A program made the translations under genes and the position numbers. A stretch of 64,000 bases of DNA from Cephalotus follicularis. Its lineage: Eukaryota > Streptophyta > Magnoliopsida > Oxalidales > Cephalotaceae. Location of the stretch: the NCBI GenBank assembly GCA_001972305.1, contig BDDD01000892.1, positions 7,710-71,709 of the forward strand. Direction: 5' to 3'. This document shows, in pieces, positions 1-64,000 of the stretch; position 1 is the first letter of the stretch, and each line of letters opens with the position of its first letter. The notes under the pieces are model-generated. The model was not told where the DNA came from. It searched no databases and saw nothing but the letters and a program-made list of their open reading frames with translations.

Positions 1-2
1 CA

Positions 3-204
3 GTCGACTGCCCATATGAACAGTCGACTGTCTAGTTTGAGTAGTCGACTGCATTGTGCAAACAGTCGTCTGCCTTGTGTTGAGTAGTCGACTGGACCCC
101 TGATTCAGTCGACTGCCTGCAGTTTGGGTTGAGTAGTCGACTGGCCCTGTTGTGTAGTCGACTGCCACCCCTTGTTAGTCGACTGGATTCTTGAAACAGT
201 CGGC
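3..204. repeat. Palindrome array, GTCGAC core at ~21-bp spacing (A LTR)
   Basis: Ten palindromes of the type CAGTCGACTG, eight with an exact GTCGAC core. Core starts are 3, 23, 44, 65, 87, 108, 136, 157, 178 and 199, giving spacings of 20, 21, 21, 22, 21, 28, 21, 21, 21. The sequences between palindromes differ from one another, so this is not a simple tandem repeat of a 21-bp unit. The solo LTR at 11884-12085 keeps the same spacing. Confidence 0.9.
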
Positions 205-1271
205 TGGTATGTCCTGTAGCTTTATGTTTTCATCAGTTTATTCTTCCGATGATCAGGGTCTATTTCTAAACATCGTTATGATTCTGTTTTATGCTCAAAA
301 TGAATTTTAGACCCTTATTTGAACATTGTTATGTTGTTTAGATTATTGTGCTAAGTGAAGAAAAATAAATTTACCGGATATTCGTAAGTTAATCTGTGGT
401 CGCATAAGGAACGAATTCTTCGTTCCTTGATACACTCTTACTGATTCGATTATGTTTTGAAAATAAATACAAATTCTTGTTTTGGGATATTATTCAGTTT
501 TATGAATATGCTTCCTTTTGGTTTATGAATTACGTATATTTGGATTTTAAAAATAAAGTCATTTGATATTTTATGAGGTAAATATTCAGACTTTATGAAA
601 TCAGTTATAAAGTGTTTACGAAAAGTTATGCAATCATCTCTTTATTGTGAAACTAAAGGAGTTGATTTTTCTGATTATGAAAGTATGTGAAACTATATCG
701 TTTGAGAACGATTTATGATAATGTTTGGGAAACCTTTTTCTATGTGTTTTAAATGATTTGATGAAATCATAGTTTTTGAAATGGTGAAATACTGAGTTTT
801 TTTTATAACCACCTATGGGGGTACCATAGGCATGCTGTGAGCCTGGCACGGGGGCATGACACTTTCCGTAACGGTGTGATTTGTTTACGGCGTCTCTCTG
901 GGATATCTTTTGATAGGATTTGGGATAGTGGCATATGGATCGATCCTAGTTATATGTTATTGGGATATGTTTTGGGATATGGGAATTGTATGTACAGTGC
1001 CGTATACTGCCATTCCATTTGGCAATGTGGGTGTCGCGAACCCCTTGCTACTATATGATATGTTATGGGTTTTGGTGCTCAGTTATGGATCCTATGTTTT
1101 GGAAAGGTATACTTTATGATTTCAAAGTTATGAACTTGGTTTATATGCTTTGCCGTGGGCATTTACAAAGTATGTTTAAACTATTTTATTGCTTAAGATT
1201 TCTGCTTTAAAGTACTTTTGAAATCTTCTTGCTTTAAAATATCGTTTACTGTTTTATATTCTATATTCGTA

Positions 1272-1308
1272 CTGAGGTTTGCTCAGCCGCGTTTTTGTTT
1301 CCATACGG
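1272..1308 (+). promoter_or_regulatory. Double-hairpin module in A LTR
   Basis: CTGAG (1272-1276) pairs with CTCAG (1282-1286) over a GTTTG loop; directly after it CCG (1287-1289) pairs with CGG (1306-1308). The module lies about 340 bp before the LTR end. Equivalent double hairpins with other stem sequences occur in the other LTR families here. Its role is unknown; it probably falls in the transcribed R/U5 part. Confidence 0.55.
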
Positions 1309-1618
1309 CAGGTTATCAGGAGCAAAGGGGCAATGTGTGATGAGAGTGACTCCCATATGTCTGAGGATCATCTAGCAGCTGATCCCTCTGTGTTTATGTG
1401 GTCGTAGTGGGACCCGTTTATTAAACAATATGTTAATTTGATTTATAACCTTTGGATTATGCATAAGTTTTAGTTTATGATCAGTTTTTATATGTTTTGG
1501 ATAAGCTTTAAACCATCACGTTTTTAATAAACATGAACGTTTTCAATATGATAAGTTATGTTAAGTTTCTGTTATATGCACCTGTGGCGACTCCCACAGC
1601 TCGGGGGTGTTACAGTTA

Positions 1619-1630
1619 TGGTATCAGAGA
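1619..1630 (+). other. Primer-binding site of element A
   Basis: TGGTATCAGAGA four bases after the LTR end. It matches the 3' end of initiator tRNA-Met (TGGTATCAGAGC type), the usual primer for minus-strand synthesis in plant Gypsy elements. It fixes the LTR end at 1614 and the element's plus orientation. Confidence 0.9.
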
Positions 1631-1788
1631 ATAGGTTTTGTTTCCTTAGAAGACCTAACTAGGTTTGACCTGTGAGCTTGGGTAGACTTGGGTTAGGACT
1701 GTTATGTTTCGGCCTTTCTGATATGTTTTCTGTTTTGATTTTTTTTTGTGTTTCGATTTGATATCACGTGTTTTAGTTTGTTTCGTAG

Positions 1789-2890
1789 ATGGTGCGTACA
1801 AGAAACACTCCTCAGAGAACTGCACCAGCTGGGGTTCGAAATGAAGTTAGAAACGATCCTTCTGTGGAAGAGTTGGTTCGTCATGCAGTTGCTCAGGAAG
1901 TGAATCGTGTTATGCAACAATAGAATCGGGAACAAGTTGTTGAGGAGAATGCTCCGGCAGAGGTTTAGAGGGATATGGAAACTGGGGATAGACATGGCAC
2001 ACCTACTCATGTTTGGCTTGAGCGGTTTCATAAATAGAAGCCGCAGTCTTTCAGTTCGGCTGTGACACCAGTGGAAGCTAAACACTGGATAGCACATATG
2101 GAGAAGATCTTTAATGTTTTGAGGTGTGATGATCAGCAGAAAGTAAGGTTGGCGGCTTACAAACTCGAAGGGGATGCTCAGAAATGGTGGAACACTCTGA
2201 ATTTGGCTAAGGGTGAAGGTTATGCTGATGCTTTGTTATAATCTGAGTTCCAGGAAGTCTTCTATCAACAGTATTTCCCCACTGCTGATAAGGAGGCATA
2301 TGCCAGAGAATTCGTCAATACCAGGCAGAAAGATGGAGAAACGGTTTCGGAGTTCTTGGCCCGTTTCACTAGATTGGCTGGGTTTGCTGGATCCGCGGCA
2401 GGGTCAGCATCGGAACAAGCTGAAAAGTTCAAGTGGAAGCTGCATTACCAGTTTAGAGGAAAGCTGATAAACTCAAGGTTTGCAGATGTAGCTGAAGTTG
2501 CCAATGCTGCGAAAAACATTGAGCTGGAGAGATTGGACTTCCAGGCAGCACGTTAGGAAGGGGATAAGAAGCGGTATAGGAGTGAACAAGGTTCTGGACA
2601 GCTGAACAAGGGTCAAGGCAGTTCATGGAACAGAGGCAGATGAGGTAAATAGCATAAGAGAAATCACAAGAAGAATAAAGATGGTAATCAACAGTGTCAG
2701 CAAGGAAATGATCAGAAGAATGCACAAGGAGCTGATAGGGGTAACCCAGATGTTCAGATTGCTAGATGTGATGTTTGTGGTAGGTATCATCCTGTTGGTA
2801 CCTGTTATAAAGTCAGTGGGGCCTATTTTGTATGTGGACAGATTGGACACTTTGAAAAGGATTGTCAGGATCCTCGTGCTAAGGAAAGGA
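1789..2890 (+). pseudogene. gag region of element A (fossil)
   Basis: The region begins at the ATG at 1789 and encodes a retroviral-type Gag similar to that of element D: a capsid-like part with motifs such as LEGDAQKWW, then a basic linker and a zinc-knuckle part around 2765-2870 (CDVCGRYHP and a following CGQIGHF motif). Such a protein would form the virus-like particle. The reading is broken; it is a fossil and no product is expected. Confidence 0.8.
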
Positions 2891-2901
2891 AGGGTAATGG
2901 T

Positions 2902-5900
2902 ATGAATGCTGGGCAGCGCAACGTGGGAGGCCGAGTCTTTGCGATTACGACTCATCAGGTAGCTAATGCTCCAGGTACGGTTTCAGGTTTTATTTCTGTT
3001 CGTAATCGTAGAGCTTATGTGTTATATGATACTGGGGCGATGCACTCGGTTGTAGCAAGATCTTTTGTTCGGCATCTTGGAATGCCTTCACAGTTGTTTG
3101 ATCCTGCTTTGGTTCTTTCTACCCCTATGGGGACATCTGTTGTGATATCTGAGTGCTTTTATGCTTTCCTTATTGTTTTTGATGATCGGGTTCGTGATGC
3201 GAATCTTTTTCCTATGGATATGTATGATTTTGATATCATTCTGGGGATGGATTGGTTGGAGCGCCATCGGGCTATGATTGATTGTCATGCTCGGAGGGTT
3301 CTATTTGGAGATGTGGATCGACCCGATTTTATTTATCGGGGTTCACGGCCTATGAAAGATGTTAAGATCATATCTGTTATGAAAGCTCAGAAGTTAGTAG
3401 CTAAGGGCGTCGAAGGGTTTCTGGCTGTTGTGAAGGATGTCTCAAGGGTCGAGCCTCGCCTTGAAGACTATCCTGTGGTTAGAGAATTTCCTGATGTGTT
3501 TCCGGAGGAGTTACCGGGTTTGCCACAGTAACGGGAGGTGGAGTTTACCATTGAGCTCATTCCCGGGGTGGCACCTATATCTAAAGTACCGTATAGGATG
3601 GCACCGCTTGAATTGCAAGAGCTGAAAGAGTAGTTGCAAGAGTTGCCGAGTGTTTCGCTGTGGGGAGCTCCGGTTTTGTTTGTGAAGAGGAAAGACAGAT
3701 CTATGAGACTGTGTATTGACTATAGAGAACTAAATCGGATCACTATTCATAATAAGTACCCTTTGCCTAGGATTGATGACCTATTTGATCAACTCCAAGG
3801 TGCACGGTATTTTTCTAAGATCGATTTGAGGTCTGGATATCATCAGTTGTGGATAAAAGATGAAGATGTACCTAAGACCGCTTTTCGCACACGGTATGGG
3901 CATTATGAATTTCTGGTGATGCCGTTTGGGCTTACGAATGCACCGACAGTTTTCATGAACCTAATGAATCGGGTTTTTCATGAGTTTCTGGATCGGTTTG
4001 TGATTGTGTTCATCGATGATATCCTTGTGTATTCGAAATCGAAGGAAGAACATGAAGATCAACTTCGTATAGTGCTTGGCATTCTGAGGAAGTATCAGCT
4101 ATACGCAAAGTTCTCGAAATGTGAGTTCTGGTTGGAACAGGTGGCGTTTTTAGGCCATGTGGTTACAACAGAAGGGATTACTGTGGATCCTGCTAAGGTT
4201 GAAGCTATTACTAAATGGCTGAGACCTACTACGGTATCAGAAGTTAGGAGCTTTTGGGGTTTAGTTGGTTACTATAGGCGGTTCGTGGAAGGCTTCTCCT
4301 CCATAGCCTTGGTACTGACTCAGCTTATGAGGAAGGGAGCGAAGTTTGTGTGGAATGATGAACGGGAAGCAAGTTTCGAGAAGTTGAAGAACGGACTTGT
4401 GTCTGCACCGATTCTCCGCTTACCATCTGGGTCGGGAGGATACTAGATTTACAGTGATGCTTCTAGAAAAGGTTTGGGTTGTGTTCTGATGCAACATGGT
4501 CATGTGATAGCATATGCTTCAAGACAATTGAAGCCTTATGAGTTGAATTACCCTACACATGATCTCGAGTTGGCGGCAGTTGTGTTTGCATTGAAGATTT
4601 GGAGGCACTACTTGTATGGAGAAACTTGTGACGTCTTTACCGATCATAAGAGTCTCAAGTACATCTTCACGCAAAAGGAGTTGAATATGCGTCATAGGCG
4701 TTGGTTAGAGCTTCTGAAGGGTTACGATCTGAATATTCAGTACCACCCTGGTAAAGCAAACGTGGTAGCTGATGCTCTGAGTAGGAAGAGTTCTGGGAGT
4801 GTGGCGGTTTTGGTTACTCAGTCGCATTTGATAGCAGACATGGAGCGATTGGATTTGAATCTGTTTGTTCGAGATTCAGATGGTTATATGGTTGGCATGT
4901 GTATGGAACCTACCCTCATATCTCGAATTAAGGCAGCTCAGAGTGATGACGGCGAGCTTTGGGCCTTGGTTCAGAATGTTGAAAAGGGTAAACAGACAGA
5001 GTTTCGTGTGGATGAGCATGGGGTGATCTGGTTGGGTAGTCGGTTGTGTGTTCCGGCAGATACTTCTATCAGAGATGCTGTCTTGTCTGAAGCGCATAGC
5101 TCTCCGTTCTCTATACATCCGGGTTCTACAAAAATGTACAGAGACTTAAAGGAAAATTTTTGGTGGAGAGGAATGAAGAGGGATGTAGCTGAATTTGTAG
5201 GGAAGTGTTTGGTCTGTCAGCAGGTTAAGATCGAACACCAGCGAGCTAGTGGTTTGTTACAGCCCTTAGAAGTTCCAATATGGAAATGGGAGAGTATTGC
5301 GATGGATTTTGTTACTGGCTTGTCGAGAACTTACAGGAGAAACAATGCTATTTGGGTTGTTGTGGATCGGTTGACCAAATTAGCCCACTTCTTGGAAATC
5401 CGAGAGGATTTTTCTGTGGACCGCTTGGCGGAGGTTTTCCAGCGGGAGATTGTGAGACTTCATGGGACTCCTGTATCTATTGTTTCGGATAGGGATCCCT
5501 GTTTCACTTCACGGCTTTGGAAGGGATTTCAGAAAGCTTGGGGTACGAGGCTAAATTTCAGTACAGCTTTCCATCCACAGACAGATGGGCAGATAGAGAG
5601 GACTACTCATACCTTAGAAGATATGTTGAGGTCTTGTGCTTTGGACTGGACTGGAAGCTGGGATGAGTATTTGAGCCTAGTGGAGTTCGCCTACAATAAT
5701 AGTTGGCATGCTAGTAGTCGTATGGCTCCGTTTGAAGCTCTTTATGGGAGGAAATGTCGATCTCCGACATGCTGGGATGAAGTCGGAGAAAGGGTTATCG
5801 AGGGACCCGAGCTAGTACGAATCACTACTGAGAAAGTGGCAATCGCAAGGGAGAGGTTGAAGACAGCTCAATCTCGACAAAAAAGTTATGCGGATAAACA

Positions 5901-6297
5901 TCGAAAGGATTTGGAGTTCAAGGTAGGTGAACATGTGTTCTTAAAAGTTTCACCTTGGAAAGGCGTCCGACGGTTTGGACTGAAGGGAAAGTTGAGTCCT
6001 CGGTTTATAGGACCATTTGAGATTCTAGAGAGGGTTGGCGCAGTTGCGTATCGGTTAGCTTTGCCTCCACAGCTATCTCATGTTCATGATGTGTTCCATG
6101 TGTCCTTGTTAAGGGGTTATCAGTATCATCCCCTACACGTGGTCCACTATCCTTTGGACAGCATTCGGGAGGATCTATCTTATGATGAGGAGGCGGAAGC
6201 TATTTTGGATCGACAGGAGCGGGTTACGCGTAGCAAGACCGTTCCGTTTGTGAAGTTGTTATGGAGGAACCATCCCGAACGTGAGGCTACTTGGGAT
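2902..6297 (+). pseudogene. pol region of element A: protease, RT, RNase H, integrase, chromodomain start (fossil)
   Basis: Parts in order: aspartic protease around 3010-3270 (YDTGA motif, then ILGMDWL); reverse transcriptase about 3650-4230 with the catalytic FIDD at about 4009-4020; RNase H about 4445-4800 (YSDAS, and a TDHKSL motif); integrase about 5090-6100 with an HHCC-type finger (CLVCQQVK), a catalytic core ([12 protein letters not shown]) and the GPFEIL / VFHVSLL block; and the start of a chromodomain-like tail about 6235-6297. This order is typical of Ty3/Gypsy chromoviruses. It is broken by a few breaks and lacks its end. Confidence 0.88.
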
Positions 6298-6671
6298 ATA
6301 TATATAAGTTTTTTAATCTCTTATGCAATGGTTGCAATTATCGTGTAAATGTAATAGTTGAAAATATTCAATACATTTAAAATTTAGGATGCATAATTTA
6401 AGTAAATATATTATAAAATTTAATAATTAGGTTTATAAAATATTAATTATAGTAGTAAAACATATTAATTGCTAGAACCTCCACAGTGGAGACAAAGATC
6501 CGTCACGGGGAACAGTTATAATTCTAAAGAAGAAACCTATTTATCGATTCGTCGGCTTAGTTGTTAGGTCGAAAATTTCAAAACCTAGCCTTGTTGGGTT
6601 GCATCTGTTTTAAGGCCATTTTGCTTCCAACTAGCTATCTAAAATATCATATCCTATTAATATTCATATTC

Positions 6672-6722
<51 letters not shown>

Positions 6723-6777
6723 TTCTCATCATTTCCTCAACCTAGTCATGTACACAAAAATTGATCACTAATAGAAG
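6298..6777. other. Non-coding stretch between element A and the OVATE gene
   Basis: A/T-rich sequence with no convincing coding potential. It holds the GA microsatellite described separately. Because the OVATE gene is on the minus strand, this stretch is its 3' side and probably contains its 3' UTR and terminator, but no clear polyadenylation signal could be assigned. Confidence 0.6.
6674..6721. repeat. (GA)n microsatellite
   Basis: About 24 uninterrupted GA units, reading CT on the strand of the neighbouring OVATE gene. It lies about 57 bp beyond that gene's stop codon, so it may be transcribed in the 3' UTR. Such a long pure run is probably length-variable between individuals. Confidence 0.97.
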
Positions 6778-7458
6778 CTATGACAATACCTTCAATTCTT
6801 CCTCATCAATGTGAACATCACCCTCCATTAATGAACATAAAGGAGATGAAGAAAAAGAAGAAGCCGCAGATGAATAACAAGTAGAATCAGAATTATTACA
6901 AGAAGCAGCCGCAAGATTCATAAGCAGATCAACAAAGGCACCAAGTATATACCCATGATTCTTCTTCCCGTTGACTTTCAAATACCACCCCAACAACTCT
7001 TCCAAGCACTCCCAATCTTTCAACCCATGGGACTGCACCATCTCCTCCATGGACCTTCTAAAGTCAACATATGGATCCTCAGAGTCCATTGCTAGCACCA
7101 CGCTTTCTTTAAAAGGAAACTCACTAGGTTTAGATTCTTCCAAGATTGAACTAGTGTCATCAGGCTGAAAGAACAACCTCTCCGATCTTGTAACCCCACG
7201 TACTACCATCTCCAATGACTCACCATCAAAGTCACCTGACTCTGTGGACAAGTTTGATGATTCATATGATGATGTCTTTGTAAACCATGACCCTGGTGTT
7301 TCAACCCCATCAACGGGATCAAAAAATACTGAGTTAACTGTCTTGAAAATGTCGTCTCCGGCTCGAAAGGAGAGAGTCCTGGGGTGGTTGCAGGATGGCC
7401 ATTGCCATGGTTGAGGCTTTGTTGTTTCTTTGTTCCTGAAGAGAGAAGGTAGCTTCAT
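6778..7458 (-). CDS. OVATE family protein (OFP13/15/16/18-like transcriptional repressor)
   Basis: A single-exon 226-residue protein. The OVATE domain spans about residues 117-182 (6913-7110), visible as SVVLAMDSEDPYVDFRRSM, then WECLEELLGWYL and NHGYILGAFVDLL. The N-terminus MKLPSLF and the WQWPSC block with LSFRAGDDIFKTVNSVF are typical of the OFP13/15/16/18 subgroup. A Ser-rich stretch and acidic tail close the protein. Family members act in the nucleus, usually as repressors, bind TALE homeodomain proteins and TRM proteins, and affect organ shape and secondary wall formation. The start is the first ATG before this block. Lack of introns is normal for OFPs. The reading frame is complete and is the only host gene recognised in the window. 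Exact orthology is not certain. Confidence 0.93.
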   Translation of the reverse strand: MKLPSLFRNKETTKPQPWQWPSCNHPRTLSFRAGDDIFKTVNSVFFDPVDGVETPGSWFTKTSSYESSNLSTESGDFDGESLEMVVRGVTRSERLFFQPDDTSSILEESKPSEFPFKESVVLAMDSEDPYVDFRRSMEEMVQSHGLKDWECLEELLGWYLKVNGKKNHGYILGAFVDLLMNLAAASCNNSDSTCYSSAASSFSSSPLCSLMEGDVHIDEEELKVLS

Positions 7459-8281
7459 TTTGTTTTCTGTGAGAAAGGTAAATATTATAAGGGGCTCTTA
7501 AAGTGGTTTTGGTTTTGAGTTTATGAATGAATGCCTGTTTCTTTGTTGGTTGGGTATTAATGTGAGTTGCAGGAGTGATATTTAAAGGAAGAGGTGAAAG
7601 GAAGATGGGAAAAGAAAAGGGAACTGGTAGGCCAGTCATGTGTGCATTAAATTGTGGGTTTTAAAGAAGTTAATGTTAATCAATGTCCCCTCACAACAAC
7701 TGAATAAAACACTACTTTCTCTCAACATGAGTTATTTAATGCCGGTCTAACAATTTAAGCTAAAATACGAAAATTTTTTGGATGGGTTGAGTGCATAAAT
7801 CACGTAATATATTTAATCATAATAATATAATTATATAAATATTAATTAATTATTTTATTTGATATTTTATAAATAAATTTTATTTATTATATTTATTTCA
7901 TTATATATTATTGGTTAAATGTATTGTACTAAATATACACAACATACACTCAGCAATTCATTTATCTAATATTATATAGTTACACAAAAATAATAAATAA
8001 AATTTTTCTATAAAATAAAAATAAAATACCTTATTAATGTTTATATAGCCGTGTGTTATTGATTAAATATACCATCTAGTTTATACATTGAGTACACTTA
8101 AAAAAATTTTAAAATAAAGATACAGCAAAAAAAAAATATATTAAAACAGGTCCACTGAATATCCCAAAAATATGTGTTTCCTTCTATAACGACCAAATTT
8201 TTTAGCTTTTACTTAAAGCTTGTATATTTTTGCTATTTATATTTATTTAAATTTCTAGCTTGGAGAAATTTTTGTAAATTG
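7459..8281. promoter_or_regulatory. Upstream region of the OVATE gene and A/T-rich spacer
   Basis: About 820 bp between the OVATE start codon and element B. A TTTAAATA sequence (minus strand, about 7578-7585) lies roughly 120 bp before the ATG and could serve as a TATA box; this is weak evidence. From about 7740 the sequence becomes very A/T-rich without features. Retrotransposon sequence starts near 8282, so the proximal promoter seems untouched by insertions. Confidence 0.45.
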
Positions 8282-10457
8282 CAGACTCTCAAGGATCATC
8301 GGTTACATGCCAAGTTCAGTAAATTTGAATTCTGGTTGTCAGAGGTAGCTTTTTCTGGGTCATATCATATCAAGTGCCGGATTGTCAATGGATCATTCAA
8401 AGATTGAAGCAGTTAAAGACTTGAAACGACCAATGAATGTGACGGAGGTCCGAAGCTTTCTTGGCTTGACAGGATATTACCGTCGTTTTGTTGAAGGATT
8501 CTCACGCATAGCTACTCCTCTAACCTGATTGACGCAGAAGAATGTAGCTTTTGAATGGAACGAACAAAGTGAATTGAGCTTCCAGGAGCTCAAGCATCGT
8601 TTGTCTTTTGCGCCAATCTTGGTTTTACCAGAAGGTAGTGAAGGTTTTGTGATATAGAGTGATGCATCAGGCAATGGCTTGGGAAGTGTCTTGATGCATA
8701 ATGGAAAGGTGATCGCATACGCCTTGAGGAAATTGAAGCCCCATGAAGAAAATTATCCAACTCACGACTTGGAGTTGGCAGCAGTAGTTTTTGCTTTCCG
8801 GAAATGGAGGCACTACCTATATGGAACAAAGTTCGAGGTGTATACAGTTCACAAAAGCCTAAAGTACATGTTTTCACAGAAAGATCTGAACATGAGACAG
8901 AGAAGATGGATGGAATTGCTTAATGACTACAACTGTGAAATCCAATACCATCCAAGCAAAGCTAATATGGTGGCCGACGCATTAAGTCGCCAGTTAGCAT
9001 GCCTAATGATTTCTCACATACAGGTACGTCCAAGGTTATTGGAAAGGATCCGAGAAACACAAAGTACGGATGGAATGTTACTGAAAGCTGCAATGAATGA
9101 TCAAGGTGGTTTGAAGTCTGACTTCTCAATGCAAAGTTATGGGCTAATTAGATATCGGGACAGGGTTTGTGTTCCCGATGATAAAGAACTGAAGAATGAG
9201 TTGTTGCCCCAAGCTCACCGCTCCAGATTTTCGGTGCATCCAGAGAGTACCAAGATGTATCGAGATCTGAAGCTTAGCTTTTGGTAGAATGGTATGAAAA
9301 AGGAGATTGCTGAATATGTCGCCTCCTGTCTGGCATGTCAGCAAATTAAAGCGGAACATCAAAGGCCAGTAGGGTTACTTCAACCTTTACCTGTGGCACA
9401 ATGGAAATGGGAACACATCACCATGGATTTTGTGACCGGTCTACTGAGGACAAGAACCAACCGTGATGCTATATGGGTAATCATCGATCGCTTCCCTAAA
9501 TCTGCTCACTTTTTGGCGATCAAGACCACCTACGCCCTCGAACAGTTGGCAACCTTGTACATTGCTGAGATTGTAAAACTCCATGGTGTACCCGTCAGTG
9601 TGGTTTCTGACAGAGACCCTCGCTTTACATCACGGTTCTGGAAGAAACTGCAAGCAGCTCTTGGTACCCAACTCTTTTTTAGTACCGCTTTTCACCCTCA
9701 GACTGATGGGCAATCTGAGCGGACCATCCAAACTTTGGAAGACATGCTTAGGGCATGCGTGTTAGATTGGGGTGGCAGTTGGGATGTACATATGACGTTA
9801 GTGGAATTCTCATATAATAACAGCTTCCACGCCAGTATTGGAATGGCACCTTTTGAAGCTCTTTATGGACGGAAGTGTAGAACCCCAATCTGTTGGTTCG
9901 AAGTTTGAGAGGCAAGCCTTCGAGGACCAGATCTAGTGCAAGAAACCACAGAAAAGGCTAAGGTTATCAGAGAAAGACTGTTAACAGCTTAGAGTAGACA
10001 TAAATGTTACACTGATCACCGCAGGAGAGAACCGGAATTTGTAGTGGGAGATCATGTTTTTCTAAAGGTTTCCCCTCTTAAAGGCATTATGAGGTTCGGC
10101 AAGAAAGGGAAGTTATCTCCTCTCTTTATAGGACCCCTTGAGATCCTTCAGAGAATGGGCGTGGCTGCCTACCGACTTTCCTTACCTCCTACTTTATCGA
10201 ATGCACATGATGTTCTCCATGTTTCAAAGTTGAGAAAATACCAGCCCAACTCTTCTCATGTGCTTAACTGGGAAATATTACAGTCGAAACCGAACATGAG
10301 CTATGTTGAGACTCCTGTCTACATCCTTGACCGACGGATTAAGTAGCTAAGGAGTAAAAGTATTCTATTAGTGAAGGCGCTATGGCAATGTCATGGAATT
10401 GAAGAAGCTACATGGGAACGTGAAGATGATATGAAAGTAGCCTATCCTCATCTATTT
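8282..10457 (+). pseudogene. pol remnant of element B: late RT, RNase H, integrase, chromodomain (fossil)
   Basis: Parts: end of reverse transcriptase and connection about 8282-8600 ([22 protein letters not shown]); RNase H about 8640-9000 ([29 protein letters not shown]); integrase about 9180-9920 with finger [14 protein letters not shown] and core MDFVTGL / [12 protein letters not shown]; then GPLEIL and a chromodomain-like tail about 10340-10457 ([17 protein letters not shown]). Order and motifs are Ty3/Gypsy chromoviral. It is a fossil with several breaks. Confidence 0.85.
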
Positions 10458-10465
10458 TAACCCCG

Positions 10466-10507
10466 GAATCTCGGGACGAGATTCTTTTAAAGGCGGGAGG
10501 GGAGGAT
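10466..10507 (+). promoter_or_regulatory. Hairpin and polypurine tract of element B
   Basis: GAATCTC (10466-10472) pairs perfectly with GAGATTC (10478-10484) over the loop GGGAC. It is followed by the purine-rich tract GGCGGGAGGGGAGGA ending just before the LTR start TGTAATACCC. The polypurine tract primes plus-strand DNA synthesis. The hairpin recurs with different stems in C, D and E. Confidence 0.8.
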
Positions 10508-10726
10508 TGTAATACCCAGAATTTCTGTAAATAAAAATGTATGAATGAATGTACACTATTTTTAAGGAACGGTATTTTGGGCCTAAAATGTATTGTTATT
10601 GGGATGGAATTAAATTAATAAGAAATGCCTTTTGGGCCTTGTATGGAATTTTATGGTATTGGACTGAAATGATTTAAAAGAAAAAAGGAGACTTTGGGTC
10701 CAAAGAAAGAAAAGAGAGGCTGGGCC

Positions 10727-10731
10727 GAATT
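10727..10731. other. Target-site duplication GAATT, left copy
   Basis: GAATT directly before the solo LTR start; the same five bases follow its end at 13497-13501. This shows the LTR arose from one insertion into B's LTR followed by recombination between the two LTRs. Confidence 0.9.
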
Positions 10732-11775
10732 TGTAATACCCTGCTTGCCTGTACGTATTTTTCTTACGGGTTTTATTTGTTTTTGTTTAAGTAATCGTAT
10801 GTTTTTCATTGGGTTTATGTTTTGGGCTGACTGATACCAGCCTTAATTTTGGGTATGTTGGTATGGGTATTTTGTTTGGTGTATTTAGTCATGTTATTAT
10901 TATTATTATTACAAAACCATTTTACAAAATACATAATTATTATCTTACATTTATATATAATTTTATTAAATTGTATTTTTATGAATTGTTTTAAAACAAA
11001 ATCCTTTTCTTTATTACTTTCCTTCTCCCTCTCAAACTCTCTCTCTCCCGTATCCCACTCTTTCCTATCTCCCTTTCCCTCACAACTCTATCTCTTACCT
11101 TCTCATCTCCCCAAAAATCAGCCCTATTTCCTTATCCAGCAGATTGGAATTTACCTTTTTGCTATCCTTCCCGTTTTGGTCTCTTGTTGCTAAATATGTA
11201 TGTCAAAGCAAACGGGTCAGCCATCTCTCCTTGCTGTGATTGATGCCGAACCTGCCATTAGAAAGTCATTGTGTTTTTGGTGTTCTTACTTCATTAATCA
11301 GGTTAGTTTCTTAATGGTTTTAATGTAGAAATCATTTTTGGCAATGGTTGGTGTAGTTGGCAGGCTTTGAAATTTTGATGTCTTCCTCTCATTTTTCTTT
11401 TGATCAGCCACTATGTCATTCGAATTGGTGTTCCTGCAACTGATTTTGACATCCAACAGGTTGGTTTCCTATGTTGTTATGTCTTGGTGATTGGTTTTGG
11501 ATTGTTGCCATCAAAACTTTTGTGCATTGGATGCTAAAGGAGTAGTTTTGATTTCTACCTCCTGCTTTCTGTCAAAAATAATTCCTGTGGTTGTAACGAT
11601 CTGCAGTTACATAGGACATGTTATGTAATCTGGTTTTGATGCATGTGATCATCATAAATGGACAGAATTGAAAGTATGCAATTGTATGTTATGGTTTAAA
11701 GTCCCTGTCACCTTAAATAATTTTCTGTCAAAATGTCTTTGTCGAATTCTGTGTTGTAACAATGTTTTACATGCC

Positions 11776-11870
11776 AAAAAAAATAATTTAAAAAATAAAA
11801 AAAATAATGAAAAAAAAAAAAAAAAAAATAGATAGAAAAAATAAAAAAAAAAAAAAAAAAAAAAAAATAA
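11776..11870. repeat. Poly-A-rich tract in the solo LTR
   Basis: About 95 bp of nearly pure A with scattered T and G, just before the palindrome array. In this family the array directly follows it. It is low-complexity sequence and its length is probably unstable; an open frame read from it on the minus strand is not a gene. Confidence 0.9.
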
Positions 11871-11883
11871 AACACCCAGAACA

Positions 11884-12085
11884 GTAGACTGCCCATATGA
11901 ACAGTCGACTGTCTAGTTTGAGTAGTCGACTGCATTGTGCAAACAGTCGACTGCCTTGTGTTGAGTAGTCGACTGGACCCCTGATTCAGTCGACTGCCTG
12001 CAGTTTGGGTTGAGTAGTCGACTGGCCCTGTTGTGTAGTCGACTGCCACCCCTTGTTAGTCGACTGGATTCTTGAAACAGTCGGC
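11884..12085. repeat. Palindrome array, GTCGAC core at ~21-bp spacing (solo LTR)
   Basis: Ten core sites at 11884, 11904, 11925, 11946, 11968, 11989, 12017, 12038, 12059 and 12080, with spacings 20, 21, 21, 22, 21, 28, 21, 21, 21, identical to those in the A LTR. Eight cores are exact GTCGAC. The array starts about 1.15 kb into the LTR. Confidence 0.9.
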
Positions 12086-13153
12086 TGGTATGTCCTGTAG
12101 CTTTATGTTTTCATCTGTTTATTCTTCCGATGATCCGGGTCTATTTCTAAACATCGTTATGATTCTGTTTTATGCTCAAAATGAATTTTAGACCTTTATT
12201 TGAACATTGTTATGTTGTTTAGATTATTGTGCTACGTGAAGCAAAATAAATTTACCGGATATTCGTAAGTTAATCTGTGGTCGCATAAGGCACGGATTCT
12301 TCGTTCCTTGATACACTCTTACTGATTCGATTTTGTTTTGAAAATAAATACATATTCTTGTTTTGGGATATTATTCAGTTTTATGAATATGCTTCCTTTT
12401 GGTTTATGAATTCCGTATATTTGGATTTTGAAAATAAAGTCATTTGATATTTTATGAGGTAAATATTCTGACTTTATGAAATCAGTTATAATGTGTTTAC
12501 GAAAAGTTATGCAATCATCTCTTTATTGTGAAACTAAAGGAGTTGATTTTTCTGATTATGAAAGTATGTGAAACTATATCGTTTGAGAATGATTTATGAT
12601 AATGTTTGGGAAACCTTTTTCTATGTGTTTTAAATGATTTGATGAAATCATAGTTTTTGAAATGGTGAAATACTGAGTTTTTTTTTATAACCATCTATGG
12701 GGGTACCATAGGCATGCTGTGAGCCTGGCACGGGGGCATGACACTTCCCGTAACGGTGTGATTTGTTTACGGCGTCTCTCTGGGATATCCTTTGATAGGA
12801 TTTGGGATAGAGGCGTATGGATCGATCCTAGTTATATGTTATTGGGATATGTTTTGGGATATGAGAATTGTATGTATAGTTCCGTATACTGCAATTCCAT
12901 TTGGCAATGTGGGTGTCGCGAACCCCTTGCTACTATATGATATGTTATGGGTTTTGGTGCTCAATTATGGATCCTATGTTTTGGAAAGGTATACTTTATG
13001 GTTTCAAAGTTATGAACTTGGTTTATATGTTTTGCCGTGGGCATTTACAAAGCATGTTTAAACTATTTTATTGCTTAAGATTTATGCTTTAAAGTACTTT
13101 TGAAATCTTCTTGCTTTAAAATATCGTTTACTGTTTTATATTCTATATCCGTA

Positions 13154-13190
13154 CTGAGGTTTGCTCAGCCGCGTTTTTGTTTCCATGCGG
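13154..13190 (+). promoter_or_regulatory. Double-hairpin module in the solo LTR
   Basis: CTGAG (13154-13158) pairs with CTCAG (13164-13168), immediately followed by CCGC (13169-13172) pairing with GCGG (13187-13190), then CAGGTTATCAGGAGC. It lies about 342 bp before the LTR end. Confidence 0.55.
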
Positions 13191-13496
13191 CAGGTTATCA
13201 GGAGCAAAGGGGCAATGTGTGATGAGAGTGACTCTCATATGTCTGAGGATCATCTAGGAGCTAATCCCTCTGTGTTTATGTGGTCGTAGTGGGACTCGTT
13301 TATTAAACAATATGTTCATTTGATTTATGACCTTTGGATTATGCATAAGTTTTAGTTTATGATCAGTTTTTATATGTTTTTGATATGCTTTAAACCATCA
13401 CGTTTTTAATAAAGATGAACGTTTTTAATATGATAAGTTATGTTAAGTTTCTGTTATATGCACCTGTGGCGACTCCCACAGCTCGGGGGTGTTACA

Positions 13497-13501
13497 GAAT
13501 T
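13497..13501. other. Target-site duplication GAATT, right copy
   Basis: Right-hand partner of 10727-10731; B's LTR sequence resumes after it. Confidence 0.9.
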
Positions 13502-13571
13502 CTTCTATCCCCAGCTCACACTTGAAGGAAATGGTAGCCATCCAGGGAATTCTAGAGAATTCTATGGAGGC

Positions 13572-13578
13572 TATAAAA
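13572..13578 (+). promoter_or_regulatory. TATA box of B's LTR
   Basis: TATAAAA, about 295 bp from the LTR start once the nested solo LTR is discounted. TATA boxes lie at similar offsets in C (about 329) and G (about 302), which supports it as the LTR promoter. Confidence 0.6.
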
Positions 13579-15502
13579 GAGAAGGGAAGAGAGTTTGGGG
13601 ACGGTTTTCCTGGTGACTTTTGGGGAAGGAGACAAATACATGTCATTCTTGTCTCCCTCCTCTTGCCTTTAAATCTCTCACTCTCAATCTTAAAGAAACC
13701 ATGAGGTGAGCAGCTTGGAAGAACCAGTGGAGGAAGGAATCTAGTGAAAAGGCAAAGGAGTAATTGAGGAAGATGAGCAAAACAGAGGAAAATTGTACAG
13801 CAATCTCATCTATATAAGGTAGGATCTACTTCCTACTCAATACTTTCACTGTTAATGTGTATTATTATGACTGCTATGATATTGTATTTGCTCTGACTAG
13901 AGTTAGGCTAAAATAGAATGGCATAGTGATGGTCCTCGAAAACTAATGGGATTTAGAATATAAGGAATGAATATACACTGTGAATGGATGATAGTAAATG
14001 TCCATATTCGACTGTGCCATCATGCACTTGAGGACATCACGTTACGCTCACGTTGGAGCATGTCACAGCATGCATCTGAGCGGTGCCCCGTCGTCATGCA
14101 TTTTGAACATGCGCCTTACGTGTATGTCATGTCCGAGCTCCATAGTGCGTATGCGTCCATGCCGAGCGCTCCATGCACCGAGGTGCCATGCTGAGCACTC
14201 CATGCATCCGAGATTCCATGCCTGAGCACTCCACGCGCTGAGGAGCCAAAGTTCCAAGGGTGCAAGGCATTGAGCTCTCCACTGTCCTCTGCATGCGTCC
14301 TAAGCATGCCCAAATGCCGAGAATACAAGGTGCTGCTCTCCACTGTCCACAATCAGGCGCCAAGGACACCATTGTCCATTTGCATGCGTCCTGTCCCCTG
14401 CAGGCATTGGAGATGATAAATGTCAAGGACACCAGGTGTCGAGGACACCATTGTCCATTTCATGCATCCGTGTATGCAATGGCACTGAGCGTTCGTCTGC
14501 CATGCGTCCGAGCATGCAACGCAAGTTGAGCGTTCCTCTTCCATGAGCGTCGCCCACTTCTTGCGTCCAAGCAAGCAATGGAGAGCATGCAGTGGCGCCG
14601 AGCCCTCCTCTGCATGCTCCATGGCCATGCAAGACGCTCCATTATTTCCATGCAACACACCTGAGCTCTCCACCAACGCGTCCAGGCTCTCCTCACACGC
14701 ATCCGAGGACGTGTGTTTGAGGACGCCCCAGTACAGGGTGCGACATCATGCGCAGCATGCATGCATTTACCCTTGTGCTTGAACAGTGCGTTTTATGCAT
14801 GTATTATGCACCAATTTTAGATGCTAGAAATGATTAATGCAGTTGTGGAAGATGATTGGTTGCTGTAGGAGTATAATTGTGTAGAGTAGTATAATGTAAT
14901 AAAGGTAGATCTCACAGTAAATGTTAATGTAGTGTTACTGTACTGTCAATGTTAGTGAATGTAAAGAAATGTATTGTACTGGGTCACCTCATAGATGAAC
15001 CAGTAAGGCTATTTCCGAGATGACCTAATGGGTCACCAATGTGAGATAAACCTGGTGGATCACCGAGGTAGTCTAAAGGATCACCGGTCGAGATGAGCCA
15101 TAGGATCACCAAATTGAGATGAGCCAATGGATCGCCGACCGAGATGAGCCATACTGATTGAATGACTCTCACTGTATAATGAGTGTTATTTCCTCTCCTC
15201 CGCCTATAATGGCTAGAGCGCGTACATTGCTCTTCCTAAAGCCGAGGGTCTGAGGAACTGGTCTGCCTAAATTGTAATGGTATTTTCCATCCCGGCTCCT
15301 CTGCCCTTCATGCCTGGAACGAGTTACGGCTCCTCCTTTATTAGGGGATGCCGAGGAAGGATTTATAGTGAATTGTTAATGAATGAATGATTGATTGTTA
15401 AAGGAACGTACTGTTATGCTGAATGCACTGCATCTCGCATAGCATACATATTTATATCTACTGCATTTCACTCCACATATGCATGGGTAGAGGTTCCTAC
15501 AC

Positions 15503-15593
15503 AACCAATGGTTACTAACCCATTGCATTGTAATGTAATGGGTCAGGTACAGGTGAAGCTTTGCAGCAAGCAGAAGACTGAACCGAGGTAAGT
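15503..15593 (+). promoter_or_regulatory. Double hairpin and donor-like GTAAGT in B's LTR
   Basis: AACC (15503-15506) pairs with GGTT (15510-15513); then ACCCATT (15518-15524) pairs with AATGGGT (15537-15543), with inner CATT/AATG pairing that extends the stem. CAGGTACAGG follows, then GAGGTAAGT with GTAAGT at 15588-15593 and CTCCTCC after it. C, G and J have the same order of parts. Confidence 0.55.
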
Positions 15594-15850
15594 CTCCTCC
15601 TTCCAGTTGCAGTTCGATGACCTAGGAGTTTTATGATGTGATTGTATTATGACCTACCGGTCTGTGGTAGAGCTACGGTTTAAATAATGTTGTATAAACT
15701 AGGTTTTATCCACGAAGATTATTGTTTATTGAATTTCCGCATGCATTATTATATTGATTTAATGTTTTAATTTTCCGCATTTTATTGAATGATACTGTTG
15801 GTAGAACATCAAACCTTCAGAGTTGACCCCTTGGGGTTTGGGGCGTTACA

Positions 15851-16805
15851 TCAATTGCTCCTTAGTTGTTCTTCAAGCTTCCTTACTTGCTCTTCAATCT
15901 TCCAAATGTTGCAGTGAAGTTTAATAGAAATACTACCCTAAACTAGGATCAAGATAGGAAGAGGATAGCTTCAAAGAGAAAACCAAACTCCACCTATAAA
16001 GATCAAGAGGTGGTGTAGGATATTAGTAGAAGTTTTCAAGGTTTTAATTAACAAGAAATTTCTCTCCTTCAATGGCGCCAAACTAATGGCTTGAAGATGA
16101 AGAAGAAAAGGAGAAAGTGCCGACCTTCAAGAGAAAGACAGAAGAGAAGAATTCAGCAAATTCTTCATACCAATATCCTTTAATATGTGTTAGATGACAA
16201 TTGTCAAAAATGGCGATAAGTGGCACCATCATGTGTTGACACCTACATCCAGGTTTTCCACTTAACCCATAACACATCACATGGTGACATGTGTCCTCAC
16301 ATGTCACCACTATGTGACATGTGCCCATACATATCATCGCAATGTGGGATCCGAAAGTCTGGAGTAAAATCGATAACGTCGGTAAATTACCGTAGCACTC
16401 TCATGCACACGTAAAGTTACCGTAAATAGTGTTCGACTAATTTAAGACCCTGAAATCATGTACGGCATATTTCAGGTGTGTAAATTAAACCCCGATTAAT
16501 TTCTCACATTTTAAGTCCATTTCTGATACATCCGGTACTTTATCCTAACGACAGTTACCGTGTACTTTATCCCTCGTCATCCTCGGCTCTGATAGCGGCC
16601 TAGGGTAAGGATGTGTGCCAAGCCTAGTTTTGTTGGTATCCATAATTCCCATTATGACTATCAGCAAACCTTTCCAGAAACCCTAGTTTCCAGCTTGTTG
16701 GAACCTAGACAGATTTTTCAAAGTCCACAATGAATACAGATATAATAGAGCCAATCACCCTCACAGCATGTGTGACGATTCCTTGTTGCCCACTCGCTCC
16801 ATATT
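15851..16805 (-). repeat. R1 dispersed repeat, copy 1
   Basis: Non-coding sequence closely similar to 38580-39498 (same orientation) and to part of 36820-38400 (opposite orientation). The match runs from the edge of B's LTR to about 16805, where the Copia fragment K begins. No open frame of note. It could be part of an LTR of an unrecognised element, perhaps that of K; this is not shown by the sequence. Confidence 0.65.
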
Positions 16806-16816
16806 GTGATCTGTAT

Positions 16817-18010
16817 TTAAAATATAAACCCCATTGTCAATGTGCCCACACAAATACACACTTTGTCAGTAGACAAAAGAGAACATCCATTAGTATCAAA
16901 AGATAGCTCCAAGCCCAATTTATATATGTATGAGACACTAACGATGCTCTGAATTAAGTTATTTACAAAGTAACAGGGATTCAAAGCTAATGCATAACCA
17001 CTAGGCAAATTTAAATAAAAAATGCCTGCAAGTCTAGTGATTATCCTTGATCCATCACCCAGTCGCAGGTCCACTGCATCTTCAGCTCCAAGCTGCCTAG
17101 CGTTTCTAAGACCCTGCAAAGAATTACAAATATTAGTACCACAATCAGTGTCCAACACCCAAGTAGAACTAACATTGTATGCTATGTTAAGTTCAATCAT
17201 GAAGGTACCTAAACCAGAGGCACCAGTAGTGGAAACTAGAAACTCCTTATATTCCCTTTTCCAATGGCCTTGCTTCCCACAAAAGAAACAAGCCTTGTCC
17301 TCCACGAGCTATTTGAGCTTTTCCTTGGAAACACCCCCAATCACTCCAAGCGACTTTGCTTTCTTCTTATCCTTCTTCTTCTTAGCCTTGCCATTAAACC
17401 TGGATCCAACCATTTTACGGGTGGTCCGAGAAGAAGTAGGAAGAAGCATCACGACTGACTTTGACCTACCAATGTCAAAATTTGCTTCCGTAGTTGTGAG
17501 CATAGCCACTAGCTCATGCAACTAACAATCCACTTTATTCATGTGGAAGTTCAATATAAACTGCAAAAAAAATCCAAGGGAGTGATGATAGAACGAGATC
17601 TATATAGAAATCATTATCCATAACACAATCTAATTGAGCATGTTGTCAATGAGATCTATCATCTTCAGTCCGTGTTCATGGACTGAAGTTCCCTCAGCCA
17701 TCTTCATCCAGAATAATCGACAAGATAGATTAAACCCAGCAGTCCTAGACTGCGCGCCATACAACTCTTTGAGATGGAGAAGTATAGCACCCAAGGTCTT
17801 CATATGCTCGTGCTATTGCTGTAGCTCTGGCACAATGCCAGCTATAGCGAGGCACCTAGCCTGCTTATTATCCTCATGCCACTTTGTAATAACGGCTTGA
17901 GTTTCTTGGGATGGATTGGCACCTAGTTCTGGGGGGTCCACTGTATCACATGAGATAATTTCATTGATGTCAGGACTAAGCGCAGATTGCACTGCCAATC
18001 AAGGAAATTT
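16817..18010 (-). pseudogene. Element K: Ty1/Copia gag and protease fragment (fossil)
   Basis: Read on the minus strand from about 18010: a Gag N-terminal part (ITKWHEDNKQARCLAI, about 17813-17998), a basic middle part (KAKKKKDKKKAK, about 17340-17400), a zinc-knuckle-like CFFCGKQGHWKRE at about 17250-17290 and an aspartic-protease-like start WVLDTDCGTNIC at about 17126-17161. The pairing of knuckle and WVLD-type protease is typical of Ty1/Copia polyproteins. No integrase or reverse transcriptase follows; R1 sequence lies there instead. Broken, several breaks; old. Confidence 0.75.
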
Positions 18011-18383
18011 CAGCCTTCCAACTTATTAGTTTCAAGAATTCGAGTGATTGAGGTGCAAACTGACATTATTGCAAAGTATACTCAACCTAAATGAAACAAT
18101 ATAGAGAGTTAGCAAATATTCCAATTTTTATGTTACTACTATAACACTTGGTCTTTAGTGCTTATGGTTTCTCCCACTATTCTAATCATATTCCACACTC
18201 CCATGTGGAATTCGGGAGATCTAACTCCTAGTGGGTATTGTAATCTATCTTAGCATATTATGGTCTCAGCTGTGGCATGACAAGCCATAATACCTAAGGT
18301 AGGTAGGCTCGCTAGCCAATTTACACTGCTTAATGTCCCATCTTCGTTGTGTAAACTTTTGCACCAGCGGCTAAGGTTAAAGC
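18011..18383. other. Non-coding stretch upstream of K's gag
   Basis: No coding potential or clear repeat edge was found. It may be the leader region of Copia element K, since it lies directly upstream of its gag on the minus strand, but no primer-binding site could be recognised. Confidence 0.4.
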
Positions 18384-18605
18384 GTCAACACTTTAGTACA
18401 TAAGTTTAAAAATCGAATTGCACACTTTAAGTGTCGACGCCTTTACACAAAGAGTCAGCGCTTTACCAAAACCGTCGATGCTTTTATCGATAGCATCGAT
18501 GCTTAACGCAACTTTGCTGAATATTCAAGTCGACGCTTAACGCTTTAAGTCGCGCATCTCAGCACAATAGTTCAAACCGTCAACGCCTAAGACATAAGCG
18601 TCGAC
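18384..18605. repeat. Decayed palindrome array, GTCGAC-like cores at 20-21 bp
   Basis: Cores of the type GCGTCGACGC at about 18384, 18412, 18433, 18454, 18474, 18495, 18529, 18549, 18579 and 18600. Most spacings are 20-21 bp, with gaps of 28, 34 and 30. Only some cores are exact GTCGAC. The flanking half-sites (GC..GC) differ from the CA..TG flanks in A, D and E. The array lies just upstream of a TATA-like sequence at about 18700. Confidence 0.65.
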
Positions 18606-19008
18606 GCTTAAGACGGCTAGCAGCAAAATTGGAAAGTTCAGATTTTTGCTAGTTTTGTAACTAGGTTATTTTCTTTCCGTTTTATAGCAGTTTTGTAAGT
18701 ATAAATACATTATAAGGCCGACCATAACAATGTGTACAAGCCAGTGACAAGCTTTGTATCCGCTTTCTTCAATTCTAGTTTTTATTACAATATTTAGTAG
18801 CTAAACTCTTAAGATTTTTAGGGTTAGAACAAAGACATTAGATTGTATTGATTAAACTCCATCAATAAAATCCTTGAAGTTTTGATTTACTCTTCAATTT
18901 TCTGCCTTCACACACACTTTGTCTGTCTGATTAAAATCCACAAACACTTTGTCGGTGAATAAGAACGTTGTTGAATGAATGGTTTTTAACGCAATCAATG
19001 GAGTCTGC
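18606..19008 (+). promoter_or_regulatory. Promoter-like A/T-rich stretch with TATA box
   Basis: A TATAAATA sequence lies at about 18701-18708 in a context like that of an LTR or gene promoter, about 100 bp after the palindrome array. No coding sequence follows before the 51-bp repeat. It could be the U3 end of an old LTR in plus orientation; boundaries cannot be set. Confidence 0.35.
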
Positions 19009-19122
19009 TCATACAGTTTGTCACACCAAACACATTCCATATAGACATAGCATGTCTACTCATACGATTTTTCGCCGCTGCCACACTCCGTATAGACCTA
19101 GCATGACTACTTATATGATTCG
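19009..19122. repeat. 51-bp tandem repeat, units 1, 2 and start of 3
   Basis: Unit 1 is 19009-19059 and unit 2 is 19060-19110, each 51 bp, with shared parts such as ACTCCGTATAGACCTAGCAT-like blocks. Unit 3 starts at 19111, is interrupted at 19123 by element G, and resumes at 34795 (to about 34833). The two parts of unit 3 align without a gap to unit 2. Confidence 0.8.
19118..19122. other. Target-site duplication of G, left copy (ATTCG)
   Basis: ATTCG before G; ATTTG follows at 34790-34794. Four of five bases agree, consistent with an old insertion with one later change. The continuity of the 51-bp repeat across G supports it. Confidence 0.7.
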
Positions 19123-19370
19123 TGTCACGCCCCGAACCGTGGGATGGGCCCCACGGCCTGACATGTGGCAATCCGTACATTCCATCATCATCAGCCATAA
19201 AAATTTAAAACTTAATAATCATATATATAAACCATTTATTTAATGTGTGGATATACAGACCCAGTTCAACACAAAAGAAATACTCTGCTACAAACTAGCA
19301 GATTATACAATTAAATACATAATTATTCCTTGTAAATCCATCCATTAAAGCGCACTGCCGAGGAGGAGGA

Positions 19371-19470
19371 ACTTACATTATTCTTTATCCTTGATCCTGC
19401 TGCGATTTGCCTCCACTACCTGTTCCTGTACCTGGACCATTAAGAGAATGGGTCAGCAACCCTAGGGGTT
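19371..19470 (-). promoter_or_regulatory. Double hairpin and donor-like GTAAGT in G
   Basis: In minus-strand order: an AACCCC/GGGTT stem (19458-19470), then an AATGGGTC-type stem between about 19434 and 19454 (one bulged base), CAGGTACAGG, and GTAAGT at 19371-19376 followed by CCTCCTCC. The hairpins lie about 345 bp before the LTR end, as in C and B. Confidence 0.5.
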
Positions 19471-20575
19471 GTGTAGGTTACCACATGCACGGCACACACC
19501 AGAGGAACAACAATAAAATACAGAGGAGAAAATAATGCACGCATACCATAATTACAGACCGCAAAACATCATATGAAAATCATCATCCTTTATCCTCGGA
19601 CTACTCTACTAAAGCCATATATATATCACTCACATTACAGAGGAGTTTGTCCGGTCATCCTATGGTCTGGTCAATATAATAGGTTCACCTTTAGGCTCAC
19701 CTGTCTACGAAATTCTCCTCTAGGTTCACCTGTCGAGCGGAATTCGCCCTTTGCTCACCTGCTATGGAAGTTCACCCTTTGGATCACCAACTCTGGCGGA
19801 ATTCACCATTAGGTTCACCATTAAGCGGATTCACCCGAGGATCACCTGCCTCACGGAGTTCACCCATTGGGTTCACCTGCTCGGTGGAATTCTCCCCATT
19901 TGGGCTCACCTGCCTGGGATATTCTATATACTTCCTTTAATATTCTCGCTTCATTCACTATTCATGTTCTGAGCATACTATTATGCATGGCACCTTTCAT
20001 GCAGAAGGCACACAACAAACGCATGCATAGCGCATGCAGGGCAATTATCCATCATATAAACGCATGCCGGGGGATAACTTATCACACGAGTGTAGGCCTG
20101 GCACATGTAGGTGGTAATGCGTCACTCGTGCGCATGTTGGTGTTCAAGGAATGCATGCATGCTTGGCATCATTGCCTACTTACAAGGCACGCAGGGTAGA
20201 GGACGTCGCCTCACGCTACATGCTCCTCGGGACCTCGGCGCTTACCAGGGGAGAGCTCAGATACGGCAGAGGGGGCCATGGATGCTCCTCGGGCGTATGG
20301 CCGAGAAAGATCACAATGCATGCATGGCAGAGGAGGGAGCTCGGCGCCTTTGCATGGCACCTCGACTCATGGCTCCTCTGGCTTTGGCACCTCGGGCATA
20401 TGGCTCCCCAGGCGTCATCACCTCGGGCACATGGCACAGGAAGCCATGGTCTGCTCCTCGGGTGTATGGCACCTTCGCCTGGGTCCTCGGCAATGCGTCA
20501 TGCTCGGGCATGGCAGGGGAGCTCGACGCCAGGTCTCCTCTGTACCACACCTCCTCGGCACCACATCTCCCCAGG

Positions 20576-23500
20576 TGTAATGACCCACATTAATTTTGGG
20601 TAAATTGATGTTTGGGCCTGGGGGAAAAAAATTCTCCTTGGTTGTGGTTGGTTTGGACTCTTTTTCTTGGCTAAGTGTTTGTTGGATTTGGGCTTGGTGG
20701 AGGCCCAATGTTATAGTATGTGGTTAAGAGATAAGAGTTGCTTATATGGTGTTGGGATATGTGCAAAGCTTGCTTAGGAAGCTTGATAGTTGACTTTAGC
20801 AGATATCATATCCATCTTTTCATGCCTGAAGAAGCATTTGGGAGAGTGAGCTTTCATCTTTCATCCTTCTTATTCATCTTTCTTCTGAAGCTTTGAGTGC
20901 TGTTTGAGGTTGGAACTTTCTTTCACCCGTCTACATGTCTAGAAGGTGAGTGTCCTCCTCAGTACGTTTTGGTGCGTCGCACGGTTGGTGCAGGCACGAT
21001 CTTTGAGGCCGATGAAGAGCTTTGCCTTGGTTTTCATGGATGTATGTGGTTCATACATAGCTTCAAAGATGTTGTTCATGGTAGCTAAGCGTTGTTGTGT
21101 GTTGGTCTTGAAGAGGAAGATTTACGCACGGAGCCCGCGCAACAAGGAAGCTAGCTGAGGAAGCTGTTGATACTAGTGAGTGGGATGTTCTTCTTTCTAT
21201 CAATTGATAACTGAGAGTTTATTGATTATATACCCTTCCATGATATTATCTTTGACTAGGATTTCTTCTCTTGTCATCTTGTTGATATTGCATATGAATA
21301 CTGTTGTTTTCGAGCTGATGGCTCAACGTCTGGGTTGAACTTGTTGTTTCCCCTTTTTGTTTAAGTATTCATGCTTTATTTGATATCATGTGTTATTGTC
21401 CTTGGGTACTGGTTACTGGGTGCTGGTTACTTGGTTATGTATGAGATTGCCGGCACGAGTTGATCTAAGTAGTGATACACTTACCTCTGATCCGAGGTTC
21501 TCCTCTGATATCTCGTCAAGGGTGGAGCTGAGTGGTGATTCGCGGTCCCCTTGGACGATACTAACGCTATGTGATTGCCAACGAGGTAGCTTCTCGATCG
21601 AGGTTCACCTGGTGTAGTGCTGAGCTCGTGATTGTCGACGGGGGTAGGCTTGCGTAGCCCCTCGATCGAGGTTCATGTAGTGAGGTGCGCCAACGTGTGA
21701 TTTGCCAGGGGAGGAGAGCTTGCGTAGCCCTTATACCGATGTTCATACGGTGCTCTGGAAGTGGGAATCTATATGAGTATATGATGGATGTGTTCAGTCT
21801 TGTAGCCCATGACCGCGTTGATAGAACGTCAACGGAGTTGTTATTTATGCTGCAGAGGTGGTTCCGGCTATGGAAGTGTGTGAGTTTGATGTGTGCATGT
21901 GCGTGTGTGGAATGTGCTTGTGATTGATACAGTATCAGTAGTCCCCTTGATAATTGTTGATCCATAGAGTTGATCTTTTGTTGATCCTTGGATCACTGGC
22001 ATGTTCTGACATATAACCTGTTGTTTATCTTCTTTCCTTGAGGTCAGCCATTGAGTTGGTAGCTCTGACGTCTCCTCGGGCTTTCTTTTTCATTGATATC
22101 CTTGTATATTTTCACCCCTGCCTTGTTTTGTTAAGCAGTGGATATGGGTTTTCCTCGGCCCAGTTGGGGCAGGGCACGTTCACCTTAACTCTTGGCACCC
22201 CGGTGGAAGTGGGTCACCCAGGATACTCCTTGATCTTACTCACTAGTCAGTTGGACTAATCCCCTCTCAGTTTTGTGTGCAGAGGGAGCGGGGCAGCAAC
22301 GTTCTTGAGATCCACTAAGGATAGCTTGTTGAGAGAGGTAGACGTTGGACGCCGCACCTTAGGATGGCTCCTAGGCCACTAGCACCTTCATGCATTTGGG
22401 GACATTCATGGGGGTTTTTGTATAGATTTTGTTAATATCTATGCCTTGTAAAACCTTCTTTGTAAACATGTGTTTAACTCTCGAATGTTGTGTGTCCTTG
22501 GCAGTTTGCCTGGGACCATATATAATTCATTTCTTGTTTTATACACTTTGTTGTTTGTGCTGTTTTCTCAGCCCTGGCACTGTTTTTTACTTAGTGTTTG
22601 GGTGTGCAGGGACGACGTAGAAGTTCAGGGGTTGTTTGACCCTGGGCAGAGGAGCAGGTCTCCCCAGCCCTGGCCTTGGTGAAACTTCAGTGTTTCTCCC
22701 CGGGCCCTTTTGTGCGTGGCACCTTTGCTGAGATGCCGGGGAAGCGGTGGCTTTGGTCATGGTTGGTCAAACCTTAGGTTGACTTTGTAGCTCGAGTTGG
22801 TTAACCCTAAGCTGGGGTTTGGTGGCGTCCACGGGTGTTGTCCTCGGGCATGTCGTAGGTGTTAAGTGGGAGTAGGCAGTTTTCTTTAGTTTTGCCCGCC
22901 CTCCCGACCTCGGACCAGCTCGGTCCCTGGAGACGTTTTGGTGGGTGAGTCCTGATGGATCACTTGGGTACCTGCCCGAGGTGAGATTTTATCTCCATAG
23001 TGTAGTTCGAGTGTTGGTGGGACCTCGGGTGGTTGTCCCATGTGCTTGGCGTTTGTCCCCAGGCCCATGTGTTTATCCCAGGCTTAGCCTTTTGTTAAGT
23101 GTTGTCGTTTTCTTGTGCTCGGGCATAACCTTGTTAGTATGGGTCATGCCCTGGGGAGGACATGCCCGGGGAGGACATGTCCTAGGTTGTCGTCCAGTGA
23201 GGACATGCCTGAGGATGGTTCCTCCTGGGAAGGCATGTCTTAGGATGGGGCGTAGGCCTAATTTGTGGTACGTCATGTTGTGTTGTGTTGGCATCCCCTG
23301 CCCGGGACCCCAGGCAAGATGTATTGTTACGTTCTTTGCCCTGGCTCCCTCCCTTGGCATGTTCCCTTTAGTGGAATGGTGCGTTTGGGCAGTGGGTGTG
23401 GTGCACGTTCCCTTTAGTTAAACGGTGCATTTGCTAAGTGGGTGTGGCGTTTGTTCCCTTTAGTTAAACGGTGCGTTTGCTAAGTGGGTGTTATGCGCGT

Positions 23501-23790
23501 TTCCTTTAGTTAAATGGTGAGCTTTGGGGATAGTTTAAGTAAGGGTTATTTTAAGGTTTTACCCTTCCTTCTTTCCTCCTTCCTACTCGGGCATTTCTTG
23601 TTTATATGCCTTAGGAGCGTTTGGCCTGGGGAGCACAGCTCTCCTCGGCAGCTTGTTTTAACGTCTGCCCTGGCCTTAGGGTTATCCTTTGTTTGTTGTG
23701 CTTTTGGATAGGGATCCAGGTGAGGGATCTTCCACCTGGCACGGCCGTCCTCAGGCGGGGGTGCTCGAGAACGGGGCTTGTCATCGGTTA
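20576..23790 (+). mobile_element. Element H: unidentified LTR-like insertion in G (right end uncertain)
   Basis: Similarity to C-type LTR sequence stops at 20575 (CCAGG) and an LTR-like start TGTAATGACCCACA follows, with GGGCC/GGCCC motifs, a TTATATGG sequence near 20742 and GC-rich degenerate short repeats such as CGATCGAGGTTCA at 21590-21680. C-type sequence resumes by about 23800. No gag or pol was found, so H is a solo LTR, a non-autonomous element or a remnant. A partly similar block (ACCACACCTCCTCG, 20544 and 23791) lies on both sides, which blurs the right edge. Open frames inside are GC-rich chance frames. Confidence 0.5.
23361..23522. repeat. 46-bp tandem repeat in H
   Basis: Units start with GTTCCCTTTAGT-type sequence at 23361, 23407, 23453 and 23499, exactly 46 bp apart; about three and a half copies. 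Later units share AAACGGTGCGTTTGC and AAGTGGGTGT. No function can be assigned. Confidence 0.85.
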
Positions 23791-23883
23791 CCACACCTCC
23801 TCGACACTACTGTCACTCTTCCCAGGCGCATGCATGGCGCGTCTCGGCATCTGGGGCATCATGTATTTCATGCCTTGGACACA

Positions 23884-23888
23884 TGATC
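23884..23888. other. Target-site duplication TGATC of E, left copy
   Basis: TGATC immediately before E's left LTR; the same bases follow E at 33838-33842. This fixes both ends of E. Confidence 0.92.
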
Positions 23889-25217
23889 TGTCAGTCCCCG
23901 TTTTCACTTTTTTTTTTACAACAACATGTATAGATATCAATTATAATAATCCAGCCTTCAACAATTAACAAAGATGCATTAATCAAAGCGGAAGCATTTC
24001 ATAACCGGATTACAAAAATTATCCGCACGCATCCCATACTACGTGCTTACAAGTACAAACATAAGTTATAAATTACATGCCTGAAATGTAAATATAATAA
24101 ACGGAGTATGATTTTTTACAATACAACTTGACATCTTAAAGTAACAACCTTATTAAAACAGAAGTTCTCCTCAATAAGCTTCAGCAGCACTTGCCCGAAT
24201 ACCTTCACTTAATCTGAAATTGTAGGGGGTTAACCTTTGTCCTCACTCGGCTAAGTAAGAATAAAGCATGAGAATGAATATATAAACGTAAACATGCATG
24301 ACAGTCTATTTTGAAAACAACATGCATATATATGTATTCCAATATATATGATCAATCATGCCAAGTGAACATAAACAGTACAATTCAATAATACCGCACA
24401 AGGGTAAAATCAATCAATACAACGGTTGGGTGTCACATGTCGCTAACTCCTAGCACCAACTACGCACCACCTAACTATCACCCTACACTCCGAAGATGAT
24501 AGGTCAGGTAACAATTATTGCCGGCACTTAGCGGGCTGTTTAACTTTCAAAATCAGCATTGCAGATACGTTTGGTGGAAGTTCTAGCCAACTCCTGGCAC
24601 CTAGGACCACCTCCGTAGCCAGTGATGTCTCCTATCACTCGACTATGGAAACAAGCTAAGACAATCAATACAATCCATATATATATCTCATATGCAATAT
24701 AGAAGTAGTTCTCTTTTTAGAAAACGATTAAGAATTCAATAACAATACCTCACTTTTGGAGGGAACCGTAACAATATAATAGTGGTTCACTTATGGGCAC
24801 AAAATAGTAGGGGTACCTCTCATGGGAGGAAAACAATAAATCATTAACTGTAAGTTTCCATTTTGAAAACCATAATTGAAATCCTTATTTATGCATATAG
24901 CACTTTAAAATCCTTGAAATCAAGTGAAATAATAGTGGTTGTGAACACTTGATAGACATATAATATCTATAACCGTAGCATTATGCAGTAGCATAATTAT
25001 ATGGACAGTACCAATTCAAGGATTCAAACGAGGATCAATAGCACAACTATAGTCAATTTTATGCAATTCACTCAAGTATGCATAAGTCATTCAATTTCAG
25101 AAATGTAACTACATATGGCCAGGATTGATGGATATAATCATCCCATATGGAAGCCAATATGATTACATACAATTTAAGCCTAAACAGTACCTATTATCAG
25201 CAAAATATCTCTTAACA

Positions 25218-25326
25218 GTCGACTGTTCATAAGAATATCCGGCTATTTACATTGAGAAGTCGACTGTTTGTCCTTAACAGTCGGCTATTTACATTGAGTA
25301 GTCGACTGTTACGCTCAATAGTCGTC
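25218..25326. repeat. Palindrome array at ~21-bp spacing (E 3' LTR)
   Basis: Six sites of the type ACAGTCGACTGT at 25218, 25238, 25259, 25280, 25301 and 25321 (spacings 20, 21, 21, 21, 20). Three have an exact GTCGAC core and three a one-base variant. Spacer sequences differ from those in A and D, yet motif and spacing agree. Confidence 0.85.
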
Positions 25327-26056
25327 TGTTTTTCCCAGAATATCGACAAATAATAACTAACAGGAACAAGGTATGCATGTTCACAATCAAATTCAAACCA
25401 ATTAGTAGCTTGTAATCATATAGCAACTATCCATACATGATATACATACAATATCTTCAAAAACATGTCAATACCCCTACCTCAAACGCTATCCCAGAAT
25501 CCAATTGGATTGATTCTTCTCTTTGAGTTCCAACTTCAACTCAATCACCAAAAATCCAGAAATTAAGCTATAAAGGCATGTTGATAGTAGCTACATAGAA
25601 CTAATCAGTGGCTATATACTATTGTTTAACTATAACATCAACAATAATCCAGAATGGGAAGCTTACCAGGGAGAATCAAACCTTGAACCCTCTAACCTCA
25701 ACATGCAAGCTCCAATAAATTCTCCAGCACAATATCTCTCTCTTCTAGTGTTTTCTAGCACTCAGAATCCACTCGGAAATTGAATTCACAACTCCGTTTC
25801 AGTCATTAACTCATGTTTTCAGCCTTTTCTTGTCTCTCTCTTACATGCACTCTTTCTTCCCTCATTTTCTTTTTTGTTTTGCAGGTGTAGACACCTAAGA
25901 AACACACAATGAACACTAAAGCATCAGTGTTGGTAGCTGGTGACACGTTTTGTGTCACCTTTCCTTGTCATTTTGCCAACCAACACCTATCCTAAATGAG
26001 GACATGCCACTGTTCTATTTCACATGCCATGCAGGACACCTGTCCGAGCACGACCA

Positions 26057-26083
26057 GTCGACTGTTACCCTGTCACAGTCAAC
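26057..26083. repeat. Short palindrome pair (E 3' LTR)
   Basis: CAGTCGACTG core at 26057 and a variant GTCAAC core at 26078, 21 bp apart. This is the counterpart of the group at 33591-33664 in the 5' LTR, about 200 bp from the LTR start. Confidence 0.7.
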
Positions 26084-26275
26084 TGTCCTTCCATGAATCA
26101 ACTGTTAGGTGCTGATTCCGGTTCCTTAAGTTTATTTAAGGAACCCTGATTTCATTCAATTCTAAACCCATCAACGTAAACATTATTCATGATAATTGGA
26201 CACTAAATCTCAATATAATGTATATTTTATTCAACATTGTACAATATACATTAATTGAAAATTACGGTTATTACA

Positions 26276-26311
26276 TTCCCCCCTTCTTAAAGAAAATTCG
26301 TCCTAGAATTT
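26276..26311 (-). promoter_or_regulatory. Polypurine tract and hairpin of element E
   Basis: On the minus strand AAGAAGGGGGGAA (26276-26288) directly precedes the 3' LTR. Upstream of it AAATTC pairs with GAATTT (26294-26299 with 26306-26311) over the loop TAGGAC. The loop keeps the GGAC of B, C and D while the stem differs. Confidence 0.8.
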
Positions 26312-26315
26312 AGCT

Positions 26316-29300
26316 TTACAAGTCAAACAAGTGAGGAAACGTTTCAATCATCTCAGCTTCATATTCCCAGGTTGCTTCTTCGACCCCATGAAACCGCCAC
26401 AATACCTTTACCATAGGAATAGTCTTATTCCTTAGTACTTTCTCCATCCGATCCATAATCCTCATCGGTCTCTCTTCATACGACAAATTATCACTGATGA
26501 ATCCAGGGTCGTAGCTCAATATGTGAAATGGGTCGGGTACGTATTTTCGTAGCATGAAAACATGAAATACATTATGCACATTCGATAAGTTGGGCGGTAG
26601 TGCAATCTGATATGCCACTTCTCCAACTCTCTCCAGTATCTCATAAGGTCCAATGTACCTTGGAGCTACCTTCCCCTTGAGGCCAAAATGGTGTATCCCT
26701 TTTGAAGGCGAGATCCTTAGAAAAACATGATCTCCCTTCTCGAATTCTAGCTTCCTCCTCTTTATGTCGGCATAACTCTTTTGCCGACTCTGCGCAGCGA
26801 GTAACCTTTTCTTGATCACCTCCACTTATCAGTAGTCTCTTGCACAAGGTAGGGACCCATCACTTGTTTTTCACCCACCTCATCCCAGAAAATAGGAGAT
26901 CTACACTTCCTCCCATACAAGGCTTCATAGGGAGCCATTCCAATGCTGGCATTATAGCTATTGTTGTACGAGAACTCAATCAGTGAAAGATGATCCTCCC
27001 AACTCCCAACAAAATCAATCATACAAGCCCGCAACATATCTTCAAGAGTCTGAATGGTACGCTAGGACTGTCCGTCGGTCTGTGGGTGAAATGCAGCACT
27101 AAAGTTCAAAGTTGTTCCCATCGCTGCTTGGAACCTCTTCCAGAACCTTGAGGTGAATCTCGCATCATGGTCGCAAACAATACTGACCGGCTCTCCATGC
27201 AATCTCACTATCTCCCGGATATACAATCGAGCCAACTTCTCGATGGAATAGGTCATGTTCATCAGAAGAAAGTGAGTAGACTTAGTGAGTCTGTCCACTA
27301 CAACCCACACTGCTTCATGCTGATTCCGTGACCTCGGTAATCTCGACACGAAGTCCATGGTCACATGCTCCCATTTCCACTCGACCAATGGTAACGATCG
27401 TAGCAGTCCTGCAGGTTTTTGATGTTCAGCCTTCACTCTCTGACAGGTCAAACATCTGGCTACATATTTGACAATCTCTCTCTTCATACCACTCCACCAG
27501 TAGTTCTTCTTCATGTCATGCCACATCTTAGAGTTTCCTGGATGAACACTATAACTTGAGTTATAGGCTTGCTGTAGTAGCTCACCTCTGATACTCTCGT
27601 CATCGGGAACACATACCCTTCCTCAGAACCTCAATATACCATCAGTGTGGATGGAGAATTCAGAATCAATGTCTAGATTCTGATGAATACTCCATAACTC
27701 GGTGTCACTGAACTGAGCGGTCAGAATACGATCCAGAAGTTTCGGTTGTGCTCTAAGATTCGCCACAATAACTCCTCGGGAAACCATGAACGGATTCCAT
27801 CTCTAAAAATCCTCCAATAGCTTCCACTGTGAAACCATCGCACCAATCACCATTGCCTTGTGACTCAATGCATCTGCCACTACATTCGCCTTTCCTGGGT
27901 GGTATTGAATGTTACAGTTATAATCATTAAAGAATTTCACCCACCTTCGCTGTCTCATGTTCAGGTCCTTCTGGGAAAACAAATATTTTAAACTTTTGTG
28001 GTCAGTGTAGATCTCAAATTGAGCACCATAGAGATAGTGCCTCCATTTGTGTAAATCAAACACTATGGCCGCTAACTCGAGATCATGTACGGGATACTTT
28101 TCTTCGTATGGTTTTAACTTCCTCGTTGCGTATGCAATCACTCTACCACATTGCATAAGGACGCATCCCAAACCCTTCCCAGAAGCATCACTATACACAA
28201 TAAAACCTTCATTACCCTCAGGTAATGCCAACACTGGAACCGAAATCAACCGACTCTTCAACTCATAGAAACTTGCCTCATAAGAATCATCCCACACAAA
28301 GCTTGACTTCTTTTGAGTCAACCGTGTCAATGGTATAGCAAGCTTCGAAAACCCTTCGATGAACCTTCAGTAGTAGCCAGCCAATCCCAAGAAGTTACGA
28401 ATTGCAATAACATTCTTCGGTTGGGGCCAATCAACAATACTCTTTATCTTCGAAGGATCCACAAATAATCCTTCACTCGATACAATGTGACCAAGGAAAG
28501 TCATATGATCCAACCAAAATTCACATTTACTGAATTTGGCGAATAACCTCTCCCTTCGCAGGATCTGCAATACAATCCTCAGATGCTGCATATGCTCCTT
28601 AATACTCCTTGAATATATTAGAATGTCATCTAGAAAGATAACGACGAACAGATCAAGATAGCGTTGGAACACTCTATTCATCAAACACATGAAGGTTGCC
28701 GGAGCATTAATTAACCCAAACGGTAGTATCAAAAATTCGTAGTGCCCATATCTGGTTCGAAATGATGTCTTCTCCACATCTCCTTCCCAAATCCTCAACT
28801 GATGATAATATGTTCTTAGGTCAAGTTTGGAGAATACAGTTGAGCCTTGCAACTGGTCGAACAACTCCTCAATATGTGGTAGATGATACTTGTTCTTCAC
28901 GGTCACCTGATTCTGCAGTCTGTAGTCAATACAAAGCTGCAACGATCCATCATTCTTCTTCACAAATAAAACTGGTGCTCCCCACGGTGACACACTCGGT
29001 CTGATAAACCCCTTGTCAATATAGTCTTGCAATTGGGTTTTCAACTCCTTCAGTTCTGCAGGAGCCATTCGGTATGGAGCTTTGGAGATAGGAGCTGTTC
29101 CCGGTAGCAATTCAATAGCAAACTCCATATCTCTCTTCGGTGGCAGTGAAACAAGATCATCTAGAAACACATCAGGAAATTCACAAGCAATAGGAACCTG
29201 ATCCAGACTAGGCGTACCTTTGGTCTTGTCCATCATGTAAGCAAGATATCCTTCACACCCTTTCTCGAGGTACTTCCATGCTCGAGTATAAGAAATGATC

Positions 29301-29506
29301 GGAGCAGAAACATTCTTCTCTCCGATGAATTTGAAAACAGTTCCATCTGACAGATGGAAAGTCACCTCCTTGTTATAATAGTCCATGCACGCTCGATGAA
29401 TATAGAGCCATTCCATCCCCAAGATTATATCAAAATCTTGGATCAGCAGTACAATCAGATCAGTAAACAACTAGACCTCAGCTATCGTGATCTCACAATT
29501 ATTCAT
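26316..29506 (-). pseudogene. pol region of element E (fossil)
   Basis: Minus-strand parts from right to left: late protease ([11 protein letters not shown] about 29410-29440); reverse transcriptase about 28480-29120 with FLDD at about 28625-28636; RNase H about 27830-28260 ([27 protein letters not shown]); integrase about 26880-27530 with finger CLTCQRVKAEHQKP and core MDFVSRL; and a C-terminal block about 26316-26820 ending in the chromodomain-like [16 protein letters not shown]. Together with the protease start beyond the nested solo LTR this makes a full Gypsy pol order. It has several breaks and is a fossil. Confidence 0.88.
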
Positions 29507-29846
29507 TGTTGACGTTTAAGTCTCAATCCTTGTTTTGATGATAACATATTTGCATCTAACTAAGTTGATTTATGTGCAAGGAATTACAAGTTGAATATCA
29601 AAGTCTAAATGCCATCTGCAGAAAAAGAAGTGTATTCGGAGAATTAGTGGAACCTCAAGGAGATCCTTGGGAAAAGTGGACGTAGGCAAGAGTTTGGCCG
29701 AACCACTCTAAAACTAGTGTTTGCACATCTCTAAACTCTATCTCTTTACATTTTGTTCATATTGTGTTAGCTTATTGTTTTTATTCATTGCAAATAAGCT
29801 TAGAATTTTTAGAAACTACAATTCACCCCCCCTTGTAGTTTATTCA
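29507..29846. mobile_element. Copia-like solo LTR (340 bp) nested in E
   Basis: A 340-bp insertion starting TGTTGACG and ending in TTTATTCA, flanked by TTCAT duplications at 29502-29506 and 29847-29851. The related element F is uninterrupted at the same place (about 62128). It carries TTTTGATGATAAC near its start and a C-rich CACCCCCCCTTG near its end, both seen in LTRs of plant Ty1/Copia elements of the SIRE type; the assignment to that lineage is from memory of such motifs. It has no coding content. Shown here in the orientation of the TG..CA reading on the plus strand. Confidence 0.8.
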
Positions 29847-29851
29847 TTCAT

Positions 29852-31164
29852 TATAGTATCGGACAATAAGCAAACACCAGCTGGAGTACTCACCTCTAAC
29901 ACATAAGGTAAACAAGTAGTCACACCATGCAAGTTGCAAGCAAAATCTGATGCAATGAATGAATGTGTAGCACCAGGATCAATCAATACATGAGCTAATA
30001 TGCCAGATACGAGAATGATACCTCCCACAAGAGAAGTGGATTCTGGAACATCATCTTTAGATCCCTTTCCGGTATCCTTTCGCGGTTGAGCAGCCGCAAC
30101 ACTTCCACTAGCACCAGCACTCCCCTGTTGGCCGCGTGCTTGATCCCTCATCATTGGAAAACCATTCATCAAATGCTCCTACGAGCCACATCTCAGACAT
30201 TTCCCCATCTTTTTCCAACAATTGTTCTCCTCATGGTTCTGGCGACAACAAAAAGTACATCCTCCAGAATTCTGTTGGCCGCTTCGGTTAGGAGTTCTTG
30301 ATCGTGAATTACTGCGTCGAGAACCTCCTTGACCCTTTTTGCCAGGCCTTGACGATTTAGAAGGATTATTACTCCCATGCCCCTGTGATTGTGCAGGCCT
30401 CGATTGAATAGCACGAGACCCCTCCACCATCCTTTCATTTGCATCGGCCTCCAGAATTCTCGCCCTTTCAGCAATATCTACAAAAGAAGTTAGCTGTAAC
30501 ATTAACAATTTAGACCTAATGTCAGGTCAAAGGACTTTCAAAAACCTTCTGATCTTCCTTGATTCACCCTCTACTAGGTAGGGTGTATGCCTTGCAAACT
30601 CCACAAATCGAGTATGGTACTGAGCTACTGTCATGTCTCCTTGACGTAACTCCATCAATTCGGTTCCCCTCCGGTCGCGCTCCATCTGTGGAATATAAGC
30701 TGCAAAGAACTCCGACTGGAATCTGTCCCAAGTCTTGTCAAGATCACCGATTCCCACTCTGCTTCAACCATCTCCCACCAATGGGTAGCTTCACCCCATA
30801 AGCGGTATACAGAAAAATTGAGCTTCTGTTCCTCAGTACACCCCAAAGCAGCAAATATTTTCGCCATGTCTGTTATCCACTGTTCTGCTACAGTAGCATC
30901 CAGTTTCCCCTTGAATAGTAGTAGATTCTGTCTCATGAATCGCTCCAGATCTCAGCCAAATCCATCAGCATGATAAACCTCTGGAGCACGCTGATAGGCT
31001 TGGTTAGCCTCATACATCTGCTGCATCTGTTCCATGTTTACCGCATTGGCCTGTATGTGTTGTTGAAAGAGATCGGCCATACGATTGAAATTACTCCTTT
31101 CATCGTGCACGGGCGGGGCATTTACTCCTTCATTCATCTGTGGAATATCCCCTCCTTCATTCAT
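29852..31164 (-). pseudogene. gag and protease start of element E (fossil)
   Basis: Minus strand: Gag N-terminal and capsid-like part about 30500-31164 (LRQGDMTVAQYHTRFVEFAR), a basic linker rich in Arg/Ser/Gly about 30290-30440, a zinc-knuckle part about 30180-30265 (CTFCCRQNHEENNC, CLRCGS), and the protease start about 29900-30030 (VLIDPGATHSFIASDF). The nested 340-bp solo LTR lies just beyond. Broken; fossil. Confidence 0.82.
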
Positions 31165-31375
31165 TTATGGAACATTTTTGTGCCCTGGCAAGGCATTGAC
31201 TTCTTCGTTGGCTCTACGCCTTCCCCGTCTACCTCTTCGCAGATTCATTCTGTTTCCTATAATGAAATAGTATTAGTCATTAGGAAACAATCTTTGTTTG
31301 CAAAGAACTTTCCTTATCGGAAAAACCTTAATTAGTTGCCAAGGAACTTGTCCTGGCTAAGCATATATGGAATAT

Positions 31376-31387
31376 GCTCTGATACCA
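31376..31387 (-). other. Primer-binding site of element E
   Basis: On the minus strand TGGTATCAGAGC, three bases after the 5' LTR end, complementary to the 3' end of initiator tRNA-Met. It fixes the element's orientation. Confidence 0.9.
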
Positions 31388-32729
31388 TGTTGTCACACCC
31401 CGTTTTCACCTTTTTGTTTTTTTACAACAACATGTTTAGACATCAGTTATAATAATAAAGCCTTTAACAATTAACCAAGATGCATCAATCAAAGCAGAAG
31501 CATTTCATAACCAGAGTACTAAAATTATCCGCACGCAACCCATACTACTTGCTTACAAGTACAAACATAAGTTATAAATTACATGTCTGAAATGTAAATA
31601 TAACGAGCGGAGTATGATTTATTACAATACAACTTGACATCTTAAAGTAACAACCTTATTAAAACAGAAGTTCTCCTCAATAAGCTTCAGCAGCACTTGC
31701 CCGAATACCTTCACTTAATCTGAAATTATAGGGGGTTAGCCTTTGTCCTCACTCGGGTAAGTAGGAATAAAGCATGAGAATGAATATATAAATGTAAACA
31801 TGCATGACAGTTTATTTTGAAAACAACATGTATATATATGTATTCCAATATATATGATCAATCATGCCAAGTGGATATAAACAATACAACTCAAGAATAC
31901 CGCACAAGGGTAAATTCAGTCAATACAATGGTTGGGTGTCACATGTCGCTAACTCTTAGCACCAACTGCGCACCACCTAACTATCACCCTACACTCTGAA
32001 GATGTTAGGTCAGGTAACAATTACTACCGGCACTTAGCGGACAGTTTGACTTTCAAAATCTGCATTGCAGATATGTTTAGTGGAAGCTCTAGCCAACTCC
32101 TGGCACCTAGGACCACCTCCGTAGCCAGTGATGTCTCCTATCACTCGACTATGGAAACAAGCAGAGACAATCAATACAATCCATATATATATCTCATATG
32201 CAATATAGAAGGAGTTCTCTTTTTTAGAAAACGATTAACAATTCAATAGCAGTACCACACTTTTTGAGGGAACCGTAACAATATAATAGTGGTTCACTTA
32301 TGGGACACAAAACAGTAAGGGTACCTCTCCTGGGAGGAAAATAGTAAATCAACAGTAAGTTTCCATTTTGAAAACCGTAATTGAAATCCTTATTTATGCA
32401 TATAGCACTTAGTTGGTTCAAATCCTTGTAATCAAGTGAAATAATAGTAGTTATGAACACTTGATAGACATATGATATCTATAACAGTAGCATTATACAG
32501 CAGCATAACAATATGGACAGTACCAATTCAAGGATTCAAATGAGGATCAATAGCACAACTATAGTCAATTTTATGCAATTCACTCAAGTATGCATAAGTC
32601 ATTCAATTTCAGAAATGTAACTACATATGGCCAGGATTGATGGATATAATCATCCCATATGGAAGCCAATATGATTACATACAATTTAAGCCTAAACAGT
32701 ACCTATTATCAGCAAAATATCTCTTAACA

Positions 32730-32838
32730 GTCGACTGTTCATAAGAATAGCCGGCTGTTTACATCGAGAAGTCGACTGTTTTTTCTTAACGGTCGGCTGT
32801 TTACATTGAGTAGTAAACTGTTAGGCTCAATAGTCGAC
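32730..32838. repeat. Palindrome array at ~21-bp spacing (E 5' LTR)
   Basis: Sites at 32730, 32750, 32771, 32792, 32813 and 32833 (spacings 20, 21, 21, 21, 20), the same spacing as in the 3' LTR although several sites have changed bases. The array is about 1.0-1.1 kb from the LTR start, close to its position in A and D. Confidence 0.82.
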
Positions 32839-33590
32839 TGTTTTTCCTACAAAATCGATAGGCAATAACTATCAGACACAGGGTATGCATGTTCACAATC
32901 CAATTCAAACCAATTAGTAGCTTGCAATCATATAGCAACTATCCATACATGATATACATACTATATCTTCAAAAACATGTCAATACCCCTACCTCAAACG
33001 CTACCCCAGAATCAAATTGGATTGATTCTTCTCTTTGAGTTCCAACTTCAACTCAATCACCAACAATCCATAAATTAAGCTATAGAGGCATGTTGACAGT
33101 AGGTACATAGAACGAATCAGTGGCTATATACTGCTATTTAACTATAACATCAACAATAATCCAGAATGGGAAGCTTACCAGGGAGAATCAAAGCTTCAAC
33201 CACCTTGAACCCTCTAACCTCAATATGCAAGCTCCAATAAATTCTCCAGCACAATATCTCTCTCTTCTAGTGTTTTCTAACACTCATAATCCACTCATGC
33301 AACCTCTATTATAAGAGAAATCAACTTCACAACTCTGTTTCAATCATTGTTTTCCGCCTTTTCTTGTCTCTCTCTTACATGCACTCTTTCTTCCCTCATT
33401 TTCTTTTTTCTTTTGCAGGTGTACACACCAAAAAAACACACAATGAACACTCAAGCATCAGTGTTGTCAGCTGGTGACATGTTTTGTGTCACCTTTCCTT
33501 GTCATTTTGCAAACCAACACCTGTCCTAAATGAGGACATGCCACTGCTCTGTTTCACATTCCATGCAGGACACCTGTCCGAGCACGACCA

Positions 33591-33664
33591 GTCGACTGTT
33601 GCCCTGTGACAGTCGACTTTCCTTCCATGAATCAACCATTCGATGTTACCCTGTGACAGTCGGC
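33591..33664. repeat. Short palindrome group (E 5' LTR)
   Basis: Cores at 33591 and 33612 (21 bp apart) with a further GTCGGC core at 33659. They lie about 180-250 bp from the LTR start on the minus strand, upstream of the expected transcription start. Confidence 0.65.
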
Positions 33665-33837
33665 TGTTAGGTGCTGATTTCCGTTCCTTAAGTTTATTTA
33701 AGGAACCCCGATTTCATTCAATTCTAAACCCATCAACGTAAACATTATTCATGATAATTGGACACTAAATCTCAATATAATGTATATTTTATTCAACATT
33801 GTACAATATACATTAATTAAAAATTATGGTTATTACA

Positions 33838-33842
33838 TGATC
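33838..33842. other. Target-site duplication TGATC of E, right copy
   Basis: Partner of 23884-23888; G's LTR sequence resumes here. Confidence 0.92.
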
Positions 33843-34480
33843 GGTGCACACCGACGATTAGGGAAGCTCGGGTGTCCGCCGATGAAGAGCTGGGCGTGTC
33901 GCCATGCTCGGACGCATGAGCAGGGGAGCCCAGGCTTCTTCACGGAATCTCTGCAATGACGCCACTGGGTGTGACGCACTGCTAGGCATAGAGACACAAA
34001 TCCAGGGGACAATACACATATATTCTATCCTTTTCTTGCAATCATGAAATGCTAACAGTAACACAATCAAATAATAAAATCAACCACAACACACGAACAA
34101 GCAAGGAGTAAAATAACACACAATTACACAGCAATCACACACACAAGCTGGTAGGTACTCGGACATGAAGCAACCTACCTGGAAGGTGGTTGGAGATGGA
34201 GATCGTCTAATTTTTGGACTTCTTTCTGGCTGAGGGCTGCTACACTTTTATCTTGCCAAATCCTTCTTCCTTGCACCAATTCTTTGCTCCCATGGAATGG
34301 GTATTTAAATGTGGAAGTGAAGGGGACATGGGGGCTTCCTCAAACAGCACCATTCTTGTCCTCTTCCTCCATTTCTGTCAACATCTGACCCATCTCCCAC
34401 TTTTCTCACTTCTGTCGATTTCTCTAGAGCAAAACGTGCAAGAAAATGACCAAAAGCATGTCTCCTGGTCACCCCCACCC

Positions 34481-34487
34481 TTTTATA
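34481..34487 (-). promoter_or_regulatory. TATA box of G
   Basis: TATAAAA on the minus strand about 302 bp from G's LTR start, at the place equivalent to C's TATATAA. Confidence 0.6.
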
Positions 34488-34789
34488 CACATGTGAGGAA
34501 GAGTCTAGAATTTCCTAGACAAAACCAACGTGTGCAGGCCATTACAAAGACTTGGGCCAACCTCTTCCGTTGGTCCAACTTACACTTTCTTCAATCAAAG
34601 CCCAAAACCATCATGACATGTCCAACAATCGGCCCAAAGAGAAGAAAATAATCTTTTAAGTCCAAAGTCATAATTTATATTCCACTTTGGCTCAACAAAA
34701 TACTTCATAATATCCTGGCCCAGCCCAATAGGAAAGAAAAGAGTTACAAAGCCTAATAATAATACTTTATAATATTTAGGGCTCTTACA

Positions 34790-36130
34790 ATTTGTCATCA
34801 CAGTCGCACTCCGCATGGACCTAACTGTCGTTGGTTACCAAGGTCTGATCAATCAAGTTAGTGAGTTGTTCAATATAATCTATGGTGAGTTTCTATACCC
34901 TAAAATTGATTTTCTCTTGCATATTTTATTCAGTTTATTTCTTGATTGATTAATTCATAATTTTCCATGTGTTATTTCTGTTAGTTTAATATTCCTCTAA
35001 TTTTGCATACTTCGCCTAGGTTAGATAGATTAAAATTAATTTAGCTTGTTTCCTAACGTTCGACTCGTTACTGCACAACCATGCACTTGCGGTATAAATT
35101 GAAAACATTCAAAATTCGTGAACATCAACCTTCTTTTATTCTCTTTGTTTGTTTACAAACTTTGAATAAAAATAAATTTAAATAAAATACATTTGAGTTA
35201 AAGAAGAGAATCTTATCCTAGAGAGGATTTTGAAAGATAAGAAATTATGCTGCACACAGGCAACCTTATTACAAACCAAATATAAAGCAATAAAATAAAT
35301 TAAGAAAGAAACCAAAACTAGGTGAAGTCCCATAGCCTACCATCATGCATAAGACATTCAAAGTATATATCCAATACAAACTTTAAATAAACACAAAGAA
35401 TTTTAATTTTCGATAGCTAATCGAATTAACTTTAAAAAGTGTGCCAAAAATTAGTATAACTCCCATTAGATTATTTAAAACCTAGCAATCTCTGGGTTTA
35501 ACTAACTTTTAGTTCCAAACTTTTAATAGTTCTATGCAAAGTGGCTACTGTTTGCCATAAGCGTCGGTGGTTACATGCTAAGCGGCGACAGTTTACAAAA
35601 CCGTTAGCGCTTAGTGCAACTATTCGCGCTTTAAGCAAATCGTCAAAGTTTAAATCCTTAAGTGTCGACAGTTTGTGCTATTCTGCTAGCGCTCAATGTT
35701 TCCGTCAGTGCTTGACTTTAGCACTTAGTCTAACTGTCGATGGTTTAAACAAAACTGTCGACGGTTAAACAGCAACAGAATAGCACTATGCAAACATTCA
35801 GCACTAAATAAATTTAAAACAACAACCAAGAATCAAAATTAAAGTCCAATTGGGATTAATTAGGAGGCACTGCTACCATTTTAAAGGAAAAGTTAAGGTT
35901 TGGGGACATTTTAGGCCTGAGGATCAATAGGTGTATAACTTTAAAATTAATCAAAACAAGCTCTAAGCTAAGGTACACCCTAAATTCTAAGTCCATAAAT
36001 GTCCATAACCCTCCTAGGATCTTTAATCAATACCCAATTAGAACAAAAACAAAGCAAAAAAGCTAAGGAAAAAAAACTAAGCAAGTCACAGGTTTGCCTA
36101 GCAAAACCGTGACTTGCATAACAAAAAGTT
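34790..36130. other. Locus sequence right of G: end of 51-bp repeat, A/T-rich non-coding DNA
   Basis: Begins with the second target copy ATTTG (34790-34794) and the rest of tandem-repeat unit 3 (to about 34833). The remainder is A/T-rich without a convincing reading frame. It includes a decayed palindrome array at 35563-35762. Its texture resembles the inner leader of an old LTR element, but no family could be named. Confidence 0.5.
35563..35762. repeat. Strongly decayed palindrome array, 19-22 bp spacing
   Basis: GTCGAC-like cores at about 35563, 35584, 35603, 35623, 35642, 35663, 35685, 35704, 35736 and 35757. Spacings are 19-22 bp with one of 32. Only two cores (35663, 35757) are exact; others are one to three bases off, such as GGCGAC, GTTAGC and GCTAGC. 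The regular spacing is the main support. Confidence 0.5.
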
Positions 36131-38430
36131 TAGGGTTTATACTGTTAGAGAGAGTGTGACCTGTCAAGCCACTAGATGGGTAGATATACTTATTCTCTAC
36201 TCTTTTTATATACGGTCTTGTTCTATTCATGTTACATTGTGCAAATTGTATTTATTCAATGGCATAACCGTATATGTTTTATCACATTATTGAAGCATGT
36301 CACTGCTTACATATATGGTGCCCTCTCACATCAAAGGGTTGGTTGTCGAGCCTAGGGTTATGAGAGCGACTTCCTTATTCCCTCTGACTTAACTATTCCA
36401 AGTCATAGGTTCACTTATTTAGGGCATTCATGAACCAGAATGACTTGCCGTGTTATACTTGCTCTCGCGAATGGGAGGGTGGAGTATCTCATTGCCACTT
36501 GGGTTGAACCCTAAAGCTAATGCGGGGTGCATATTGGGAGCATGTACACAGAACTTGGCCCACCATGGGAATTCTATTTGGATGGTCACATATCCTGTGT
36601 CAGTAGAGTTTCCCATCTGAAACAGTATTGTATAGACTCTAAGACTCTAGCAAGTTCTTGATGGACTTGTCTGATCCTTAAACCTGATCGGCTACTGTAC
36701 ATTGCATAGAGACTGTCTAATTTTGATTTCTGCCATACCCAGTTCTTTCATGGGGCTGGCAAATAGGCAGCTTTTGGATCTTGCAGGATTTATGTGAATG
36801 TAAGTGAGTTCGCAACATGGGATCGTCACACCTGATGTGAGGGTGATTGGCTCTATAGTATCTTTATTCATTGTGGACTTTGAAATACCTGGCCAGGTTA
36901 TAGTGAACTGGAACCTAGGGTTTTCGGAAAGGCTTGTCGATAGTCATGATTGTATATATATAGATTTATAGATACCGACATATCTAGGGTTGACACATAT
37001 CCTTACCCTAGGCCGTGATCGGAGCCGAAGATGATAAGGGATTATAGTACACAGTAACTTCTGTCAGGAAAAAGTATCAGATGTATCAGAAATGGACTTA
37101 ATTATGAAAATTAATCAAGGGATTAATTTACGCTCCTGGAATATGATTGTCATAGGTTCAAGGTCTTAAAAGTAGTCAATGACTATTTATGGTAAGTTTA
37201 CTTAAGAGCAAAGCGTCTTAGTAACACACCATCGTTACCGATTTAATTCTGGACTTTCGAGTCCTGCCTCACGAGTATATGTATTGGATACATATATCGT
37301 ATTGCTTTATAACGTGTGATGGCACATGTTATATATTGTGGTGTATTAGTGATGTTATGTGACTAATTAGTTGACGTAACATACCAATATGATTATGGTA
37401 ATTAAATAATAATCGGATTATTATTTTATCTCTTATCTCTAAATCTCTCTCTTCTCATTGGGTAGCTGATTTGGAATCATGCTACATTAAGACATTAACA
37501 CGTCTTAGCTGTTACTGGTTGCATGGAGCATTAACGTATTAGTTGTTAGACAACTAATATGGCAAGTAACAGAAAATAGAAAACATCCATAGAAATGGAA
37601 ACATCCATTTTTGTCATGGCGACATGAATGGGAAGGGATTTCTATTCAAGGAATAAAATCCTGTTTATGCATTTTCATAATTATGGCTTTATGGTGATCC
37701 AAATGGTATGGATCACATCACTGGATGCTTGAATGCATAATAGAGGGTAACACGTTTTCTTGATATGGAAATTGAGAAGACAACATGTGTTTCCTTATCC
37801 ACATCCATATGTCACGGTGACAGGAATGGAAGGCAACCGAATTCAAGGAATTCAGAATCCATTTAACACGTTAGGTGTTTATGGATTGATTCCATTCCAT
37901 ATGTGTGCAGACAATCACTAGGTGATTGATAGCATAAAAGAAAACACATTTTTGCATGTGAGTAAGGTGTCTTGCTCTTGGTCTGGAATGTGTTTTGTAG
38001 AGAGAGAGAGAGATAGAATTATGCTATTTGTGTTCTTAGAGAACAAAAGAGAAAAAGAGAGAAAGCAAATACCATTATCGTAAACACCACTTCTTGATTT
38101 CTATAGGTGGTGTACTGCTTTCATTGAGCATTACATTCCCTATATTGATCCTAGAATAGGATTAGTGATATAGAAGTTGTATTTTCTTTGGTTATTCCGC
38201 TGTTGTTTGCTCCTGAGTGAATGCTTGAAGTCTTAGAATGGATACTTGAAGGAAGGAGTTGGTTGCTCGGTATAAACTCTATCCTTCTATGTATGTTTGT
38301 ATTGTTTGATTGGGTTGTTGATTAGCGATCCTAGGATGTTTATGATTGTTTATGGTGTTAGAATATGGGGCGTTCTTTGTTATAGAGCTACTTTAATGAA
38401 AATTAAAGTTGAACATCTTATGTTCCTAAC
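36131..38430 (+). repeat. R1 dispersed repeat, copy 2 (longest)
   Basis: Non-coding sequence of about 2.3 kb. From about 36820 on it matches R1 copies 1 and 3 read in the opposite orientation (for example CACACCTGATGTGAGGGTGA and CCTTACCCTAGGCC blocks). It has no substantial reading frame. Length, A/T content and dispersal fit an LTR or a non-autonomous element. The outer edges are approximate. Confidence 0.6.
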
Positions 38431-39498
38431 GCCTAAAATGGCCTCAACTCCTTCCTTCAAGATTCCAATCTGAATCTTCAAGTTCCAATGTCCTCCAAAA
38501 ACAGCAACAACTCAGTAAGCTTGAAGTCTCCCAATTGAATCTGTGACTTAGCACCAAGTTAGGGTTTATGGTGCTAAGAGTTCAATTACTCCTTGGTTGT
38601 TCTTGAAGCTTCCTTACTTGCTCCTCAATCTTCCAAATGTTGTAGCCAAGTTTAATAAACATACTACCCTAAACTAGCATCAGGATAGGAAGAGGATAGC
38701 TTCAAAGAGAAAACCAAACTCCACCTATAAAGATTAAGAGGTGGTGTAGGATATTAGTAGAAGCTTTCAAGGATTTAATTATCAAGCAATTTCTCTCATT
38801 CAATGGCGCGAAACTCACAGCTTGAAGATGAAGAAGAATAGGAGAAAGCGTTGACTTTCAAGAGAAAGAGATAAGAGAAGAATTTAGCAAATTCTTCATA
38901 CTTGTATCCTTTAATATGTGTTAGATGACACTTGTCAACAATGGTGATAAGTGACACCTATATCCAATTTTGCCACCTAACCCATAACACACCACATGGT
39001 AACATGTGTCCTCACATGTCAACACTATGTGACATGTGTCCATACATATCATCGCAAGGTGGGACCCAAAATTCCAGAATAAAATCGGTAACATCAATAA
39101 ATTACCATAGTACCCCCACGAACAAGTAAAGTTACCGCAAATAGTTCCTGACTATTTTAAGACCCTGAAATCATGTAAGACATATTTCAGGTTTGTAAAT
39201 TAATCCCCAATTAATTTCCCACATTTTAAGTCCGTTTCAGACCAATCCGGTACTTTATCTTGACGGCAATTACCGTGTACTTTATCCCTCATCATCCTCA
39301 GCTCCGATAGTGGCCTAGGGTAAGGATATTTGTCACCCCTAGTTTTGCCGGTATCTATAAGTTCGTAATTCCCATTATGAATATCGGCAAACCTTTTCGG
39401 AAATCCTAGTTTCTAGATTACCGGAACCTGGTCAGGTATTTCAAAGTCCACAATGAATTCAGATACTATAGAGTTAATCACTCTCACATCAGGTGTGA
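38431..39498 (-). repeat. R1 dispersed repeat, copy 3
   Basis: Closely matches copy 1 (15851-16805) and lies head-on to copy 2, with CTTGAAGGAAGGAGTT shared near the meeting point. It ends at 39498, where LTR J starts. No coding potential. Confidence 0.65.
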
Positions 39499-39603
39499 CT
39501 GTCACGCCTCGAACCGCGTGAGTAAACCCCCACCATCCGACGCGTGATATATACCTTCCCTTCACTCCATCCAATCATATCATATGTCAACCTCCAAAAG
39601 TGC

Positions 39604-39627
39604 TATATATATATATATATATATATA
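39604..39627. repeat. (AT)n microsatellite
   Basis: About 12 AT units inside LTR J, close to its end. Confidence 0.95.
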
Positions 39628-40052
39628 AAGCTTTAAATCAAAGTCATACAAGCGGAAGAATCATATTGAATATATTCTAACTCTTAAAATCTCCCAAATT
39701 TTGGCATGAAGTATTCGTTTATCGGACTAAACACCCTGTAAAGAAAAACCACAGTTTATATTTCCACACTCCCGAAGGAAGAATCAGCAGTTTATGTATA
39801 TATGGGCTCAGCCCTCAGAACCACAACTTAACTCATCAATAATCACAATAGCAGGACCCATCCATGTCCTTTTCATCAACACAAATATAAATCTAGCACT
39901 ACCACAAGCCGGTAGGTCAAATACAGAAATAAAACATCTTTTATACATCTTAGATTTGTCTTTTATACATAACTAGTCTTATACATCCATATTCAATATC
40001 TGTCCATTTACAATTACCACATTTATACAAGTAGGTTGGAGGAGACATAGAT

Positions 40053-40163
40053 CCTTACCCTGCGATTCAACCTGGCTGGTCACTGTTGCGTGTCATCTGG
40101 ACCTGAACCTGACCCATTACATTATGATACAATACAATGCAATGGGTCGGCAACCCGAAGGTT
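40053..40163 (-). promoter_or_regulatory. Double hairpin and donor-like site in J
   Basis: Minus-strand order: AACC/GGTT stem (40152-40163), GACCCATT/AATGGGTC stem (40111-40118 with 40141-40148), CAGGTTCAGG, then GTAAGG at 40053-40058 with CTCCTCC further on. Same order as in C, B and G, but farther from the LTR end (about 610-660 bp). Confidence 0.5.
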
Positions 40164-40948
40164 GTGTAGGATACACATATGCGAGGTACATATAGGAGTG
40201 CAACAGATAAGTATGACATATGAGAGAAGTATGCATGACAATCGATATAAACCATGCTATGAGAACTAGCATTTAGAACCATGCCATTTTCCATAGTAGC
40301 CACCGTTTAACAACCATATCCATATGATTCCAACACAATTCCATTATCATTCCCTACCATAACGATAACCATACAATATCCATTTCGTAACCATACCAAC
40401 CCTTAACCACAATCTTGCAAATCCATAACCCTTCAATCCGTAACCTTACGATCCATAACCCTTTGATCCATGACCATTCGGTCCATCACCTTACGATCCA
40501 TAGTTGTACGTTCCATTCCACGACCATTCCATATACGTTCCTTAATCGTACCGTATCCGTATGGTGGAAGGCTATAATATATGCATGCGATGCAACAATG
40601 TAACGATATGTCGTGCATGCAATAGGGTATCAGTATGCTATGTATGTAACCAATATAACCATCAAATAATATGCCATGTAGTGAACAATATATCCATATG
40701 CCATGTAATGTCATGTATATGAATGAAAATTGCGGACAGCTTCAATATACCAACCGTCCCTAAGCGGGGTATACTTAGCTAGTCCTAGTATCACATCAAA
40801 GGCCATAGGCCTGCAGACACTCCATAACAATCCATAACCATACTATGTGTCAAATAATACATAAGGTCCATACCACTATCTACGCACTCTCGGTGTCATA
40901 GACATGTGGGGTCGAGATAACACTAACCACATCATCCATACCAGATGG

Positions 40949-41130
40949 CTTGTTCACTTGGTCCCAACCATCCATACCATAACCATAAGGCTTGTTCACA
41001 TAATGTCCCAGCCTTTACCATACCATAGGGCTTGTTCACTTGGTCCCAACCCTTCCATACCATGATTGAACTTGTTCACAATGGTCCCAGTCCAATAATA
41101 TGATAGACTTGTTCACTTGGTCCCAGCCTA
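40949..41130. repeat. ~40-bp tandem repeat in J
   Basis: Five degenerate units beginning CTTGTTCAC at 40949, 40991, 41031, 41071 and 41108, most followed by TTGGTCCCA. On the minus strand they read GTGAACAAG, recalling the GGTGA-type short repeats in the C and G LTRs at a similar place. Confidence 0.75.
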
Positions 41131-41384
41131 TGATACCATATTCCGTTGATTCCATAAGATGTGGTTTGACACTCATAATCCCCATGATAGAAATGAAGAT
41201 TATGAATGGGTTATCTCATTAAGTCTCAAACAATAGCAATCAATAATCATAACCATATCATAGCCATAATCACGTCATACCCATAACCATATTTCATTTA
41301 AAAGATAGGGACCTAACCATAAAGGATCACATAGGATCCACATCCGTCAAAATCATTTATAACCATTTCCATAACCATAACCCT

Positions 41385-41480
41385 TTTCCATAAACATTTG
41401 CCATTTCCATAAACCATTTGCCATTTCCATTTCCATTTCCATTTCCAAAACCATTTCCATTTCCATAAACCATTTTCCAT
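41385..41480. repeat. CCATTT-type simple repeat in J
   Basis: Short-period repeats of CCATTT and CCATAA; part of a wider CCATA-rich tract from about 40300. Open frames on the minus strand here only reflect the repeat. Confidence 0.85.
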
Positions 41481-41796
41481 TTGTTGGTCCTTATCGGTGT
41501 TGAAAACAATTGAGAGGAAGTCCAACTAGGATATCCACGTCCAGACATCCCAATCGAGCCATCCTAACCATCCATTGAAAACCATTTAGAAAACCATTGA
41601 AAACCATTTCGATATTCATTTGAGAACCATTTCAATATCCATTTGAAAATTGGTTTGGAGATTAAAAGTATTAAAAGAGGATTTCCATAGGCTTCAAGGC
41701 CTTAGGGAAGCTTCCTACGGAATCATTTTGTAGATAAAACCATTTTGGATTGAAAACCATGTAAACAATGTGTTTAGGCTGAACAAAGTACTAAGC

Positions 41797-41882
41797 GTCG
41801 ACTAGTTTAGTTTAAAAGCGTAAAGTGTCGACTATTCAGTTTAACACACAAAAGCGTCGATAGTTAAAAAGAAAGTGTCGAC
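41797..41882. repeat. Small group of GTCGAC cores in J
   Basis: Cores at 41797, 41827, 41856 (GTCGAT) and 41877. Spacings are 30, 29 and 21 bp, so the helical regularity seen elsewhere is weaker here. Half-sites are of the GCGTCGAC and GTGTCGAC type, as at 18.4-18.6 kb. Confidence 0.5.
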
Positions 41883-42681
41883 AGTTTTGGTAGAAATATC
41901 ATTTTGTAAAACAGTTCACAATTCAGTGAAAACCATGTCCAAAACCATTACAAAGCCCCTTTTTAAGATTCATCCCATAGCCAATGAATTGAGAGAAGGC
42001 ACAAAATCATCTCCTCTCAATTCAATATATAACCCTTATACCATATGCCATATGCAATATTCACATCCATCCGTATACTCGTGTATATATATATACAATC
42101 ATGCATCCATACAATTACAATACGTACACATATCAATCCATATAACCATTTAGAATGCATGAATGCAAGTAAAATAGTGAAACCTACTCTAATGATCTAC
42201 CATTCGTATACTACGGTCCCATACCGGCATATACGAATGGGATCAGCTCAATAGTTATCTAAGCACGTACTATCGGAGCATATGTATACCTACCTATTAC
42301 CAATTGAGCTTGCGAGTTGGGAGGGCTTGTAGCAGAATCGACGAACTACCTCCTCCTATAAGCTTCACACACGATCACGATCACAGCTTCATCTTGTGTC
42401 AACAGAGATCTCTCTCTTAGCATCACTGCAACCACCATCACATTCCGTTACATTCTACACACAAGTAGCAAATACAAATCGTCATCACCGGAGTTCCGGC
42501 CAACACTTCGAAACTCTGACCACGCCATAAACAGGCTCCAAATTGGCCAATTTATGCACTGGTAGTCGTGACTCACCGTGAATCGCACAGTCACAGCTGG
42601 CAGTGAGTCAACTCACTGAGTTGACTTGCCGGACGTTCAACAGCTCTGGCCACCACCCAAAAATGCCACACCATCATCAGA

Positions 42682-42686
42682 TTAAC
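42682..42686. other. Target-site duplication TTAAC of C, left copy
   Basis: TTAAC before C's 5' LTR; repeated at 61548-61552 after its 3' LTR. Confidence 0.92.
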
Positions 42687-43015
42687 TGTAAGAGCCCTAA
42701 TTATAATAAAATATTATTATTGGGCTTTGTAATTATTTTCCCACTTTTGGGCTGGGCCCGATAATTATGATGTATTTAATTGGGCCTTAATGGAAAATAA
42801 ATTATGATTTTGGGTCTTAATGAAATTTAATTTAAGACATTGGACTTAAGGAATTATTTTCCTCATTGGGACAATTTAATATATGATAGAATTGGAGAAA
42901 CATAAGTGAGGCCCAATTGGTGAAGTTAACCCAAGATGAGAGGCTGGCCCAAGCTTGGCAAAGCCTGCAATTGTTGAAGAGAGTCTAGGAATTTCTGGAC
43001 TCTTTCTCTTGTAAT

Positions 43016-43022
43016 TATATAA
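43016..43022 (+). promoter_or_regulatory. TATA box of C's 5' LTR
   Basis: TATATAA, 329 bp from the LTR start; the 3' LTR has it at 50583-50589. Confidence 0.65.
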
Positions 43023-44573
43023 GGCAGATGGTAGCCTTGGGACATGCTTTAGCCATTTGATCTTGCACAGTCCTTCTAGAGAAATCGGGAGAGTGAGAGA
43101 GTGAGAGGTAGAAGACAAATGCGTGCTGTCCAAGTAAGCCCCATGTCCTCTGCACTCCATCCCTATAAATACCCATTCCCTGGGGGCAAGAAGAGCGCAA
43201 GGAAGAAGAATTGGCAGAAAGCGTAGCAGTCCCCAGCCTTAAGGAAAGCCAGAATTTACGAGAGGAGGAGAAAGCATCTCCGTTTTCAACCTTACCCCAG
43301 GTAGGTTGCTCCATATCCGAGTGCCTACCAGCTACTGTGTATGCTTGATTGTTGTGTGTATTTTATTGCCTGCTTCTGTTATGTTGCTTATTGTACACTA
43401 TTGATTGTTCATACTATACATAAAGTAAGATATAGAAACTGTGTATCCACTTTTAATGATGAGGCATGCTTGGCACGTGGGCTTCCTTCTTCATTATTGT
43501 CGTGCGCAATCTATGGCATAAAACAGAAGCAACGCATGGAGGCGCCATTGCATGGATGCCGGGGGGTGGAGTTGAGCTACCCAGGCCATGCGCCTCGCCA
43601 TGGCGACTCGCCGAACCCTCACCGGCAGGCGACGAGCTCCCTCCATCGCCGGCGAGCAAGAGTCATGCGTCCAAGGCCGAAATGCATGACGCCCGAAGTG
43701 CCAAGACGCACTATGCATGGTGCCTGGGAAGTATATCAGAGACACCCAGGCGGGGAGTTGAAGAGATGAGTTGCTGAGGGCGACGTGCCGAGATGCCAAG
43801 GAGGAATGCATGGACAGCCGGGGCTGACGCAAGAACTGCCCGGGGATGAGCACAAAGGTGCCAGGGCTGAGCATGAACTGCCAGTGCTGAACACCAGGGG
43901 AGCAGTGCTGTGACGCCTGGGCTGAGCACATGAACCGCCGGGGCTGAGCATATGAGCTGCCAGGGAAGAATGCATGGGTTGCCAGCGGTGAGCAGCCAGA
44001 TCGAGCTCCACGGGCGATGCCCGGGGAGCCATACCTCCGGGGGTGTCGAACCAGGCGCCAGGGGAGCCGTCCAAGGCTCTCCCCTACCATGCAACCCTCC
44101 TTGGTCTTCCTCTCTCCCCTGCCATGCACACACTTGACTTCCCTTTTCCATGCATCCATGGATACTCGAGTGCAACGCACCATGACTACCATGGGTGTCT
44201 GGGCTCTTCCCTAGTGAGTGCCGAGGTGCCGAGGAGTGCTCCAAGCACTTCAACCTGTACCGGGCAGTGCGTTTATACCTTCCTGGACTTGAATGAGGAG
44301 CTTGCAATGTATGGTGAAGCCCTCTGTTCTACGTGCTGTGTATGAAGGCAAGAACGCCAACTTGCATGCGCCCCTTACACGACGTCGTACGCACTAATAG
44401 CGAATTATGGCCTTGCATGCGCACTAACTTCCATCTTATATATGTATAAGTAATATGCATTCTATAAAACCCTGGACCTACTAAGTGGATAAAAGGGTAC
44501 GCCAAGCAAGCCTATATGCCCAGGACTAGTTAAAGGAAAGAGATAATGAGATATATATAGATGGTCATAGGCA

Positions 44574-44800
44574 GGTGAGCCCTATAGGGGATAATTTCGC
44601 CGAGCAGGTGAACCCAAGGGGTGAATACCGTGAGGCAGGTGATCCTTGGGTGAATCCGTTAATGGTGAACCTAAAGGTGAATTCCGCAAAAGCTGGTGAT
44701 CCGAAGGGTGAACCGCAGAGAAGGTGAGCAAAGGGCGAATTCCGTTCGGTAGGTGAACCTGGAGGAGAATTCCGTGGGCTGGTGAGCCTAAAGGTGAGCC
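44574..44800. repeat. GGTGA short repeats in C's 5' LTR
   Basis: About eight degenerate units of roughly 30 bp alternating GGTGAACCC- and GGTGAATTCCG-type sequence. The same block is at about 60776-60995 in the 3' LTR and, reversed, at about 19655-19920 in G. Confidence 0.8.
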
Positions 44801-45006
44801 TTGTATATTGACCAGACCATAGGATGACCGGACTAGACTCCTCGGTATGTGATATGTATGGTTTGAGTAGATCAGTCTGAGTATAGAGGATGTTAATGAC
44901 TATGTTATGGATTGTGATCTGCATGCATATTTATTATTATTTTCTCCTCTGCTTTATTGTTTGATCCTCTGGTATGAGCCCGTGCATGTGGTGACCTACA
45001 CAACCC

Positions 45007-45102
45007 CCAGGGTTGCTGACCCATTCCTTTGAATGGGCCAGATACAGGAACAGGTAGTGGTGGCACATCGCAGCAGCAGCAAGGATAAAGAGTACAGTAA
45101 GT
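45007..45102 (+). promoter_or_regulatory. Double hairpin and donor-like GTAAGT in C's 5' LTR
   Basis: An AACCC/GGGTT stem, then CCCATTC (45020-45026) paired perfectly with GAATGGG (45031-45037) over a four-base loop, then CAGATACAGGAACAGG, and GTAAGT at 45097-45102 with CTCCTCC. In the 3' LTR the second stem is 61225-61231 with 61236-61242 and GTAAGT is at 61302-61307. Confidence 0.6.
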
Positions 45103-45347
45103 TTCTCCTCCTCGACAGTACGCTTCCATGGATAAAGTTGTAGAAAATAAATTATGTATTTTATTCTGGTTTAGCAGTGTATTTATATGATTCGAACTGG
45201 GTCTGTATATCCACACCTTAAATAAAAGATTATGGTTATGATTTATTTTAAGTTTTAAATTTTTATGCCTAATTATGATGACGTATGTACGGATTGCCAC
45301 ATGTCGAATCATGGGGCCCTTCCCACTGTTCGGGGCGTGACAGGTTT

Positions 45348-45360
45348 TGGTATCATAGCC
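45348..45360 (+). other. Primer-binding site of element C
   Basis: TGGTATCATAGCC five bases after the LTR end, close to the initiator tRNA-Met complement. Confidence 0.85.
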
Positions 45361-45418
45361 ATACTATTCTGGATATGCCGGGATAGGACCCTTGGCAAAG
45401 TGGAATTAAGATAAATGT

Positions 45419-46780
45419 GTGGATATTGACCGTTCTTTTATGTGGCCCAGAATGGAAGGACGACGAAGTAGAAGCGTACGAGGAGAAAGGTCTGGGCCGT
45501 CAGTTAGGCGTACCCGTTCAATTAGAGGTGCCGAAGAACAAGGAGATGTTAATGCACCTCAAGCAGTACAACCTGCTGCTCCTGCCAGAGAGGAACGAAG
45601 AGGATTCATGAGGAGAATGCGCGCTATGATAAACCAAATGCGTGAATTACTTCAAGGACAACCAGAAGAAGACGAACAACCACCTGCTGCCGTACCAGTT
45701 AGACGTGCAGCAGAAGCTTCTGAACAGACATCAGCAGCTCTACCAGCTAGGCGAGCTGTAGCCGCAAAGAGATCAGTCGACCAACCTTCGCGACGAGAAA
45801 ACCCTTTGATCGAATTTCTGAAGTTAAACCCTCTAGCCTTCACGAGAGACCCTGATGGTATATCGGCGGAGAGATGGTTAATGCAAATGGATAAGATCTT
45901 TCGAGTCATGGATTGTTCTGACTCTCAGAAGGTTGTGTTCGCAACGTATATGCTACAAGGTGAAGCTGAACACTGGTGCAAATGATTGAATCCCAGTGGG
46001 AGATATCTGGAACAACCTATTCTTGGGATACTTTTAAATCAGAGTTTAATGATCGATTCTATGCTGAGGTATAAATTGACAAGCGAGAAGCTGAATTCTT
46101 TGGGCTGACACAGGGAGATATGTCTGTGGCCCAGTATGAGGCCAAAATAATCGAATTATAAAGGATAGCTCCGTACCTGCTGAATACTGAGTCGCGAAAG
46201 GCTAAGAAGTTCCTTGCAGGATTTCGACCTGACATTCAAGAAAAGTTAGTGCCCCTACATCTACGATCCTTCTTTGAGTTATCTAATCAGGCACGTGAAG
46301 TGGAAGCCTTGGCTCAGCGGTTCCAGAGTTTAAAGATTCAGGCAGGCCAACGAAGACCTGCCCCTCCTGGTGATCAGTCAGGAAGGAGTTCTGGTAGTAG
46401 TAATAAATCCCGAAGGTCGGGATACCACAGCAGTCCAAGGCAGGGAGAATCTCCCCGCAGTATTGGTAGTCCCGCAGGACCTTCGAGGCTGGGAAGAAAA
46501 TCTCGTGGATCTCCACAGAGAAGACCCGGTCGTGATGCACGACGAAGGCGTCAGCGAAGGACAGCTTCGCAAGAAGGTTCCTCTAGACCTGCCGATGATG
46601 AACAGGTGTCTGTTGAACCCTGTATGCATTATGGTCGTACCAACCATGCTTCTGAAGATTGCTGGTGGAAAGATGGTAGGTGTTGGACTTGTGGAGCTTT
46701 AGATCATATATCTACTAAGTGCCCACAGAATCAGTTCAACCCGGGAGGACAAACGGGACAAAGTTCAAACCGACCATAGG
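45419..46780 (+). pseudogene. gag region of element C (fossil)
   Basis: Capsid-like part about 45800-46250 (WLMQMDKIFRVMDCSDSQKV, LQGEAEHW), a basic Arg/Ser/Gly linker about 46330-46590 and a zinc-knuckle part about 46618-46735 (CMHYGRTNHASEDC, CWTCGALDHISTKC). Gypsy-type Gag, more distant from A/D and E. Broken; fossil. Confidence 0.82.
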
Positions 46781-46839
46781 GGAGTTTCTAGCAAAGCCTC
46801 CCTAGCACTAGTTCACGTGGAGATCGTGGCAAACAGCCG

Positions 46840-49800
46840 ATGGGATCTACACCTACGGTACAGGGAAGAGTTTATGCTATGGATCGACGAGCTGCAGCTG
46901 GATCACCCTCAGTGATTGGAGGTATGGTTTACGTATCTCAGCTTTTGGCACGAACCTTGATTGATCCTGGCTCATCTCTTTCGTATGTTGCTTCTCATTT
47001 TATAAGTCACATGAATGTGAAGCCCGAGCCTTTACCTTTTACGATAGAGGTCAGCACACCGGTAGGAGAGTTGGTTACCTCCTGATGGGTGTGTAGATCT
47101 TGTGCCATTGAGATTTCTGGACATGTTCTTCTGCAGACCTTATAGTACTGCCGATGGGTGAACTTGATATGATTCTTGGTATGGATTGGCTGTCAGTATA
47201 TAATGCATACGTGGATTGTAATAGGAAGGTTGTAACATTTCATTTGCCAAGACAGTCTCCGTTCCAATTTATCGGGACGTTAGAGCATCAGCCAGTTACC
47301 ATGATATCTGCTATTCAGGTTGATAGACTCTTGAGACAGGGTTGTACTGCTTACCTGGCACATGTTACGGATGACAGTAAATGGACACCAAAATTGGAGG
47401 ATGTTCCTGTGGTTTGTGAATACCCGGATGTGTTTCCAGAAGAGTTGGGGTCCTTACCTCCTGAGAGAGATGTGGAGTTTGCTATAGATCTTTTACCAAG
47501 AACAGCTCCAATATCTACAGCTTCTTACCGAATGGCCCCTCCTGAGTTAAAGGAATTGAAAGTGCAACTACAGGAGTTGCTAGATAAAGGTTTCATCAGA
47601 CCCAGTGTATCCCCCTGGGGAGCACCGGTCTTGTTTGTCAAGAAGAAGGATGGATCCCTAAGAATGTGTATCGATTACTGGCAGTTAAACAAAGTGACAG
47701 TCAAGAACAAGTATCCACTGCCGCACATCGACGATCTGTTTGATCAGCTAAAGGGGTCTTCAGTATTTTCTAAGTTAGATCTGAGATCGGGATATCACCA
47801 GCTCCGAGTTAGAGAGGAAGATATTCCCAAGGCTACTTTCAGATCACGATATGGACACTACGAATTCGCGGTAATGCCTTTCGGGGTGACCAACGCCCCT
47901 GCAACATTAATGAGCTTAATGAATAAGATATTCAGTCCATATCTTGACCAGTTCATAGTGGTGTTCATAGATGACATTTTGATATACTCGAAGACCATGG
48001 AAGAACATGGTGAACACCTACACTAGGCATTACAGACTCTCAGAGACCATCAGTTGTATGCCAAGTTTAGCAAGTGTGAATTCTGGTTATCAGAGGTGAC
48101 ATTCCTTGGTCATGTTATATCCAGCGTAGGATTGTCAGTAGACCCTACAAAGATCGAAGCAGTGGAGAGCTGGAAATGACCAACTAATGTGATAGAAGTC
48201 CAGAGCTTTCTTGGCTTGGCAGGATACTACCGTCGGTTTGTAGAAGGCTTTTCAAAAATATCTACGCCTTTGACTAGATTGACGCAGAAGAATGTGGCTT
48301 TTGTTTGGGATGATGCTTGTGAATGGAGTTTCCAAGAGTTAAAGCATCGTCTGACTACTGTGCCAGTCCTAGCCTTACCAGAAGGCAACGAAGGCTTCAT
48401 TGTATACAGTGATGCATCAGGCAGTGGCCTGGGTTATGTTCTTATACAGAACGGAAGGGTGATCACATACGCCTCAAGGAAGCTAAAGCCCCATGAAGAA
48501 AACTATCCCACTCATGATCTTGAGTTGGCAGCAATAGTGTTCGCTCTACGTAAATGGAGGCATTACCTATATGGTGCCAAGTTCGAGGTGTATACCGATC
48601 ACAAGAGTTTAAAGTACCTGTTTTCACAGAAGGACCTGAATATGAGACAACGCAGATGGATGGAGTTACTTAATGACTATAACTGTAAAATACAGTACCA
48701 TCCAGGCAAAGCTAATGTGGTTGCAGATGCCCTTAGTCTCCGATTAGCTTGCCTAACCATTGCTCATATTCAGACACGTCCATGGCTAATGGACCGAATC
48801 CGTGAAGCTCAGAGCCACGATGGTGATCTTTTCAAGCTAGCTTTGAGTGAAGACGGAGGGTTAAAGACGGATTTCTCTATACAAGGCGACGGATTAATCC
48901 GATTTCAGGGCAGAATATGTGTTCCTAATGATAAGGAAGTGAAAGATGAACTGTTGTCACAAGCGCATCGTTCTAGCTTCTCCGTACATCCAGGAAGTAC
49001 CAAGATGTACCGGGATCTTAAGCTGGACTATTGATGGAACAACATGAAAAGAGAGATAGTCGAATATGTTGCTTCCTGTTTGACATGCCAACAGGTTAAA
49101 GCAGAACACCAAAGACCAGTAGCATTGTTACAGCCGTGCCTGTGGCACAGTGGAAATGGGAACACATAACGATGGATTTCGTGACAGGACTGCCCGGAAC
49201 AAGGAACAGCTGTGATGCTATATGGGTGATCATCGATCGCTTTACTAAGTCTGCACACTTTCTCGCCATCAAAATGAACTTTTCTCTAACACGGCTGGCC
49301 AATCTGTATATTGCTGAAATTGTAAGGCTCCATGGAGTACCAATCAGCGTGGTGTCTGACAAAGAACCCCCGTTTTACATCGCGGTTTTGGAGGAAACTG
49401 CAAGAAGCTTTTGGTACTCAGCTGAATTTCAGCACAGCTTTTCATCCCCAGACTGATGGACAGTCTGAGAGAATCATTCAAACTCTGGAAGACATGCTAC
49501 GAGCATGTGTTTTGGATTGGGGAGGTGGCTGGGAAGACCATCTACCGTTAGTGGAGTTCTCGTACAACAACGGTTTTCATGCCAATATTGGTATGGCACC
49601 GTTCGAGGATCTTTATGGAAGGAAGTGCAGAACCCCGATCTGTTGGTTCAAAGTGGGAGAACAGAGTCTTATGGGACCCAAGCTTGTACAAGACACAGTT
49701 GAGAAGGCAAAAGTTATCCGGGAAAGACTCCGTACAGCACAAAGCCGACAGAAAAGTTATGCAGACCACCGCAGGCGGGAGTTGGAGTTCGCTGTGGGAG

Positions 49801-50216
49801 ATCATGTATTCCTGAAAGTCTCCCCGACTAAAGGAATTATGAGGTTCGGCAATAAAGGAAAATTGACCCCTCGGTTTATAGGACCTTTTGAGATCCTGGA
49901 GAGAGTGGGTCCTGTTGCTTATCGACTCGCCTTACCACCCAGCCTGGCGGATGTGCACAACGTGTTTCATGTTTCGATGCTGCGGAAGTACCATCCTGAC
50001 CCTTCTCACGTTTTGCAATGGGAGCCTTTGGAGTTGAGAACGAATTTGAGTTTCGAAGAGATACCTATCCGGATTCTCGACCGACGAATTAAACAGCTAA
50101 GGAGCAAGACCATTCTGTTAGTGAAGGTATTATGGCAATATCAAGGAGTGGAAGAAGCTACGTGGGAAAGAGAAGATGATATGCAGGCCAATTACCCCCA
50201 GTTATTTTCATCTTAG
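46840..50216 (+). pseudogene. pol region of element C (fossil)
   Basis: Protease about 46930-47210 (LIDPGSSLSYVASHF, ILGMDWL); reverse transcriptase about 47500-48110 with FIDD at 47964-47975; RNase H about 48390-48760 ([22 protein letters not shown]); integrase about 48940-49960 with finger [14 protein letters not shown] and core [17 protein letters not shown] and [10 protein letters not shown] blocks; chromodomain-like tail about 50110-50210 ([17 protein letters not shown]). The order is Ty3/Gypsy chromoviral. A few breaks; fossil. Confidence 0.9.
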
Positions 50217-50217
50217 G

Positions 50218-50253
50218 AAATCTCGGGACGAGATTTTCGTAAGGAGGGGAGGA
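50218..50253 (+). promoter_or_regulatory. Hairpin and polypurine tract of element C
   Basis: AAATCTC (50218-50224) pairs with GAGATTT (50230-50236) over GGGAC; the tract AAGGAGGGGAGGA (50241-50253) directly precedes the 3' LTR. Confidence 0.82.
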
Positions 50254-51738
50254 TGTAAGAGCACTAAATATTAGAAAATATTATTATTGGGCTTTGTAAT
50301 TATTTTCCCACTTTTGGGCTGGACCCGATAATTATGATGTATTTAATTGGGCCTTAATGGAAAATAAATTATGATTTTGGGCCTTAATGAAATTTAATTT
50401 GAGACATTGGACTTAAGGAATTAGTTTCCTCATTGGGCCAATTTAATATATGGGAGAATGGGAGAAACATAAGTGAGGCCCAATTGGTGAAGTTAGCTCA
50501 AGATGAGAGGCTGGCCCAAGCTTGGCAAAGCCTGCAATTGTTGAAGAGAGTCTAGGAATTTCTGGACTCTTCCTCTCATAATTATATAAGGCAGATGGTA
50601 GCCTTGGGACATGCTTTAGCCATTTTATCTTGCACAGTTATCTTGCACAGTCCTTCTAGAGAAATCGAGAGAGTGAGAGAGTGAGAGGTAGAAGACAAAT
50701 GGGTGTTGTCCAAGTAAGCTCCATGTCCTCTGCAGTCCATCCCTATAAATACCCATTCCCTGGGGGCAAGAAGAGCGCAAGGAAGAAGAATTGGCAGGAA
50801 GCGTAGCAGTCCCCAGCCTTAAGGAAAGCCAGAGTTTACGAGGAGAGGAGAAAGCATCTCCGTTTTCAACCTTACCCCAGGTAGGTTGCTCCATGTCCGA
50901 GTGCCTACCAGCTACTATGTGTATGCTTGATTGTTGTGTGTATTTTATTTCCTGCTTCTGTTATGTTGCTTATTGTACACTATTGATTGTTCATACTATA
51001 CATAATGTAAGATATAGAAACTGTGTAGCCACTTTTAATGATAAGACATGCTTGGCACGTGGGCTTCCTTCTTCATTACTATCGTGCGCAATCTATGGCA
51101 TAAAACAAAAGAAACGCATGGAGGCGCCATTGCATGGATGTGGCAGGCGAAGGGCTCCCTCCATCACCGGTGAGCAAGAGTCATACGTCTGAGGCCGAAA
51201 TGCATGACGCCCGAAGTGCCAAGACGCACTATGCATGGTGCCTGGGAAGTATATCAGAGACACCCAGGCGCGGAGTTGAAGACATGAGCTACTGCGGGCG
51301 ACGTGCCGAGCTGCCAGGGAGGAACACATGGACAGTCGGGGCTAAGCGCAAGAACTGCCCGGGGCTGAGCACAAAGGTGGCAGGGCTGAGCACGAACTGC
51401 CAGTGCTGAAAACCAGGGGAGCAGTGCTGTGACGCCTAGGCTGAGCACATGAACTGCCGGGGCTGAGCATATGAGCTGCCAGGGAAGAATGCATGGGTTG
51501 CCAGGGGTGAGTAGCCAGACCGAGCTCCACGGGTGATGCCCGGGGAGCCATACCCCCGAGGGTGTCGAACCAGGCTCCAGGGGAGCCGTCCAAGGCTTTC
51601 CCCTGCCCTGCAACCCTCCTTGGTCTTCCTCTCTCCCCTGCCATGCACACACCTGACTTCCCTTTTCCATGCATCCATGGATACTCGAGTGCAATGCGCC
51701 ATGACTGCCATGGGTGTCTGGGCTCTTCCCTAGTGAGT

Positions 51739-51743
51739 GTCGA
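51739..51743. other. Target-site duplication GTCGA of D, left copy
   Basis: GTCGA before D; repeated at 60425-60429. C's 5' LTR has the empty-site equivalent GCCGA at the same place. Confidence 0.92.
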
Positions 51744-52917
51744 TGTAATACCCTGTTCGTTCGTAAATATATTTTACGGATTTTATATGTGTTTTTGGAC
51801 TTTTAATTGTGTTTAATTTTAAAGTCCGGTTGCCCTGCGATTTGGGTTTATGTGAATTGTGCTGACTGATACCAGTCCGAAATTTGGGTATGTTATGCTA
51901 TGTTGGGTTTGAGTTTTATTTATTTTATTATAATCTAAAACTTATTTTATTAAAAACAAATTATTTGTCTTTTATTTTAATATTCCTTATTCCCTTTTTA
52001 TTATTAATTCCTTTTATTGTTATTTTTTAATTTTCCTTTTTCCTATTTTATCATTTTCTACCATTTTCTTCTACTTTCCTCCCACCTTTCTTCTTTCTTT
52101 TCCAGGATTCCTTCTTCCCAGCATCTAATTCACATGCTAAGTCCTTCCTTTTCCCATTTCAAAATCCAGAAAAGTCTCCTTTCTTCCCCCTTTTGTCAAA
52201 TCATGTCTCCTCCTTTCTCTTTTATTGAGTGCCATTGCCATTTTATATGATACCTCCATCATTCTTGCAAGTCACAGCCGAAATTGCCTTGTTAGTATGT
52301 AACAATATGCTGTGTAATTCATTCTTCAAAGCTCAAGAGGTAATCTCAACCCTTAATTGTTTCTTTTGGGTTAAATTCTCTTAGTTTGCTATGTATGTCT
52401 AAGTATGCTATGGTTTTGTATTCTTCTTTCTTTGTTTTTGTCACAGCAGATTGTGTGTTTGTGCTTGTGTTCTTCCTACTGTTTTCTGGGTTCTCTAACA
52501 TCATTAAAGGTCAGTAAATTCATCCCCTTTAATTATAGTTTTGTTTCAATGGCATACTTTGAGTTTTTATGCTCTTGGTGTCTTTGGGTCATTGATTCTT
52601 GCCTAAACATGTTGTCATTGTGTTAGTGATATTATCTGCACGTTTTATGCACCTATGTATGTCACAAACTGAATTTATAACATCTGTAATCAATTAGAAA
52701 CAGAATCTGGACACATACATCCATTGTCTTCTTGCTTCCTTGTGCAAGTTAAATCATTGACAGGTCGTTTCCTTGTCGTTTCTGTGTTTCTAAGTCACCT
52801 ACAAGTCATATATGATCATATGTTTATGTCCATATGTCTCTAGTTTAAAGTAGAAACCATTTGAACCATTTTCAGTAGCAAATCATCGAATTTCCAACTG
52901 TTCTGTCGCCCAGAACA

Positions 52918-53076
52918 GTCGGCTGTCTCTGAGGACAGTCGACTGGAATGGTTGTGTAGTAGAATAGAGGGAAGAACACAATCGACTGCATACATTTTGG
53001 GTTGTGTAGTCGACTGGACCATATGAACAGTCGACTGCCAAGCCCCCCAGTCGACTGGAACCCTGTTTTAGTAGAC
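52918..53076. repeat. Palindrome array at ~21-bp spacing (D 5' LTR)
   Basis: Sites at 52918, 52938, 52959, 52981, 53009, 53030, 53050 and 53071 (spacings 20, 21, 22, 28, 21, 20, 21). Several have one or two changed bases but the spacing equals that of the 3' LTR. Confidence 0.85.
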
Positions 53077-53446
53077 TGTTTTACCCTGGAATGTGATGTT
53101 TTCAACTGTTTTGATTCGTTTGATCCCCGAATCGATCCGAATCTTTTCCAAACACTGTTAAGAGTCTGTTTAATACTTATGATGTGTTTTAGACTCTTAC
53201 AAGTATGATTTTGAATGCCTTTTAGATTGTGTACTTCAAAGGAGAAATTGTTTTTGATCGCCTATTTGTAAGTACTTTGCAAGCGCATAAGGTACGGATT
53301 TTCTGTTCCTTGGCTATCTAACATTCGAACTGAAATTGTTTTGCTAAGCATCTTCGTTTATGAAATCAATGATGTTTCATGATTTTGATACGTTTCGAAT
53401 TTAAAGTTGATTTGACATTTTAATTGATTCCGACTTTATCTATACG

Positions 53447-53510
53447 ATATGTTATGGTACGATATGTTAGGATACGATATGTTATAATATAATATGTTAT
53501 AATACTGTTG
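53447..53510. repeat. ACGATATGTTA short tandem repeat (D 5' LTR)
   Basis: Four to five copies of a 14-16 bp unit around ACGATATGTTA, also present in the 3' LTR at about 59406-59468. Confidence 0.8.
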
Positions 53511-53937
53511 TGAGCAGTTTTTGAATATGTTGTGTGAAAACATATTTATGTGACTTAAGTTGATTCTGATAAATCAATTATTTTTGAATTAAATATTGAG
53601 TATTGTAGCCACCTATGGGGCGTATCTATAGGCACGTCGTGGGCTTGGCACGGGGACGTGACACTTCCGTAGCAGTGTGATTAGACTACGGCGTCTCTGA
53701 GTGTATGAACGAATCCCATGAGGTGGATTTTTGGATCCGCTATGTATGATAGAGACGTATGAATCGATTCTAGTTTATGTGATCTGAGGTGAATTCAGAT
53801 ATGTGGTACGAGGTGTGATCGAACATGTGTATGTGAGAATTGACTTGTGTAGTGCCGTACACTTTGATTTGTTAAGTTATGTTATGTGTGATATGACCCT
53901 GTGACGACTCCCGCCGTCCGGGGGTGTTACAGAATTA

Positions 53938-53949
53938 TGGTATCAGAGC
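53938..53949 (+). other. Primer-binding site of element D
   Basis: TGGTATCAGAGC six bases after the LTR end, complementary to initiator tRNA-Met. Confidence 0.9.
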
Positions 53950-54101
53950 TTTGGTTTTGTTTCCTTAGAAAACCTAACTAGGTTTGACCTATGAGATTGG
54001 GTAGACACCGGGTTAGGTTGTTTCGGTTTTGATTTTCTGATATGTTTTCTGCTTTCTGTTTTGTTCCTTGTGATGTTTTATGTTTAAGCTCCTTTTCGTA
54101 G

Positions 54102-55310
54102 ATGGCACGTACATGGAACGTTGCTCGGAGGACTGCACCCCTTGAGGCTCAGGAAGCTAGAAATGAGCCTATTATGGAGGAGCTTGTACGACAGGCAGTC
54201 GCTCAGGAGATACGACGCGTGTTGATCGAGCAGAATCAGAATCAGGACCGTAGAGAACCGGTTGCTGCTAATGATGCTCCAGCTGATGTCCAGTTGGAAA
54301 GAGATGCTGCTGGGGACAGGACTGTTACGCCCACTTATGTTTGGCTTGAGCGGTTCCTGAAGCAGAGACAGCAGTCTTTTAGCTCAGCCGCGACTCCGGT
54401 GGAAGCTGAGCACTGGATTGCTAATATGGACAAGATCTTTGATGTGCTTGGTTGCAGTGATGAACAGAAGATTAAGTTAGCTGTATACAAGCTTGAGGGT
54501 GATGCTCAGAAATGGTGGAAAGCTGTGGTTTTGGCTAAGGGTGGCAATTATGCATAGACTTTGACCTGGTCTGAGTTTTGCGAGGTCTTTTATCAGCAGT
54601 ACTTTCCCACTGCTGATAAGGAGGCTTACGCCAGAGAGTTTATCAATACCAGACAGAAGGATGGAGAGTCGGTGACGGAGTTTTTGACCCGTTTCACTAG
54701 GGTTGCTGGTTTTGCTTGTTCTGCAGCAGGGACAACATTGGAGCAGGCAAAAAAGTTCAAGTGGAAGTTGCACTACCAGTTCTGGGGTAAATTGATCAAC
54801 ACCAGGTTTGCTGATGTATCTGAAGTGGCCAATGCGGCTAAGAACATTGAGCTGGAAAGGTTAGATTTCCAGGCTGCTCGACAGGAGTTTTACAGAAAGA
54901 GAAACAGAGGTGATTCTCAAGGGCAAGGTTCTGGACAGAATAAGAATATGAATGGTAAGCGTGGGAAGAGAAACGATAACCGGGGACAGCAATATACCGG
55001 TAATGACCAAAGGCAAACACAGGGAGCTGCGGATGTCCAGCTTTCCAAGTGTGATGTGTGTGGTAGACAACATCCGGTGGGAGTGTGTTACAAGGCTAGT
55101 GGGACCTGTTTTCTGTGTGGACAAAAAGGGCATTTCGTGAAGGATTATCCTGACCCTCGTGCAAAGGAAAGGAAGGGAAACAATGCAGACCATGGACAGC
55201 ACAACGTGGGAGGTCGTGTCTTTGCTATCACGACTCAGCAGGCAGCTAACACACCAGGTACTGTTTCAGGCTTTATTTATGTTGGTAACCGTAGGGCTTA
55301 TGTTTTACTT
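54102..55310 (+). pseudogene. gag region of element D (fossil)
   Basis: Starts at the ATG at 54102. Capsid-like part (VEAEHWIANMDKIFDVLGC, LEGDAQKWW, then YFPTADKEAYAREF), a basic Lys/Arg/Asn/Gly linker about 54890-55020, and a zinc-knuckle part about 55048-55150 (CDVCGRQHPVGVC, CFLCGQKGHF). Closely matches A's gag. Broken; fossil. Confidence 0.83.
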
Positions 55311-57658
55311 GGATCAGTTTGTTATTGTGTTCATAGATGACATTCTTGTGTATTCCAAGTCGAGGGAAGAGCATGAAGAACAGCTTCGCTTTGTGTTGGG
55401 GATTTTGAGGAAGAATCAGTTATACGCAAAGTTTTCGAAATGTGAGTTCTGGTTGGAGCAGGTGGCGTTTTTGGGTCATGTGGTTACAGCTGAAGGTATT
55501 TGTGTGGATCCTGCTAAAGTTGAGGCTATTACGAAATGGCCGAGACCTACCACAGTGACGGAGGTTAGGAGTTTTTTGGGCTTGGCTGGATATTATAGGC
55601 GGTTTGTGGAAGGCTTTTCCTCTATAGCCTTACCACTAACTCAGCTTATGAGGAAGGAAGCGAAGTTTGAATGGAATGAGGAGCGAGAAGCAAGTTTCGA
55701 GAAATTGAAGAAGGGTCTTGCGTCAGCACCAATTCTTTGTTTACCATCCGGGTCGGGTGGATACCAGATATACAGAGATGCTTCTAAGAAGGGTTTGGGG
55801 TGTGTTCTGATGCAACACGGTCATGTGATAGCTTATGCTTCGAGACAGTTGAAACCTTAGGAAGTGAATTATCCTACACATGATCTCGAGTTGGCAGCGG
55901 TAGTGTTTGCGTTGAAGATTTGGAGGCACTACTTGTATGGAGAAACTTGTGACATCTTTACCGATCATAAGAGTCTCAAGTACATCTTTACGCCGAAAGA
56001 GTTGAACATGCGTCAAAGAAGGTGGTTAGAACTTCTGAAAGACTATGATCTGAACATTCAGTACCATCCTGGTAAAGGAAATGTGGTAGCTGATGCTCTA
56101 AGCCGGAAGAGTTCTGGGAGTATTGCGGCTTTGCTTACTCAGCCGCAGTTGATAGCAGATATGGAGCGGATGGATTTACATCTGTATGTTCGGGGTTCTG
56201 ATGGTTGTATTGCTTCAATGAATGTTGAGCCTACTCTTATATCTCGGATTAAGACAGCTCAGAGTGATGATGGTGAGCTTTGGGCCTTAGTCCAGAATGT
56301 TGAAAAGGGTAAGCAATCAGAGTTCCGTATGGATGAGCATGGTGTGATATGGCTGGGTAATCGGTTGTGTGTTCCGTCAGATTCTTCTATCAGAGATGCT
56401 GTTTTGTCGGAGGCACACAGTTCTCCATTTTCTATACATTCGGGTTCTACAAAGATGTATAGGGACTTGAAGAAGAATTTCTGGTGGAATGGAAAGGGAT
56501 GTGGCGGAGTACGTTGGGAAGTGTTTGATCTGTCAACAGGTAAAGATTGAACACCAGCGTGCTAGTGGTTTGTTACAACCCTTGGAAGTTCTGGTTTGGA
56601 AATGGGAAAGTATATCGATGGACTTTGTTACGGGCTTGCTGAGAACTTTAAAAAGAAATGATGCTATCTGGGTAGTAGTGGATCGATTCACTAAATCGGC
56701 TCACTTTTTGGCTATCCGAGAAGACTTTTTTGTTGACCGTTTGGCTGAGGTGTTTCAGCAGGAGATAGTGAGACTGCATGGGACTCTGGTATCCATTGTT
56801 TCGGATAGGGATCCTCGTTTCACATCGTGGTTTTGGAAAGGGTTTCAGAAAGCTTGGGGTACTAGGCTCAGTTACAGTACAGCTTTTCATCCACAGACAG
56901 ATTGGCAGACTGAGAGAACCATCCAGAGCTTAGAGGATATGTTGAGGTCTTGTGCTTTGGAGTGGACTGGGAGCTGGGATGAGTATTTGAGCTTGGTGGA
57001 GTTTGCCTAAAATAACAGTTGGCATGCTAGTATCGGTATGGCTCCGTTTGAAGCTCTGTATGGGAGGAAGTGTCGTGCTCCGACATGTTGGGATGAGGTT
57101 GGAGAGCGAGTTATCGAGGAACCCGAGCTAGTGCAGATCACTACGGAGAAAGTGGCAATAGCAAGGGAGATATTGAAAGTGGCTCAATCTCGACAGAAGA
57201 GTTATACGGACAGACATCGGAGAAACTTGGAGTTCAAGGTTGGTGAACATGTGTTTTTGAAAGTTTCGCCTTGGAAAGGAGTCCGACGTTTTGGGCTGAA
57301 AGGAAAGTTGAGTCCGCGGTTTATCGGACCTTTTGAAGTTCTGGAGAAGATCGGCGCGGTCGCTTATCGGTTAGCTTTGCCTCCGCAGTTAGCACATGTC
57401 CATAACGTGTTCCACGTGTCTTTGCTGAGAGGTTATCTGTATCATCCTCTACATGTGGTTCACTATCCGTTGGATAGTATTCGAGAGGATCTATCTTGTG
57501 ACGAGGAGGCCGAGGCTATTTTGGATCGACAAGAACGGGTGACACGAAGCAAGACCGTTTCTTTTGTGAAAGTGCTATGGAGGAATCATCCCGAACGTGA
57601 AGCTACTTGGGAGCTAGAGGAGCATATTCGGGAACGCTATCCGCACTTGTTTGTTTGA
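55311..57658 (+). pseudogene. pol region of element D: late RT, RNase H, integrase, chromodomain (fossil)
   Basis: Reverse transcriptase motif FIDDILVYS about 55329-55355 and thumb; RNase H about 55760-56120 ([20 protein letters not shown]); integrase about 56400-57400 with finger [14 protein letters not shown] and core [10 protein letters not shown] / SDRDPRFTS; the GPFEVLEKIG and VFHVSLL blocks; and a complete chromodomain-like tail about 57535-57655 ([18 protein letters not shown]). This tail is the best view of the A family's C-terminus. Fossil. Confidence 0.87.
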
Positions 57659-57675
57659 GGTATGTTTGTGTTTGG

Positions 57676-57712
57676 GATTTCGGGACGAAATCTTCTTTTT
57701 AGGGGGGGTGGA
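57676..57712 (+). promoter_or_regulatory. Hairpin and polypurine tract of element D
   Basis: GATTTC (57676-57681) pairs with GAAATC (57687-57692) over GGGAC; AGGGGGGGTGGA (57701-57712) directly precedes the 3' LTR. Confidence 0.82.
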
Positions 57713-58881
57713 TGTAATACCCTGTTCGTTCGTAAATATATTTTACGGATTTTATATGTGTTTTCAGACTTTTAATTGTATTTAATTTTAAAGACCGGTT
57801 GCCCTGCGATTTGGGTTTATGTGAATTATGCTGACTGATACCAGTCCGAAATTTGGGTATGTTATGATATGTTGGGTTTTATTTATTTTATTATAATCCA
57901 AAAATTATTTTATTAAAAACAAATTATTTGTCTTTTATTTTAATATTCCTTATTCCCTTTTTATTATTAATTCCTTTTATTATTATTTCTTTAATTTTCC
58001 TTTTTCCTATTTTATAATTTTCTACCATTTTCTTCTACTTTCCTCTCACCTTTCTTCTTTCCTTCCCAGGATTCCTTCTTCCCACCATCTAATTCACATG
58101 CTAAGTCCTTCCTTTTCCCATTTCAAAATCCAGAAAAGTCTCCTTTCTTCCCCCTTTTGTCAAATCATGTCTCCTCCTTTCTCATTTATTGAGTGACATT
58201 GCCATTTTATATGATACCTCCATCATTCTTGCAAGTCACAGCCGAAATTGCCTTGTTAGTATGTAACAATCTGCTGTATAATTCATTCTTCAAAGTTCAA
58301 GAGGTAATCTCAACCCTTAATTGTTTCTTTTGGGTTAAATTCTCTTAGTTTGCTATGTATGTCTAAGTATGCTATGGTTTTGTATTCTTCTTTCTTTGTT
58401 TTTGTCACAGCAGATTGTGTGTTTGTGCTTGTGTTCTTCATACTGTTTTCTGGGTTCTCTAACATCATTAAAGGTCAGTAAATTCGTCCCCTTTAATTAT
58501 AGTTTTGTTTCAATGGCATACTTTGAGTTTTTATGCTCTTGGTGTCTTTGGGTCATTGATTCTTGCCTAAACATGTTGTCATTGTGTTAGTGATATTATC
58601 TGCACGTTCTATGCACCTAGATATGTCACAAACTGAATTTATAACATCTGTAATCAATTAGAAACAGAATCTGGACACATACATCCATTGTCTTCTTGCT
58701 TCCTTGTGCAAGTTAAATCATTGACAGGTCGTTTCCTTGTCGTTTCTGTGTTTCTAAGTCACCTACAAGTCATATATGATCATATGTTTATGTCCATATG
58801 TCTCTAGTTTAAAGTAGAAACCATTTGAACCATTTTCAGTAGCAAATCATCGAATTTCCAACTGTTCTGTCGCCCAGAACA

Positions 58882-59040
58882 GTCGGCTGTCTCTGGGGAC
58901 AGTCGTCTGGAATGGTTGTGTAGTCGACTGGAGGGAAGAACACAGTCGACTGCCTACATTTTGGGTTGTGTAGTCGACTGGACCATATGAACAGTCGACT
59001 GCCAAGCCCCCCAGTCGACTGGAACCCTGTTTTAGTCGAC
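58882..59040. repeat. Palindrome array at ~21-bp spacing (D 3' LTR)
   Basis: Sites at 58882, 58902, 58923, 58945, 58973, 58994, 59014 and 59035 (spacings 20, 21, 22, 28, 21, 20, 21); six have an exact GTCGAC core. Confidence 0.88.
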
Positions 59041-60070
59041 TGTTTTGCCCTGGAATGTGTTGTTTTCAACTGTTTTGATTCGTTTGATCCCCGAATCGAT
59101 CCGAATCTTTTCCAAACACTGTTAAGAGTCTGTTTAATACTTTTGATGTGTTTTAGACTCTTACATGTATGATTTTGAATGCCTTTTAGATTGTGTACTT
59201 CAAAGGAGAAATTGTTTTTGATCGCCTATTTGTAAGTACTTTGCAAGCGCATAAGGTACGGATTTTCTGTTCCTTGGCTATCTAACATTCGAACTGAAAT
59301 TGTTTTGCTAAGCATCTTCGTTTATGAAATCAATGATGTTTCATGATTTTGATACGTTTCGAATTTAAAGTTGATTTGACATTTTAATTGATTCCGACTT
59401 TATCTATACGATATGTTATGGTACGATATGTTAGGATACGATATGTTATAATATAATATGTTATAATACTGTTGTGAGCAGTTTTTGAATATGTTGTGTG
59501 AAAACATATTTATGTGACTTAAGTTGATTCTGATAAATCAATTATTTTTGAATTAAATATTGAGTATTGTAGCCACCTATGGGGCGTATCTATAGGCACG
59601 TCGTGGGCTTGGCACGGGGACGTGACACTTCCGTAGCAGTGTGATTAGACTACGGCGTCTCTGAGTGTATGAACGAATCCCATGAGGTGGATTTTTGGAT
59701 CCGCTATGTATGATAGAGACGTATGAATCGATTCTAGTTTATGTGATCTGAGGTGAATTCAGATATGTGGTACGAGGTGTGATCGAACATGTGTATGTGA
59801 GAATTGACTTGTGTAGTGCCGTACACTTCAATTCTAGTGGGCATGTGGAATTAGCGCCTCCCTTGCCAAAATTTATGTTATGTGATATGAATATGGCTCA
59901 GTATGTTTTATGATCTATGATTTATAACGTTCCGTAATTGTTTTGAAAAATATGCAATTGTCATTTGAATATGATTAAACTGTTTTATTTGTTAAACATT
60001 TCTGTTACGTTATTATTGAAATATTAATGTTTTTAAATTACCGTTTACTGTTTTATTTCCCTTATCCGTA

Positions 60071-60107
60071 CTGAGATTTTCTCAGCCGCGTTTTTTTTTT
60101 CATGCGG
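60071..60107 (+). promoter_or_regulatory. Double-hairpin module in D's 3' LTR
   Basis: CTGAG (60071-60075) with CTCAG (60081-60085), then CCGC (60086-60089) with GCGG (60104-60107). The first loop is ATTTT where A has GTTTG; the stems are unchanged. About 353 bp before the LTR end. Confidence 0.58.
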
Positions 60108-60424
60108 CAGGTTTTCAGGAGCAGCGGGGGAAAGTGTGATTGAGTGATGACCACCCTATATGTTAGATCCTTAGGAGAGTGATCCTTATGTTGTGTTTAG
60201 TGGTCAGAAACATGGATTTTTATGTTTTATGTTTTAAATTGGAACTGAATTATGTTTTAAGTTTTCCGCAACTACTTAATATGTTAAATTGTTAAGTAAT
60301 AATATTTTGATATGACTGCCACGTTTTCGGCTGTTATTGGCTATTAAAGCAAACTTATGATTTGTTAAGTTATGTTATGTATGATATGACCCTGTGACGA
60401 CTCCCGCCGTCCGGGGGTGTTACA

Positions 60425-60429
60425 GTCGA
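60425..60429. other. Target-site duplication GTCGA of D, right copy
   Basis: Partner of 51739-51743; C's 3' LTR resumes here. Confidence 0.92.
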
Positions 60430-61547
60430 GGTGCCGAGGGGCATTCCAAGCACTTCAACCTGTACCGGGCAGTGCGTTTATACCTTCCTGGACGTGTATG
60501 AGGAGCTTGGAATGTATGGTGAAGCCCTCTTATCTACGTGATGTGTATGAAGGCGAGAGCGCCAACTTGCATGCGCCCCTTGCACGACGTCGTACGCACT
60601 AATAGCGAATTATGGCCTTGCATGCGCACTAACTTCCATCTTATATATGTATAAGTAATATGCATTCTATAAAACCCTGGACCTACTAATTGGATAAAAG
60701 GGTACGCCAAGCAAGCCTATATGCCCAGGACTAGTTAAAGGAAAGAGATAAGGAGATATATATAGATGGTCCTAGGCAGGTGAGCCCAACAGGGGAGAAT
60801 TCCGCCGAACAGGTGAACCCAAGGGGTGAATACCGCGAGGGAGGTGATCCTCTGGAGAATTCATTAATGGTGAACCTAAAGGTGAATTCCGCCAAAGCTG
60901 GTGATCCGAAGGGTGAACCGCAGAGCAGGTGAGCAAAAGGCGAATTCCGCTCGGCAGGTGAACCTGGAGGAGAATTCCGCGGGCTGGTGACCCTAAAGGT
61001 GAGCCTTGTATATTGACCAGACCATAGGATGACCGGACTAGACTCCTCGGTATGTGATATGTATGGTTTGAGTAGATCAGTCCGAGTATAGAGGATGTTA
61101 ATGACTATGTTATGGATTGTGATCTACATGCATATTTATTATTATTTTCTCCTCTGCTTTATTGTTTGTTCCTCTGGTATGTGCCCGTGCATGTGGTGAC
61201 CTACACAACCCTCAGGGTTGTTGACCCATTCCTTTGAATGGGCCAGATACAGGAACAGGTAGTGGTGGCACATCGCAGCAGCGTCAAGGATAAAGAGTAC
61301 AGTAAGTTTCTCCTCCTCGACAGTACGCTTCCATGGACAAAGTTGCAGAAAATAAATTATGTATTTTATTCTGGTTTAGCAGTGTATTTATATGATTCGA
61401 ACTGGGTCTGTATATCCACACCTTAAATAAAATATTATGGTTATGATTTATTTTAAGTTTTAAATTTTTATGCCTAATTTTGATGACGTATGTACGGATT
61501 GCCACGTGTCGATTCGTGGGGCCCTTCCCACGGTTCGCGGCGTGACA

Positions 61548-61552
61548 TTAAC
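61548..61552. other. Target-site duplication TTAAC of C, right copy
   Basis: Partner of 42682-42686. Confidence 0.92.
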
Positions 61553-63564
61553 ACATTCCCGCCATTGATCCATCCTTATTTTTTACAAACAGGACCGGTG
61601 CTCCCCACGGTGACACACTCAGTCTGATGAAGCCCTTATCCAGATAATCCTGCAATTGAGTCTTCAACTCATTCAGTTTGGCAGGAGCCATTCGGTACGG
61701 CGCTTAGGATATTGGAGCAGTCGTAGGCACTAGTTCAATAATGAACTCCACATCTCTCTCCAGTGGCAAACAAGTAAGATCATCCAGAAATACGTCAGGA
61801 AAATCACATACAATAGGAACTTGCTCAATATTAGGCGTACCTTTCGTATGATCAATCACATACGCCAAATAGCCTTCACATCCTTGCTTGAGATACTTCT
61901 GTGCACGAGTATACGAAATGATCAGAGCAGAAACATTCTTCTCTCCGATAAACTTGCACTCAGTCCCATCTCGAAGATAAAAGGTCATCATCTTGTTATA
62001 GAAATCAACACAAGCATGATGAGCATACAGCTAGTCCATCCCCAAGATTACATCGAAATCCCGGATAGGCAACACTATTAAGTCAGCAGATAATTGAATC
62101 CCAGCTACCATGATCTCACAATTTTTCATTATAGTATCAGACAGAAGACAAGTACCGGCTGGAGTACTCACCTCCAATACATAAAGTAAACTAGAAGACA
62201 CACCATGCAAGTTGCAAGGAAAATCAGATGCAATGAATGAATGTGTCGCACCAGGATCAATCAATACGTGAGCTAGTATGCCAGATATAAAAATGGTACC
62301 TCCCACAACAGTAGTAGACTCTGGCACATCATAAGGTATAGTCCCTACCTTGCACAATCCCTTTTCCGTTATCCCTTCGCGGTTGAGCAGCCGCAACACT
62401 ACCACTAGCACCAGCATTTTCCTTTTGACTGCGTGCTTGATCCCTCATCATTGGACAACCATTCAGCATATGTTCTTGTGAGCCACACCTCAAGCATTTC
62501 CCCATCTTTTTCCAGCACTCCGTCTCATCATGGTTCTAGCGACCACAAAAAGTACATCCACCCGAATTCTATTGACTGCTTCGGTTAGGAGTCCTTGATC
62601 GTGAATTACTGCGTCGAGAACCTCCTTGACCCTGGTTGCCAGACTTTGACGATTTATCAGGATTATTACTTCACTGCCCTTGTGATTGTGCAGGCCTCGA
62701 TTGATTAGCACGAGATCGCTCCACTCTTCTTTCATTAGCATTGGCCTCCAGAATCCTGGCCCTCTCACCAACATCTATAAAAGAAGTTAGCTGCAACATC
62801 AATAGTTTAGATCTGATTTCAGGTCGAAGGCCTTTCAGAAACCTTCAGATCTTCCTCGATTCGCCATCCACAAGATAGGGTGTATGCCTTGCCAGCTCCA
62901 CAAATCTAGTCTGGTACTGAGCTACTGTCATATCCCCTTGACATAATTCCATTAACTCGGTCTCCCTCTGGTCATGCTCCATCTGTGGAACATAAGCTGC
63001 AGAGAACTCAGACTGAAATCTGTCCCAAGTCCGATCCAATCCATGAGTTTTCCACTTTGCTTCAGTCATCTCCCACCAATAGGTAGCCTGACCCCATAAG
63101 TGGTATATAGCAAAGTTGAGTTCCTATTCATCTGTACAATCCAAGGCAGCAAATATTTTCTCCAGGTCTCTAATCCATTGCTCGGCCACAGTAACATTCA
63201 ACTCATCATTGAATATTGGAGGATTCTATCTCATGAACCGCTCCAAATCTCTGCCAAATCCACCAGTATGACAAGCTTCAGGAGCATGCTGATAGGCTTG
63301 GTTAGCCTCGTACATCTGCCGAATCTGCTCCATGTTCACCACATTGGCCTGAATCTGCTACTGGAAAAGGTCAGCCATGCGGTCAAAATTACTCCTCTCG
63401 TCTTGCACTGGAGGAATATTTACTCCTTCATTCACTGGCGGATCATTTCCATGCACTGGCGGAGCATTAACTCCTTCGTCGGCTCTATGCCTTCCCCTTC
63501 TGCCTCTTCGTAGATCCATTATGTTTCCTATATGGAATGACATACTCATCAGGAAACAATACAC
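61553..63564 (-). pseudogene. gag, protease and early RT of element F (fossil)
   Basis: Minus strand: Gag about 62845-63564 (LCQGDMTVAQYQTRFVELAR), basic linker about 62560-62730, zinc-knuckle part about 62480-62550, protease about 62030-62300 (VLIDPGATHSFIASDF, RDFDVILGMD), and the linker to reverse transcriptase about 61570-61990. Same order and wording as in E, without the 340-bp insertion. Fossil. Confidence 0.83.
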
Positions 63565-63610
63565 TTAATTACCGAGAAACTTATCCCAGCGGTAGCTTAT
63601 TTAAAAATAA

Positions 63611-63622
63611 GCTCTGATACCA
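63611..63622 (-). other. Primer-binding site of element F
   Basis: Minus-strand TGGTATCAGAGC just after the LTR end, complementary to initiator tRNA-Met. Confidence 0.9.
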
Positions 63623-63625
63623 TGC

Positions 63626-64000
63626 TGTCACACCCCATTTTTCCATCAAGAAAACATATAATGAGATATCAGTTATAATAATAATAATCCAGCATTCAAC
63701 ATTAAACGACATTCATTAACATAAGCGGAAGCATTTCATTTCTGGATTATACATAATCAGTTATCCGCACGCAGCCCATACTACGTGCTTACACGATACA
63801 AAATAAGTTATCCTTTACATATTGGAAAGGTAAAAAAATAACAACGGAGTATGATCGTTATTACAATACAAGACATAGTAAATAAAAACCTTAAGCAAGA
63901 CAGAAGCTCTCCAATAAAGCTCAGCAGCACTTTCCTGAACGCCTTCACCTAATCTGAAATTGTAGGGGGTTAGTCATTGTCCTCACTTGGCTAAGTAGGA
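63626..64000 (-). repeat. Partial 5' LTR of element F
   Basis: On the minus strand it ends GGGGTGTGACA at 63626; matches the end of E's LTRs. The rest lies beyond the window. Confidence 0.88.

Follow-up and report, generated by a model that had tools for sequence, protein, structure and literature searches.

Why do short palindromes built on GTCGAC recur at steps of about two helical turns inside the LTRs of several retrotransposons at this locus, and what would such arrays do? The window (the whole stretch of DNA analysed, 64,000 nucleotides) was judged from its content to be plant-like and rich in nested LTR retrotransposons. Following a Pfam scan of ORF pieces, Ty3/gypsy domains were assigned to elements A, C, D and E (RVT_1, RT_RNaseH and SH3_Tf2-1 in all four; RVP_2 in A, C and E), and a Chromo domain scored above the cut-off in D and just below it in C. 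By similarity, these four elements were called chromoviruses; the placement of A, D and E in Del/Tekay is a guess from LTR length and ends. Pol pieces of A and D were 86-93% identical, and those of A or D and E were 52-65% identical in the 10 pairs reported. A/D and E, which an earlier note on this DNA had called unrelated families, are all Ty3/gypsy. The second A-type LTR, taken in the earlier note as the 3′ LTR of A, proved to be a solo LTR with its own target duplication. All features are listed in Table 1.

Table 1. Elements, LTRs and repeat arrays in the window (positions in the window; steps in bp).
Feature	Position	Strand	Remarks
A 5′ LTR fragment	1..1614	+	LTR cut by window start; iMet-type PBS next, at 1619 (1 mismatch)
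Array in A 5′ LTR	1..206	+	10 sites CAGTCGACTG/TAGTCGACTG
A-family solo LTR	10732..13496	+	GAATT target duplication on both sides
Array in A-family solo LTR	11882..12087	+	10 sites; 1150 bp into LTR
Array c18	18380..18609	+	8 sites, AAGCGTCGACGCTT type; steps 49,21,20,21,34,50,21
Element E	33837 to 23889	-	flanked by GATCA on both sides
E 3′ LTR	23889..26275	-
Array in E 3′ LTR	25214..25351	-	7 positions of AACAGTCGACTGTT type; about 0.93-1.06 kb into LTR; steps in looser motif scan 20,21,21,21,20,21
Short second array, E 3′ LTR	26053..26106	-	about 0.2 kb from LTR start
E 5′ LTR	31391..33837	-
Array in E 5′ LTR	32726..32842	-	6 positions; steps in looser motif scan 20,21,21,21,20
Short second array, E 5′ LTR	33587..33668	-
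Array c35	35539..35766		8 sites, AAGTGTCGACAGTT/AACTGTCGACGGTT type; steps 20,21,19,39,22,72,21
Array c41	41793..41886		4 sites, AAGTGTCGACAGTT type; steps 30,29,21
Element C	42687..61547		TTAAC on each side
GGGCTGAGCAC repeats, C 5′ LTR	43843..43995	+	another word; steps 21,20,35,22,44; 1156 bp into LTR; weak
GGGCTGAGCAC repeats, C 3′ LTR	51317..51514	+	steps 22,23,21,20,35,22,44; 1063 bp into LTR
Element D	51744..60424		GTCGA on each side; nested within 3′ LTR of C
D 5′ LTR	51744..53931	+
Array in D 5′ LTR	52916..53078	+	8 positions (7 sites in scan, 52957 decayed); 1172 bp into LTR
D 3′ LTR	57713..60424	+
Array in D 3′ LTR	58880..59042	+	8 sites; 1167 bp into LTR; steps 20,21,22,28,21,20,21

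The target duplication of D (51739-51743 and 60425-60429) lies in a C LTR and nearly equals the array core, which may be chance. At 6781-7497 on the minus strand, an open frame matching OVATE (PF04844, E 9.5e-26) is likely a host OFP gene, situated between the end of the A pol (6345) and another pol fragment. A second Ty3/gypsy pol fragment (8278-10512) was 75% identical in DNA to C; after it an LTR-like start, TGTAATACCC, was found at 10508, and the A-family solo LTR starts 224 bp on. An unclassified repeat was present in three copies (15851-16776, 36803-37348 and 38582-39499), which were 74-85% identical, one copy being reversed.

Sites were located by a scan allowing up to two mismatches to CAGTCGACTG. 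The phased GTCGAC arrays are real. The palindromes recurred every 20-22 bp with one 28-bp step at all four places in the A and D LTRs (A: 20, 21, 21, 22, 21, 28, 21, 21 and 21 bp), as the earlier note had reported, and the 20-21 bp steps that it gave for E were recovered in both LTRs of that element, where the scan itself returned five sites at 25216-25328 and four at 32728-32840. Counted per LTR, there were 10 palindrome positions in A, 8 in D and 6-7 in E, the last with 3-4 more in the short second array. A start of the array 1.0-1.2 kb into the LTR, also claimed before, applied to A and D and not to E (about 926-976 bp). The cores read GTCGAC within CAG/CTG or AASY/RSTT flanks. Symmetry was imperfect: in A and D, position 1 was C or T and position 10 was G in 35 of 36.

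GTCGAC occurred 45 times in the window (mean 5.44 and maximum 12 in 100 first-order Markov shuffles), and 18 neighbouring pairs were 20-22 bp apart as against 0 in the same 100 shuffles, so the claimed spacing stood out from shuffled sequence within the window; these counts include LTR duplicates and related arrays and thus overstate the independent cases. When all 4096 6-mers were ranked by neighbours at 20-22 bp, the top five were pieces of the array word (18, 18, 18, 17 and 6 pairs), and the best 6-mer outside it gave 5 pairs among 93 copies. A comparison set of 66 IMG/VR stretches, each chosen for a pair of AGTCGACT words separated by 6-36 bp, contained 92 neighbour steps of at most 60 bp, and 5 of these measured 20-22 bp. 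Two of these stretches, L025 and L060, carried AGTCGACT at multiples of 12 bp, perhaps as coding repeats. A pol piece of A had no match in IMG/VR, and a three-site pattern in genome contigs returned 42 stretches, all from records titled as bacteria.

Three further arrays (c18, c35 and c41), found with the motif AANNGTCGACNNTT, and the short second array of E were absent from the earlier note. Counting the next weak match after c18 and c41, 10 of the 19 steps in the three arrays fell at 19-22 bp (9e-7 if an ad hoc rate of 4/47 is assumed). Site counts in narrower windows were 8, 7 and 4 for c18, c35 and c41, compared with shuffle means of 1.25, 0.96 and 0.83 and maxima of 5, 5 and 4 (500 shuffles); c41 alone is within chance because its 4 sites equal the shuffle maximum. 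Blastn at E 0.01 matched none of the 601-bp stretches around the three arrays to another of them or to A, D or E; matches to other repeats lay at the edge of the stretch for c35 and inside it for c41. When the arrays of A or E were compared with these three (12 comparisons), 16 or more of 400 spacer shuffles always scored as high. Among 28 comparisons, the one of c35 with reversed c41 hints at a possible relationship, its score being attained by 1 and 4 of 400 shuffles. A search for LTR ends around the three arrays gave no convincing pair. In core and period, c18, c35 and c41 agree with the other arrays, and they are regarded as lying in putative LTR-type sequences.

Downstream of c18, about 90 bp past its end, stands a TATAAATA box (18700). 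TATAWA candidates lay on the upstream side alone in A and on both sides of the array in E, and the D LTRs had none, so that a position before a promoter is suggested for c18 only. The idea that c18 is the 5′ region of a nearby minus-strand copia fragment was rejected, as the TATA and AATAAA of c18 point the opposite way. The LTRs of C carry a weak repeat of a different word, GGGCTGAGCAC, with steps mainly of 20-23 bp and at about the depth of the GTCGAC arrays of A and D; the repeat of the C 5′ LTR had no lag-21 autocorrelation peak.

Helical phase was computed at 10.5 bp per turn. Sites 1-6 of A lay within about 35 degrees of each other and sites 7-10 about 120 degrees off; D was likewise split, four sites and four, by about 120 degrees with some drift, and E stayed within about 70 degrees. 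Although the steps approximate two turns, the 28-bp step thus places the A and D sites on two faces, and with the 29-30 bp steps of c41 the claim that all sites share one face of the helix had to be abandoned. Steps of 28, 29-30, 34, 50 and 72 bp interrupt the phase. In motif-free autocorrelation over 51 lags, a lag of 20-22 bp came among the five highest in 2 of 7 controls and in 8 of 11 segments with arrays, the exceptions being the D 5′ LTR, the C 5′ LTR and c41.

Descent was assessed by alignment of arrays and of versions with shuffled spacers. The A and D arrays are homologous, their score being reached by 0 of 400 shuffles. Positions 11880-11975 of A aligned with 25214-25308 of E in window orientation over 96 bp, with identity in 41 of 49 core columns and in 31 of 45 spacer columns (41 of 50 and 28 of 45 for the array of the E 5′ LTR), and this score was reached by 0 of 2000 shuffles for the E 3′ LTR and likewise for the E 5′ LTR. 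When the one or two bases adjoining each core were left unshuffled, the score was reached in 0 or 1 of 2000 shuffles; when three were, it was reached in 91 of 2000 (133 of 2000 for the E 5′ LTR). The D and E arrays scored mostly within the shuffles (164 and 39 of 400 in the same orientation, 26 and 2 of 400 in reverse), and outside the arrays the A and E LTRs gave no blastn match. Because E is on the minus strand, the A-E block is inverted relative to LTR sense. It had been argued that spacers differ, so that no single unit was copied, and that A and E are independent. Neither view holds for A and E, which have a 96-bp block with its spacers in common, and the A and D arrays are homologous too; half of the A array and the E array seem to have been inherited or copied together with their spacers, inverted relative to the LTRs. 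An alignment of the A and E arrays as one inherited block with spacers, which the earlier note itself had named as speaking against its reading, was thus found for half of the A array. Given the block and the A-D homology, the arrays of A, D and E are probably of single origin. The array looks like a movable, orientation-free module, and its inverted sharing between otherwise dissimilar LTRs is as expected of an orientation-independent one.

Cores are kept while spacers drift, both between A and D and inside D, in agreement with the claim that motif and period are maintained and spacers left free. Between the A and D 3′ LTR arrays, 57 of 60 core and 37 of 64 spacer bases were identical (Fisher p 7e-7), and between A and the D 5′ LTR 54 of 60 and 36 of 64. 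Within single arrays, core and spacer identities were 0.90 and 0.23 in the D 3′ LTR, where the spacer value equals background, 0.80 and 0.24 in the D 5′ LTR, 0.90 and 0.30 in A, and 0.73-0.74 and 0.47 in E. Broken sites occur in the D 5′ LTR and E arrays, as expected of dead copies.

With confidence little better than even, we read the array as an orientation-free cis-regulatory LTR cassette bound by a sequence-specific host factor. The cassette would consist of 4-10 copies of a 10-14 bp GTCGAC-based palindrome at steps of about two turns, on which several copies of a host protein, sequence-specific and probably dimeric, would load side by side, and the loaded protein would drive transcription of the element or hold it open. 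Arrays would grow or shrink by units of about 21 bp, selection during element activity would preserve the core and leave the spacers to drift, and the cassette could pass between LTR families and work in either orientation, as the half shared by A and E in opposite orientation suggests. A platform for a sequence-specific factor predicts kept cores, free spacers, dyad symmetry, copy number, LTR location and orientation-free sharing; the similar array depth in the A, D and E LTRs was counted in favour of the cassette. The platform for a dimeric DNA-binding protein proposed in the earlier note keeps the conserved cores, the steps of about two turns and the recurrence in c18, c35 and c41, and loses the single face and the independence of A and E.

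Action at the RNA level, in which neighbouring palindromes once transcribed pair into hairpins that yield small RNAs or serve packaging or dimerisation, is unlikely. It is still a serious rival, because in the A, D 3′ and D 5′ LTRs all five top-ranked 110-nt windows by folding stability overlap the array, the lowest reaching −49.0, −51.4 and −42.5 kcal/mol, respectively, against LTR medians of −15.4 to −17.1, and whole plus-strand arrays compared with 60 shuffles gave z values of −8.0 (A) and −7.6 (D 3′ and E 3′ LTR); such stability is itself a consequence of the palindromes, however. G-U pairing would tolerate C or T at position 1 and an A-to-G change at position 7, and excerpts of PMC10760457 describe a small-RNA excess at palindrome-rich Sirevirus LTR regions. 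The 20 one-mismatch cores, on the other hand, included 7 of GTCGGC and none of GCCGAC, with which it would pair; this speaks against pairing as the chief constraint, with G-U pairing as a caveat. The more stable strand in E is the antisense one, the lowest window of the E 3′ LTR lies at the short second array, and pairing between sites needs no identical palindrome at every site.

The palindromes, as CG flanked by CHG sites (CAGTCGACTG reads CAG-CG-CTG), might instead be a silencing target, with a host repressor or a methylation reader as the binder. In the source excerpts, structured palindromic TE regions of maize accompany small RNAs and methylation. Purely repressive sites should be lost, yet the A/D cores are kept, and CpGs survive more often inside the A array than elsewhere: 8 of 9 were retained in the D 3′ LTR and 6 of 9 in the D 5′ LTR, compared with 11 of 29 in the rest of the LTR (p 0.019 for the D 3′ LTR). 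CpG observed/expected was raised in the E arrays and not in those of A and D. Silencing could hold if the sites were also needed for expression; we consider it quite unlikely.

A neutral minisatellite of about 21 bp without function was judged improbable. Units are gained and lost (10 sites in A, 8 in D), the E spacers are still alike, and the window also holds tandem repeats with many other periods. Equal divergence of core and spacer, as expected of a neutral minisatellite, is approached in the A-E block, where the two barely differ (p 0.14 for the E 3′ LTR, 0.04 for the E 5′ LTR). It is not seen in A and D, whose core and spacer identities, within the D 3′ LTR and between A and D, would not arise from drift alone, and a purely neutral minisatellite fits the sequences poorly.

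Very improbable is an anti-silencing platform like VANDAL/VANC, in which dense tandem motifs recruit a methylation-removing factor: in excerpts of PMC5735166 the style is alike (a short motif packed densely into noncoding TE DNA and multiplied by tandem repetition), but those arrays (YAGTATTAY) and VANC21 motifs run in one orientation in a DNA transposon that encodes the binder, whereas the motifs here are palindromic and the Pfam matches among 30 ORF pieces from several elements are retroelement domains plus one OVATE, although an own binder is possible because 10 of the 30 pieces gave no Pfam match.

For a host factor binding the proposed LTR cassette, AP2/ERF-DREB is the leading named candidate, a tentative choice that we would expect to be wrong more often than right; it leads because GTCGAC fits the HvCBF1 motif, named as (G/a)(C/t)CGAC in the title of a cited reference, and because AaERF1/2 are said, in a single sentence, to attach to GTCGAC. 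Array sites have the (G/a)(C/t)CGAC fit expected of a CBF/DREB-regulated LTR. Grapevine CBFs are described as inactive once CCGAC is mutated, GTCGAC being absent from the variants shown in the part of the source used. The symmetric site of 10-14 bp conserved here counts against DREB/CBF, whose sites have 6-bp cores, and the partial descriptions of CRT/DRE and CBF/ERF sites compared contain no palindromic 10-14 bp array. Of 73 scored positions, 43 had GTCGAC, 20 one mismatch and 10 two or more. RYCGAC on a strand was fitted by 11 of the 20 one-mismatch cores (8 of 17 with LTR copies merged) and not by 9, a fit that carries little weight because it is post hoc and 4 of 6 transitions (4 of 18 single changes) would fit; CpG transitions accounted for 3 of the 20.

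Repeated boxes in the LTRs of Tnt1 and Tto1 recruit host transcription factors, and the LTR sites for host stress factors in ONSEN, EVADE and Tnt1/Tto1 are fewer than those of the arrays here. LTR sites that recruit host transcription factors, as proposed here, are described with other motifs for the ONSEN heat element and the W-boxes of EVADE (excerpts of PMC12786077). Closest in form are the palindromic repeated motifs (RMs) of 13 Sireviruses (Ty1/copia), of which the grapevine RM, CGGTCGACCG, contains GTCGAC as the present arrays do; according to the excerpts of PMC2829016, RMs are absent from the classic elements of the Ty1/copia set and occur in 3-14 copies per 3′ LTR, mostly in its upstream half, with divergent flanks and variants around a common core. 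Many copies of a short palindrome in the LTR, with divergent flanks, characterise both (PMC2829016), and A, D and E each carry such a palindrome in at least 8 copies per element, as Sireviruses do. The arrays here are a variant of the Sirevirus kind and not members of it, because the host elements A, D and E are Ty3/gypsy instead of Ty1/copia Sireviruses and the core is GTCGAC instead of CGG-CCG (PMC2829016). They also begin 0.93-1.17 kb into the LTR, compared with 200-400 bp for Sirevirus RMs, and have a two-turn period that the excerpts of PMC2829016 do not mention.

Maize Ty3 elements are described in excerpts of PMC10760457 as generally without an obvious peak of palindromic structure. The variable 5′ region of Del LTRs (‘plastic CpG island’), in long-LTR Ty3/gypsy elements, is likewise a part of the LTR that varies fast in length and sequence; it has no CpG island in its eudicot group, and neither ‘palindrom’ nor ‘tandem repeat’ occurs in the text of PMC4029996. 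A match of the array word in PMC5146874, seen in excerpt, was discarded as primer noise. In a limited search of open-licence papers, no earlier report of phased palindrome arrays in Ty3/gypsy LTRs was found.

Palindromic LTR arrays, described as a Sirevirus feature, are thus present here in Ty3/gypsy elements with a different core. Their occurrence in Ty3/gypsy elements, a half-array that two of the LTR families share in inverted orientation, and a recurrence of word and period in LTR-type sequences with no detected similarity suggest that docking strips for one host factor may be exchanged among plant retrotransposons or arise in them anew. A wider reading, which we hold to be rather doubtful, is that many LTR families of this plant exploit a single host factor by means of a modular cassette of palindromes, which Ty3/gypsy families would have passed to one another, inverted in the case of A and E, with c18, c35 and c41 building phased GTCGAC arrays of their own; if true, LTRs would constitute a distributed platform for one host factor across the genome. 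The many clean repeated sites should ease experimental identification of the putative factor.
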